Positions 1 through 64,000 of a stretch of DNA of 64,000 nucleotides are shown piece by piece; the stretch's first letter is position 1; each line of letters opens with the position of its first letter. The position numbers and the translations under genes were made by a program. The stretch comes from Selaginella tamariscina (lineage: Eukaryota; Streptophyta; Lycopodiopsida; Selaginellales; Selaginellaceae): contig PUQB01000107.1 in assembly GCA_003024785.1 (NCBI GenBank), positions 415,679 through 479,678 on the forward strand, in the 5' to 3' direction. Below the pieces are notes generated by a model. It had not been told where the DNA came from and ran no database searches. It saw only the letters and a list, made by a program, of their open reading frames with translations.

Positions 1-919
1 GTCCTTCAAAAACTTCCGTTTAGCTCGTTGTTGAAGTTGATCCTGACCCTGCCCATTACCGCTCCAAGATGTACGTGATACCCGGGTTGTTCAGTCTTCC
101 GCTTGTAAGCGTCTTGGCCTTCTGCTTCAAGCCTCCTTAACATGAAAGAACATCTCAATTGTTAATGATGTAGCCCGAAAGAACCCCAATTAACATCACA
201 ATTGCTAATGATGTAGCCCCATCCATTGCTAAGAAGTAAGATTCACCACTTTGACTCCATAGATTCTTTAAGTAACTTGAAAACATAGGATCTGAACAAA
301 CCATATGAGCAACACACCGACAACCTCACCCAATCGCCAAGATTGAGAACCAAATCAGCTAAATGTCGCTGCCATAGCTGCAAGCCGGATACAACCACCA
401 AAGGTGATTATACAACACCGTCGGTGTTTGTCTCCGGCGACGGCTAGACAACCCGAGCGGTGCGTTAACAAAATGCCCGGAATGAAACCCTCATCACCTC
501 TCTCCTAAAATTCCTCCAAACCGGAAGGCTACATTTATCAGCTCTCTGTTTAGGTCTAGGCCTACGGGACTTAAGCATTTCTCGCAGCTGAGATATCCAG
601 GCATAGGCAAGCCGTGACACAGGCCAGAAGGCGAAGGTCGACAATACCTCAAAAGCTGGGATTGTGACTGAAAAACTGCTATCTCAGCAGGGCTTTAGCG
701 CTGCTGGATTCACGATGCCACGGGAATAAGAATTCGGACATCCATTAATGTTCACTTGGGTGACTGGTCCGTGTGCTGAATACAAGGGGAAGCGGAATCC
801 AACGTGGGAATTGATAATTTTGAGGATGGTTTGTACTGTCTTTTGCATTCTTTAGTAATTGTCAGTCATTTTGACCGGCAACTTAAAATTAATATTTATT
901 ATGGTTAATTAAGACTAAC
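1..919. other. Spacer, no gene recognised
   Basis: No convincing gene is seen. The first 140 bases hold a short minus-strand open stretch with lysine-rich composition that could be the end of an exon, but it matches nothing I know. A 14-base direct repeat (taatgatgtagccc) occurs at 163-176 and 206-219. The rest is unremarkable mixed-composition DNA. Confidence 0.5.
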
Positions 920-922
920 TTA

Positions 923-1737
923 GGCCCACTTTCCACTAGCGGGTGGTTAATTGCCTCAACCAATCAAAATAAAAGAAATTATTTATTCTACCATGGGTTT
1001 GGTTTTCCATTTGCTGGTTATTTATAATTTATAATCTACATAGCACTTACGTGGCACCTATGTGGCGCCTACATGGCTTTTTCCGTGGTAGCCTAATAAC
1101 CGGGCAATTTTGCCCGGTTGTATGGCTACCGGGCATAATTGAACGACACGTGTATCAAGATTAATGAAATTAGGTTTTATTTTTTTTAGCTTTCAAAAAA
1201 ATTAATGAAAAAACAAATAAATTAGAACTTTAAAATAAAAAGCAAACATGAGATTTAGCAAAATATCACTCATTTACATGTAAGATATATATATATATAT
1301 AGACACATTAGTTGATATACTTATTTTGCAGAAAGAACATAAGTTATTGTAGATCTCTTTTTTTCTTAACACACTCACATGTTTATGTAATATATATATA
1401 TATGTGTGTGTGTGTGTATGTGTGTATACATTGTTATACACATATAGAAAGACATTAGTAAACTATAATTAATGATTCTATATAAAAAAAATAACTGAAT
1501 ACATTTTTAATATATTTTTATAATTAAAAATACTGAGTAGGTGCACATTTATTACATATGTATATATAATATATATGTTTATAATAATTGATTAAATAAA
1601 AATTATGCACTACTAATTTATTTTTTAATTCAATTAACCACTCTAATGGAAAAGCACAGTGGTAGTAATAATTAATGACGTGGCATTATTTTAATTTACC
1701 ACCGGCTAAATAACCACCCGCTAGTGGAAAGTGGGCC
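923..1737. mobile_element. Tourist/PIF-Harbinger-type MITE, 815 bp
   Basis: The ends are perfect 27-base terminal inverted repeats (923-949 and 1711-1737) starting GGCCCACTTTCCACTAGC. They are flanked on both sides by the trinucleotide TTA (920-922 and 1738-1740). A 3-bp TTA duplication with GG-starting inverted repeats is the signature of PIF/Harbinger elements and their Tourist MITEs. The interior is AT-rich, has no coding capacity, and contains AT and TG microsatellites near 1280-1440 plus a 22-base palindrome at 1098-1119. It must have been moved by a transposase encoded elsewhere. The perfect inverted repeats and target duplication suggest fairly recent insertion. Confidence 0.9.
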
Positions 1738-1850
1738 TTAATTAAATAATTAATTAAAATTAATTTAACATCACAACCTAATTTATAAACAAATTTGGTA
1801 ACAAATCACTATTTGCTGCCAAATTTACCTGCATCTCATTTTGCAGATTG

Positions 1851-1944
1851 TCATGGCTTTTTGTGCAGAAAGAGTTATTGTCATGGCTTTTTGTGCAGAA
1901 AGAGTTATTGTCATGACCTTGGCTTTTCGTGCAGAAAGAGTTAG
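1851..1944. repeat. Three-copy 30-bp tandem repeat
   Basis: Units start at 1851, 1881 and 1911 with the sequence tcatggctttttgtgcagaa. The first two are identical and the third has a few extra bases. Because the unit is a multiple of three it leaves an 80-residue minus-strand reading frame open with an NNSFCTKSH repeat. I see no sign that this frame is a real gene. Confidence 0.85.
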
Positions 1945-2393
1945 ATACATTTAAGAACCAGTTATTTGTGCTCAGAATGGTCTGCTCCAAGTTTCCATGC
2001 TGACAGACACGCACTGCCACTAACTAGTTGTACTAGACAGCTGCAGGATACATGCTGCGAGTAAGTTGGAACCAGCAATAAGCGGTATTGAGGGATGTTG
2101 CTGGAGAGAAGTTAAGTGTCCAAGAAGCTGTCAAGGACTAACAAGAATGCGGCCTTAGAGACTTTCATGTCGTCTGATGAGATGGAAAGCATAAGGGACA
2201 ACCTGACAATTCCCCTTGGTTTGCAAGTTGGAGGCAGCTTGTCGTAAACTCGAGGATATGGCAAAACTAGACCACGATTCGTCGTTGGAAATGAGAATAG
2301 AGTATCTTACAAAGCATATTCATAGGATTTACACCGAATGCAGCAGAAAGATGAGGGTGCAATTGTAAGAGCCTGCTGGAATAGGATGTAAAC
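1945..2393 (+). other. Possible exon remnants next to the MULE insertion
   Basis: Two plus-strand stretches have protein-like composition. One, near 2122-2240, reads through AALETFMSSDEMESIRDNL. The other, near 2225-2368, includes LEDMAKLDHDSSLEMRIEYL. They sit in different frames with a GT-like site between them, so they could be exons of a host gene now split by the MULE that starts at 2394. I do not recognise the protein. The last 8 bases (2386-2393, atgtaaac) are the left copy of the MULE target duplication. Confidence 0.3.
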
Positions 2394-2439
2394 GAGTGTT
2401 GCATTTTGGAGGCTTGGGGCCCAGGAGGCCTGGGCTTAA

Positions 2440-2470
2440 TATTCTAGAATATTTTAGAATATTCTTTCTG
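2440..2470. promoter_or_regulatory. Heat-shock-element-like array, left MULE end
   Basis: The left terminal repeat contains TTCTAGAATATTTTAGAATA and continues to a further TTC. This is a run of alternating GAA/TTC units like plant heat-shock elements (nGAAnnTTCn). The counterpart lies at 10168-10240 at the other end. It could equally be a transposase-binding array. No function is demonstrated. Confidence 0.45.
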
Positions 2471-2568
2471 GTCGGCAATATTGGCCTCAGTCGGCAAAAT
2501 TTTTAGTAAACTGTTGTATTTCTACTTATTCTTTTTTATATTAATTAATTTATTACTCAATACATTAG

Positions 2569-5500
2569 CTAAAGTTTCTTCTTCATCTTAAGTAAAGCTG
2601 CAGTTCTCGAACCACCAGCTAGGCTTGGACGTGGAGGTGTTAGTAGGTATTTCTCTGGTCTAATGTTCTCTGCGAGCTTGTTTGTTGCCAACCTAGAGAG
2701 TTCAAACTCTTCTCGGTTCCTATAATATTCCTTCCAGCTCGACGGCAGCTAACAACGATGATCCGGTTCCGGAACCAATATCCCAGACTAGGTCGCCAGG
2801 TCTACTGAGACGCTCGATCAAAAGCTGCATGAGTCGAACACTCTTCGGTTGAATCATCATCCTGCACAAACTTCCATTAGGATAAACAAAGTAAAGTACT
2901 TCCTTACCAAGCCTCCTGAAAAGGTCGGCGGTATCGACGAGGATCGTGTTCGTCAACGCCAGAGGGTTTGGCCTCTTCGACTTCTTCTCAGAGCTTTGCA
3001 GCACCAAGAGAACCAACAAGTTATCCTGCCACATAGACCAAGTTAAACTTGAACTTGAACTGAATAGCTAGCTTAGCTTACCTTAATTTTGTCACGTATC
3101 CCCAGCCTCGTGCACGGTAGACGCTGTAAGTCCCTGCAACCTCCAAGTTGATTACCGCAGCCGCCTGAATCACCGCCAAACAGAAGGAGAACTCGCGAAG
3201 ACGACCATGAAACCACTCGCTGCCAAGTGCATTCCACTGAACTGCAAGGCCTCCTCAAACTTCACCGATCTAGCTGCACAATGTCCTTGTTGATGCTAGC
3301 ACCTCCATATACAAGCTCATTGGGCAAGTCGAGGATGATGAGGTTGAAGCCGTATTCACCTACCACTTCCTGGAACACCGTTTGTGACTCACCCGTATGT
3401 AGTTGTCAACCTGTTGTCGGAGCTTGGTGTACACCTTTCTGGAAGCACCCGGCTCGAAAAAGACCTGCTCATCTCCTCCATATCGCACACAGCCAGGTCG
3501 TAGGATCCACGGGATGCAGCCAGTGTCGGGATGAAGGTCATCAGGTCGTCCTTGATGTCCAAACCAGCTACAAGTGGCTGCACCTCATTGATTGTAAAGT
3601 CGATTGCTGGGAGGTGCTGTAGAAGAGCTTGGTCCCGCTCCCGATCCCTTTGCAGGTGTAGTTGTCTTCCACACCGTCTTCTTCATCTTGCTCTTCTTGA
3701 TAGCCTCTACTTCGTCCGGCTCCCAAACAATCGCTGGTAGATCATTGCCATGCACATCGAACAGTGAGCTCTCCCAAGCTGGTGGCTGTTGCGACGGACA
3801 GTCGAGCCAGAATGGAACATGCTCCGTTCGAACGGTGTTAGAGCTCCTCTGCTCTTCGACCACATGTGAGGCTCGCTTGTATGATCTGTCCACAGCTTCA
3901 TCTGAGACGGTGCCATTTTCTTCGCCAGTATGAACCTGTAACACAAAGTTAGTCAGTAGCAATGCTGGAATGAAAGCTTACCTCCATATCATCCGACGCG
4001 CAGACTCCTCACGCTCCAGAAACTCATTCGGCTCCATCGAATAAGTGAACCGTATGCAGTCATGGAAGGGCTGAAAGACCAGGCACTTGCTCCGAGTTCA
4101 TCTCGTCAAACCAGCTCATGAAGTCGACATCCGTTCCAACTTCTTCACCATCCTCTCGCAACCCCTTAAGGATCTGAATGGCTTCCTCGCGCACAGCCTT
4201 CCAATATAAGTCCAAGGTGAACCACTTGATCCACTCTTTGTCCTGCATGCCTGGTAGCCCAAGTGTCTGTTGTTCTGCCTTGGATTCGAGAGAGTGAGCT
4301 TGTTCAAGTATCGGAGTCGCAGCATGTTTGGAATCTTCGCCTTTGACATCGCGTACAGCTTCTCAATGCCCATCCAGCGACACTGCTTATGAGAGATGTT
4401 CGTCACCTTCTGGAACCACTCCTCCCCCAAGTCTGGGTCTATGATGAGAGGAACTTGTGCATACGCTTGTCATGCTTCTTGTACACTAGCTGCTTCAGGT
4501 TCAGCTCAACTGTGGATTGCCTTAGCACTGGTGACTGCTCTGTCGAGATCATCGTCGATCTCGTTCTGCACATAGAATAAGTTAAAAATTCTTTCCTATA
4601 AATCAAATCGAGGTTACCTTGAAAAGGATCTTTGCGCAGATCAGGTTCGGAAGAGGATGCCAAGCCGTCTTTCCTGTTGAACTCTCCTTCCACTTCCGCA
4701 CCTCAAGACGATCAACCTCCGTGAGTGACTCGAGGATTTTCTGAGTTCCTTCGTACTAGTGCAGACCGCCTTTACAGCGAGGAGAATATGTGGTAGCGTT
4801 GTTTCCACAGATGTTGCTGAAGATCTGTTCAATGAAACTGTAAGTCTAGACCTTAACAAAAAGAAAAGAAAATACTCACATGTTTATCGATTGGAACATC
4901 GAAACCAGTTGAAGATTGTCGAGGTTCTCCGTGGAGATGAAACTCGATCGAACGAATAGCCCATCGCTGGTTGTCCTCTGCATCCTCCGGTAGAGCTTCT
5001 GCAAAGCCTGTAGCCTATGGTTCCCGTCCCAGCAGCTGAACTTCCGTTTGAGAGCCTTGAAGCCCACTGTTTGTACTCCGGCTGAGTAAGAGCTTGCTCG
5101 AAAGACCGGTGCTGCTCGTACTGAACCATGTCCTTCGACAACTCCGATAGCTCCTCAGCAGTGAGTGATCTCCGATGGACAGAATGAACAAGGCCGTGTT
5201 GCGTAGATAACCAGCCTTCTTCAACGATGACACCAGCCTGTCCAAGTCCCCTGGGTTCACTCGTCGAACCACCTCGTTCGAATGCATTCTACAGATGGGC
5301 ACATCAGGAGGATCACCAAGTCCCTTGATAGTAATTTTGTCGAGCAGGTTTGCTGAGCTCTCCAAATGCAGGCTCGCCGGTATGCTGTATAACTCCTTCG
5401 GCTCCTTATCGCTCTTCGCCTTCTTGCCTTTTGATCAGCTTTCCCGCGGCCTCTCTTTTTGCTGACTGCCTCCTCCAAGTCGTCCTGCTAGCTTCAACTG

Positions 5501-5763
5501 CCTCTGTCATCTACTTGCTCGTTCAGGACTGCAACCTCAGCGGATGAAGGAGGCAACTGCGACGAGCTCTCCGGAAATCTGTGATGGTTGATGGAGGCTG
5601 CTCTGCTCAACTGGTACTACTTAGACTGAGTCACTGGAGGATCCTCCTTTGCTACATTAGATGGTTCTCCTCTCTTGCCTCGCTTGTGCTTCGATATCCT
5701 CTTCTCTTCCCGTGGCTCTTCATCAGGCGCAGTCTCTAGTAGACGTTTTGAAGCTCTCACCAT
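2569..5763 (-). pseudogene. ParB-like domain plus beta-class DNA amino-methyltransferase, spliced, decayed
   Basis: The start at 5763 (MVRASKRLLETAPDEEPREE) follows a clear intron acceptor. A basic lysine/arginine-rich region leads to a ParB-like domain: VPICRMHSNEVVRRVNPGDL at about 5300, and the hallmark WDGNHRLQALQKLY at about 5034-4990. A helical middle region follows. The last 300 residues look like a permuted (beta-class) N6-adenine/N4-cytosine methyltransferase: YDLAVCDMEEM, a motif-IV-like NLIILDLPNE (3351-3318), MHLAASGFMVVFAS, then motif I VWDIGSGTGSSLLAA (about 2795-2745). ParB-methyltransferase fusions are known from bacterial and phage DNA-modification proteins. GT-AG introns lie at 4879-4838, 4617-4566, 3981-3936 and 3081-3026, all only 42-56 bp, and across several of them the frame joins correctly (for example SIN-IFIEQIFSNI). 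Several further frame changes and stops are not explained by introns (one stop is 50 codons in), so this copy is broken. The motif-IV position is DLPN rather than DPPY. The gene diverges from the MULE transposase and lies within the MULE ends. Confidence 0.68.
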
Positions 5764-5773
5764 TTTGTAAACT

Positions 5774-5839
5774 CTGGAAAGCAAACACACAAGTCAATTG
5801 ATTAGGAGAAAAATAAAAAAAAAATCAAAGATGACTAAC
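5774..5839 (-). other. 5' UTR intron of the ParB/methyltransferase gene
   Basis: On the minus strand CCACAAG is followed by GTTAGTCATC, a T-rich tract and TTTGCTTTCCAG, then AGTTTACAAA and the ATG at 5763. This is a textbook plant-like 66-bp intron placed just before the start codon. It supports the choice of start and shows the gene was built for eukaryotic expression. Confidence 0.6.
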
Positions 5840-6430
5840 CTTGTGGCTGCCGACTCAAGCTAGATGGTGCCGACCCTCTCAGTCGGCACAGAAAAGTAGA
5901 AGAGCAAATCCTGCCGACTGAGACAGGTTGGTGCCGACCCTCTCAGACGGCACTGAGAAGAAGTATGCTGACTGAGCTAGGATGGTGCCGTCTCTCAGAC
6001 GGCACAAATGGGAAGACCCATTAACTTTAAAAAAAAAATTGTGAACGATACTTGAGCCGTAAAGCAAAAAATAAACAAATTGAAAATACCTTGTGGCTGC
6101 GATGAACCAGGATGGTGCCGTCACTCTCAGTCGCACAAATGGGAAGACCTTTATCTCTGGGATTCGACACAAATGGGAAGACCCATTAACTCTGGAAAAA
6201 AAAAACATTGTGATACGAATACTTGAGCCGCAAAGCAAAAATAAACAAACTAAAATACCTTGTGGCTGCCGACTGAACCAGGATGGTGCCGTCACTCTCA
6301 GTCGGCACAAATGGGAAGACCATTAACTCTGAAAAATAAATTATTTGAGCCGCAAATCATAAAATAAAGAAATTGCACATACCTTGTGGCGCCGACTGAG
6401 CAGAATGGTGCTGACAATCTAAATTGGCAC
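5839..6430. repeat. Central tandem array of the MULE, with repeated splice-donor-like sites
   Basis: Four units begin with CCTTGTGGC at 5839, 6089, 6258 and 6382, with lengths of about 250, 169, 124 and 49 bp. Each holds an inverted GCCGACTGA / TCAGTCGGC pair, then ACAAATGGGAAGACC, an A-rich run and TTGAGCCGCAAA. On the minus strand every unit start reads GCCACAAG followed by GTTAG, GTATT or GTATG, so the splice donor of the leader intron has been multiplied. The array lies in the presumed 5' leader of the methyltransferase gene and shares AGTCGGCA with both MULE ends. Confidence 0.75.
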
Positions 6431-6439
6431 AGAAATCTC

Positions 6440-6879
6440 GATTGATTTACTTGGGCGCTGCACGAATTGACTCGAATGATGGCGCTCCTCTCAAGCCCCT
6501 TGGAGGAGATTTCAAAACTCAGATCTGAGATTGAAAAAACCCTAGCCGTAGTGGAAACAGTAAACCCTATCTACCAAAAAACCCTAGCTGCAATGAAAAT
6601 AGTGAACCCTACGGAATAAATGTGACATTAATATTAAAATATGTGAATAATTGGTAAATGTGAAAATTTCCAAATCATAAAAGGTAGTAATTAAATTAAA
6701 TCAGTGATACTAGAGAGGACAGCATTAAGAACACTGTGAGCTGGGCAGCGTAGAATTAATTATATACAAAAGTGTATTCACGTTTATTATCAATGATTAT
6801 AATTTTTTTTGGCGAACGAGAGTGTGTTTAATCTTTTGCTTTACTTTCCTAAACCACCGATCTTTCTCCTTGCGTTGTC
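6440..6879. promoter_or_regulatory. Divergent promoter-like spacer with telo-boxes
   Basis: This spacer lies between the two divergent MULE genes. It has four AAACCCTA-type sites in 75 bases: 6537-6545, 6561-6570, 6579-6587 and 6604-6612 (the last degenerate). Telo-boxes are known in plant promoters of translation and cell-cycle genes and as Polycomb docking sites. AT-rich sequence follows up to the transposase ATG. No unambiguous TATA box stands out. Confidence 0.45.
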
Positions 6880-9800
6880 ATGGCCAGAGTTACCTATGAA
6901 GGCATTGACAAAGATTTCCTAGTCGATGAAGATGGAAATGCTTTTGTGTTTGAACATGATCTTCACATTGCTTTCAACATTCCTTGTTAGTTCAGTATAC
7001 ATGTGGTTCAATTGATGTTAGTTTCTGCGAGTTCTGAGAAGATGTGGAGTTGTTACCAAAAGGCAATGCATCAAATCAATTTGTCTTTTACACATTGTGC
7101 CCGGCTAAGGGCCCATTGTTCAGGTTGCGAACAAAGGAGCGTGAGGAATCCATGTTGGTGTGTCTTCTAAGAGCAGACAAATGTAGGATAGGGAAGGATC
7201 TCATTGGTTCGTCTGAAGTTAAACGAGTCTCTGAACTACCGCAGATATACAATGGAAATGTCATTTACAAACTTCCTCTAAAGAAAGAAAGCACAGAGAA
7301 GTACTTGGGGATGAATCGCAAGGATGGCTGCTACCATTGGACACACTCGAGCACAACACACTCGCATGTTCTGGCGCGAGTCAGTCGAAGTTCATGTGTC
7401 GGACATCTCAAATGCATCAATCCTACCTGCCCCTACTTGGCTTTTGAGAAGAAAGCAAATGAATGTCACTTCAAGGGTGCTGTGGAGAAGGCAAAGACAA
7501 TTGAGACAGGCAAAGTAATAGGCATGAAATGTAAGCATTGTGGAGAGGAGCCATTGCTAGTGCACACTTGTCCGGCTTATGTGTACTACATTCTGCCAGA
7601 CGACATTTCTTTTACAAGGTTGTTCATTCACAGATGTCACGACACACGTACTAGGTCTGGAGCATGGTTAGGTGTCATCCTGATCAATGTGGCCTTTTGG
7701 TCCAAAGTCACGCCTACTACTCCAGAGGTAGGGGGTTCAAATCCCTGGAACGTGATAACAGAGGTGTTCATCAGCATCCAATCAGCCCCTCAGTGTCAGC
7801 TTCAAACGTTCAACGAGTGATTGAGTTTCAAGCCGCGCGTGAGCTCATCTTTGAAGAACTTTTCAAGGAAGAAGGAGAAGTCTTGTACACTGGTTTACTC
7901 TCAAAACTTGAACCTCTAACAAACCATTGAAGGTATTTTTTTTTTAAATCTCTACATGCTGACGTGACCTTTCCTTTAGGACTCGGGACTGGATTACACA
8001 ATCAAGACAGAAGGAGACACACTTTAGAGAGGGTTACGAGGGTCTTCTGGAGCTGAAGACAAAGTTGCCAATACCTTTCATTCACGTCATACATGTTCCA
8101 GGGATGGAACTGCATGGTGCTGAGGAGTAGCCTCTGATCTTCAAAAGACAGTTGAGGGACCGGGTTCAAGAGTTGACTACATTAAAAGGTGTCAAAGTGG
8201 AGGAGACCTTCATGATCAATGGGTTGTTCTGGACCACACGCACCGTATACCAAACTGGGCGACAATTGGAATACACCTTTATGACCCATTGTAAGTTGTA
8301 GAACTCTTCATAACACTTTTTAATCTTTGTTATCTAATGCTCTCTTACAGTGTCAGATCCATGGTGACTATAGCTTACGCAGATATGTGCCGCGAAGATA
8401 ATGTTGCAGTGTTGAAGTTCTTGAACACAATGCTAGAGGTTTGTAAGAAACAGGGTTTGGAGAATGTCAACTTTGCTGGTTCATGTCGGATGAGGCTGAA
8501 GCGATATGGATAGCCTTGCGCCAAGTATTCAACAACAGAGAAAAGATGAAAGGGAGGGAAAGAAGTTGTTTGTTTCACTTTATGTAATCCGTGCGTCAGG
8601 TGACAAAGAAATGAATCGCAGAAGAACATCGTGAAGAACACATGAAGCTTGCTCGTGCCTGGCCTGCAGCACTGAATGAACAATCTAAGAAAGAACAACT
8701 AGCAATTCTCAAGTCTTTTTGGGAAGGACGAGCGTCAAACATTCGAGCTTTGAAGACATGGATGTCTTGGTGGATCAGGCATGAGGACCACATCTCCATG
8801 GCGGAACTGGGAGACATGACAGAAGAAGGACTCGCGAGCGTTCCAACTACAAACAATGCTGAAGTGATTCACGAGAGCAAGAAGAGCAAGATTGGCCAAA
8901 AGAGTACCACTGCTGGAGGCGACAATGTTAGACCTCACCGATGCAGTTATGTAGAGTGCAAAGGTAAAAGCGGCAATAGAAGAGAGGTATACAGGGTCAG
9001 GTCCTTTGAAGGAAACTCTGTTAAAACGAGTGCAACACAAACTCTCTGAGGGGAAAAGTGTATCTCCATCAACAATTATCAATCTGGTGGAAGGCAAGGA
9101 ACACTTGACTAGCTCAGAGTTCACGAGTACCACTAACATTTGAGTGCAAACTGTTAGGAGAACAATCACAGGAACAGAACAGTCTGATGCTCAACGTTCA
9201 CACAGACATGATGTAGAGTACACAGAGCGGTGGTCCAAAACAACAGGAGAAAGAGGTTAAGGTTTGAAGAGGTTTTGGAGAGAGAGATTGCTCAAACAGA
9301 GTGGGCGATCAGACGAATCGGAGCATCTAGTAAGGTTAAGTGTTTGGGGATGAATCAGGAAGGAACTGCTCTGTGTGGAAAACCAATCGGTTATCCAAGT
9401 AGAGTGCCAGCACCAGGATTCTATGGAAAACAAATGTACATTGATGCCTTGGGGAATGAGGAGTATGTACAACAGATGATGTGGTTCTGCCCAAAAGATT
9501 CAGGGTGTTTCACGTGGCCAAACAGCAAAATTCTTCAGTCACGAATTCCAACACCACCAATGGTTTGGCTTGTGCTCAAGGAAATGAAGCTGACAAGTGA
9601 GGAGATCAGAGAACTATAGGATGCAGGCTTTGTTTTGGAAGGTTTACAGGGATGGCATGAAGAGTAGATGAGGGTCATAAGGACAAAACACCATCGCCAC
9701 CACGTGGAGCTGGATCTACAACAATTCCACCTTTCGAAGGACGTATGGTCCGGACTCCAACAAAAATGTCTAAGGAACAAGAGAAGAATTTCCGCAAGGC

Positions 9801-10113
9801 CAAGACGTTTTTAGGTCGTGTGAGAAATGTTGAAGTGACAGTTAGAGGACGGAAGGAGGCTTTCGTTGTGTCGGCAGGAAATGACTCTGCAAAGGTGACT
9901 ATTAGTACTTATCCTCCATGCAGTTGTTTTACCTTTCAGAAGAGCAAAAGTTGGAGCCCATGTGTACACATGTACTTCGTCTACAGCCGTGTGCTTGGCT
10001 TGAACCCGGACGTCACATATTTTCTACAAAGGCGATCGCTTAGTGAGATGGAAGTCCACCGTTTGCTAGTGAATTGCAGCAGAGTTCATGACCCACCGAT
10101 GCTACAAGTATAA
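6880..10113 (+). pseudogene. MULE transposase with SWIM zinc finger, decayed
   Basis: Coding begins at an ATG at 6880 (MARVTYEGIDKDFLVDEDGN). It includes a cysteine-rich N-terminal domain with CINPTCPYLAFEKK at about 7408 and CKHCGEEPLLVHTCPAYVYY at about 7530. A GVHQHPISPSVSASNVQRVI segment follows near 7760. A MULE-like catalytic core remnant reads VTIAYADMCREDNVAVLKFL (about 8362). A SWIM finger with CxC at 9919-9927 and CxH at 9961-9969 (CSCFTF...WSPCVHMYFVY) closes the protein. SWIM after a DDE core is the Mutator transposase arrangement. The reading changes frame several times, and a tRNA-like segment interrupts it at about 7650-7760. A short intron may lie near 6988-7041. I could not place the three catalytic acidic residues with certainty. 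It shares a spacer with the divergent methyltransferase gene. Confidence 0.72.
7650..7760 (+). other. tRNA-like (pol III box) insertion in the transposase
   Basis: A perfect B box GGTTCAAATCC lies at 7734-7744, with an A-box-like TGGTTAGGTGT at 7665-7675, about 60 bases upstream as in tRNAs with a long variable part. The acceptor ends do not pair, so this is not a working tRNA gene. It falls between two stretches of transposase (FIHRCHDTR and GVHQHPIS) that would be adjacent in a MULE protein, which suggests a tRNA pseudogene or the head of a SINE. No poly(A) tail is seen. Confidence 0.5.
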
Positions 10114-10167
10114 ATGGTTTACATAAAAATGCTTTATTAAGCCAGTCGGCATATTAAAAAACTTATA

Positions 10168-10240
10168 TTTCTAGAATATTCTTGAGAATATTCTAGAATA
10201 TGCTAGAATAAACCAGGAATATCCCGAATATACTAGAATA
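10168..10240. promoter_or_regulatory. Heat-shock-element-like array, right MULE end
   Basis: TTCTAGAATATTCTTGAGAA is followed by further TTCTAGAA and CTAGAATA units. Three or more alternating TTC/GAA modules in register satisfy the heat-shock-factor site pattern. It mirrors the array at 2440-2470 inside the opposite terminal repeat. Confidence 0.45.
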
Positions 10241-10293
10241 ATATGAAGCCTCCTGAGATGGAGCCTCCTTTTCGCCGAGACCCCCATGTAAAC

Positions 10294-10650
10294 TAGGCAG
10301 AAATGTGCTGGTTATGCAAAAATCTGGTTGGAGATGTTATTCAGAAGAATCAAAGATTTTTTAGAGTACTTGGAAGAACTCGTTTTTTTGTCACTGAAGT
10401 ACATTTACGGCTTGATCGATGGGGTGATTATCTGGCGCGATGCGCGGGGTCAGCTCTGCACTATAAGTAACAGCCAATAGAAAACGACATTAACACAGTG
10501 CTACTGAGTTCATGAGGACAGCCGTCATGGAGAATTAGCTACAGGAGCACTAGATAACAATTAATGACATTATATAATATTTAATATATAAATGCATGTA
10601 CCTTAGAATGTGCATGATACATGAATTGTTTGATTTATATGTTCGGACAG
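10294..10650. other. Spacer between the MULE and the LSM5 exon
   Basis: No gene is seen. The last 50 bases are T-rich and end in GTTCGGACAG, a good splice acceptor for the exon that follows, so this is probably intron sequence of the LSM5 gene or pseudogene. No first exon of LSM5 was found here. It could lie to the left of the MULE or be absent. Confidence 0.4.
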
Positions 10651-10759
10651 AGCTTATTGATAGATGCATTAGATCCAAGATATGGATGATCATGAAAGGC
10701 GACAAAGAGCTTGTGGGCACTCTCCAGGAATTTGATGCCTACGTGAACATGACTGAATA
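10651..10759 (+). pseudogene. LSM5: LSM5 exon (U6 snRNA-associated Sm-like protein)
   Basis: The stretch reads [20 protein letters not shown] and then [17 protein letters not shown], with an AG acceptor just before it and GTAAGT just after. This is the Sm1 part of LSm5, a subunit of the LSm2-8 ring that binds U6 snRNA and of the LSm1-7 decapping ring. The first glutamate codon is split across the upstream junction and the final tyrosine codon across the downstream one. Compared with plant LSm5, five residues (VLEDV) are missing in frame between VNM and TE, in the Sm1 motif, and several conserved residues differ. The next exon (with EGRRITKLDQILLNGNN) is not seen in the following kilobase. It is therefore most likely a gene fragment or pseudogene. 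A real gene with distant exons cannot be excluded. Confidence 0.7.
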
Positions 10760-11885
10760 GTAAGTGTAAATGTGGGTATATTTTACATACACAGATAAAT
10801 ATGCTTATATATGTTTCTCAAAGGGTATATTAAATGTTAAGAATAATAAAGTGTAAAATATTATACATTATATTTTGTATTAAACACTCTGAAATAACAT
10901 TATTAATTTGTATATAGTATATCCTAAATTAAAAACCTTGCTGTGATTGTCCATTGACCGCTCAGTTCCATGGTTCAATTCTTTTTATTGTGTGTGGCGT
11001 CAGCTCCAAGGGCTCGATTCTTCTTATAGTTCTTTGAGCAAGAGGAATAGGAAGAGTTAGAGAATGGCAGCATGGAGCTAAATCGTGCCATCTCTGATTG
11101 TATAGGAGGCTACGACAACTCCAAGGGAGCAGTGCAGGCAATCCGCTAGATTCAACAAAGCATTTCAATGGTTATTCAATGCCTATAATACAAATGTACA
11201 TATATATACACACATGCATATATATAAAAGCTTTTGTCCCCGCTGAAGAGTTTAGTATATGATTTGTTGTCAATATATATATATATATTTAATTATTCAC
11301 ACATAGTCTTCTAATTAAACATTACGATTTACATATATGACTATGGTTTAATTTTATATTTAAGTTCTCCATGTGTTAAACTATGCATATATATGTGTTT
11401 ATATATGTTGTTTTATTGTAGTAATCCAAGCAGCAATACTCAATTGGATTTGGCCCAAGAAGTCTTATAAATTAGGTATGTGCTAGACATAGTGGTGCTG
11501 AAGCTTTTAGCAAGCGTTCTTCTGAAGGAACCAAGCTCAGACATCAATTACATGGTGCTTAAGTCTTTTGTTGTTGCCCATAACAAAAAGATGACAAGAA
11601 GGTTTTTTGCTGTTGTTCACAACAAAAAAGTTGGGAAGAAGGTTTTTGCAATTGCAGCAAGCATGGGTTTTTGAAGGTGTTTTAGCACATTATCAGCCAA
11701 GCAATTTCAAGTTGCTAGTTGCAGATCAAAAACCCAAGCTTGGGAAGTGGAAGAATTTGATGTAGCTATTGTCATGCTAGGATCTAGTAGTTTAACAACA
11801 AAGAAACAAGTTCATTATAATTAAGCATTTTCAAATTAGTTGAGTTAACATCTTTTCCAAAATGCAAAACAATTTCCTTGTTTAT
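10760..11885. other. AT-rich spacer with a small tandem repeat
   Basis: The sequence is AT-rich with several (TA)n runs (11200-11290, 11385-11410). At 11564-11645 two 40-base units, each with (T)TTTGTTGTTGCCCAcAACAAAAA and AAGAAGGTT, form a tandem repeat. They keep a 64-residue frame open at 11480-11674, but it resembles no known protein. The last five bases (11881-11885, tttat) are the left target duplication of chromovirus A. Confidence 0.5.
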
Positions 11886-12858
11886 TGTTAGATTTTTTTA
11901 CATTGTGCCACAAAGGCGGCTTGCCAAGCGCCAACTCTGGAATCCCCTCTTTGGAAACCCCGCAGAATCTGGTAAAGTAACCATGTTAGGAACCCAAACC
12001 CTTAGGAACTTAAGTCCTTAGCTGACCAAGTCCACGAACGAGGCTCACCTTGTGAATCAGAACACGTGGACTATTCGAGCTACAGTACCATTCCTAGCTT
12101 GGCGTGGTTGAGGCGGCCGGAGCAAGGCCTCAACCACTAGTTATGTAGAACGTGAACTCGAGCAATGCCTTTTAAGTGTGCGAGTAGGTTTTCGTGCCAA
12201 AGAATTTGACTAACTCCTTGGAAGTAATGTACCCCCATCACAAAGGCGTGATCCTGCCAACGATAAGGATAGTCTAATCCAAGGGTGGGCGTACCCCTGT
12301 TGTGTGGAAGTTAGGGCAGCACAACAGAGGGTTGCACCTTGACGACACAAGCTTAGTTGCACCGGTAGGAGGTTAATGAGCTCTCTTTTGAACCCAGGAA
12401 GCCTCACTACATATACTCTACCTTATTTATGTGACGGACCCCCCCCTGTTTACCTAAGTGAGTAAGTGGGCTGGCACGGAAATGCCAGCCCTTAGAGAAA
12501 ATGGTTGTCCTATAACCTAATCCTAAACCTAACCCCTAGGGGGGGTTTAGGTGGGGTTAGGGCAACCCTAGGGTTAGGTCAACCCTAGGGGTGTCCCTAA
12601 CCCTTATTTTGACAAGCTATAATTTACAAAAACCCTAACCTGGAACGTCAAAACGGGGGAGGGTTCTCTAAATGGAAGTGCTAGCTTCGCCTAGAGTTTC
12701 TTGCAAATACCTAACGACACCCGGCCGGACCATCACTAGATACCCAAGTGCACTATGCGGGCCTGTTTCTTCTACATCTAGGGTTCGTCACATAATCCAG
12801 TAGGTAACAACAGTCAAACCCCAAAGTAAAGGGTCGAGTCATAGTAAAAACTATGACA
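11886..12858 (-). repeat. Chromovirus A 3' LTR
   Basis: This LTR is 973 bp and matches 18214-19150 along its length. It contains a run of C around 12429-12436 and a (CCTAA)n-like tract near 12505-12600. It ends with the imperfect palindrome GTCATAGTAAAAACTATGAC before the final A. The polypurine tract lies just inside it (to the right). Confidence 0.93.
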
Positions 12859-12879
12859 CACTCCCCGCCTTTGAAAATG
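12859..12879 (-). promoter_or_regulatory. Polypurine tract of chromovirus A
   Basis: On the minus strand the bases next to the 3' LTR read AAAGGCGGGGAGTG, a purine-rich plus-strand primer site. The same sequence borders the related LTR at 60463. Confidence 0.7.
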
Positions 12880-13236
12880 TCAACGTCCTCGTTGACGTCT
12901 AACTCCAAGACTAGACTAGGTTAGGAAAAATTAACTGAAAACTAACGCTAATCACTCTATGCGGAGTCAGCAAAAAGTTCACAAGTTTTATTACCCCCCT
13001 TGCATTACGCGAAGCCAAATACTTCAGAACCGTCGTTCACTGAGTGAGAACTCAGCTGCCGGAGGTACCACCTGCGACAAGAAGTCATTTGGAGACCTTT
13101 TGCACGTCTGCAAAGTCTGTCACCCGACACAGACAACAAGTTAGTTAATTTCTTTTAGTTAACTAGAATTTATATCGGAGGCCTCTAGTTAATGTTGTCT
13201 GTCGGCCCCTAGGTTAAGAAGAAATAACTTTATTCC

Positions 13237-13938
13237 TTAATTAGTTTGAGACCTTGCCTCAAACTCATTCACCAACTCCATCGCGTTTTGTAGATTCTCC
13301 AATGGTTCCCATGTCGATTCGCACGCCGGATAGCCTTTCCATTTGACAAGATACTCAAACTTACGTTTTCGCGGTCCATAAACCTTCCTTTTGCCCAATA
13401 TGGATTCGACTTCGTACTCCGTACCTTCATGAACCAGCTCAGGGGGCGGACGTAAGTTTTCATATCTTTGCGGATGTTTCTCATCTTTGTGGAATGGCTC
13501 GAGCAAATTGACATGAAACACATTGTGTATTGTTCCCAACTCTGGAGGAAGATCCAACTCATAAGCCACTTTCCCTACTTGCTTCACCACCTTGTATGGA
13601 CCTATGTAGTGCGATAGAAACTTCCTCGAAAGAGTCATTGGAACCTTCAGGTTTTTGGTACTCAACAATACCATATCCCCAACCTGATACTCTACATCCC
13701 GCCGATGCTTATCGTACTGCTGACGATACCTTTCCTGTGCTGCAGCCATCGCTTGACGAGCAGCTTCCCATGTTCGATACAATTGTCCCGTGAACTCTGC
13801 TACAGATGGAACTCGATTGCTATCGTCTTTCGGTAACACCATACTCTGAGGAATACCACCCTTATTCCCAGTTAACACTTCCATCGGGCTACATCCGATT
13901 GCAGTGTGTGTCGAGTTATTGTAACATATCTCAGCCAT
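13237..13938 (-). pseudogene. Chromovirus A integrase C-terminus and chromodomain
   Basis: The reading begins in the integrase core end (AEICYNNSTHTAIGCSPMEV). It passes the GPY/F module (SHYIGPYKVVKQVGKVAYEL), which helps integrase multimerise, and ends with a chromodomain: EYEVESILGKRKVYGPRKRK then EYLVKWKGYPACESTWEPL. Chromodomains of chromoviruses bind methylated histone H3 and steer integration to heterochromatin. This is the 3' end of the pol gene, about 380 bp before the LTR. Confidence 0.88.
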
Positions 13939-13939
13939 A

Positions 13940-16095
13940 TCTAAGTGTTCAGCCCAATCAAGTTGATCACCTTGAACATAGCATCTGAGATAGTCCTCGA
14001 CTTGTCGGTTTACCCTCTCCGTTGACCATCCGTTTGTGGATGATAAGCTGTACTAAACTCAGCATCGTCCAAATTGCTTAACAACGTTCCCCAAAACTTG
14101 CCAGTAAATCGAGGATCCCGATCTGAGATCATCGTTTCCGGTAGCCCGCACTCTTACGACTTCGTGGAAGAACAACTTTGCTGCTTGTTTCATTCACTGT
14201 CTCTACAGTTGGAATGAAATGAGCAACCTTTGAAAATCGACCCACCATGAGCAGAAACCACAAGATTTTGGCAATCCCATGATAAAGTCCAAAGTAACAC
14301 TTTGAAATGGCCGCTCTGGAATCGGTATACATGTAACTTCCCAGCTCGTTTTTGCGATGATTTTCTTGTTGACATGTGGGGCATGTCTTGACATACTTGG
14401 CAACATCGTCTATCATACCCGGCCAATAGAATCCCTGTTTCAACAAAGCCAACGTCTTGCCTTCCACCATGTCCTGCCAAAGGAACGTCGTGATGCTCTC
14501 TTAATAGCCTCTCCCTCCATGTCCCTTCTGGAACATAGAGTCTCTTTTCTTTATAATAAAGAACTCCATCTCGTACTGCAAAATGGCCTGTTTGAGTGCA
14601 TCCATTCGACTTTCTATTCCTGCTGGAATATTACCATCTCTTCGTAATTGATGAACTTGTTTCCTCTTTGCCACCAGGCTCAAAGCTCCTTAGCAAACTT
14701 GTCCTGAGGATACGCCGTCACAAATTCATCCACCAAAGTTGACACGGGTGCTGACATAATACGAAGATGACCCTTTCTACTGAGTGCATCAGCTACCACA
14801 TTGTCCTTTCCCGCCTTATGTCTGATTTCAGGCTGAAATCGTGCCAACTTCTGCTGCCATCTAGCATACTTTGGTGATAGCTTCGGCTGCGTTTCAAAAT
14901 ACCTTAGAGTTACACTATCTGTCCAAACCACAGTGCCATGACTTGGAAGATAATGACGCCAATACTCCAAGGAAGCAACAATAGCATACATCTCCTTTTC
15001 GTGAGTAGGCCATCGAGTTTGCGCGGCATCTAACTTCTTCGAGAAAAAGGACACTGGATGTCCTTTCTGTTGCAATACACCACCAATTGCAAAGTCGGAA
15101 GCGTCACATTCTACTTCAAAGGGATCTTCAAAGATGGGCAACTGCAAAACTGGCTCAGAAGAGATAGCCTCTTTGAGTTTGACGAATGCACGTTGGCACT
15201 CTGGAGTCCAATGCCATGGAATGTTCTTCGTAAGATCTGTCAATGGGGCCGCTATTTCGAGTAACCCTTTATGAATCTTCGGTAATACCCTGTCAGACCA
15301 AGAAATGATCTAACTTCATGCACATCTTTTAAAGTCATCCACTCAGTAATAGCTTGAATTTTCTTTGGGTCCATGGCAACCTCCCCACCTGAGATCAAGT
15401 GTCCCAAGAAATCTATCTTGGTTTGACCAAATGCGCACTTGCTTTCTTTAGCATACAACTGGTTCTCTCTCAACCTCTGAAACACTTTTTCTAAGTGTTC
15501 CACATGTTCCTCAATTGTCGAACTGAAAATCAGAATGTCATCAATATACACCACCACGAACTCGTCTAGATAGTCTCTAAACACATCCATCATTGTGCAA
15601 AAAGTTGCTGGAGCATTGCACAACCCGAATGGCAAGACTAGAAACTCAAATGATCCATAACGCGTTCGAAAAGCGGTCTTCTCAATGTCATTCTCTGCTA
15701 CCCGAATCTGATGGTACCAGACCTCAAGTCTATTCTTGAAAAATACTTTGCTTTTGATAGCCTATCAAATAAGTCGTCCACTCGTGGAAGAGGATACTTA
15801 TTTTTATAGTTATCGCGTTCACGCATAGTCCACACACATTCGCATCGTACCATCCTTTTTCATTACAAACAAGATAGGTGCACCATATGGATCGACTAGG
15901 TCGAATGTGTCCTCGACCAACCAATTCTGTCAGCTGTCTCTTCAATTCACTAACTCTTGAGGATTCAACCGATATGGGGCTCTTGCCGGTGGAGACGAAC
16001 CTGGCAAAATCTCTATCTGTGGTCCACAACTCGACGTGGAGGTAACTCGGCGGCAAATCTTCGGCAACATCCTTAAACATGTTCAAGACTTCCAA
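13940..16095 (-). pseudogene. Chromovirus A pol region (RT, RNase H, integrase)
   Basis: The region contains the reverse-transcriptase palm ([16 protein letters not shown] and [11 protein letters not shown] near 15.55-15.63 kb) and [15 protein letters not shown]. RNase H follows (FEVECDASDFAIGGVLQQKG, then GKDNVVADALSRK near 14.79 kb). The integrase zinc-binding part reads LLKQGFYWPGMIDDVAKYVK then TCPTCQQE near 14.35 kb. Together these domains copy the element's RNA to DNA and insert it. The domain order PR-RT-RH-INT places it in Ty3/gypsy. It is a fossil with several breaks. Confidence 0.85.
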
Positions 16096-16126
16096 AATAG
16101 GTTCGGAACAGATTCTTGACCATCTC

Positions 16127-17981
16127 CTATTTTGACTTCACCAGTATCCAAAACCATTGCAAGAAACACACGTTCCCGATGTCTAACTGCTTACGCAACT
16201 GAGTTAAGGTAAGGAACATAGGATTCCAATCCTTATCAGTTAGCGTTTCCATTTGAGCGTGTTTTTCTAATGTCTTCTTTATCTGCTGCAAGCGTGATTC
16301 GATTATCTCCGAACCCCTCATTTCGATTACATGTTTATGGAACCATTCCATACCCAAACAAAGTCAAACCCCGTCATATTCAAGACAACTAAGTCTAGCT
16401 TAGCCTTCCAATCTTTGATTTGGACAGGAACTGCCCTTGCTATATTATTAGTATTTTGAGAACCTTTGCCAAAATTGATCTTTATTTCACACATCTTTAT
16501 TACATCCAAATTCAATCGACGAGCTAGACTAGTCGATATGAAGTTGTATGTTGCTCCAGTATCGATCATCATTCGGACTCGGTCCCCTCGTATCCTTCCT
16601 GTCAAATATAGCAAAGGGTCAGTTTTGTCTTGAATAGCGAATAAGGCAGGTTGTGTCTGGCACAACATTACCTCTTCTGACTCATCTTCCGGATCTTCAA
16701 GCGTTTCTGGTTCAGCAACTTCCTCTTCTACCATCGCCTTGAAATGTCCTGATTGTTGTGAGGGTGCCGACACTCTTTAGCAAAATGACCAGGCTTGTTA
16801 CAATTATAACATTTCACGACCCCGCCTGCGGAACGCGGGGGAGCAGACTTTGGAGCCGATCCTTTGGCTGCTGAGGAGGTGGTAACGCCAATGGTTTCCG
16901 AAATCCGGTGGGTCTTGATGTGTCCGAAAACTTGGAACCGACAAAGGGACTTGCACTTCGAATTGATGGTGATTGATTGGTCGCCTATCAAACCTTCTGA
17001 ACCCAGACTTTGGAGGAAACCTCCTTGATTTAGGTTTTGCTTCCTCCCCTTTGTACAAGTCTTCTAACGACATGCCATAAGCAACCTTTTGAGCTGCCTC
17101 TTGACATTCCCGATAGCTTGTGGGCTTGTACCTTAAGATTCCTTCGCGTTTTCTCATTCAAGCTAGCCATGAAGCAACTTCGAGCTTCATCATCGCTCAT
17201 ATTTGGCACCAATCACCGTACACTTTCGAATTGATAAACGTGGTCCATTAGACTTCCCCAAACTCCTTGTTGAAAAGTGCTAGGTTAGCATGCAATCGCA
17301 AACCAAGATCATCCGGCATATACTGCTTTTTGATCTCCTTTTTCATGTGTTTTTAATTGTTTCGGTATCCACGTTCACCTTCAACAATCCCACACCAAGT
17401 CTTAACTTCTCTTTAAGAAACTGCTTGGCACATGCAACCTTTTTTGTTTTTCTCAAAGAACAGCCCAAAATAGCTTTCCATATCAATAACTAGTCATCCA
17501 AAACCTTGTAATCCTTTGAACCCATGAAATCCGAAGGCTTTACCGGTTTGAATTTACTAGGACCTCCACCACCTACTTCCGTTGAAGAATTTGATTCAAA
17601 GGAACCTAACTCTGAGTCATGCTTCTTCTTCTTTTTCCGTATGTCTGGTTGCAAACATCTGGCACTTCAGTATTCGTCAGAATCTGAATGGCAACATTAT
17701 CGATTCGGTCATTCAACCCCAAAACATCCCCTCGAAGTTTGTTTAGGGCATCCATCATTATTTCTTGCCAACCATGGTCGTTGTCTAACTCTAGGGAGTC
17801 GACCTAAATCAGCCTCATCCATCTCCTCATTTTGAGCATCTGCGACAGCCCTCTCTGCCTCAGGCTCTGGTTGCTTTCTTTTGCTCATTGTATTGAACCT
17901 TAGTTTCAACACTCTGAGAATATACTTGCAATATTCCCAATGTGAAGTTGGAAACACCCTGCACAGGTTGTACACCCACAC
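16127..17981 (-). pseudogene. Chromovirus A gag and protease region
   Basis: The zinc knuckle KCYNCNKPGHFAKECRH (CX2CX4HX4C) near 16.80-16.75 kb marks the nucleocapsid end of gag. The aspartic protease motif MMIDTGATYNFIST lies near 16.57 kb, with the surrounding fold recognisable as a retropepsin (GRIRGDRVRMMIDTG). Upstream gag sequence runs to about 17.98 kb. The gag would form the virus-like particle core and the protease cut the polyprotein. Fossil, with several breaks. Confidence 0.75.
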
Positions 17982-18199
17982 ATATCAGCTTGAATTAGCA
18001 TAAGACTTTCAGACATACCTAGAATTCACGCCGACTCACTGAGCAAGTGTTCTCCAAAGTTTGATAACTCACAGGATTAAACTCTCTACATAGAATACAA
18101 CATGTCAACCAAAAAGCAATAGAGGTATATCAAGAATTTAGAGTCTAAACATTGAAACACCCTATGACTTAAGGCAGTCCTACTGACCGCAGAGAACTT

Positions 18200-18211
18200 G
18201 CTCCGATACCA
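18200..18211 (-). promoter_or_regulatory. Primer-binding site for initiator-Met tRNA (element A)
   Basis: The minus strand reads TGGTATCGGAGC two bases inside the 5' LTR. The plant initiator-methionine tRNA site is TGGTATCAGAGC, so there is one mismatch. This fixes the element's orientation. Confidence 0.85.
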
Positions 18212-18213
18212 AT

Positions 18214-19150
18214 TGTCAGAGTTTTTACCTGGTGCCACAAAGGCGGCTTGCCAGGTGCCAACCCTGGAATCCCCTCTCTGGAAACCCCACGGAATCTGGT
18301 AAAGTAACCCGTATTAGGAACCCAACCCTTAGGAACTTAAACCCTAACTGACCAAGTCCACGAACGAGACTCACCTTGTGAATCAGGACACGGACTAGCC
18401 GAGTTAAGGTGTCGTTCCTAGCTTGGCGTGGTTGAGGCGGCCGGAGCAAGGCCTCAACCACTAGTTCTGCGGAACGTGAACTCGGGCAATGCCTTTGAGC
18501 TTGCGAGCAGGTTTTCGGACCAAGGAATCTGACTAACTCCTTGGAAGAATGTACCCCCTCTCAAAGGCAAGATCCTGCCAACGATAAGGATAGTCTAACC
18601 CTAGGGTGGGTTGTACCCCTGTCGTGTGGAAGTTTGGGCGGCACAACAGAGGGTTGCACCTTGACGACACAAGCTTAGCTTGCACCGGTAGGAGGTTAAC
18701 GAGCTCTCTTTTGAACCCAGGAAGCCTCACTACATATACTCTACCTTATTTATGTGACGGACCCCCCCCCCCTTTTACCTAAGTGAGTAAGTGGGCTGGC
18801 ACGGAAATGCCAGCCCTTAGAGAAAATGGTTGTTCCTAAACCTAACCCCTAGGGGGGGGGGTTAGGGCGTGGGGTTAGGTCAACCCTAGGGGTGTCCCTA
18901 ACCCTTATTTTGACAAGCTATAATTTGCAAAAACCCTAACCTGGAACGTCAAAACGGGGGAGGGTTCTCTAAATGGAAGTGCTAGCTTCGCCTAGAGTTT
19001 CTTGCAAATACCTAATGACGGACCATCACTAGATACCCAAGTGCACTATGCGGGCCTGTTCTTCTACATCTAGGGTTCGTCACATAATCCAGTAGGTAAC
19101 AACAGTCAAACCCCAAAGTAAAGGGTCGAGTCATAGTAAAAACTATGACA
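18214..19150 (-). repeat. Chromovirus A 5' LTR
   Basis: This LTR is 937 bp and pairs with 11886-12858. It starts TGTCAGAGTTTTTACC, ends AACTATGACA, and is followed by the target duplication TTTAT at 19151. Confidence 0.93.
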
Positions 19151-20007
19151 TTTATTATCCTTCTTCTCAACCTGGTTTTCTTGTTGCTTCATCCATGTCC
19201 TTCCTACTAGAGCAACCACGCTTAGCTCTATTGTGCTTCTATGAGTTATGTGGTTAACTAAGTTTTTCTCAAGGCTATTGAGAGGAAAACATGCACAAGT
19301 TCTTCTCACAATGTTCACAAGTTATACAAATGGTGGTTTTATCAACAAAGTCTTGGACGCTAGGCACAAACAAAGAGAACTTGACTCCACTTTTCTTCGT
19401 AAATTTGTCAAAACTTTGTTCAAATGATCTTTAACCATTTACTTGACTTCTCCATATCTCGCTGACAATCCTGATGTTCACTGATCACATCCTTGAAAGA
19501 TGAAGTTGCTGCATCCTCTTTATCAACAACCATTTCCTTGTGCTCTTTCAATTTCTTTGCATTGTTCTCATGCTTAATGCATACACAATGGTTAAAGATG
19601 AAGTTACAGCAAGTGTCTTTGATGCCTTTTCCATAAGTAAGTTCACACTCATGACAATAGATTTTTGAAGACTGTGTGTCCATCCTTATCATAGAGATTA
19701 ACTCGAATCTGTCATCCTTCCTCTATGTCTCAATTTTTTTTCATTTCCATGAAATGATTTTCTCCATTCATGATTCATTCTTTCTTGGTTACTAAAGTTG
19801 AGTGCAAACTCAACTCGAGGAGTTCACTTTTTCTCTACTAAATTACCATGTGCATGCACCTGGTGGTATGTTTTTAATGAATTTTTGTAAAAATGTAAAT
19901 GGGGTATACATATTAATTTGTGAAATTTTTTATTTTTTTACTATCAGGGCTACATGATTTTCAAGGCTGATTTGTGAATGAATAGCGTAGGTAGTTGCGG
20001 CTGCCTG
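19151..20007 (-). other. Spacer with a cysteine-rich minus-strand reading frame
   Basis: The minus-strand frame 19692-19420 (90 residues) has a C/H-rich start, CHECELTYGKGIKDTCCNF then HCVCIKH, and a charged lysine/glutamate tail. Downstream, in other frames, a further CxxCxxC-like stretch appears. The spacing resembles a zinc-finger of a transposase or a host regulator, but I recognise no family. Chromovirus A landed at its 3' side. The bases 20008-20012 (gaaca) are the left target duplication of element B. Confidence 0.3.
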
Positions 20008-20012
20008 GAACA

Positions 20013-20698
20013 TGGTTGACGATGGTCTGACACCGTCAAACTACCAGCCGACGCGGACGAGCGATGGGATGAAGCGCCAGATAAGGAAGGTACTGCGGGT
20101 ACAGACTGATGGCGACAGATGTCAGGCGGCGGTGTAACCAGGCATAGATCCGATCATTCGGATCAACTACCCAAGGTACGTAGGACAGCACCGTGAGGGA
20201 GGCACATAAATGAGACAAATAGGACTCTATCACAGGGCGGCATACCAGTAAGAAAGTGCCACCTGTACCTAGGGTCTAGCACTAGGTGACCCACTATACA
20301 AGTAGGAAGGTTGGTAGTGGGTCGGGGTCTTTTTTGGGATTAGGAAGTCTACGTCTTGTATCTTGGTCCCCTTGTTGGAGGTAGTTTGTACTCAGGCAAG
20401 CACATATTATATAATAAATACATGCTCCTATTCACCATCTTATCAGTGATTCCCCGCTTGCTCCGCTCCATGCACTTTACTAACCACCACAGCGGTACCC
20501 TAGGCGAACTCCCCAACCCCTATACATGGACCCTTGCGGCATCCGGGTAGAGGCCATTCAACACCTTCCAGTACTCCCGAGGTAAGGCCGGCTTGCCGGT
20601 TCGGACCCCCGGGGTTGGATGCTATCCACAGCATCTTGGCGAACCACCGAGGCTTCATAGGAAGCACCACATCTGGCCTGCGGAGTCCTCGACGACCA
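20013..20698 (+). repeat. Element B 5' LTR
   Basis: This LTR is 686 bp, from TGGTTGACGATGG to CGACGACCA. A TATA-like stretch (TTATATAATAAATACATG) near 20407-20424 is a plausible promoter. The primer site just inside (TTTGAGGTGACCACGG) does not match initiator-Met tRNA, and I could not assign a tRNA. Confidence 0.88.
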
Positions 20699-21835
20699 TT
20701 TGAGGTGACCACGGAGGGATAAATAGTACACACGGATGGAGTTCATTGTAGCAAGCAGAGTTGCGGCCCGAAGGAGAGCCGGGATTAACTCGTTCGAACA
20801 ACTAGAGATCAACAAACATCAGCTGGCTAGGAGGATGCGATGGGCCAGCCGAGGGAGGTTGATGGAAGGCAGTGAGGCACCCCAGTTCCTGCAATCGCCC
20901 CTGCCCTCACCTACCCGAGGGAACGTCACAAATACTGCATGGCCAACAGCGGTAAACCCGACACAGCAGTGGCAGAGGCAGTCGCATGCCACCGACGACA
21001 AAAGAAGGATATGAAGAAACCGTAGCATGTTCAGATGTTAGTCCAGGTACAGCAACATGCGGAATGAACAGTACCTAGATGGGCAACTTCGCCCGACAAT
21101 GACCTATGATGTAGAGTGGGATGGATGGTAGGACGATGGAAGCCCTCCACCTCTTGATGTAGGCGAAAGTGCACAAAAGAACCCCAGGAAAGGGAAGGCA
21201 TGCGGCGAAGGTAGGAATCTCGAGGTGATGAAAGCAGCATGGATAGTGATGGGGACGTGAACCGGAGGTCCAACGTGGCCAGTGCCATGACGGACGTAAG
21301 GTAGGAAACCCAGGGCCACCGTCACCCACCAGGGTAAGGCGAGGGGCCTGTGGCTGCCTGGAAAGAGGGGATGAAGAGCCTCATTTGGAAGGCCCCCGTA
21401 GGGAGGGCATTGATTGCCAATAAGGCAAACTTTGCACCAGGAGTTCAGTCGATTGGATGATGCAGCAGGCCAGGGTGGTTACCAGGATGAGAACCTAAGG
21501 CTTTGGAAGGCCAGGGTACACATGGGACAACCACCTGCGCAAAGGCGATTGGACGTCAACGAGCTAATGGACTCGGAGGAGAGGTACCAGTAAGGGGCCG
21601 CACAGTGGCCACTCTAGGCAAGGGACGAGGGGATTCCGTCCAGGGTAGGGGAAATCTGCCTGAGCGACCAACACCGTGCTGGCCTGAGGGAAATACGCTA
21701 GGGCACACGGCAGAGCCGCAATCACCACAAGACGAGGGATACCGTCTCAGGGTGAGGAGGATCCGCCCCATCAATCACGACCGTCTAGATGCCGCGAGGG
21801 GATTTCGCGCACGGTCCTACAAAGCCACTCACTAG

Positions 21836-22890
21836 ATGAGGGAATACCATCCAGCCGAGGTAAGCTGCACCACTAGCCATCAGGTCAATCCCGCGGAGGG
21901 GCCCTCGAGGGACAGCTGGGAGGAGCCCGTCCTTGTCACCTACCCTCAACATGAGGGCATGGCCGCGAGGGAGGAGGAAGGTACCCGCAAAATATTGGGA
22001 CATAGACTACACCACGTCCGAAGCGGAGAGTCCGAATCGGAGCACTTCTCATGCTCAACGGGACGCCATGGGAATCGATCCAGTTATCTTACTACCCGGG
22101 CACTCAATCGGATGCAGGAGAGCACCGTAACAGTGCTCTTACCTGCATTTCGTGGAGCGAAGGGTGAAAATGTAGACCAACACGTACAGAAGGTATGCGA
22201 ACTCCGAAGCGTAATCAACAATCACAAGAAGTTGAGTGCATTCGCATGCACTTTAGACAAGAAGGCACACGCCTGGTGGATGCAATTCCACGAGGCAAAC
22301 GAAGGAGCTTGCTAGGAAACTGCATGAAGGGCATTTCTGGATACCTTTCGGGAAGAAAAGAGTGAAGAAGAGGTGATCCACAAGCTAACGAGCTTGAAAT
22401 AGAAAGTAGGAAAATCGGTCGACGAATACACGATCCACATGCTGGGGTACATCGCCCAGCTAAGGGATGCCCCAGTTGCCCTGACTAAGAAGATGTGGTA
22501 CCGAAAGGGACTGCGACCGGAGATCCGCAAGTGGATCAATCTAAACGACGACCGGATGTTCGACAAATTACTCCGGTACGCCAAAAAGGTGGAGAAGCGG
22601 GAAGTCGAAAGACGCCAAAAGAGGAAGATGCAGAACAAATTAGATGCCGAGGGGGCAATGACACCACCTCGGATGAGGAAAACCTTTCTGATGTTCCAAA
22701 GTCGGCCAGAAAGGAGAGACGATCAGGAGCCAAGAGGCACATGCAGCTGCAACGTGGGGAGGCCCAACGAGGGGCCATACGGAAGGAAGACTTAACCACA
22801 ACACTAGCTCAAATGGGATACACCGCACACGAAGACAAGTATCGTCGGGTATGTAACATCTGCGGGTCCCACAACACAGATGATTACTAG
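21836..22890 (+). pseudogene. Element B gag region
   Basis: The gag reads VLLPAFRGAKGENVDQHVQK, then AFACTLDKKAHAWWMQFHEA, a typical Ty3/gypsy capsid segment with the A-WW-F pattern. It continues with KKMWYRKGLRPEIRKWINLN and a lysine/arginine-rich stretch. It would build the particle core. The pairing with a protease far downstream comes from the C1 insertion. Fossil with several breaks. Confidence 0.7.
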
Positions 22891-23294
22891 CCGAACTTTT
22901 GAGCAATAGGTTACCATAGGCGGCCGCATTGACGATAGAACGAAAGGCTGAAGGGGATGCAGATAACCGAAGCAGTTACGGCCGTAGGAGGAGGGATAAT
23001 CAACCTCGTAGGAGGTCCCGTTTGGTAGACCGGAATCGTAGGTCCCATTCCCGCGAGCGGCAATCGTATTGACCCAAGTATGGCGACAGAGAGAGACGGC
23101 CGGAACGCAAGGACATGATGTGCACTTTGCGGAGGCCCACACCCGCTTTACCATTGTTCATGGGTATCATTAATCAAACCAATGCTAGAGGTGCAAGCAA
23201 CAAGTGTCGCCAGGGTGGGTAACAGGCAGATCCCCACCAGCCCAACGCCAACCCCCACACCGCAAGTAAACCAAGTAACAATTGTACTGCCAGG

Positions 23295-23937
23295 TGTCAC
23301 GACCCGATACAAATACAGGATTCCGGATACAGGACATGGGTTGCAGGACTTTCCTACAGGATTCCGGATACAGGATATGGGTTGCAGGATTTTCCTACAG
23401 GATACTCCTACCAGGATTCCGGACACAGGATTCGGTTGCAGGATATTCCTACAGGATATGCCACAGGATATGCCTAGAGGATAAGGGACATGTGGACTCA
23501 TCTTAGCCTCTGCATGCATGCAATCACTTTTGCATGCATGCAACCACTTTTGCATGCATGCCTAGATTAGCTCTTGGAGTTGTGAGCATAAAAGCTCCGA
23601 CCTAATTGTTGTACAATCAGTTACTATCAACACCAGTCTTACTACGATCAATCTTGTCTTGTCTTGTTTCCTGTCCTGTTCCTGTCTCGCTCCTATTTCC
23701 TGTCCTGTTCCTGGATCCTGTCCTGCTCCGGGATCCTGTCCTGTTCCTGTTTTGCTCCCGGATCCTATCCTGTGCTTTCCTGTCTTGCTCCCGGATCCTA
23801 TCCTAATCCTGTCCTACTCCTAGATCCGTCCTGTTCCTATTCCTGGTTCCTGTCCTGCTCTCGGTCCTGTTCCTGAGTCAAGCCTTCATGTCCTTGGAAT
23901 CCTGCTCTCTTCCTGTTTCCTGGATCGTGGCTTGACA
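23295..23937 (+). repeat. Chromovirus C1 5' LTR
   Basis: This LTR is 643 bp, from TGTCACGACCCGATAC to CGTGGCTTGACA. Within it are short tandem units built on ACAGGATTCCGGATACAGG (23315-23470) and three TGCATGCATGC blocks (23511-23562). A TATA-like GCATAAAAGC lies at 23586-23595, and a CT-rich downstream half consists largely of TCCTGT repeats. Confidence 0.95.
23618..23630 (+). promoter_or_regulatory. Predicted C1 transcript 5' end, complementary to its primer site
   Basis: CAGTTACTATCAA begins about 30 bases after the TATA-like element, where transcription should start. It is the exact reverse complement of TTGATAGTAACTG at 23940-23952, two bases inside the LTR. Tf1 and sushi-group elements prime by folding the RNA 5' end onto the primer site. 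Confidence 0.75.
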
Positions 23938-23939
23938 GT

Positions 23940-23952
23940 TTGATAGTAACTG
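23940..23952 (+). promoter_or_regulatory. Self-primer-binding site of C1
   Basis: TTGATAGTAACTG lies where a tRNA primer site would be. It does not match initiator-Met tRNA but pairs over 13 bases with 23618-23630. The same arrangement is present in C2. Confidence 0.75.
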
Positions 23953-24030
23953 CTTCATAGTTCTCCGTTTTCCAGCTACCTTTTTCTTGATTCCTTTCCT
24001 TCATTTTCCTCCTTTTTTCTTTCCTAGATC

Positions 24031-25008
24031 ATGGCTGATTTTGAGCATTTTCAACACGAGCACCAAATGCTACTTCATGAGCTGGCCACTTTGCGCCAAG
24101 TGGTCACCGACCTGCAAGGTTCCACCACTGCGGCACATGCAGCTGCTGATGCATCCTCCAAGGCTGCTGCGCAGGCTCTCTCCCAGGCATCGGTGGTTTC
24201 CTCTTCATCAAACTTTTCTTCGGAGCCGAAGGTTAGCATGCCAGAGAAGTTCAGTGGTAATCGTGCCGATTTCCAAGGTTTCCTGAATCAGATCCGACTC
24301 TTGATCCGTATGCAACCACGGCGCTACTCGACTGATGCTCAAAAGGTGGGTCTTTTGGCATCCTTACTAAGTGGATCTCCACGGGCTTGGGTTGCCCCCT
24401 TGCTGGAGCGTGACGATCCACTGATGGAAGACTTTGAAGGTTTCGTGGCTGCCTTTGAAGCCTGTTTTGGAGATCCTGATAAGTACCGTTCTGCATGCAC
24501 GAAGTTACGGAAGCTCACTCAAGGATCCCGACCAGCTTCCGTCTATGCATCCGAATTTCAGCAACTTTGCACGAACATTCCATGGGACGAGACTGCATTG
24601 ATCGAACACTTCCGTTTTGGGTTGAGGGACGACGTGAAGGACCTTCTCCTTACGTTACCGGATGCCCAAACATTAGCGGAGATCATGCAACAAGCTGTTC
24701 GTTGCGACAACCGTTTGTTCGAGCGTCGTCAGGAAAGATCCCGTCAACAGTTCCTGCAAACCAATCCTACAGCTGTGGTACATGTTCCTGCACCACCTTC
24801 TGGAGTAGTTCCTATGGAGGTTGAGAAATCCAAGCGTGGCTCTCTTTCCGCTGCCGAGAAGCAACGTCGTCGCAGTGAGAACCTGTGCTTGTATTGTGGT
24901 GGAGCAGGACACAAGGTGGCAGATTGTCCTATTAAAGCCAGGAACTTCAAGACGCGTGAAGTCGAAGCCGAAGTTCAGTCGGAAAACTCCAATGTCCACT
25001 TCGTCTAG
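24031..25008 (+). CDS. C1 gag
   Basis: The frame is 325 residues, starting MADFEHFQHEHQMLLHEL after TTTCCTAGATC. An N-terminal helical, alanine-rich region is followed by a Ty3/gypsy capsid domain (KFSGNRADFQGFLNQIRLLI through GSPRAWVAPLLE and FEAAFEACFGDPD). A basic stretch leads to one zinc knuckle, CLYCGGAGHKVADC (CX2CX4HX4C), near residue 290. The protein would assemble the particle and bind RNA. It ends 11 bases before the pol frame opens. Confidence 0.9.
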   Translation: MADFEHFQHEHQMLLHELATLRQVVTDLQGSTTAAHAAADASSKAAAQALSQASVVSSSSNFSSEPKVSMPEKFSGNRADFQGFLNQIRLLIRMQPRRYSTDAQKVGLLASLLSGSPRAWVAPLLERDDPLMEDFEGFVAAFEACFGDPDKYRSACTKLRKLTQGSRPASVYASEFQQLCTNIPWDETALIEHFRFGLRDDVKDLLLTLPDAQTLAEIMQQAVRCDNRLFERRQERSRQQFLQTNPTAVVHVPAPPSGVVPMEVEKSKRGSLSAAEKQRRRSENLCLYCGGAGHKVADCPIKARNFKTREVEAEVQSENSNVHFV

Positions 25009-25019
25009 GAGCCGCGAAG

Positions 25020-28000
25020 TTGGACGTAGGTGCAGGCTCCATTGGTGCTGCTCATACCATCCCGTCACTTAAGTTTCCTGTACACATTCATCTTAATAAT
25101 CGAGAGCTCATGGAGTTTGCCTTGTTAGACACTGGTGCAAATGCATGCTTCATGGATGACACGTTTGCAACTCAACATGGCATTTCGGTGGTGAAGTTGA
25201 AGCGTGCAGTTCCTGTAGAGGTGGCCGATGGGCGTCTAATTGCTTCCGGTGCAGTTACCCATGCTACCGAACCTCTCTCCTGCAGGTATGGCACATTCAA
25301 CTGTTCAATTTCCTTCAACTTGATCAAGACTCGGTCGACTCCCATCATTTTGGGCATGCCATGGTTCGTTGTTGCAAATCCGCAGATCGACTGGAGGTCT
25401 AGGACACTCACGTTTTCCTCTCCAACTTCTAGGATCAATCCTGTACCTTCCTGCGTGCAGGATACATCCTTAGTATCTGAGGCAGTACAAGCTACAGGAT
25501 TGACCGTACCTGTTCCTGTACCAGTGTTGAAGACTCCTCCTCGACAGGATTCACCTCATGGCAGTTCCTCAGCACATCCGCAGGCTCTCCCCATTCCTGT
25601 AAGTTTGCGGTGTCCTGTACAGGGTTCTTCCAATCCTGTATCAGTGTCGAAGGTTCCTCCTCAACAGGATCCACCTCCTGTTGATTCGTCAGCACATTCG
25701 CAGGCTTCTTCCACTCTTGCGCAACCACGGACTCCTGTACAGGATTCTTCCAATCCTGTACACTCACGGTGTCCTGTACAGGATTCTTCCAATCCTGTAC
25801 ACTCATCAACAACCACACAGGTTTTTTCCAATCCTGCTTCTTTCTGTTACCCTGCCTCTGTTCCATCCCCCAAGATCCTTCCTCTTTTTCAGTCACAGCT
25901 CCCTCCTTCTCCTCTCCGAGTTCTTACCACTACCATGCATGAACTCGCCACTGATCCTGCCCCCTTCCACCTTTTTGCTTTTCAAGTAACTCCTACGTCC
26001 TCTCCTACCTTTCCTGTATCCGACTCCCCTGTTTTTTCTCCTTCTCCTTCTCCTTCTCCTCCTTCTTCCCTACCATCCAAGTACCACGACTTTAAGGACG
26101 TTTTTGACAAGCACAAGGCTGCAGTTCTTCCTGTTCACAGGTCCTACGACTGTCCTATTGATCTTGCGGAAGGAAAGACTCCACCATTCGGACCGATCTA
26201 TGCATTGTCACCCACAGAGTTGGAGGTTCTTCGTCAATACATCGAGGACAACTTAGGATCCGGCTTCATTCGTCACTCAAAGTCCCCTGCAGGAGCTCCT
26301 ATCTTCTTTGTCAAGAAGAAGGATGGGAGTTTACGTTTGGTGGTGGACTACAGGGGTTTGAATCAAGTCACCATTCGGAATCGGTATCCGTTGCCATTGA
26401 TCCCGGAACTTCTCGATCGGCTGCGAGGGGCAAAGGTGTTCACGAAGATCGACTTACGAGGAGCCTACAACCTTGTACGGATTCGTCCCGGCGATGAGTG
26501 GAAGACTGCCTTTCGTACAAGGTATGGACATTTTGAGTACACGGTAATGCCTTTCGGCCTTACCAATGCCCCAGCTGTATTCCAACACATGGTGAACGAC
26601 ATTTTCCGTGACTTCTTGGACCAGTTTGTGGTGATCTACCTCGACGACATCTTGATTTTCTCCAAGGACCAGGCGGCACATGACAAGCATGTACGACTAG
26701 TTTTAGAGCGGCTTCGCGAGCATGGCCTGTACGCGAAGTTGGAGAAGTGTTTTTTCGATAGGGATTCGGTGGAGTTCTTGGGCTACATCGTCTCTCCTGC
26801 TGGCGTTTCCATGGACATGCACAAGGTGAAGACCATCGTGGAGTGGGAGAGGCCCAAGTCGGTACGAGATGTACAATGTTTCCTTGGCTTTGCAAACTTC
26901 TACAGGCGGTTCATACAGGACTTCTCCAAGCGTGTACTTCCACTCACAGAACTCACCAAGCGCACAGGACTTTTCTCTTGGTCCGACAAGGCGGAACACG
27001 CGTTCACAACACTCAAGGACGTTTTCACGACAGCTCCGATTTTAGCACATCCTGACCCTTCTCATCCTTTCTTCATTGAAGCAGATGCCTCGGATTTTGC
27101 AGTAGGATCCGTCCTATCGCAAGTTGGAGAGGACAAGTTGCTTCATCCTGTAGCCTTTCACTCTCGTAAGTTCCTGTCGGCGGAGATCAACTACGAGATT
27201 CATGACAAGGAACTCAAGGCCATTGTGGATTCGTTTGAGGAATGGCGGCATTTCCTGGAAGGTGCTGCACATCCTGTACAAGTTCTTACGGATCACAAGA
27301 ACCTGGAGTACTTTCAAACGGCTCGGGTCCTCAGTCGGCGACAGGCTAGGTGGGCAGAGTTCCTATCACGTTTTGACTTCGTCATCGTCTACAGGCCCGG
27401 CTTTCGGAATGGCAAGGCGGACGCATTGTCTAGGCGCTCTTACCTTGCACCAAGCCCGGGCGATCCTGCATTTGACGGTCAAAGGCAAGTGTTGTTGGGT
27501 CCTGATCGTTTCCGGCTTGCGGCACTGCAGGTTCATCAGGCTCCAGCAAATTCAACACTCCTACAGGACGTTCGTTCGCAGTTGCCTACAGACGACTTGG
27601 GAAAGAATGTGTTCTCACACATTCATCCTGACGTTGCAAGTTCCTCTTCCTCCAGTTCCCGTCCAGACTACAACCTATTCACCATACAGGATGGACTCCT
27701 GTACCGGGAAGGTCTCCTGTACGTTCCTGTTGGTATTTCTAGGACTCGTGTGGTACAGGATTGTCATGATACCCCGGCTACAGGACATTTTGGTGTGGCC
27801 AAGACAGTGGAATTGGTGACTCGCAACTATTGGTGGCCTGGGTTGCGAGGTTTTGTGGAGAGGTTTGTACGGAGTTGTGACACTTGTAGCAGGTCGAAGA
27901 TGCCTCATCATGCACCCTCTGGTCTTCTTCGTCCTCTTCCTGTTCCGTCTGCTCCTTGGAGATCCATTTCTATGGATTTCCTCACAGATCTTCCTCCTTC

Positions 28001-29037
28001 CCGTGGATTTGATGCAGTTCTTGTGGTGGTTGACCGTTTCACCAAGCAGGCTCATTTCCTACCCTGCAACAAGACAGCTACAGGTCAGACAACTGCCGAG
28101 TTGGTGATCCGCGAGGTGTTCCGACATCATGGTCTTCCTGAGAGCATTGTTTCCGATCGAGGTCCACAATTCATGTCCAAGTTTTGGCGAGAGCTTCTTC
28201 GGAGTCTACAGGTCAAAGCGGATCTTTCTTCAGGATATCACCCACAAACCGATGGGCAGTCCGAACGCACAATTCAGACCTTAGAACAGTATCTTCGTTG
28301 CTTCATCAGTTACCAGCAGGACAACTGGTTGGACCTCCTTCCAATGGCAGAGTTTGCCTACAACAACTCCATCCACGCATCTACAGGACAGACACCTTTC
28401 TTTGCTCTTACAGGCCACCATCCACGTTTTGACTTTGCTCCTACCGCTTCTCCTTCTTCCGCTCCTGCAGTACAGGATCGTCTTCAGCATCTTCGGCAGG
28501 TACAGGATGATCTCCAGGTTCATCTTCAACAGGCACAGGAACGATACAAGCATCATGCTGATGCTCAGGGCACCTGCATACAAGATTGGTGATCTCGTGT
28601 GGCTTCTTCGTCGACACATTCGCACCAACAGGCCTTCTTCTAAGTTGGATTTTCAACGATTGGGCCCTTATAGGATCGTGGCGGAGGTAAATCCTGTAGC
28701 TTTCCGACTCGAGTTACCATCCACGGTGAAACTTCATCCTGTGTTTCACACCTCTTTGTTGGAGCCGTATCATCCTTCTTCTCTTCCTGGTCGTGTTTCT
28801 TCTCCTCCCCCTCCTGTGGTCATTGACACGGAACCTGAGTACGAAGTCGCAGCCATCCTTGACTCTCGTCTTCATCGTCACCAACTCCAATACTTGGTGG
28901 ATTGGAAAGGGTACCTGCCTACTGATCGCACTTGGGAACCTGCATCCAACTTACTCCATGCTTCTTCCAAGGTTGCTGCCTTCCATCGGCATTATCCTGC
29001 TAAACCAGGTCCCAAGACTCGTGGAACTCGTCTTTAG
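25020..29037 (+). CDS. C1 pol region (protease, RT, RNase H, integrase, chromodomain)
   Basis: Domains in order (residue numbers from the matching C2 frame): protease (FALLDTGANACFMDD, about residue 36), then a long proline/serine-rich linker (about 145-350) full of PVQDSSNPV-type units. RT follows (LVVDYRGLNQ, VMPFGLTNAPAVFQ, VVIYLDDILIFS at about 540), then RNase H (FIEADASDFAVGSVLSQVG). Next come the integrase zinc finger (H-H and CDTCSRSK) and core (SMDFLTDLPPS, SDRGPQF, GYHPQTDGQSERT), the GPY module, and a C-terminal chromodomain (EYEVAAILDSRLHRHQLQYL then VDWKGYLPTDRTWEP, about 1276-1320). No ATG opens the frame, so expression depends on the gag-pol junction. Confidence 0.93.
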
Positions 29038-29048
29038 GGAGGAGGTGC

Positions 29049-29692
29049 TGTCACGACCCGATACAGAATACAGGATTCCGGATACAGGACATGGGTTGCA
29101 GGACTTTCCTACAGGATTCCGGATACAGGATATGGGTTGCAGGATTTTCCTACAGGATACTCCTACCAGGATTCCGGACACAGGATTCGGTTGCAGGATA
29201 TTCCTACAGGATATGCCACAGGATATGCCTAGAGGATAAGGGACATGTGGACTCATCTTAGCCTCTGCATGCATGCAATCACTTTTGCATGCATGCAACC
29301 ACTTTTGCATGCATGCCTAGATTAGCTCTTGGAGTTGTGAGCATAAAAGCTCCGACCTAATTGTTGTACAATCAGTTACTATCAACACCAGTCTTACTAC
29401 GATCAATCTTGTCTTGTCTTGTTTCCTGTCCTGTTCCTGTCTCGCTCCTATTTCCTGTCCTGTTCCTGGATCCTGTCCTGCTCCGGGATCCTGTCCTGTT
29501 CCTGTTTTGCTCCCGGATCCTATCCTGTGCTTTCCTGTCTTGCTCCCGGATCCTATCCTAATCCTGTCCTACTCCTAGATCCGTCCTGTTCCTATTCCTG
29601 GTTCCTGTCCTGCTCTCGGTCCTGTTCCTGAGTCAAGCCTTCATGTCCTTGGAATCCTGCTCTCTTCCTGTTTCCTGGATCGTGGCTTGACA
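29049..29692 (+). repeat. Chromovirus C1 3' LTR
   Basis: This LTR is 644 bp and nearly identical to 23295-23937. It is preceded by a purine-rich AGGGAGGAGGTGC that serves as the PPT, and followed by the target duplication CCAGG. Confidence 0.95.
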
Positions 29693-30000
29693 CCAGGACA
29701 GGACATCGGGACAAAACATAGTGCCGCATGCTCCCTTAGCGACGAAACAAGGCAACCGCAAAGGCGCGGAACTAGGGAACGCGAAGGCGCACAAAAAAAA
29801 GAAACAGGCAACAAAAACCCCCAATGTTAAAGTAGTGGTAAGGAAGCAAATTGAAGGACCGGACTGCCTCAGGACCCACAGAGCCCAGCCAAGGCCAAGA
29901 TCGCTGAGAAAAGGTAAGGAGACAGTGATGCCGCACCTTCAGAAGGGGAGAGGGCCCAGACGTCGATAGGCAAGAAGTGCCCTTGATTCCAGCCACACGA

Positions 30001-30303
30001 TGGGGGAATCGGCACAACCAGCAGCAAGGCCCCCACCAAGAGGCACTGCAACCACAGTGGACTACGTGAACGACGTGCCAACCATTCCGGTTCGCATGGC
30101 AGGTCACACAATCAATGAGGTGATTATAGATGGAGGGTCGGTAGTCAACGTCATGGTTAGCAGAGGCTCCATAGGGAGTTGCGTATGCCAACTCCAGAGC
30201 CTACTCCCTTTCAGGTACGCATGGCAAATCAGGCCGAGGGTGGCACCTAAGGGCATCTTGAGGGCAGTAGAAGTCGAGGTCCAAACGGTCAATTTTGGAT
30301 AAA
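30001..30303 (+). pseudogene. Element B protease fragment
   Basis: The frame reads IPVRMAGHTINEVIIDGGSV then VNVM, an aspartic protease with DGGS in place of the usual DTGA/DSGA, as seen in Tat/Athila-type elements. It lies 300 bp after C1 and continues the B element. No RT follows. Confidence 0.6.
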
Positions 30304-31295
30304 CGTTGTGGTCCTAGACATGCACGCCAGAGGGGGATTTGACTACTCCTCGGTCGACCTGGCTCAGGGGTGCGAAGGTGCAGCATGACTGGGGAACACC
30401 AACAAATAAGATTCCAAACTAGGCGGATGATAAGGTCCGTATCACAGGCCAACGCTGGCCCTCACACAAAAATTTAGGGCGCTGAAATACCAAGAGCCAG
30501 CAGGCGCAGAGAATGGAACGAGGGCACAATGGCAACCCCTGCAGGCCGACCTTTGGGATCGAGCTGCACCAAGTAGAAGGCCCGTCATCAGAGGCAACTC
30601 AGGACAAACAAACCAACGATCGCATGGGGCAGCCGAAGCCTAAAATATCCAAACACAGTGGGGCGCAAAAACTGGTTCACCGACCACCATGACGATTCCG
30701 GAGGACCCATTTGGACACACCCTAGTCGGATGATCGCACCAATCAAGCAGGGCCGCCCCAAGCCCGGTATCAACATGGACTAACTGGCCTCAACAGCAAG
30801 TACCCACTACCACGGACAATCAGAGATCAGCCCTGGAAGTGGGGGGGGGGAGAGCTTCGGCAGAGACCCTCCTTGGTAGAAGTACGATGCGAAGTCCCAA
30901 GTGTGGGACGCGCGGGGCCAATATTGGGAAGGAGCGGTAGGAAGGGATCAACAGGTAAGGCTCTGCAGTTAGAGCCAAGATGGGCCCCACTAGGCACCAT
31001 CAAGACCACAACATGCAACGATAACGGATAAGTACCACACGGGTAGCCGAAAGTAGCTGCTCTAGCCACCTAGACGGAGCACAGTCCAAGGAATCCCAGG
31101 GCAGGGCAATCAGACCTCGAGGAAACACAATAGGGAAGACGGAGCGCGGTCGAAAGAAGGATCTCCAAACACACGTGTGGCCAGCTCACAGGATCACATG
31201 GTTCACGAGGATGGACCGCATGCATGAGGCACGTACTACGAAGACAATGATGGTCGGGTAGCGCCATCATTGCGTATCTGGGCGCAGGGATAGCC
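30304..31295 (+). other. Element B internal stretch without recognisable coding
   Basis: In D and E the RT-RNase H-integrase region lies between protease and accessory frame. In B this kilobase shows none of it. The part from about 31170 (TGTGGCCAGCTCACA, then CATGCATGAGGCACG) has clear counterparts in E at about 48055 and D at about 37020. It contains a run of ten G at 30841-30850. Confidence 0.45.
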
Positions 31296-31946
31296 GTGCC
31301 AGTCACCTCAGAGATGTCACAAGAACTACACAACACCTATACTCGAGAAGGAGGCGTACAGTGCCACACTTCTATTGCCATGACCACAGGGTGGACGGAG
31401 GGGAATCGGCCAGTGGTAATCGAAGAAATTTGTGTGTTCATCAAGGGCCAGGAACGAATAGCGAAACTAGTGTTGCCCAGCCACTCCAGGTTTAAAGAAT
31501 TAATCGGGCGACCCGACGTTCAGCGAGTCAAGAGACAGCTGCGGTTGGATGAATTCTTCGACCTTTCGTGGGGAGAAGTGGAGGACCCAAGATTCGTTGA
31601 GAAGGCCAGACAATTCATCCAGTCAGCGGACCTAGTAGCTATTCAAACCGGGCGCAGGGGATACAGTTTCTGTACGGATGGGAGCGCAGTCTTCCGCATT
31701 ATGTTTGATGAACTAGCGATAGTATTTCGACTACTAGGGGACGGCCTCGCCGCAGGGGAATGTTCGGACACGGAGATTCATCAGCTTGCCACCACAGGGA
31801 TCCATGGGCTACGAAGCATACAAGCAAAGGAGGAAGCAGCTAAGTTCATAGTGCTAGTGGCCTTCATGCTTATGAAAGAACAGGGAGATAGATCACCAGG
31901 CGGTTGGCGAACGGTCTCTGCAAGGCCTGGGAAGGAGTTGTGGTAA
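31296..31946 (+). CDS. Element B accessory frame, unknown function
   Basis: The frame is 216 residues. It contains TEGNRPVVIEEICVFIKGQE then RIAKLVLPSHSRFKELIGRP, followed by a predicted mixed alpha/beta part (SFCTDGSAVFRIMFDELAIV). The start is not certain. I recognise no family. Recognisable homologous stretches occur in D (36830-36510, minus) and E (about 48280-48665), in each case downstream of the integrase and before the coiled-coil part, where Tat/Athila elements often carry extra or envelope-like frames. There is no signal peptide or membrane segment, so it is not obviously an envelope protein. Confidence 0.5.
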   Translation: MPVTSEMSQELHNTYTREGGVQCHTSIAMTTGWTEGNRPVVIEEICVFIKGQERIAKLVLPSHSRFKELIGRPDVQRVKRQLRLDEFFDLSWGEVEDPRFVEKARQFIQSADLVAIQTGRRGYSFCTDGSAVFRIMFDELAIVFRLLGDGLAAGECSDTEIHQLATTGIHGLRSIQAKEEAAKFIVLVAFMLMKEQGDRSPGGWRTVSARPGKELW

Positions 31947-32339
31947 ATTGGGCTGATTGCCTTAAGCAGTACTTGGTTCCGACTCTAACCAACGTAATTC
32001 ACGGAGTTCAGACCGGGACTGAGCAAAGGCTTTCCACGACCAGCCACATAGTTATTATGACACATGCTCGTTTGGCCGGACGACAATTAGAGCACCACCA
32101 CCACTCCAAACGAGGGACGAAGAACAGAGGAGGAAAGGTCAGTACAACTGTAGAGAGCAGCCAAGACCCCTAGGGTCGACAGAGGAACAGGCGGAGGGTA
32201 GCCCCTTCCCTGACCAGGAATCACCAGAGCATGGGACGTCGGAACCCATACACGCGATTCCCCTGGCTGTAGGATCCCGCTACCACCGGAATCCCCATCA
32301 GAAACACCCGAGCAATCAACCAAAAGGGAGGCAAGTCCG

Positions 32340-33240
32340 AGGATGAGTCAAAGGCTAACTATCGACAATTCCATGCCGATGGACGATGGGCCTCCACGGC
32401 CTACACCAAGCTCGCGGAGGCCTTCGACCAACTAAAGGAAGCAATGGCGAAATATGACAACCTGAATCTCCTAGCTGTGGCGAAAGAACACGATGCCATA
32501 GTGGCGGAGCTCATGGAACGACGGAGGAAGTACGGGAGGATAACCAAAAAGCTAAGGAACTGCTGTGTCAAGGGGGCCAATTGTGTATGATAACATTAAA
32601 AAGGAAGAAAGATGTTTGGGAACTTTGGAGCGAGAGAACAATGAAATTTTGGAGGTTATATAGTGAGTGCAAAACCCTCTTAGGGCTACTCGATGACGAC
32701 CAGCACACCCGTAGCCAGGCCATAGCAAAGAAGGACCAGCAGATACACGAACTTAGATCCTTGATAGAGTGGGGGAGTGGGGAGCTCGCAGAAGCACAAG
32801 CAGAATTGACGGCGGTCAGAGAGGAGTTGCGAACAAGGGCTCAACTCGCAAGGGCTAGTACCACACCTATGGCCAGCCAATAGGGACCCCTACTCGGGGA
32901 GCCAGAGGTGAGCAGTGCAGTATTGTCAAGTACAAGACAAGAGCACGACTCAACCAGAAAACCAGACTCACCACGAATCACTGCCTCAGGGCTGAGGGAG
33001 CACGCCCGACAACAAGCCCAACTACTCATAGCAAGGGAACAGAAGTTACAGCACTTGCACAAAGGAGTTCGGAGGCTAGAGGCTCATGTAAAACACGCGC
33101 ATGAATAGTAGGAGGCAGGGTTCTAGAGGGAGCTACAGAAGGCTACCAAGTTATAGGAGGCAACGATCGCAACCCTGAAGCAAAAGCTAGCCGCTGTGGA
33201 AAACAAAGCCGCTACTACCGTAACCACTCGGCATAGCATA
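32340..33240 (+). pseudogene. Element B coiled-coil region
   Basis: Frames here are rich in glutamate, glutamine, arginine and leucine in heptad-like order: ELAEAQAELTAVREELRTRA near 32780, and REHARQQAQLLIAREQKLQH near 33000. LLAVAKEHDAIVAELMERRR near 32470 matches LIGVAKEHDAIVDKL in element D (minus, about 35530). This looks like a long coiled-coil protein or domain carried by the family near its 3' end. Its job is unknown. Broken. Confidence 0.5.
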
Positions 33241-33291
33241 GGGGTAGGGAGCACATGGCTCGAGGACGTGCCAACAAATAAGACCGGCATC

Positions 33292-33984
33292 TGGTTGATG
33301 GTGGTCTAACACCGTCAAACTACCAGCCGGCGCGGATGAGCGACGGAACGAAGCGCCGGGTAAGGAAGGTACCACAGGTACGGACTGATGGCGACAGATG
33401 TCAAGCGGCAGCGTAACCGGGCATAGATCCGATCGTTCGGATCAACTACCCAGGGTACGTAGAAAAACACGTGAGGGAGGCCCATAAATGAGACAAACAG
33501 GACTCTATCACAAGGCGGTAGAGACCAATAAGAGAACACCACATGTACCTAGGGTCTAGTGCTAGGTGACCACTATATAATCAGGAAGGCTGGTAGTGGG
33601 TCGGGGTCTTTTTGGGAGTTAAGAAGTCTGCGTCTTGTATCTTGGTCCCCCTGTTGGAGGTAGTTTGTACTCAGGTAGGCACATTATATATATAAATACA
33701 TGCTCCTATTCACCATCTTATCGGTGATTCCCCACTTGCTCCGCTCCTAGGCTGAGCCATGCACTTTGCTAACCACCATAGTGGTACCCTAGGCAAACTC
33801 CCTCACCTTTGTACACGGACCTCGCGGCGTCCGAGTAGAGTCCATTCAGCACCTTCTAGTACTCCCGAGGTAAGGCCGGCTTGCCGGCTTGGACCCCGGG
33901 GTTGGACACTATCCATAACGTCCTGACGACCACCGAGGCTTCATAGGAAGCACCACATCTGGCCTGCGGAGTCCCCGATGACCA
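33292..33984 (+). repeat. Element B 3' LTR
   Basis: This LTR is 693 bp, from TGGTTGATGG to CGATGACCA, and pairs with 20013-20698. It is followed by the target duplication GAACA at 33985-33989. Confidence 0.88.
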
Positions 33985-34005
33985 GAACATCTAAAGCTGC
34001 AAGTG

Positions 34006-34686
34006 TGGTCATTAGAGACTCTGCAAGCCAGATGTGGGTTGACTTAGGTGGTCTCGATGGTCGCCAGGACACTATTGCCAATGCCCAATCCCAGGGTTCC
34101 TAGCCAGGAGATTTAACCGTTATGCACTGAAAGTGTAGTAGTAGCCTCTACCCAGACGTCGTGAGGGTCCGTGTACCAATGGAGTGGAGCTCCCCTTCTA
34201 CTGGTGTGCGGGCTCCCGCCAAGGTGGGAGCAAGAGGAGAAGAGAAAGGAGGATGGGGATGGCAGTAATGACAAAAAAAAATGTATATATTGCCTCTTTG
34301 AGATACAAGGTGGCCCCCTTCGTCGGAATAAGACACTCACAAGAAGATGGACTAGAAGGACCCTACCCACTTCTTACCTGTTTGCTTATATAGTGGGTTG
34401 GGTGGTACTAGGATGTAGGATAGGTGGCACTCCCCCACTAAACTGCTGCCTTATGCTGCAGTCTTATCCTACTGACTTAATGCATATCCCTCACGTGTGC
34501 CATCCTTAGTACTTTGGTAATTGGTCCAGATGATCGAATCTAGCCTATTGTCAGCATTGCCTGATAGCTATCGCTATTGGTCTATACTTGTTGTACATCC
34601 CCACCCTCCTTCATTCGGCCTTCTTTCTAAATTGCCACTCATTTGTGCTAGTTGGATGTTTGACAGTGTCAAACCACCGTTAACCA
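34006..34686 (-). repeat. Element D 3' LTR
   Basis: On the plus strand it runs from TGGTCATTAGAGACTC to CCGTTAACCA, the reverse complement of the B-type LTR with noticeable divergence. The internal sequence that follows (GTTGGCACGTCCTCGAGCC) matches the B sequence just before its 3' LTR, which confirms orientation. Confidence 0.8.
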
Positions 34687-37399
34687 GATGCTCAAACTTA
34701 CTTGTTGGCACGTCCTCGAGCCATGCGCTCTCTCTCCTTAGCCTACCCCATAGTGCTTGTTGTAGGTGGCAACTTTGTTCTCTACTGTAGCCAACTTCAG
34801 TTTCAAAGCTGTAATGGTTACATCCCGTAGCTCGGTAGCTCCTGTAGCTTAGCTTCATTCCCTACCTGTTGCTCACGGGTCTATGCCAGCTGGGCCTCCA
34901 ACTCCTGAACTCACTTGAGCGTGCGTTTTAGCTCCTGCTCCTTGACTGCAAGTAGTTGGGCCTGTTGTTGAGTGTGCTCCTCTAGCTCTTTGATGGTGGT
35001 CTGTAGCTAGTCCTGCTAGGCTTTTACTACTCAAGTGTGCTCCTCCCCTTGTTTTGCTGGGACGGGACGATTGCTAACGGCTCTACTGGTGTGGGCCCCT
35101 CCTAATCAATTGCGAGTGTTGCCTTGGCCTCGGACAACTCCTGCTCCTGCTCTGTGAGTTGGGTGGTGCGCGCTAGTTTAGTCCTCTCTGACTAATGCCA
35201 ACTTCTCTTGGGCTTCCTTGAGCTCCCTCTCCCTTTGCTTGAGCCTTGTACCGAGCTCGTCGGTTTTGCTTCTCTTTTTTTGCTATGGTACGCTTGTGGT
35301 TGCACCTGAGTTGGTCATGGAGTTGTTGGAGGCGATCATACCTCTCCTATAGTTTGTCAAGGCCCATGGCTATTGCTTTGCAAGCCTCCTCTGCTTGCTT
35401 CCACCCTGTCTCCACAACCTCCCATTGTTGGACTCCCTAGAGGACATGTTTCGTGTAACCTTTCACTTCTTTCCGAGCAGCTTGACAATGTTTTTGTAAG
35501 CTTATCTACTATGGCATCATGTTCCTTGGCCACACCTATGAGGTCTAGATTGTTTACATTTCTACCGCCTTTCTGATTCAATCAAAGGCCTTTGCGAGTT
35601 TGATGTGAGCCGAGGAAGCCCACTTCCCGTTGGCATGGAAGTGCTGGTAGGTCTCACCGAGCACGTTTTTGGTGTCTTCCTCCTCATCCCCAGGTTGACT
35701 GGCTGTGACTAACCTGCAAGATCTCCAGCCACTTCCTATGGCGGGTTCGGTGGTAATTCGGGGCCTACCACCATGAGGACTGCCAGTATGGACTTCGTGG
35801 TTGGGGGTCTCCACTCCTCCCAAGGTTTCTTGAATTTGACCTACTCTGGGGATGAGTTGTGTCTCACCTGCTTCCATGACGACTCCGGGGTTGTCGGCTG
35901 CTTCCCCTTGCTTGCTTGGCTTGCTTCGACCTACTCTTCCTCCTCCGATTCTCCTGTGGTATCGGATCGGAGCTGCATACGATGAAGCTGGCACATATAC
36001 CAAATGAGGTGTGTTTCTTATCAGTTTGTTAAACCCGCAATTACTGAGTTGGATTTGGAACTCGATTGATCAACCATGTGATCATGATGCTAATATGGCC
36101 GGCCATGGAGAGCTTCTGCCTTGACCCTTCCGGATCTTGTTAATACCGCGGGTTAGTGCTGGTATCATATAGTGCATGAGACAATCTGCCTAGTCCACCG
36201 CGACTCCCTCCCATGTGCTGTAAAAGGCATTCACTAGTTGTATGGTGATGCGCCTCTCCATTCTCCTGGTGAACATGAATGCCATGAGTGCCATGAATGC
36301 ATCCACGTCCTCTCTTCCTATATGCTGAGCTTGGATTGTGTCATTTTGTCCCTCTTGGCAAGGAACCTCTGGTGCTCAGGTTTTGACAGTTCCTTCAGTG
36401 CTATCATCTGGTAGCATGAATATGGCTACTAGTTTGGTTTAGGGTCATATAGTACGCCTCCTCCTAAGATGAATTGAATCCCAATTGTTTGATTTTCCAT
36501 GTCTCTAGTTGTGCAATCTGGATAAATTATTGACTTGTCTCGACAAACCCTGGTTTGTTTCACTTCTCCCCACAAGAGGTTGAAGAACCTGATCAAGCGC
36601 ATCTATTTCTTGACCTCTCAAACATTGGATCGTTTGATCAAATCCTTAAATTTGAAGTACCTAGGTGCTACGAGCTCTACTATCCTCTCCTGGCCTTCAC
36701 AAAGCACACGAATCTCCTGCATGAATGCTGGCCTGTTGTGTTCAGTCCATTCTATCGTCATGGTGTTGGAGGGGTGTTGGATTACTATTGAGAGGTGAGT
36801 GGTCTTGCTATAGAGTGATGGGATGTGCACCCTATGTTTACTTCTGTTGTCCTTATTATGGGTGCTACCAACGTGGCGATCCTAATGATGTCATTTGAGG
36901 TAACTAGCACGTTTACCCTTGCACCTTAATTGCATAATAATGGCACCATCTAACCATTATTACCTTGTAATATGTGCTTTCAACGTGTGGTCCACCCTAG
37001 AGGACCATGTGACCCTATGAGTTGGCCACACGTGCGAGCAGGGAGGGCTGTTGAGTACCCCTTTCTTTGGCTCGAGCGCCCTAGCCTCTATCACTCTTTT
37101 GTGAGGGCATCCTGCGGTGGTTGCTCTTTCACATCGGGGTGCCTTGGTTGGAGCTTCAACCAGGTGGATGTAACAACTTATGGTTCCCATTGACCTTTTG
37201 CTATAGTGGCTGTCTGTTGGCCCCTAGTAGTATCGTCCTGTTGTCAAAGGCCTCGAGGACTCATAATGGTCCTTTCCAACTTGGCCTAAATTTGCCCTTC
37301 TGGAGTACCTACGGCTTCTTGTACCACCAGACTCACTGCCCTAGTTCATACCTCCAGAATTTCCTTCTCTTGTCCTTTCTCGTTTGACTTGTTGTTGGC

Positions 37400-39573
37400 G
37401 GGTCTCCTTGGTCAGTTGCTCCTTGAATCGCTCTTCATCAAGCTATTCTAGCTGTTCTAGCCTCCTCTTGGTAACCACAATTCCTCCATGATCATGTTCT
37501 TCATGCTTGTCCATAAGCTAGGTATGGTGAACTCCCATGGCATGATGGTTTCTAAGCCATAAGCAAGATGAAAAGGCATTTCTCCTGTTGCAGTTTTAAA
37601 GGTCGTTCGGTACGCCCATAAGACGGATGTAGCATCTCCTCTCACCGCCTACGTTGTTGTGGCAGAGCTTCCTCAAGATGGTTACCAGTGTTTTTGTTCA
37701 TTGGATTCGACATGTTTGTTCCCTTGCGGGTAATAAGCTGTTGACTTGTGGTACTTGATGACGAACGTGCTGACCAGGTTGCAAACAATTTTGTTGATGA
37801 AGTGACTTTCCTGGTTTGATACTAGCTTCAACGGACAATCGAACCTTGTCATAATGTTTTTATAAATGAGCCTTGTTGTTACCTCCATGAGCACCTTCAC
37901 CTTTACCCACTTTGTGGCATAGTTTGTTGCCACCACGATGTACCTAAAGTGTGTCATGAGGGCATTCGGGTTGATCGGGCCTACGCCCCACTTCTTGAAT
38001 GCCGCCATTCCTGCTAATGGGTGATATTCATGCCTTGACCGGTTGTTGGTTTGCCAATTTGTTGACAATCACTGTAGTGTCTCATTGCCCTGGTGGCGTC
38101 TCGAAAGATTATGGGCCACCATAGTTTGGTTTGTAGAATCTTCCTAGCTGTCTTGTCCCTCCGAAGTGTCCAACACCAGGCCCCCCATGTGCTGCACTGA
38201 GGATCTTGGGACATCTCCAGAGGATGTCATTCCTCCCCGCTTGTTTAGTTGATTCCCAATCAACTAGAATGGTGAGCATTTTTGGGTGAGGCTTTTCTTG
38301 TGGGTCGCAAACATCCCCAAAAGTCCGTTGAGTCCATTGGCGAGGTATTGTCGTATCAGTCATTGCCATTCTAGGATATCCACATTGGTTGCTGGTCCGG
38401 TGGTTTGTGGCGGGTCGCACTATTTCATTGCAATTTTGAAGATATTGGCATTCGTTATATTGAGTAGTGGCACGGCCTCGGGTTGTTTGTTGTTAGGTAT
38501 CCTAGACAAGAGGTTAGATGATATGTGTAGCTTACATGCCTTATGGATTATGGTGATGTCAAACTCCTGTAATAGGAGAATCCACCTTGCCGGTCTTCCG
38601 ATGAGCTAAGGTTTGTTGATGAGGTAGAGTAGGGCGTGATGATCCACGATCATCACGAAGTGGTTACCTAGGAGGTAGTGACGAAACTTTGACATTCCAT
38701 AGATGATTGCCATGCACTCCTTGTCTATTGTCAAATAGTTGTGTTCGATTGGTGTCATGAGCTGGCTTCCATATGCTATGGGCCGAAGCATCTACTCTCC
38801 ATCTTCCTAGGACAAAACCACACCCGCTACTACACTGGAGCCGTCTATTTTAAGTGGAATTGTCGATTCCAATTTGGTGGGATGAGGATAGGCGCCTTTA
38901 CCAACTGGCGCTTGATATCTTTGAAAGTTGCATGTCAGTTAGTGGTCCATTCATATGGCGCCTTTTTTGCGAGTAGTTTGGTCATCGGTTAGGCTCCATC
39001 AGTGTACTGCTTGATGAACTTGCAGTAGAAGCTTGCCTTCCCCAAGAATCGTTGGAGTTCGGTAACATTCTAAGGGAGTGGCATCTCGACTAACGTCCAC
39101 ACCGAACCCGGATCGACGATAATGCCCTCCTCATATATGATGTGTCCCAACAGCTTTCCTGTGGTCATGTCATTTTGATGGGTTAAGAGATATTCTATAC
39201 TTTTGGCAACGTCAGAACACTCATTCGAGGCGTTTGACGTGTTCTTTCACTAGTTTGTATGTTGTGAAGTCATTTAGGAATGCCCTTACAAAGTCTGTGA
39301 GGTTGTTCAAAAATATTCATTGGACCAATTTCTAGAATGTGGTTGGGGCATTGCACATGACCTTAAAGGTGTATGCTCCCTAATATGTGATGAACGCAAT
39401 CTTGGCTCGGTCGTCCACCGTGATCATGACCTGGTTATATCTGCTGAAGCTGTTCATGAACGAGTACATCTCGTGACCTATTACATCATCCAGGATGGCC
39501 TCTATGAACGGAATGGGCAATGGGTCATTCTTCATGGCTATGTTCAATTGTCAATAGTCTATACAAATCTTAG
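37400..39573 (-). pseudogene. Element D pol region (RT, RNase H, integrase)
   Basis: The minus-strand reading gives YRQLN, then YSFMNSFSRYNQVMI near 39.45 kb, FLGKASFYCKFI near 39.05 kb, RNase H at 38.79-38.6 kb, and the integrase core with GPINPNALMTHFRYIVVATN near 37.97 kb and YYPQGNKHVESNEQ near 37.70 kb. The IDKECMAI-HYLLGNHF and ATNYATKW patterns are those of the Tat/Athila branch of Ty3/gypsy. Fossil with many breaks. Confidence 0.72.
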
Positions 39574-39594
39574 TGTCATAGTTTTTACTATGAC
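39574..39594. repeat. Palindrome at the D/E junction, equal to an A-type LTR end
   Basis: The 21 bases read TGTCATAGTTTTTACTATGA plus C. The arms GTCATAGT/ACTATGAC are perfect around a short T-rich centre. The same sequence, or its complement with A in the loop, forms the ends of the A-family LTRs (12838-12858, 19130-19150, 55200-55220, and 60442-60462 with one change). Here it stands alone exactly where the minus-strand D meets the plus-strand E. Confidence 0.7.
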
Positions 39595-40145
39595 CCCCAC
39601 AGAATGTCATGGGAGCTTCGACGGTTCCTAGGGAAGGTAGGGTTCTACCGCAAGTTCATCCGATAGTACGCTAATAGGGCCCAGCCAATTAACGAATTAC
39701 TCATGAAGGAGACGCCTTACAGAATGGACCGCCAACCATTAGGCAGCTTTAAGGACATCAAGCACCAGCTAGAGGAAGCACCTATCCTCTTCTCACCAGA
39801 TTGGAATCAGCAGTTCCACTTACAGACGGATGGTTCCAGCATAGCGGCATGTGCGGTTTTGTCCAGGAGGACAACATGCAGATGCTCCAACCCAATGACA
39901 CCGGCCAAACGAACTACTCGGTGATTAACAAAGAGTGCGTGGTGGTCATCTATGGAGTATCTAAGTTTTGCCACTACCTCATGGGTAACCACTTCATGTT
40001 GATCGTGGATCTTCACGCCCTGCTCTACCTTGTCAACAAACCACAACTCATCGAGCAGCCGGTACAGTGGATCCTTCTCCTACAGAAGTTCAAGCTCACT
40101 GTGGTCCATAAGGCAAGTAAGCTACATGTATCACCAGACCTACTC

Positions 40146-40789
40146 TGTCACGACCCGATACAGAATACAGGATTCCGGATACAGGACATGGGTTGCAGGA
40201 CTTTCCTACAGGATTCCGGATACAGGATATGGGTTGCAGGATTTTCCTACAGGATACTCCTACCAAGATTCCGGACACAGGATTCGGTTGCAGGATATTC
40301 CTACAGGATATGCCACAGGATATGCCTAGAGGATAAGGGACATGTGGACTCATCTTAGCCTCTGCATGCATGCAATCACTTTTGCATGCATGCAACCACT
40401 TTTGCATGCATGCCTAGATTAGCTCTTGGAGTTGTGAGCATAAAAGCTCCGACCTAATTGTTGTACAATCAGTTACTATCAACACCAGTCTTACTACGAT
40501 CAATCTTGTCTTGTCTTGTTTCCTGTCCTGTTCCTGTCTCGCTCCTATTTCCTGTCCTGTTCCTGGATCCTGTCCTGCTCCGGGATCCTGTCCTGTTCCT
40601 GTTTTGCTCCCGGATCCTATCCTATGCTTTCCTGTTTTGCTCCCGGATCCTATCCTAATCCTGTCCTACTCCTAGATCCGTCATGTTCCTATTCCTGGTT
40701 CCTGTCCTGCTCTCGGTCCTGTTCCTGAGTCAAGCCTTCATGTCCTTGGAATCCTGCTCTCTTCCTGTTTCCTGGATCGTGGCTTGACA
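40146..40789 (+). repeat. Chromovirus C2 5' LTR
   Basis: This LTR is 644 bp and the same as the C1 LTR apart from a handful of substitutions. It has the same TATA-like GCATAAAAGC (near 40440), the triple TGCATGCATGC block and the CAGTTACTATCAA transcript-start candidate. Confidence 0.95.
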
Positions 40790-40883
40790 GTTTGATAGTA
40801 ACTGCTTCATAGTTCTCCGATTTCCAGCTACCTTTTTTCTTGATTCCTTTCCTTCATTTTCCTCCTTTTTTCTTTCCTAGATC

Positions 40884-41857
40884 ATGGCTGATTTTGAGCA
40901 TTTTAACACGAGCACCAAATGCTACTTCATGAGCTGGCCACTTTGCGCCAAGTGGTCACCGACCTGCAAGGTTCCACCACTGCGGCACATGCAGCTGCTG
41001 ATGCATCCCCAAGGCTGCTGCGCAGGCTCTCTCCCAGGCATCGGTGGTTTCCTCTTCATCAAACTTTTCTTCGGAGCCGAAGGTTAGCATGCCAGAGAAG
41101 TTCAGTGGTAATCGTGCCGATTTCCAAGGTTTCCTGAATCAGATCCGACTCTTGATCCGTATGCAACCACGGCGCTACTCGACTGATGCTCAAAAGGTGG
41201 GTCTTTTGGCATCCTTACTAAGTGGATCTCCACGGGCTTGGGTTGCCCCCTTGCTGGAGCGTGACGATCCACTGATGGAAGACTTTGAAGGTTTCGTGGC
41301 TTGCCTGAAGCCTGTTTTGGAGATCCTGATAAGTACGTTCTGCATGCACGAAGTTACGGAAGCTCACTCAAGGATCCGACAGCTTCGTCTAATGCATCCG
41401 AATTTCAGCAAACTTTGCACGAACAATTCCATGGGACGAGACTGCATTGATCGAACACTTCCGTTTTGGGTTGAGGGACGACGTGAAGGACCTTCTCCTT
41501 ACGTTACCGGATGCCCAAACATTAGCGGAGATCATGCAACAAGCTGTTCGTTGCGACAACCGTTTGTTCGAGCGTCGTCAGGAAAGATCCCGTCAACAGT
41601 TCCTGCAAACCAATCCTACAGCTGTGGTACATGTTCCTGCACCACCTTCTGGAGTAGTTCCTATGGAGGTTGAGAAATCCAAGCGTGGCTCTCTTTCCGC
41701 TGCCGAGAAGCAACGTCGTCGCAGTGAGAACCTGTGCTTGTATTGTGGTGGAGCAGGACACAAGGTGGCAGATTGTCCTATTAAAGCCAGGAACTTCAAG
41801 ACGCGTGAAGTCGAAGCCGAAGTTCAGTCGGAAAACTCCAATGTCCACTTCGTCTAG
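40884..41857 (+). pseudogene. C2 gag region
   Basis: Nearly the same sequence as the C1 gag, with the capsid domain (KFSGNRADFQGFLNQ) and the CLYCGGAGHKVADC zinc knuckle present. It lies 11 bases before the pol frame, as in C1. Confidence 0.85.
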
Positions 41858-41868
41858 GAGCCGCGAAG

Positions 41869-44800
41869 TTGGACGTAGGTGCAGGCTCCATTGGTGCTGC
41901 TCATACCATCCCGTCACTTAAGTTTCCTGTACACATTCATCTTAATAATCGAGAGCTCATGGAGTTTGCCTTGTTAGACACTGGTGCAAATGCATGCTTC
42001 ATGGATGACACGTTTGCAACTCAACATGGCATTTCGGTGGTGAAGTTGAAGCGTGCAGTTCCTGTAGAGGTGGCCGATGGGCGTCTAATTGCTTCCGGTG
42101 CAGTTACCCATGCTACCGAACCTCTCTCCTGCAGGTATGGCACATTCAACTGTTCAATTTCCTTCAACTTGATCAAGACTCGGTCGACTCCCATCATTTT
42201 GGGCATGCCATGGTTCGTTGTTGCAAATCCGCAGATCGACTGGAGGTCTAGGACACTCACGTTTTCCTCTCCAACTTCTAGGATCAATCCTGTACCTTCC
42301 TGCGTGCAGGATACATCCTTAGTATCTGAGGCAGTACAAGCTACAGGATTGACCGTACCTGTTCCTGTACCAGTGTTGAAGACTCCTCCTCGACAGGATT
42401 CACCTCATGGCAGTTCCTCAGCACATCCGCAGGCTCTCCCCATTCCTGTAAGTTTGCGGTGTCCTGTACAGGGTTCTTCCAATCCTGTATCAGTGTCGAA
42501 GGTTCCTCCTCAACAGGATCCACCTCCTGTTGATTCGTCAGCACATTCGCAGGCTTCTTCCACTCTTGCGCAACCACGGACTCCTGTACAGGATTCTTCC
42601 AATCCTGTACACTCACGGTGTCCTGTACAGGATTCTTCCAATCCTGTACACTCATCAACAACCACACAGGTTTTTTCCAATCCTGCTTCTTTCTGTTACC
42701 CTGCCTCTGTTCCATCCCCCAAGATCCTTCCTCTTTTTCAGTCACAGCTCCCTCCTTCTCCTCTCCGAGTTCTTACCACTACCATGCATGAACTCGCCAC
42801 TGATCCTGCCCCCTTCCACCTTTTTGCTTTTCAAGTAACTCCTACGTCCTCTCCTACCTTTCCTGTATCCGACTCCCCTGTTTTTTCTCCTTCTCCTTCT
42901 CCTTCTCCTCCTTCTTCCCTACCATCCAAGTACCACGACTTTAAGGACGTTTTTGACAAGCACAAGGCTGCAGTTCTTCCTGTTCACAGGTCCTACGACT
43001 GTCCTATTGATCTTGCGGAAGGAAAGACTCCACCATTCGGACCGATCTATGCATTGTCACCCACAGAGTTGGAGGTTCTTCGTCAATACATCGAGGACAA
43101 CTTAGGATCCGGCTTCATTCGTCACTCAAAGTCCCCTGCAGGAGCTCCTATCTTCTTTGTCAAGAAGAAGGATGGGAGTTTACGTTTGGTGGTGGACTAC
43201 AGGGGTTTGAATCAAGTCACCATTCGGAATCGGTATCCGTTGCCATTGATCCCGGAACTTCTCGATCGGCTGCGAGGGGCAAAGGTGTTCACGAAGATCG
43301 ACTTACGAGGAGCCTACAACCTTGTACGGATTCGTCCCGGCGATGAGTGGAAGACTGCCTTTCGTACAAGGTATGGACATTTTGAGTACACGGTAATGCC
43401 TTTCGGCCTTACCAATGCCCCAGCTGTATTCCAACACATGGTGAACGACATTTTCCGTGACTTCTTGGACCAGTTTGTGGTGATCTACCTCGACGACATC
43501 TTGATTTTCTCCAAGGACCAGGCGGCACATGACAAGCATGTACGACTAGTTTTAGAGCGGCTTCGCGAGCATGGCCTGTACGCGAAGTTGGAGAAGTGTT
43601 TTTTCGATAGGGATTCGGTGGAGTTCTTGGGCTACATCGTCTCTCCTGCTGGCGTTTCCATGGACATGCACAAGGTGAAGACCATCGTGGAGTGGGAGAG
43701 GCCCAAGTCGGTACGAGATGTACAATGTTTCCTTGGCTTTGCAAACTTCTACAGGCGGTTCATACAGGACTTCTCCAAGCGTGTACTTCCACTCACAGAA
43801 CTCACCAAGCGCACAGGACTTTTCTCTTGGTCCGACAAGGCGGAACACGCGTTCACAACACTCAAGGACGTTTTCACGACAGCTCCGATTTTAGCACATC
43901 CTGACCCTTCTCATCCTTTCTTCATTGAAGCAGATGCCTCGGATTTTGCAGTAGGATCCGTCCTATCGCAAGTTGGAGAGGACAAGTTGCTTCATCCTGT
44001 AGCCTTTCACTCTCGTAAGTTCCTGTCGGCGGAGATCAACTACGAGATTCATGACAAGGAACTCAAGGCCATTGTGGATTCGTTTGAGGAATGGCGGCAT
44101 TTCCTGGAAGGTGCTGCACATCCTGTACAAGTTCTTACGGATCACAAGAACCTGGAGTACTTTCAAACGGCTCGGGTCCTCAGTCGGCGACAGGCTAGGT
44201 GGGCAGAGTTCCTATCACGTTTTGACTTCGTCATCGTCTACAGGCCCGGCTTTCGGAATGGCAAGGCGGACGCATTGTCTAGGCGCTCTTACCTTGCACC
44301 AAGCCCGGGCGATCCTGCATTTGACGGTCAAAGGCAAGTGTTGTTGGGTCCTGATCGTTTCCGGCTTGCGGCACTGCAGGTTCATCAGGCTCCAGCAAAT
44401 TCAACACTCCTACAGGACGTTCGTTCGCAGTTGCCTACAGACGACTTGGGAAAGAATGTGTTCTCACACATTCATCCTGACGTTGCAAGTTCCTCTTCCT
44501 CCAGTTCCCGTCCAGACTACAACCTATTCACCATACAGGATGGACTCCTGTACCGGGAAGGTCTCCTGTACGTTCCTGTTGGTATTTCTAGGACTCGTGT
44601 GGTACAGGATTGTCATGATACCCCGGCTACAGGACATTTTGGTGTGGCCAAGACAGTGGAATTGGTGACTCGCAACTATTGGTGGCCTGGGTTGCGAGGT
44701 TTTGTGGAGAGGTTTGTACGGAGTTGTGACACTTGTAGCAGGTCGAAGATGCCTCATCATGCACCCTCTGGTCTTCTTCGTCCTCTTCCTGTTCCGTCTG

Positions 44801-45894
44801 CTCCTTGGAGATCCATTTCTATGGATTTCCTCACAGATCTTCCTCCTTCCCGTGGATTTGATGCAGTTCTTGTGGTGGTTGACCGTTTCACCAAGCAGGC
44901 TCATTTCCTACCCTGCAACAAGACAGCTACAGGTCAGACAACTGCCGAGTTGGTGATCCGCGAGGTGTTCCGACATCATGGTCTTCCTGAGAGCATTGTT
45001 TCCGATCGAGGTCCACAATTCATGTCCAAGTTTTGGCGAGAGCTTCTTCGGAGTCTACAGGTCAAAGCGGATCTTTCTTCAGGATATCACCCACAAACCG
45101 ATGGGCAGTCCGAACGCACAATTCAGACCTTAGAACAGTATCTTCGTTGCTTCATCAGTTACCAGCAGGACAACTGGTTGGACCTCCTTCCAATGGCAGA
45201 GTTTGCCTACAACAACTCCATCCACGCATCTACAGGACAGACACCTTTCTTTGCTCTTACAGGCCACCATCCACGTTTTGACTTTGCTCCTACCGCTTCT
45301 CCTTCTTCCGCTCCTGCAGTACAGGATCGTCTTCAGCATCTTCGGCAGGTACAGGATGATCTCCAGGTTCATCTTCAACAGGCACAGGAACGATACAAGC
45401 ATCATGCTGATGCTCACCGACAGCCGGCACCTGCATACAAGATTGGTGATCTCGTGTGGCTTCTTCGTCGACACATTCGCACCAACAGGCCTTCTTCTAA
45501 GTTGGATTTTCAACGATTGGGCCCTTATAGGATCGTGGCGGAGGTAAATCCTGTAGCTTTCCGACTCGAGTTACCATCCACGGTGAAACTTCATCCTGTG
45601 TTTCACACCTCTTTGTTGGAGCCGTATCATCCTTCTTCTCTTCCTGGTCGTGTTTCTTCTCCTCCCCCTCCTGTGGTCATTGACACGGAACCTGAGTACG
45701 AAGTCGCAGCCATCCTTGACTCTCGTCTTCATCGTCACCAACTCCAATACTTGGTGGATTGGAAAGGGTACCTGCCTACTGATCGCACTTGGGAACCTGC
45801 ATCCAACTTACTCCATGCTTCTTCCAAGGTTGCTGCCTTCCATCGGCATTATCCTGCTAAACCAGGTCCCAAGACTCGTGGAACTCGTCTTTAG
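41869..45894 (+). CDS. C2 pol (protease, RT, RNase H, integrase, chromodomain)
   Basis: This is a 1,341-residue pol frame. Rough residue positions are protease LLDTGAN at 36-42, a Pro/Ser linker at 145-350, RT to YLDDILIFS at about 540, RNase H from about 690, integrase zinc finger at about 920-960, and core with SDRGPQF and GYHPQTDGQSER. The GPYRIVAEVNPVAFRLEL module follows, and a C-terminal chromodomain sits at about 1276-1320 with the aromatic-cage type residues Y, W and W (EYEVAAIL, LVDWKGY, TWEP). Chromodomain binding to histone marks would explain why both copies sit in older elements. No opening ATG is present. Confidence 0.93.
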   Translation: MDVGAGSIGAAHTIPSLKFPVHIHLNNRELMEFALLDTGANACFMDDTFATQHGISVVKLKRAVPVEVADGRLIASGAVTHATEPLSCRYGTFNCSISFNLIKTRSTPIILGMPWFVVANPQIDWRSRTLTFSSPTSRINPVPSCVQDTSLVSEAVQATGLTVPVPVPVLKTPPRQDSPHGSSSAHPQALPIPVSLRCPVQGSSNPVSVSKVPPQQDPPPVDSSAHSQASSTLAQPRTPVQDSSNPVHSRCPVQDSSNPVHSSTTTQVFSNPASFCYPASVPSPKILPLFQSQLPPSPLRVLTTTMHELATDPAPFHLFAFQVTPTSSPTFPVSDSPVFSPSPSPSPPSSLPSKYHDFKDVFDKHKAAVLPVHRSYDCPIDLAEGKTPPFGPIYALSPTELEVLRQYIEDNLGSGFIRHSKSPAGAPIFFVKKKDGSLRLVVDYRGLNQVTIRNRYPLPLIPELLDRLRGAKVFTKIDLRGAYNLVRIRPGDEWKTAFRTRYGHFEYTVMPFGLTNAPAVFQHMVNDIFRDFLDQFVVIYLDDILIFSKDQAAHDKHVRLVLERLREHGLYAKLEKCFFDRDSVEFLGYIVSPAGVSMDMHKVKTIVEWERPKSVRDVQCFLGFANFYRRFIQDFSKRVLPLTELTKRTGLFSWSDKAEHAFTTLKDVFTTAPILAHPDPSHPFFIEADASDFAVGSVLSQVGEDKLLHPVAFHSRKFLSAEINYEIHDKELKAIVDSFEEWRHFLEGAAHPVQVLTDHKNLEYFQTARVLSRRQARWAEFLSRFDFVIVYRPGFRNGKADALSRRSYLAPSPGDPAFDGQRQVLLGPDRFRLAALQVHQAPANSTLLQDVRSQLPTDDLGKNVFSHIHPDVASSSSSSSRPDYNLFTIQDGLLYREGLLYVPVGISRTRVVQDCHDTPATGHFGVAKTVELVTRNYWWPGLRGFVERFVRSCDTCSRSKMPHHAPSGLLRPLPVPSAPWRSISMDFLTDLPPSRGFDAVLVVVDRFTKQAHFLPCNKTATGQTTAELVIREVFRHHGLPESIVSDRGPQFMSKFWRELLRSLQVKADLSSGYHPQTDGQSERTIQTLEQYLRCFISYQQDNWLDLLPMAEFAYNNSIHASTGQTPFFALTGHHPRFDFAPTASPSSAPAVQDRLQHLRQVQDDLQVHLQQAQERYKHHADAHRQPAPAYKIGDLVWLLRRHIRTNRPSSKLDFQRLGPYRIVAEVNPVAFRLELPSTVKLHPVFHTSLLEPYHPSSLPGRVSSPPPPVVIDTEPEYEVAAILDSRLHRHQLQYLVDWKGYLPTDRTWEPASNLLHASSKVAAFHRHYPAKPGPKTRGTRL

Positions 45895-45905
45895 GGAGGA
45901 GGTGC

Positions 45906-46531
45906 TGTCACGACCCGATACAGAATACAGGATTCCGGATACAGGACATGGGTTGCAGGACTTTCCTACAGGATTCCGGATACAGGATATGGGTTGCAGG
46001 ATTTTCCTACAGGATACTCCTACCAGGATTCCGGACACAGGATTCGGTTGCAGGATATTCCTACAGGATATGCCACAGGATATGCCTAGAGGATAAGGGA
46101 CATGTGGACTCATCTTAGCCTCTGCATGCATGCAATCACTTTTGCATGCATGTTGCATGCCTAGATTAGCTCTTGGAGTTGTGAGCATAAAAGCTCCGAC
46201 CTAATTGTTGTACAATCAGTTACTATCAACACCAGTCTTACTACGATCAATCTTGTCTTGTCTTGTTTCCTGTCCTGTTCCTGTCTCGCTCCTATTTCCT
46301 GTCCTGTTCCTGGATCCTGTCCTGCTCCGGGATCCTGTCCTGTTCCTGTTTTGCCCGGATCCTATCCTGCTTTCCTGTCTTGCTCCCGGATCCTATCCTA
46401 ATCCTGTCCTACTCCTAGATCCGTCCTGTTCCTATTCCTGGTTCCTGTCCTGCTCTCGGTCCTGTTCCTGAGTCAAGCCTTCATGTCCTTGGAATCCTGC
46501 TCTCTTCCTGTTTCCTGGATCGTGGCTGACA
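45906..46531 (+). repeat. Chromovirus C2 3' LTR
   Basis: This LTR is 626 bp and matches the 5' LTR except for a few short length differences, mostly within its internal short repeats. Confidence 0.93.
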
Positions 46532-48665
46532 CTCTCCAGGATAACGAGTAGCAAACAGCCCAAAGCTGCGCCCCTGCTCGACATACCAGACGCCAACCTC
46601 TTTGAAGCAACTGTCGAACATGGCACCCTGCTGTGAACCATATAGCCAGCGTAGAAATCCCAGAATGGCAGCAACCAATACAATGCTACCTCACCAACAG
46701 GTTGAGTAGACTCTTAGGAATATTGGCTACACACAAGCAAAGCCTTGCCCGAAGGTGCTTACCGTTCCAGTTGATCAAGGATCGGCTATAGAAGCAGGGG
46801 AGAGATGACATACTCCAGAGATGTCCCTTGGCATGGGAAATCTCCGAGATTGTCAACGCAGTGCACGCATGACCGAAGGCAGAACACTTTAGGGGGACAA
46901 ACAGCCAGCAGGAAATCCTATAGACCAGACTTTGGTGGCCGATAATCTTCTGGGACGCCACCAAGGCAGCAAGGAGCTGCATCGACTATTAGTGGATAGG
47001 CAAACCCACGGCAGGCCAAGGCATAGAGTACCACCCCTCAACAGGAATAGCAGCATTTGAGAAGTGGGGCCTAGACTTCGTGAGCCCAATCAACCCAAGG
47101 GCCCACACGACACACTCCATGTACGTCATGGTGGCAACGAACTATGCCACAAAGTGGGTAGAAGTGAAGGCACTCAAGGAGGCAACGGTAGGGTAGACAG
47201 CGAGGTTTATTTATACGAACATCCTGACAAGGTTCGATTGCCCACTAAAGCTAGTATCAAACTAGGGGAGCCACTTCATCAACGAGACCGTCTGAGAGTT
47301 GGTCAGCATGTTTTATCATCGCATTGCATGTCAACAACCTACTACCTGCAGGGGGAACATACATGCCAAATCCACAAACAAGATATTGGTCATCATCTTG
47401 CCACAGTGAACCCAAGTGATGGAAGGAAATGCTACCATCCATGTTATGGGCATACCGGATGACATTCAAAACCGCAACGGGAGCAACGCTCCATCATGCC
47501 ATGGGAATTCACCATACCCAACTTATGGACAAGCCTAGACCACAAGATCACGGACACGGACAAACCGGCGGTGAGCTGGACGATTAGCGATTCATGGGGC
47601 AGCTGACGAGAGAGAACCACCAGCATTAGACCAAATGAGCAAAAGACAGGAAAAAAAAAAACTCTGGGAATACGAGCCGACGCAGTGGGTTTGGTGATCC
47701 AAGAAGCTGCAAATACTCTGGAAGGGCAAGTTCTGGTCAGGATGGAAAGGACCATATGAGGTACTTCAGACCTTCAACAATGGTATGGTGCTACTAAGAG
47801 CCAACGGGCAGTTGGGTGAATGTACAGCTTGAGGTGATTCCCATTGACCTTCTATCATAACGACTGTCCGTTGGACAGAAGGTCAACGGGAATCACCTCA
47901 AGCCGTACATTCATCGACTGAAGCCCCATTCAGGAGACCGGGTGAAGGAGGTGAACCCCATGGAACGCCAATGCAAAGGCGTGATCGAAGCAGCGGCATT
48001 AAGGGCCGAAGGAAGGGGCACCCAACGGGGGAGCCAGTATCCCAGTCCCACATGTGTGGCCAGCTCACAAGGTCACATGGTCCATGGGGTTGACCACATG
48101 CATGAGCACGTAATACAGGGTAATAATGGCATGCGGCACCATTAATACCCTATTACGGCGCATGGGTAAATGCACCTGTCACATCAGATGAGGTAGGCGG
48201 CCACGTCAGCACCATCCTAATAAGGACAACATGGGTAAACAAGGGCACACCCACTCACTCCCATGTAGGATAGTTCAACTACTCCCCAGCATCAAGATGA
48301 TGGAATGGACCAAGCATAACAAGCTAGTACTCATCCAGCAGATCCGGTACCATACAAGGGCTAGGAGAGGATCACAAAGCTCGTGGCACCCAGGTTCTCC
48401 AAATTTAAGGAATTGATCGACCGACCCAATTTGACATGTCCGGAAATAGATGCAGCTGCTCGGGCTCTATGATACCCCATGGGGAAAAGTGGAGAGGCCA
48501 AAATTCGTTGAGAGAGCCCACCATTTCATCCAGACAACATAGCTGGAGTTGAGGAAGACCAAGCGAGCGAATATCCAATTCAGGTTGGGCAGCTCGGCGT
48601 ACTTTTGCATCGACCTAAATCAGCTAGCTACCGTGTTTGAACTACCAGAGGACGGCACACCCCTT
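46532..48665 (+). pseudogene. Element E integrase and downstream region
   Basis: Integrase core sequence reads FVSPINPRAHTTHSMYVMVA then TNYATKWVEVKALKEATV near 47.07-47.19 kb. It is followed by a non-coding stretch with the 47816-47915 hairpin, then the accessory frame homologue (MMEWTKHNKLVLIQQIR near 48.3 kb) ending with VERPKFVERAHHFIQ-like sequence. It matches element D between 38.2 and 36.5 kb. Broken. Confidence 0.68.
47816..47915. repeat. Long hairpin (38-bp arms) in element E
   Basis: The arms 47816-47853 (start GTGAATGTACAGCTTGAGG) and 47877-47915 (reverse complement, with few mismatches) surround a 23-base loop. Element D has a single copy of the arm sequence (near 37180, CCCATTGACCTT), so the inverted duplication arose in the E lineage. 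Confidence 0.75.
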
Positions 48666-48669
48666 GTTC

Positions 48670-50040
48670 TAAAATCTTTACTCACTTATCAAGGCATAAA
48701 ATTCACCGAGTAGAGAAGCATTATGAAAAAGAAGGTGATTATGATGGGTATGTACCCAACATTACAGTATATGCTGGCAAAAATAAAAAGGAGCTCTTAT
48801 AAATGGAGGTTCAAAAGTTAACTTAATTGAAGAACATACTTGTAAGAAAATGGGTTTAGAACCCATTGAGCCCACTCCTTTTAATTTAAAATGACATATC
48901 AAAGAAGTGTTAAGCTTGTTGGCATAGTAAGAGGAGTGACCATATCTATAAAAAGCCTTTAGTATAAGGTGTCACTCATTGTTCTTCAAATGGAAGAAAA
49001 AGATAGTAATATCATGCTATTGGGTAAACCTTGGTTGAAATTGTGAAAATTATACAAGATTGGGGAACATAAAAGATGATGCTAGGAGAAGGAGAAAGTA
49101 AATTAGTGATTTATAACCATACTAAAAGGTATGTTAAAAAGGAAAATTGACCTCTTGTTTTAGAAGGATACAATTGGTTTATTAAATTAGATGATAAAGA
49201 AGAAGTAGAAACTTTGAAAGCATATCATGATATAAAAGTCTTGATAGACATAAACTTTTATGTAGTGTCAAAAGGAAAGAAAACCGTTCAACAGACAAAA
49301 GAAGATAGGTCGAGACTGCAAAAAAAGTTTTATAAAGTAATCCCATATGAGATTGATTTGGAAGAAAACCTACAAAGTATACATGTGTATACTACATATT
49401 CTTTAAAGCAAGTGAATATAAACACAGAAAATAAGACAAAGGAACAAGAAGAAAAAACTATTCAATAATAAGAAGAGAAAGAAAATAGTGAACCTAAGGA
49501 ACAAAATAAAGAAAATCAAGCGCTACAACTTCAGGTATTAGCTTCCACTAAAAACTCAAGGTATTAACTTCCAACCAAGAACTCAAAGAAGAAAGGATCA
49601 ACTTCCAAAAGTATAAAAGAAGTAACTCTAGAGTACCATGAAGATCAACATCAAAAGGAAGGAGTAGAATAGTTGTAATAAGGACACTACAAATGTGGAA
49701 TAGTGTTAAAGGCAAAAATATTGCATGTGGAAAAATTGTATACATAAAACTTTCTTAAATTGGAGAAATAACTCATAAAAAAGGAGTAGTAGGAAATCTA
49801 CAATGACATGAAAAATCTTACAGTGGTAGGAAGAATCCATAAAGGCAAGAAGCAAATGTTATGACAGTTTGCTTAGGAGAGGATAGGATCAATTAGGGCT
49901 AAGAGGGTTAAAAAGGGCAAGACATGGAAAGCTATAGAGGAGAGCAATGCAGAGAACAGAGAGAGAATCTTCAAGAGAGAAATAAGTCTCCACACTTGTA
50001 TATTTCTTTATATTCATTTTAATAATACAAGTGCATGATT
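48670..50040 (+). mobile_element. AT-rich gypsy fragment with protease remnant
   Basis: The sequence is clearly richer in A and T than its neighbours. Near 48830-49030 the plus strand shows a retropepsin-like run (VNLIEEHTCKKMGLEPIEPT, then NIMLLGKPWL) typical of a Ty3/gypsy protease. After it, an 84-residue lysine/glutamate-rich frame (49214-49468) has no recognised domain. It begins exactly where element E stops. No LTRs could be assigned. An old fragment with several breaks. Confidence 0.5.
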
Positions 50041-50078
50041 ATGATATATTGTTTATTGAATATAATTTTTGTCTATAT

Positions 50079-50258
50079 GAGCAAAATAACTTGTTAATGC
50101 TCTCACATGGCATGGCTAAAGCAAAATCTTATCCTTGACTTTAGAGACAAATATAAATGATATATATTGAGCAAGATAACTTGTTAATAATCTCACATGG
50201 CAATGGCTAAAGCAAAATAATATCCTTGCCTTTAGAGACAAGATAAATGATATATATA
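50079..50258. repeat. 90-bp tandem duplication
   Basis: The units 50079-50168 and 50169-50258 both start GAGCAA(A/G)ATAACTTGTTAAT and end with an ATGATATATAT stretch, with a few differences. No coding. Confidence 0.85.
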
Positions 50259-50310
50259 TAGAGAGAGTTATTCCAGGGACGAAATCCCGAAACCTTAGGT
50301 TGTTCACCTC

Positions 50311-50362
50311 ATAGTACAAAAACGTTTCACAAGGCTTACTTGTGAAACGTTTTTTGTACTAT
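50311..50362. repeat. Near-perfect hairpin, about 22-bp arms
   Basis: The arms ATAGTACAAAAACGTTTCAC and AA are followed by a 7-base loop and the reverse complement with one extra T. Outward, TTCAC...ATAGTAC appears on both sides with a short insertion. It could be a minimal foldback element or a transcript hairpin. It lies in an AT-rich gene-free stretch. Confidence 0.75.
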
Positions 50363-51015
50363 GTGAATAGTGATTTTTGCACATGAAATTTCTAATGTGA
50401 ACATTGAATATGGCTAAGGACCTTGGTTATTTTAAATTGGGGAGAGTAAGATTGTTATCATGCATTATCACTTAATATGGCCATGGACGAGGACCTTGGT
50501 TATCTCAAAATGGGGAGAGTGTCAAAATTGCGATTACTGAATATGCTTATTTTAAAAAGGGAAAGAGAGATAGTACTCTTACAAAAAAAACTATGTTCAA
50601 CATCTTTTTATCTTGCTCCTCTTTGCACACAATCTTCTCTTATGACCCCAATAACATATGTATATTAAGCCTCTTATATATCAAAAGACTAGTTAAAAAT
50701 AAACCTTCTAATTATTTTAAAGTGAAATATATTAAGAATATTCTAAAAAACTTACAAGATAATTTTTTCATCAAGATTGCTCCTCTATCTGGAATTATGA
50801 CTTTTGTTTCTTAATGGTTAACTCTTTAAGTCATAATCTATTGGCTTTTTTTGTTCATCTAACCTCCATTGCTATGTTATATTATAACCACTAAGCGGTC
50901 TAACCATTTATAGGTAGAAAATGTGGATTTGCTACTTGTATTTAATGTGTAGAAAACTATTGGCAAAGTAGTAGTGTTTGAGCATAAGCACCTAATTTCT
51001 AAAGTTGATCATCAA
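50363..51015. other. AT-rich spacer
   Basis: No gene is seen. A diverged direct repeat containing AAGGACCTTGGTTAT and GGGGAGAGT occurs at about 50406-50446 and 50473-50522. The rest is low-complexity AT-rich DNA. Confidence 0.5.
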
Positions 51016-52030
51016 TGCTATAGTTTTTATAACTACTCTTTACTTTGGACGTTAATTGTTATTATTTATCAAATTATATTGACAAGCCCTATGTGTTGAG
51101 GAAACATGCTCACTAAGTGCATTTAGGTATCTAGTGATGGTCTGGTCAGGTGTTGTTAAGTATTTACACAAAATTCTAAATAAAACTAGCATTTCCATCT
51201 ATAATACTTTTCCTTCGTTTTGACGTTCTAATTGACGAGTTCGACATGTCGAATATGATTATAACACCCATAGGGTTGACCTAACCCTAGGATTTCCCTA
51301 ACCCTACGCCCTAAACCCCTCGGGTTAGGCTTAGGGGTTGGTGGGTCATTAAGTTAAAACTCACTAAGTATATCTTTATTGGGAATAAGATTTCGTGCTA
51401 GACTAGGGCATGAATTGACAATTTTGACTTAAACTATGGTTTAAATCACCAAATAAACCATAGTAGTTTAGATTAATAAACTTTAAACTAATTTATTTAA
51501 TAATTTTTAATGATTTTAAATTAAATTAAATATACAAATTTAATCTTATATTCTTTAATTTTATAAATACCTTTTCAATTTATTCATTATAAATTATTAG
51601 TATATATGTTCTTTTATTAAAAATTAGGGTTTACTATTCATGAATAGTAAAAACCATTATCTAATCCAAAAAAGCTAATTCATAGTCCACTTTACAAATA
51701 GGAAAAGAGGGGGGTCTTTATCACATATATTAAGTAGGATAAGTGTGGAGAAAGCATGTCAAACATTGATAGTTCCTTCCTCCCCGCTGGCATAAGCGTA
51801 ACTTATATTGTTAAAGCACACCCTTGTGCTATTTACCAAGTTCTTAAGGGTTTATAAAGGGGTTCTAGAGTTGGCATCTATAAGCCATATTTGTGGCACC
51901 AAGTGTAACTCTTGAGTCTGAAGGGCTATGAAGATAAAGCCATATTTATGGCACCAAGTGTAACTCTGGGTTATGATGAGATAACCCACATCTTGAGAAA
52001 TGGTGTCACATAACACCCTTTTTCCCGCAA
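51016..52030 (+). repeat. Old LTR of the A-type superfamily, opposite orientation
   Basis: This is the reverse complement of the A-type LTR with heavy divergence. It runs TGCTATAGTTTTTATAAC, a TAGTGATGGTCTGGTCAGG block (51130), the ACCCTAACC-like tract (51290-51345), then TTCTAGAGTTGGCATCTATA (51863) and AACCCACATCTTGAG (51984). The last matches the extra part of the long-LTR relative at 53.6 and 58.8 kb. A 28-base block (GCCATATTTGTGGCACC...) is doubled at about 51884 and 51942. Truncated on the right, with no partner LTR. Confidence 0.65.
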
Positions 52031-52839
52031 GATTTTAAGTTTCTTTAATGACCAACACTGAATAGGTACCTTAATCGGCCTAGCATCCCTAGTTGGAATA
52101 AGGTGATGTATTGCAATCTTAGCCCCAGATAACAAGTTGAAGTCAAAGAAATCAACATACTCCTTCTTGAGTTAATTAATGGATGCATTATAACGATCAT
52201 CTGAGGGATCTAGAGAAGAAATGGAAGAGCATGACGAAAAGATAGTAGAAGTAAGGGTGAGACAAAAGTGATTGAAGCAAAGGTAGAAGCAAACAGAAAA
52301 AGTGGAATAAAGTAAAAGGAATGGAAGAAAGATGAGGAAAAGTCAAATAAGGGGAAGACTTTTCAAAGTCGCACTTGGCATGATTGCAAGTTAAACAATT
52401 CACACCAAAAATAAGGTCAAAAGCTTAACTCGACACCACCCGCAAAGATTGAAGCTCAAGCTCATAACCATCCACACAAACGGCTATGTCAATCTCATCC
52501 CGTGAATAAGCACGAGGGTGTTCATTACCATAAAAATGAAGACTGGTTCTACCGCATGGCACAAATGAAGATAGCAACGTGTAATAATAGACTGAAGAAT
52601 AGAAAACAAACTCAAGCCTATATCAACTAACATTGAAAAGAAAACATAACGTGTCATGTTATCAAATTGAGCTTGAAAAGTAAAGACATGATGAACTAGT
52701 GTCAATTGAACCCCTTGATGATACTCCTAAAAGAAAGATAGAGGAGTCACCAATTTAGCAGGAAGACCCTCCTCTACTCATGCAATTCTTTGTTTTTTGA
52801 AAGATCTACCACATCAAGACCTTCCACTGTAGTGGCACC

Positions 52840-53481
52840 TCAAGCCACGATCCAGGAAACAGGAAGAGAGCAGGATTCCAAGGACATGAAGGCTTGACTC
52901 AGGAACAGGACCGAGAGCAGGACAAGAACCAGGAATAGGAACATGACGGATCTAGGAGTAGGACAGGATTAGGATAGGATCCGGGAGCAAGACAGGAAAG
53001 CATAGGATAGGATCCGGGAGCAAAACAGGAACAGGACAGGATCCCGGAGCAGGACAGGATCCAGGAACAGGACAGGAAATAGGAGCGAGACAGGAACAGG
53101 ACAGGAAACAAGACAAGACAAGATTGATCGTAGTAAGACTGGTGTTGATAGTAACTGATTGTACAACAATTAGGTCGGAGCTTTTATGCTCACAACTCCA
53201 AGAGCTAATCTAGGCATGCATGCAAAAGTGGTTGCATGCATGCAAAAGTGATTGCATGCATGCAGAGGCTAAGATGAGTCCACATGTCCCTTATCCTCTA
53301 GGCATATCCTGTGGCATATCCTGTAGGAATATCCTGCAACCGAATCCTGTGTCCGGAATCCTGGTAGGAGTATCCTGTACGAAAATCCTGCAACCCATAT
53401 CCTGTATCCGGAATCCTATAGGAAAGTCCTGCAACCCATGTCCTGTATCCGGAATCCTGTATTCTGTATCGGGTCGTGACA
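52840..53481 (-). repeat. Solo LTR of chromovirus family C
   Basis: This is the reverse complement of the C1/C2 LTR, 642 bp and nearly identical, flanked by GCACC on both sides (52835-52839, 53482-53486). An intact target duplication with one LTR shows that a full element inserted and then lost its interior by LTR-LTR recombination. Confidence 0.93.
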
Positions 53482-53612
53482 GCACCAACCGGATGTTATT
53501 GATGCTAAGGCCTCCTCCACAAAAATGAAGGACGTCAATTGGGAAAATGTTTACAACACCAATACGTGTGTTTTAACCTCATCACATGCCCAATAACAGA
53601 TTGTATGCTCAT

Positions 53613-55220
53613 TGTTAGAATTTTAACTTGAAAGGCCAACACGTGGCAACACATGGTTGCTAAGTGGCCATCCGATATCAACACCATGTGTGAACAACGT
53701 TAAGTCTTTCAAACAACCCCAAGAGTCTAACTCAAATGCCTAAGTAGGCACGAGATTTGGAGTCTTACCCTAAGTCCCCTAGAATATCTACCCTCCAAAC
53801 CCTAGAAGATAACCCAAGTAGACTTTAGGATCCTGCCTCAAGAGACCTAGACAAGCTCATGCACTAACTCCACCAAAGAAACATGCTTTGAACATACCCT
53901 CATGATAAAGCTAAGGCATCATGACTTACCCCTTAAGGAATCATCTTCACAACTCCTTTAGGGTGTTAAGAGGTACCCTACACCACGACTAACCCCTAAG
54001 GGTTGAGTGGCCAAGTCATACTCTAGGCCTAGGGTTAGTACTTAGTAAGGACATGAATGCGTGCAGTAGGCAACATGAGTGTTTTGCTAAGTAAACTCCC
54101 TAAGGCTAGATTTGGATAACCCTAAGTACACGACCTTACTAGTGTCTTACGAATAGGCTTTTGCTAATGAGCTTAGGTCATTCACCCTTGGATCCCAAAA
54201 GAATAGCCCCCCTAGTCGAGTGTGCCAATAGCACATCTAGTTACGAGACGTAACCTCTCTTAAGTGAATGCTTAAGGCTTAGTATGTATGCTTGCTAGAA
54301 TGTCCAACCCCTAGGCGTTAAGTCCATGAGACAACCCCAAAAGGCATGCCTTGGGCGTGTACATGTATCATCTTGCCTAGTGTCACATCTTTATGTAACA
54401 TTATTTCCCAAGATGTGGGCTATTTTGCCAGTGAACCTCAAGAACTTTGGTAAAGAGAACCTATTAACCAAGATCCCACGCCCACGGTTAGATAAGGAAC
54501 GAATGTATCCCATTTAACTGCAAGTGCTGCTCTTAATTTAACATGAAGGTGGAGGTTAAAGACATGCCTCAACCTTTAATCCTTGAAATTGCATTCAAAC
54601 AAGGCATGGATTTGGTAAATGTTAAGAATAAGCTACCTCGAAGGTGGAATGTAACCTTATCATCTGAAAGTTGAGGCAGCACATCAAAGAGTTGTGCCTT
54701 GACAACACAAGCTAGAACTTGCACTAATAAAAGAATAACGAACTCCATTATGAACCTAGGAATTCTCACTACATATCCTACTTAATATATGTGACAAAAG
54801 CCTCCCCTCTCTGTTTTTCTGTTTTGTAAAGTGGGCTAGCACAGAATATCATTTCCAATAAATATACTTAATGAGTTAACTTAACGACCCATTGACCTAA
54901 AGGGGTTTTAGGGTGTGGGGTTAGGGCAACCCTAGGGTTAAGTCAATAAAACTCTTGGTGAAGCTAGCACTTCCATTTAAAAAACTCTTACCCTTATTTT
55001 TCATGTCCCAGTTGAGTTATTGCTTAGTTTTGGTGAGTTCGGCATGTCGGAACACCCCTAGGTTATAAATACTTAATGACACCCGATCGAACCATCAATA
55101 AATACCCAAGTGCACTAAGCATGCCTATTTCTTTTACACCTAGAACTTATTAACATAATTTAATAAGTAACAACAGTCAATTCCAAAGTAAAAGTAGAGG
55201 TCATAGTTTTTACTATGACA
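53613..55220 (-). repeat. Long LTR (1.6 kb) related to chromovirus A
   Basis: It starts TGTTAGAATTTTAAC and ends TTTTTACTATGACA. Its last 750 bases align with the A LTR, while the first 850 are absent from A but shared with 58806-60462. No primer site or PPT lies beside it, so it is probably a solo LTR. The flanking pentamers (CTCAT, TCCAC) no longer match. Confidence 0.7.
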
Positions 55221-55850
55221 TCCACAACCCCAACCTTGTCCTAGTACACTAGCAACAACAACATCAACCTCCATTGGAGCATGACCATCCCCAACATAAA
55301 ATGAAACTAAAGCACGCGAAGCTACAAGTGGGAAAGGTGATGTCTCATATGTTTGTGCCAGTTGTATAGCATCATCAAGGGTCATTAGAGCTAGTGCATG
55401 CATAAGCTTAACAAGGTCTTAACGAAGTGCTGGCCACAACATGCCTAATTTGATCCGCTCTGACATGTTAAGTTCTACACGAAGCAAAAAGCTCCAAAAG
55501 CAAACACCAAACTACATCACTGACTCAAATGGCTCCTGATGAATATGATGCAACCGCTGAAAAACATTGTCATAATCATCAGCATGTCCAAACACACGTT
55601 TGAAGACCGCTAAAAGAGTACTCGAATCCCATGAGTCGTTGCATCTAAATCATTGTACCACTGCACCGTCCCTTGAAAACAAGTAAAAAACTCATGCAAA
55701 ACACCAAGCATTGTCTTAGGAATGATGCAACATTGTGAAATAATCAAACTAATGGTACACGTCATCCTCAGGACTTCCACAAAAGAAATTCGTCCGAATT
55801 TGATGATTCATAACAAAAGTAGTACCATGTGCCATGGATGTTATCATCAA

Positions 55851-56341
55851 TTAAATTTAATTATTCAACTACACTTGCATAGCATTTAACAATTACATGA
55901 GTAGCTACTTCACAAATAAAGGATTTACTTGTTATGCAACCATGAAAAAAATAAAAAATTTATAAGAATGGAACATTTTTAAATAATGAAAAAACTAAAT
56001 TTAAAAAGACAAAGAAGATATAAAGAAAAAACACAAATCTAAAGAAATGGCCCTCACCTCCAATAAAAATGTGCATATTTTATTAACTTAAAACCTTAAC
56101 TTATATAAAAAGAGAGTGGTCCAAATTGAAACCAATCGGATAATTATCAAAATCTCATATAGTACATACCATTGTAACCTTACACCAAAGTAAATTTTAA
56201 TGATAATATTTTACATCATTATTTTAAATAAAAATCAATTTATAACATTAAACATTATTATTTATTGCATGTTATCATTTTGTGTTCTTGACATTTGAAG
56301 AAAACAGCATGACCTCGTAATCAGGGTAGGTTTGCAGGTGG
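55851..56341. other. AT-rich spacer
   Basis: No gene is seen. It has several A-rich runs. Its last 60 bases may contain an upstream splice acceptor (GGTTTGCAG) for the coding region that follows. Confidence 0.45.
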
Positions 56342-57651
56342 ATGGAGCAGCTCCCCAAATGCAAGACGATCAAGGATTACGATTGGCAGGGCAGAGCAGA
56401 GAAATCCGACGTGGAATGGGCGAGAGAGCATGGATTCGGTCAGCTCCTGGACACCATCCTCGCCACGAAGCAGCTCAATCATGAATCCATCGCGGAATTC
56501 ATCAACAAATACGACCCTAAGCGTCATGAGACCAAGGTAAATGGCATGAATGTCACAATCACACCAGCTCTGCTGGAAGATGTCTTTGGAGTCCCTGATC
56601 AAGGCGAGAAACTGAACATTAATGCGCGCAAGAGCGTGCTTGAGCTCTACCTGACTGATCGATCGGCAAGTTATCACTTGGATGGATCCAGGATCAAAGT
56701 GGCGAATCTCGGAGAGATCCACCGAGGAAGGATCAGGTTTCTCTCCTTGTTCTTGGCAATGCGCTGCGAGAGAGATTCATACATCGGCACGTGCATTGTT
56801 GGAAGCTACGACGCCATGCTCAACAAGAACAGTGGTGTTAATTGGCTTTTCTTATGTTAAAGCGACTTGAGGAGGCCGTGAGAAGAGCTCAGGGTAAAGA
56901 TGTGTCTAAGGAAGCTTACAGCCACACTGGCGAACGACCTGGCTACTTTACACATATTCAGGCCATTATCACATACATTCTGAAGCAGCGTGCACAACTA
57001 GCAGTGGCACATATAGATTTAGCGAAAAGCATAGGTTGGCGTCTTCGTCAAGCCAAGACCAAAGGACGGAGTGCAATGACAGGAATGGGCAGGCAAAGAA
57101 GCACAAGGCGGTTGTATATATAGCACCCATGCCATCCTCACATGGAGTCCCTGAACAGTCACTGAGCACGGCAACGATCACTTCTAACAACGACATGAGG
57201 GAGGCCTTTGAGGGGCTACGAGTGCAACTCCATACTGACTTGGGAAACCTGTATACGGAGTTGCAAAACATATTCAACAGGGTCGAGCAAGACAAGACAG
57301 GCAGTTGCAACAGCTTAAGAAGCAGGTTGCTGCTTATGAAGGTATGTTAGAGCATTTCACAAAGCAGGCAGGCACACCCTGGAGAGCACGATTGCAATAC
57401 AGGAGATTATGAGGAACGAGACCGCAAGTCACAGGGAGCATGCGGAGAGACTGAAGAATGCGGAATGCCAGCTTATGGTGGTGGAAGGGGAAAATGCCAA
57501 GCTGAAACAGGAGAAGCACGAGCTTGAAGAAGAAAATGCCAAGCTCAGAAAGGAGAATGACGAACTTCGAATGGTAGCAGGACTAGACTTCCTGCTCGCC
57601 GCTCAGCAAAAGCAGGTGGAGGAGGGTGATGACAGGCTTGGCCTAACCTGA
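56342..57651 (+). CDS. Unrecognised coding region with C-terminal coiled coil
   Basis: The first frame (56342-56860, 172 residues, MEQLPKCKTIKDYDWQGRAE) is higher in GC than its surroundings. It has a region HESIAEFINKYDPKRHE, then VNGMNVTITPALLEDVFGVP. This resembles the N-terminal part of plant transposon-associated proteins (plant mobile domain or Transposase_32 type), where a 'V-G--I-I----I---L--P' pattern recurs. That assignment is tentative. Coding continues in other frames: LKRLEEAVRRAQGKDVSKEA to about 57123, a serine-rich linker, and finally 57409-57651 with a clear heptad coiled coil (LKNAECQLMVVEGENAKLKQ, then EKHELEEENAKLRKENDELR). Frame changes could be introns (a GT...AAAG stretch lies near 56833-56864) or decay. 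No terminal repeats were found around it. Confidence 0.45.
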
Positions 57652-58805
57652 GAGATATGTAAGTTTATTTACTAGTAACAGTTTTGGGATATAATTGCAT
57701 GTCAAGTCACTCCTGATCGCTAGATCGGAGGGGCAATGACACACAGACACACATGAATGCATGTGCTTTTTTCATTAGTACATATATTTCTCGAGAAACG
57801 GTATCTAGAATTTATACCCGTGTATATGTATATAAGATATTGATAATCATGTCTCATATAATTTATAAAGATGTATATACTACATCAATAATGGCTTACA
57901 GATGAATGATTACCTATGTATATATGATGTGTTTATGTACACACAGTTTCTCACATATCTATATATACATATATATGAAATTTTCCATTACTATGGCGCT
58001 GCATGCGAGTGTGTCTGTGTTTACAGAATATTAATGACTGAAAGCCTATAAAGTCGTAAGGTGTACGTGTGTACAGACATGGTGCAGTCTATGCATCAAA
58101 CCATCGTCTTATCTGTATCGAGTCATAGTCCACGCAGTCAAATGTCTTCCAGTAATGCATACATACTTGGCGAGTAGGGTCGACCTTTATTTAAACTTAA
58201 ATTTAGAGGTAGAAAAAGATTTTTTAGTTGTTTACATCTTAATAAAAACTTAAATCATGATAATTAAATAAATTTACATTTGCATTATTAGTTAACTATT
58301 AGTTTTAAAAGTTAGTAGATTATATTAGCACACACACCCACACCCACACCTGTATATAATTAAAATGTAAATACTGCTGTAATGTATATTTAATTATAAA
58401 AGTTATAAATTATAAAAAGAAAAAATTAGAAAAGAAGTAAAGTACATGAGGAGATGAGGAAGACATTGGTAATAACAATGATGTTGATAAGAAGGTCGTT
58501 CCTGCTATTGTTTTTCATGTGCATGCCATAATCCACGCTGCCCACGCCCTCTCCAAATTGTATGTACTTAAAAAACATAAAGTCACCCTTAAATTTAAAA
58601 GTAAATAATATTTATTACTAGTACACATGTCCATCATTGGTGGACTTAATTATTTATTAATAATTTATTAATTAATGGATCTTTAACCTAGTTGTTATGT
58701 TTAACCTAGCAAGTTTATTTTTAAATTGGAACCTTAACCTAGTTATTATTTTAACCTAATGAGTTTATAATTAAGTTCTTAGGTTTTCAACACGTGGCTG
58801 TTAAG
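57652..58805. other. AT-rich spacer with microsatellites
   Basis: No gene is seen. Many (TA)n and (CA)n runs occur, for example 57825-57975 and 58331-58350. A diverged direct repeat (TTAACCTAGTTRTTATNTTTAA) occurs at about 58684-58721 and 58734-58768, just before the LTR at 58806. Confidence 0.5.
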
Positions 58806-60462
58806 TGTCAGAGTTTAACCCGGAGGGCTAACGCGTGGCAACACATGCTGCCAAGTGGCCTTTTGGTGTTAATTCCCTATGTGAGCGACGCTAAGTCTTC
58901 CAAGACAACCCCAAAAGTCTAACTCAAATGCCTAGTTAAACAAAAGACTTAGAGTCCTACCCTAAGTCCCCTAGAATGATCATCCCTCAAACCCTAGAGG
59001 ATATTCCAAATAGATTTTAGGATCCTATCCTAGTAGACCTAGATAGGCTCATGCCCTAACCCCACAAAGGAGATGTGTTTCACACATGCCCCCGTGACAG
59101 AGCTAAGGCATCGTCACTTATCTCTTGAGGAATCACCCTCATCCGGGAGTACAACCCCTTTAGGGCGACAAGAGGGTACTTTGAACCACGACTAACCCTA
59201 GGGGTTTGAGTCCCTATACCTAGGGTTAGTACTTAGTGAGGACACGAGTCTGCACCATTGGCAAACACGAGTGTTCTGCTAAGCAAACTCCCTAAGGCTA
59301 AGTTTGGATAACCCTAAGTACATAACCTTGCGAGTGCTTCACGAAAAGGCTCCTGTTAACAAGCTTAAATTATTCAACCCCTGGATTCTTGCATAAGCAC
59401 ACCTAGTTACGAGACCTAACCTCCCTTGAGCAAATGCCCAAGGCTTAGCACCTTAGCGCGAGCACAAGCATGCCTGTTTGTCAGAGTATCTAACCTCGTT
59501 GGCGACAAGCCCATGGCATAACCCCAAAGGACATGCCTTGGGCTTGTACCATGTGATGTTAGCCCAGTGTTACATCTCCATGTGACACTGCCTTCCCCGA
59601 TGTGGGCTATCATGTTATAGCCCTTAGATTCAAAAGATGCACCAAGTGCCACAAACATGGCTCCTAAATGCCAACTCTAGAACCCCTTAGTGAACCCTCA
59701 AGAACTGGTAATGTAAACCTGTCAAACAAGATCCTACACCCACAGTTGGTCAAGGACACGGATGTGCCTTGCTTGGCCATGAGTGCTACACCTAACTTGA
59801 TGGGAGGAGGAGGCTGGAGACAAGCCTCAACCTCTACCTCTTGGAACGTGCATCCCAACAAGACTTCCCAAGCATGGATTTGCCAACGTTAAGGGTAAGC
59901 TACCCCGAAGGTGGGACGTACCCCTGTCATTTGGAAGTTAGGGCGGCACAACAGAGGATTGTGCCTTGACGACATAAGCTAGAGCTTGCACCGGGAGAAG
60001 AGTAATGAGCTCAGTCATGAACCCAGGAACCCTCACTCCTACATACTCTACCTTATTTATGTGACGGAGCCCCCCCCCCCCTATTTTCCTACATGAGTAA
60101 GTGGGTTGGCATGGAAATGCCAGCCCTTAGAGAAATTGAGTTGTCCTAACCTAACCCTAAACCTAACCCCTAGGGCGTGGGTTAGGTCAACCCTAGGGGT
60201 GTCCTTAACCCTTATTTGACAAGCTATACTTTGCAAAACCCCTAACTTGGAACGTCAAAACGGGGGAGAGTTTTTTAAATGGAAGTGCTAGCTTCGCTTA
60301 GAGTTTCTTGCAAATACCTAATGACACCTGGCTGGACCATCACTAGATACCCAAGTGCACTATGTGGCCTGTTTATTCTACATCTAGGGTTTGTCACATA
60401 ATCTAGTAGGTAACAACAGTCAATGTCCAAAGTAAAGAGGAGTCATAGTAGAAACTATGACA
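58806..60462 (-). repeat. Long LTR of the A-like relative
   Basis: It aligns with 53613-55220 over its whole length and with the A LTR over its last 800 bases. That places the shorter A LTR as a deletion form, or the long one as an expansion. It contains a run of about 12 C at 60068-60079 and the (CCTAA)n-like tract. Confidence 0.8.
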
Positions 60463-60850
60463 CACTCCCCGCCTTTGAAAATGTCAACGTCCTCGTTGAC
60501 ATCCAACTCCAAGACTAGATAATGTTAAAAAAACTAACCAAAACTAACATATCACTCTATGCGGAGTTAGCCAAAAGTTTACATAATTTCATTACCCCCT
60601 TGCATTACACGAAGCCAAGTACTTTAGAACCGTCGTTCACTAAGTCGTAAACCCAGCTGCCGGAGGCACCACCTGCAACATGAAGTCACTTTGAGACCTT
60701 TTGCACGTTTGCAAAGTTTGTCACCCGACGCACACAACACTGGTTAATTTCTTTACTTAACTAGAATTTATATTGGAGGCCTTTAGTTAGTGTTGTTGCC
60801 GGCCCCTTGGTTAATAAAAAATCAAGACTTGCTTTATTCCTTAATATCAA
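58806..60850 (-). mobile_element. Partial A-like LTR element, 3' LTR and 3' internal end
   Basis: The LTR 58806-60462 (1,657 bp, TGTCAGAGTTTAACCC to AACTATGACA) is followed by the same PPT as element A (CACTCCCCGCCTTTGAAAATG on the plus strand, split as 60463-60483). About 380 bp of internal sequence then matches 12880-13250 of A. Similarity stops near 60.84 kb before the chromodomain. The rest of the element is missing, unrecognisably decayed, or replaced. Old. No coding part remains. Confidence 0.8.
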
Positions 60851-63800
60851 ACGCTATTGACAACCCTGTCGTCTTAGTACACAACAAGCACTTTGACGTC
60901 CATCTCAAGTGCTTAACGAAACGCCTTCTTGTTTCTTTGATTTTTCAATGGTCCCACATCTCCACATGTTACGATATTATAGCTTTACATTTCTACATCC
61001 CTCGGTGTTTCTCATTACCCCTTTTCATAAGGGTCTGCTTACTATACCTATTCCCCTTTAATATATAGTTACGCCAGACTAGGTATGAGACTTTTATCAG
61101 AATCAAGCTCTTTTCTGATACTAAAGTACTTCTCTTGAAACCCTATTCTTTGTAGACATGTCAATCTGGCCAAAGGCGATCACAAAAGCACATGGTTGTA
61201 CACATGTATACAACAAGGTCATGCCAACTTGAAATTAACCCATCCACTTGATGTGTCATTGACATAATTCATTCCCAATGAGAATTAAATTCAAGTCAAA
61301 TCTATTACCAAGTGTAATAGCACTATATTCACTTTTCGCAACCGACTTTGTACTCTTTCATAACACCGACCAACTCAGGGACCAGATAAGCTAACATACC
61401 TTTCTTACAAACCAATGTGGAAACCAAGAAATTCAACCCATTTCTAGTGTCTTAATCGACAATCTTTAGATAACACGTCTCTTACTAGTTACTCTCATTG
61501 TACTCATTCCTTAAAAAGCACATCATACTAGATGCCGTTCAATACTTCCTAACTCTTTATCTCACTAAGTTTAAGAATATCAAATTTTAAAACTTAGTTT
61601 CTGCGATAAGAGTCTCCCTGAACTCAGAATACTGCACGCCGCTGTAACATTATATATTTCCAACTCTCAAACTGATTAAAATAAATGCTCCTCAACACTA
61701 TATCGAAGTATAGCATTTCCACTAATTCAAGTAATTAGTGTTTCAAGCAAGTTCAACCTAATCTTTAATCCATAAACAATTGCAATTTCGATATTAATAC
61801 TCTTGAATGAAATTGATCGTCTTAACGTTCAATCCTAAGTTTACCAACTAGTTGTTACACTAACGGATATAACTTTACAATCATATTAATTATCGAAATG
61901 CTACAACTATAATATAGATATGGTCTTAGTTTACATGAACTGAATTTCAGTTTTGAGATGAAAATATATTGTTACGACAGTATTCCAAGGAACTGTTCAG
62001 AGACTAAAAGGAATCATGAACTAGTGTTGGTTCATCTAACTAATTTAATAAGATATCAACTTCCACATAAATGTTATCATGAAGTGTTATATCAACTTCA
62101 TGTTTTAATCATGTCTCATAATTCAATAGATCTCCCTAAACATTATTCACTCTAGACACCTAGCAATCATCAACGTATCACATTACTCCTCAAGCAATGT
62201 ATTGAGAAACTCCTCATTTCTCAACTAACTTAAAAACACGTTTCAAGTTATTACACTAAGGTACTACCTTACCAAAGTGTCAGATTCAAATCCGCTTGAG
62301 TCATGATTATGGCCACCTCATGTGATCATTAATATTGAGCGCTCCAAACTCAATTCAAGAGATACCATACTATACTTTGACAAGTCATTTATAATTAATT
62401 TTAAAAGACTGTCATAAATACTTTTAAGGTCTAAGATATGAGTATCTTAATGAATGAGGTGATAAGAAACCCCATATTTTTGGACCGAATATTGGACCAT
62501 ACGTTATGGACATTGTATCACAATCATCAAGAAGGGAGACCATCTTCTTGAACTAATCCTGCTACTCAATATCATACTTACAAGAATATTGAACTAACTC
62601 AAGGAACACCATCAAACCTTGAGATAGAATTAACAACTAACCCAAGGAATACAATCAAACCTTGAGTTAAGAATAGTTCTATTTTTTTTAATATTCCAAA
62701 GAATTGAAGATACCTACTTGACAAGTTCTCTGAATGCCCACATTTTTTACCATGATGCAAAGTCAAGAAACCGTCTTTGAATAATCATATTCAACTCTAA
62801 AATGAAATCAATATTGGAAACCAATACTAATTTCTAATTCTCATCGAATACCGACTCTCTGAGGAAGTACATGCATTTAAACCTCCAATGGAAATCCGAT
62901 TGTTACCAGCTCATTGGTAATTTTCAACATAAATTATCAAACTTAGCAAGTTTCCTTACTTTCCCGATAAACATAGTGGAGAATCCCAAATCATGCTCTT
63001 CTTAACCAAGGAATCACCCTTGTTCATCTCCACATTGCAAACAACATTACAAATTCCAAAATTAAAGAGTTAACAATGAAAATGCACAAGTGTGAACTGA
63101 ACGCCTTTACTATGCAAGTCCTTTACTCAGTAAACTAAAAAAATGTAAATGTATGTTTCCAACATTACTTTTGTGATAAATCATGCCATCCATCCAAAAA
63201 GCTGCAATGTTAGGGATGCAACATTAAATTTGTCTGTTACCAAAATCTATTATTCTATCTCATTCTTATGATCCCACATGAGATAACTTCATAATCAAGT
63301 TAGTCGAGCTAGCTAACTTGAATACAAAGTGCGTGCTTACAACCAATTAAGGTATTAAGTATACTTTGTTCAAATTAGGTAACTTGAATTTAGTAAACTA
63401 TTCTACCTAATGTTACTTATAGTTAGCATCATCAAAATATTGCGAACATCAGACAATATTTGATTACATTTGGATCTTTGAACCAATTGTTAACATATTC
63501 ATCATATGTAATATCTGACATTCTGTTGTATTATAAGTTCATCATCATAGTTTGCTTCTGGAGTTACACTCTCGAAAACATGCACTACATTTTACAACTT
63601 TTGTTAAAATGTAGTGTTCACTCTTATGTTTGAATATGCCTCTTCTCCCAAAGTTAAAAATGCATATTTAACATAAGCCTTTCCCCGTTTGAACAAAATT
63701 GCCGAACCTGATATTGAATCTTACCCTAAGCCAAAACTTAATGGACACTGTTTGTTTCCAAATCATGTGTTACCCCAAATTCAAACACCTTTAAAGAAAA

Positions 63801-64000
63801 AGAAAAATTTTCATTAATGTGTAGACTTAGGATATCACAAGACCCACCACAAGACTTAGTTTATAAGCTAGAACAAACTAACATGCCATGTCTTGTAGAA
63901 GTATATGGTAAAGTAACCTAAACGACCATAAGGTAAAATAACCTGGCATACAACTTGAAAGTTGACTTTCAAGTGTTACCTTTGACATTCGAGTCCATAA
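60851..64000. other. AT-rich gene-free region
   Basis: No coding frame of interest and no terminal repeats were recognised. An imperfect 41-bp tandem pair (AACTAACTCAAGGAACACCA-like, then TCAAACCTTGAG) lies at 62594-62676. The composition is uniform, about two-thirds A+T. It may be the decayed interior of the element starting at 58806, but nothing I can read shows this. Confidence 0.45.

Follow-up and report, generated by a model that had tools for sequence, protein, structure and literature searches.

A close counterpart of the element described below is Sola1-1_Ec32 of the brown alga Ectocarpus, in which a ParB-methyltransferase gene, encoding 1104 aa, lies opposite the transposase; its product has been suggested to attach to the transposon that encodes it and modify that DNA (PMC12477816). 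Green and red algal transposons with similar proteins are also cited in the available text of that paper (Iyer 2011; Petroll 2025). In phages and bacteria, ParB-methyltransferases combine PF02195 with PF01555 (e.g., P0001, 392 aa) and have a permuted amino-methyltransferase with motif IV before motif I. DIRS1-type retroelements, which use a tyrosine recombinase, likewise carry a standing methyltransferase gene in a eukaryotic mobile element, in another methyltransferase context and called inactive in the available part of the source (PMC3537659). In the Arabidopsis VANDAL elements, which are of Mutator type, the accessory gene VANC encodes a protein with DUF1985 and DUF287 whose target is a short motif of 9 bp; this is densely repeated in the noncoding DNA of the element, in arrays that change quickly, according to the accessible text (PMC5735166). 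The words "methyltransferase" and "methylase" are absent from the main text, as available, of a survey of 1631 MULEs (PMC6446971) and from the available portion of a 2026 review of gene capture (PMC13317346).

The element analyzed here was found in a window of 64,000 nucleotides of DNA from the lycophyte Selaginella tamariscina. It resembles Sola1-1_Ec32 in description: opposite the transposase lies a gene for an N4/N6 DNA-methyltransferase-domain protein of about 1000 aa (here 1015 aa). The transposase is Mutator-like in a lycophyte, not Sola-type in a brown alga. A ParB-like domain, present in the algal protein, is only suggestive here, and a DLPN motif and arrays of CAGTCGGCA are features of the present element. 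The phage and bacterial enzymes share the order of motif IV before motif I, but the protein described here has DLPN instead of DPPY, a long extra middle part and introns in its gene. With VANC, it shares the place of an accessory gene in an element of Mutator type (presumed here) and dense arrays of a short motif in noncoding DNA, which vary in size between copies here too (PMC5735166, available text). In contrast to VANC, the full-length protein showed neither DUF1985 nor DUF287 when scanned with Pfam. Methylation is lost through the action of VANC, whereas the present protein is methyltransferase-like and its binding to the motif is putative. The earlier note on this DNA was aware of no comparable gene in any MULE, and a narrow literature search found none, but the broader arrangement of a ParB-methyltransferase opposite a transposase has been published for Sola1. 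Algal transposons, Sola among them, are therefore already known to carry ParB-methyltransferase genes, and the present one is apparently the first case in a Mutator-like element, here of a land plant.

Layout, termini and Mutator-type affinity

Positions 2394-10285 of the window are a dead, decayed copy of a two-gene DNA transposon, belonging to a family named A (Table 1). Both genes carry frameshifts and stops, making a pseudogene pair, and the start of exon 1 of the methyltransferase-like gene was placed by eye. The flanking repeat, imperfect inverted ends, plus-strand SWIM-like transposase and three minus-strand methyltransferase-gene motifs described in the earlier note were all found in the window. 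These features are not due to chance, because the same arrangement recurs across the genome with 9-bp target duplications.

Table 1. Features of the decayed family A copy, in window coordinates
Feature	Position	Strand	Details
Target-site duplication	2386..2393 and 10286..10293		ATGTAAAC, 8 bp; 9 bp GATGTAAAC with one mismatch
Left terminal region	2394..2500	+	Imperfect inverted terminus GAGTGT..., AATATTC/CTAGAATATT repeats, CAGTCGGC at 2488
Methyltransferase-like gene, 6 exons, decayed	2575..5763	-	Exon-by-exon tblastn, intact family B L022 protein as query
Methyltransferase-like gene, exons 1-3	about 5763-4882, 4823-4618, 4565-3984	-	ParB-like region in the first
Methyltransferase-like gene, exons 4-6	3934-3081, 3025-2915, 2860-2575	-	Motif IV DLPN in the first, motif I in the last
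CWDGNHRLQAL, ParB/Srx-like motif	5002..5034	-	
NLIILDLPNE, non-canonical motif IV	3316..3345	-	
WDIGSGTGSS, motif I (SAM-binding motif)	2756..2785	-	
Central intergenic repeat region	5848..6420		Between divergent genes; CAGTCGGC/GCCGACTG sites at 5880, 5913, 6268, 6299, 6391
Transposase gene, 3 exons, decayed	6880..10113	+	Exons 6880-7927, 7981-8288, 8352-10113
Transposase motifs	8220, 8480, 8567	+	WVVLDHT, FMSDEAEAIW, CLFHFM
SWIM-like cysteines/histidine of transposase	9916-9978	+	PCSC 9916, SPCVH 9955
Right terminal region	10143..10285	+	CAGTCGGC at 10143, CTAGAATATT repeats, imperfect inverted terminus ...CGCCGAGACCC

The Mutator superfamily is marked by target-site duplications of 8-11 bp, mostly 9 bp, and the lengths found here lie within that range. 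Among nine copies of a second family, B, with both ends read by eye, the duplication was an exact 9 bp in six, had one mismatch in two and was poor in one; among five such family A copies, L012 and L018 have 9 bp without a mismatch, L009 has 8 bp, and the duplication is imperfect in L027 and the window copy. The inverted termini, compared by eye, are short and imperfect (13 of 21 positions matched in A, 17 of 24 in B), and MULE groups without terminal inverted repeats exist, according to the available part of PMC6446971. No MULE-type Pfam model matched the whole transposase at E up to 1, or pieces of it at E up to 10, a setting at which filters remove most weak matches. The SWIM score was 14.5 bits, below the curated cut-off of 19.6, and besides SWIM, the comparison with Pfam and PDB sequences gave just weak, unrelated-looking matches. 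WVVLDHT and FMSDEAEAIW are taken by us to be D1-like and D2-like, respectively, and CLFHFM is presumably a transposase motif. The Mutator-like identity given in the earlier note is backed by the 9-bp duplications and these motifs, but not by the Pfam MULE model or by SWIM above its cut-off, and assignment to the Mutator type is tentative.

Two families, co-occurrence and selection

Family B is younger and has the layout of family A, from which it differs with about 67% nucleotide identity between them; gene order and the introns visible in alignments are common to both. A suspected third family (L050/L053, 83-89% identity) proved to be family B, its whole loci having 98-99% nucleotide identity and the lower figure being due to broken frames. 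In the genome, 150 methyltransferase-exon places were scored (out of 739 candidates), every one above the curated cut-off. The transposase accompanies the methyltransferase in 19 of 23 fetched loci, with coverage of at least 80% in 17, and is on the opposite strand in 18; in L012, which is rearranged, it lies mostly on the methyltransferase strand. When further methyltransferase loci were probed 5.7-6.9 kb away, an opposite-strand transposase was present in 19/20. Altogether, 38 of the 43 distinct loci examined have a transposase, at least partial, and it is absent from the stretch read in four fetched loci and one probed locus. In most of the genome copies examined, the methyltransferase gene recurs beside the transposase, a co-occurrence that the earlier note had suggested checking. 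An open methyltransferase gene (1015 aa) is found in L022, of family B, and in L070, and an open transposase gene (1018 aa) in L028; no single copy with both genes open was seen among 16 family B copies checked, several of them translated only in part. The family is high-copy and apparently recently mobile.

Between families A and B, the unfiltered comparison of the methyltransferase gene, which took in six of ten family A sequences, gave pS 0.82-0.86 and pN 0.29-0.34 for five copies, and pS 0.81 and pN 0.40 for the window copy. With an identity filter, the values for L010, L013 and L016 were pS 0.84-0.85 and pN 0.27-0.30, L011 being left out. The unfiltered transposase values were pS 0.78-0.80 and pN 0.23-0.32. 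A dN/dS ratio is withheld because synonymous divergence is saturated (about 0.84, against about 0.3 for nonsynonymous). The methyltransferase gene is under purifying selection, much like that on the transposase. Selection and co-occurrence in two families agree with the earlier view that it is not a chance fragment, and it is almost certainly a standing accessory gene of the transposon.

Domains of the accessory protein and CAGTCGGCA arrays

Identification of the methyltransferase domain is solid. The family B protein matches PF01555, a profile proposed for this search in the earlier note, with 36.4 bits against a curated cut-off of 26.7 (E 6.9e-9, profile positions 165-220 of 221), whereas the window exon alone scores 20.1 bits, below the cut-off. 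The domain also matches PHROG_67 (E 4.9e-12) and, in profile-profile comparison, phage ParB-methyltransferases (probability 95.3%, E 2.3e-8, 204 columns aligned). The reading as an amino-methyltransferase with motif IV before motif I holds for the domain but not for a regular motif IV: DLPN, which aligns with DPPY of the phage enzymes, is present in both families, in 22 of the 23 fetched loci scanned and in the window, motif IV was not found in L013, and the canonical [DNS]PP[YFW] is missing wherever motif IV was located. Enzyme activity is doubtful because of DLPN. Motif I is conserved, the window copy and family B being 81% identical across 42 residues, which suggests that SAM is still bound. 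Real methyl transfer to DNA is a nearly balanced question, tilted slightly toward no. No homologues were found at E 0.001 in 5.8 billion proteins (length 0.55-1.75 times the query), the first of these searches being seeded with the first 500 residues alone.

A ParB/Srx-like domain in the N-terminal region is suggestive. This region has no match in Pfam, PHROGs or NCBIfam, including the PF02195 profile that had been named for it. Using hhalign, E was 0.26 for a narrow profile and 0.0084 (probability 4.7%) with diverse phage sequences, a score equaled by 1 of 200 shuffles, and the AF2 model (pLDDT 40.6) was too poor for a fold search. In the proposed ParB-methyltransferase fusion, the methyltransferase half is thus confirmed, but the ParB half is not a firm call.

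In families A and B alike, CAGTCGGCA occurs both in an array at the center of the element and close to its left end. At the right end, three of four A copies have a complete site nearby, and the site in B lacks one base. It occurs 5 to 25 times per element (eight elements), mostly in the array between both genes and less at the ends, and array size varies from copy to copy. In the noncoding parts, 16 sites were counted for a single A copy and 21 for a single B copy; when the B noncoding parts were Markov-shuffled 200 times, shared 9-mers were never above 4. For CAGTCGGC, 7 sites were counted within the window element versus 2 in the remaining 56.1 kb. All eight elements counted have such a site at a distance of about 80-150 bp from the left end, and the right-end site is whole or nearly whole in seven of the eight, being absent in L009.

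Possible roles of the accessory gene

Overall, the best reading, which we regard as fairly probable, is a two-gene Mutator-type transposon with a self-targeting epigenetic regulator, functionally like VANC. Gene 1 is the transposase. Gene 2, divergently transcribed, is predicted to encode a protein of about 1000 aa with a possibly ParB/Srx-like N-terminal region, a middle part of no recognized fold, and, toward the C-terminus, a permuted amino-methyltransferase domain whose SAM-binding motif is intact and whose catalytic motif is DLPN. This protein would recognize the element through CAGTCGGCA sites in the central array between the promoters and in the end regions; once bound, it may modify or occupy the DNA, so that the element genes stay expressed or copies are marked. 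That the gene 2 protein regulates the element by acting on the DNA that encodes it is an even proposition. A more specific version is rather less likely than not: in this land-plant element, a bacterial-derived ParB-methyltransferase with a reworked DLPN site would read the CAGTCGGCA arrays of its promoter region and the sites at the ends and would write or guard an epigenetic state there, a self-recognition module that would have arisen independently to do what VANC does.

The protein could instead be a methyltransferase fold that has lost catalysis and is retained as a scaffold for binding DNA or SAM, so that it would assist transposition as a cofactor or bind the element ends; this is a serious possibility though somewhat short of even. 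The near-constant replacement of DPPY by DLPN and the CAGTCGGC sites near both ends are consistent with it, but the conservation of motif I suggests SAM binding, and leucine at the second position is tolerated elsewhere, as KsgA/Dim1 enzymes function with NLPY. An inactive N6-adenine methylase has been reported in DIRS1-like elements (PMC3537659, available text). Conversely, active self-methylation, the reading of the earlier note, with 6mA or 4mC written on the element ends or promoter for protection or activation, is conceivable, with the balance leaning against it: the significant permuted domain, the purifying selection on gene 2 and an equal proposal for the Ectocarpus gene (PMC12477816) point this way, but motif IV lacks its aromatic residue and one proline. 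CAGTCGGCA may also be bound by the transposase rather than by the gene 2 protein. Transposases usually bind near element ends, where CAGTCGGC is regularly placed, but the central array between the genes holds most sites; that gene 2 has an unrelated, e.g., host-directed, role is a minority view of about the same standing as self-methylation. Although plant transposons, Mutator elements included, capture genes (available texts of PMC13317346 and PMC6446971), a chance juxtaposition or Pack-MULE-like capture by one copy is ruled out, to a very small residual probability, by selection, by the same gene, order and introns in two families with saturated synonymous divergence, and by the transposase co-occurrence.

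The presence of 6mA or 4mC in land plant DNA, and the enzymes involved, are debated. Because the family is high-copy, its methyltransferase-like gene is open and under selection, and the candidate target is short, transposon self-marking by a bacterial-type enzyme is testable here. If confirmed as a ParB-methyltransferase gene, gene 2 would extend that kind of accessory gene to a further transposon type, and the element is a possible further case, beside VANC, of motif arrays accompanying an accessory gene. Gene 2 may help the transposon to control or mark its own copies.

Copies, families and gene pairing

On re-examination of the sequence, the coordinates and features that the earlier note had assigned to the element were confirmed (Table), and its observation of a methyltransferase gene in a transposon proved right and larger in extent than could be seen there. 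A search for the N6_N4_Mtase family across 300.7 Mb of the host assembly (1391 contigs; window at G000:C80:415679-479678) returned 739 candidates, and all 150 of those scored lay above the curated cut-off. The first 20 loci, of 10 kb each, comprise nine of family A (L009-L013, L016, L018, L026 and L027), an older, decayed family that includes the window copy and is 87-96% identical to it over long pieces, and 11 of family B, a younger family with the same layout and about 67% identity to the window copy. Family B loci are mostly 96-99% identical to L022, one of their number, and the three plus two loci fetched later are all family B.

Features of the window, by position
Feature	Position	Strand	Remarks
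Mutator-like element, family A	2394-10285		Methyltransferase and transposase genes divergent
AATATTCTAGAATATT-type repeats	2438-2465; 10169-10240		Within both ends; common to families A and B
Polyprotein, presumably Ty3/gypsy-type by ORFs	13237-15761	-	Split over several frames
Retrotransposon coding region, presumably Ty3/gypsy-type by ORFs	24028-29037	+	Near-identical to 41002-45894; frame broken near 28.6 kb
Retrotransposon coding region, presumably Ty3/gypsy-type by ORFs	41002-45894	+	Near-identical to 24028-29037
TCCTG-rich tandem repeats	about 23.3-23.9, 29.1-29.6, 40.2-40.7, 45.9-46.5 kb		Perhaps in long terminal repeats of the two + strand retrotransposons
TCCTG-rich-type repeats, inverse orientation	52948-53458		Perhaps a solo long terminal repeat

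Outside the element, much of the window is what we take, from its ORFs, to be retroelement sequence.

The proposed residence of the methyltransferase gene beside a transposase, between transposon ends, holds for most of the other copies compared. Among 23 loci (L009-L031), selected like all those compared here through a methyltransferase exon, a transposase lies alongside in 19 (at least 80% present in 17, partial in L010 and L016) and is absent from the stretch read in four (L011, L013, L014 and L020), and 60-bp probes detected both element ends in 14. The two genes occupy opposite strands in 18 of the 19 transposase-bearing loci; in L012 (family A), most of the transposase is on the methyltransferase strand. 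An internal block of L012 is inverted, with both ends retained. In L014, two family B methyltransferase genes form an inverted pair with no transposase found within the 10 kb; the locus is either a derivative produced by rearrangement or a fold-back of the assembly. From the 127 scored hits that remained, 20 more were taken by rank, leaving out C330 (too near a contig end) and C964; in this sample, family B almost throughout and read only over 1.2 kb at the expected position, an opposite-strand transposase was found in 19 and lacking from that stretch in one.

Family B elements start with GAGTCCCGACAAAAA, finish with GCCAATCCTC and are flanked by 9-bp duplications, which by eye are exact in six of the nine copies whose two ends were both read (L015, L017, L023, L024, L025 and L028), carry one mismatch in L019 and L021, and are poor in L022. 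Family A duplications, also read by eye, match perfectly across 9 bp in L012 and L018 and across 8 bp in L009, and are imperfect in L027 and the window copy.

Coding capacity and protein domains

The window copy is dead, frameshifts and stops breaking both genes. The family B methyltransferase gene is split into six exons by introns of 52-60 bp, and L022 and L070 preserve it as an open frame of 1015 aa. Its transposase counterpart comprises three exons, with an open frame of 1018 aa surviving in L028; introns visible in family A alignments are at the same positions. Both genes were open together in none of 16 family B copies inspected, some not translated whole and with assembly errors possible.

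Judged from sequence, the identity of the MTase domain can be considered safe. The identification made in the earlier note was borne out by the Pfam profile (36.4 bits against a cut-off of 26.7, matching in the motif I half), and the domain also matches the PHROG_67 DNA methyltransferase (4.9e-12) and, weakly, PDB entries such as MboIIA and CcrM. Comparison with a profile of diverse phage ParB-MTases gave a probability of 95.3% (E 2.3e-8, 204 columns), pairing FNLVIFDLPN with ADLLLTDPPY. DLPN stands as motif IV in the window copy and 22 of the 23 loci; in L013, no motif IV could be located. The accompanying ParB domain is suggestive only: profile libraries gave no match, and a profile comparison gave E 0.0084, with one of 200 shuffles equally high. 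The transposase gave no MULE-type Pfam match.

Codons of the L022 and L028 genes were compared, without a filter, with family A copies. The methyltransferase shows synonymous differences of 0.81-0.86 and nonsynonymous differences of 0.29-0.34 (window copy, 0.40); the corresponding values of the transposase are 0.78-0.80 and 0.23-0.32. For L027, mismatches at codon positions 1, 2 and 3 are 0.35, 0.26 and 0.63 in the methyltransferase and 0.33, 0.24 and 0.61 in the transposase. Nonsynonymous differences in L027 are 0.28, 0.25 and 0.29 in the ParB-like, middle and MTase parts, against 0.48 over 76 codons of the low-complexity N-terminus. Beyond its N-terminus, the methyltransferase protein has thus been kept.

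Noncoding motif arrays

The divergent genes are separated by an array whose repeat units are unlike in the two families. Array units of both contain CAGTCGGCA or its complement, which in family B forms the palindrome CAGTCGGCATGCCGACTG. Four elements of each family were counted: CAGTCGGC occurs 6-17 times per element in family A and 19-27 times in family B, and each of the eight has a site close to its left end. Close to the right end, three of four family A copies carry it (absent from L009), and all four family B copies have AGTCGGCA, one base short of CAGTCGGC. Noncoding DNA holds 16 copies of CAGTCGGCA in L018 and 21 in L024; in 200 Markov shuffles of family B noncoding parts, any shared 9-mer reached at most 4, under a null that lacks tandem duplication, arrays inflating motif counts. 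What stands out is one core common to two dissimilar arrays and to the vicinity of the left end.

A candidate regulator of its own element

The ParB-MTase accessory kind is already known from algal transposons. As far as our literature searches go, what is new is that the carrier is a Mutator-like element and its host probably a land plant, and that DLPN and the motif arrays are shared.

VANC, the anti-silencing accessory protein of Arabidopsis VANDAL elements, is associated with 9-bp motif arrays in noncoding DNA whose number changes fast, a plan of accessory gene and arrays matched here (PMC5735166). The putative domain pair here also matches that reported for the Sola1-1_Ec32 gene of Ectocarpus; the authors of that work suggest that accessory proteins of this sort may recognize the transposon that encodes them and modify it, and point to further examples in green and red algae (PMC12477816). 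The methylase of DIRS1 elements is reported to be inactive, which cautions against presuming activity here (PMC3537659), and DNA nicking by the ParB portion of a bacterial ParB-methylase has been reported (PMC5512222). On these grounds, we favor the reading that the methyltransferase-like protein would be a self-targeting regulator of its own element, with the chance that it transfers methyl groups put at about even.
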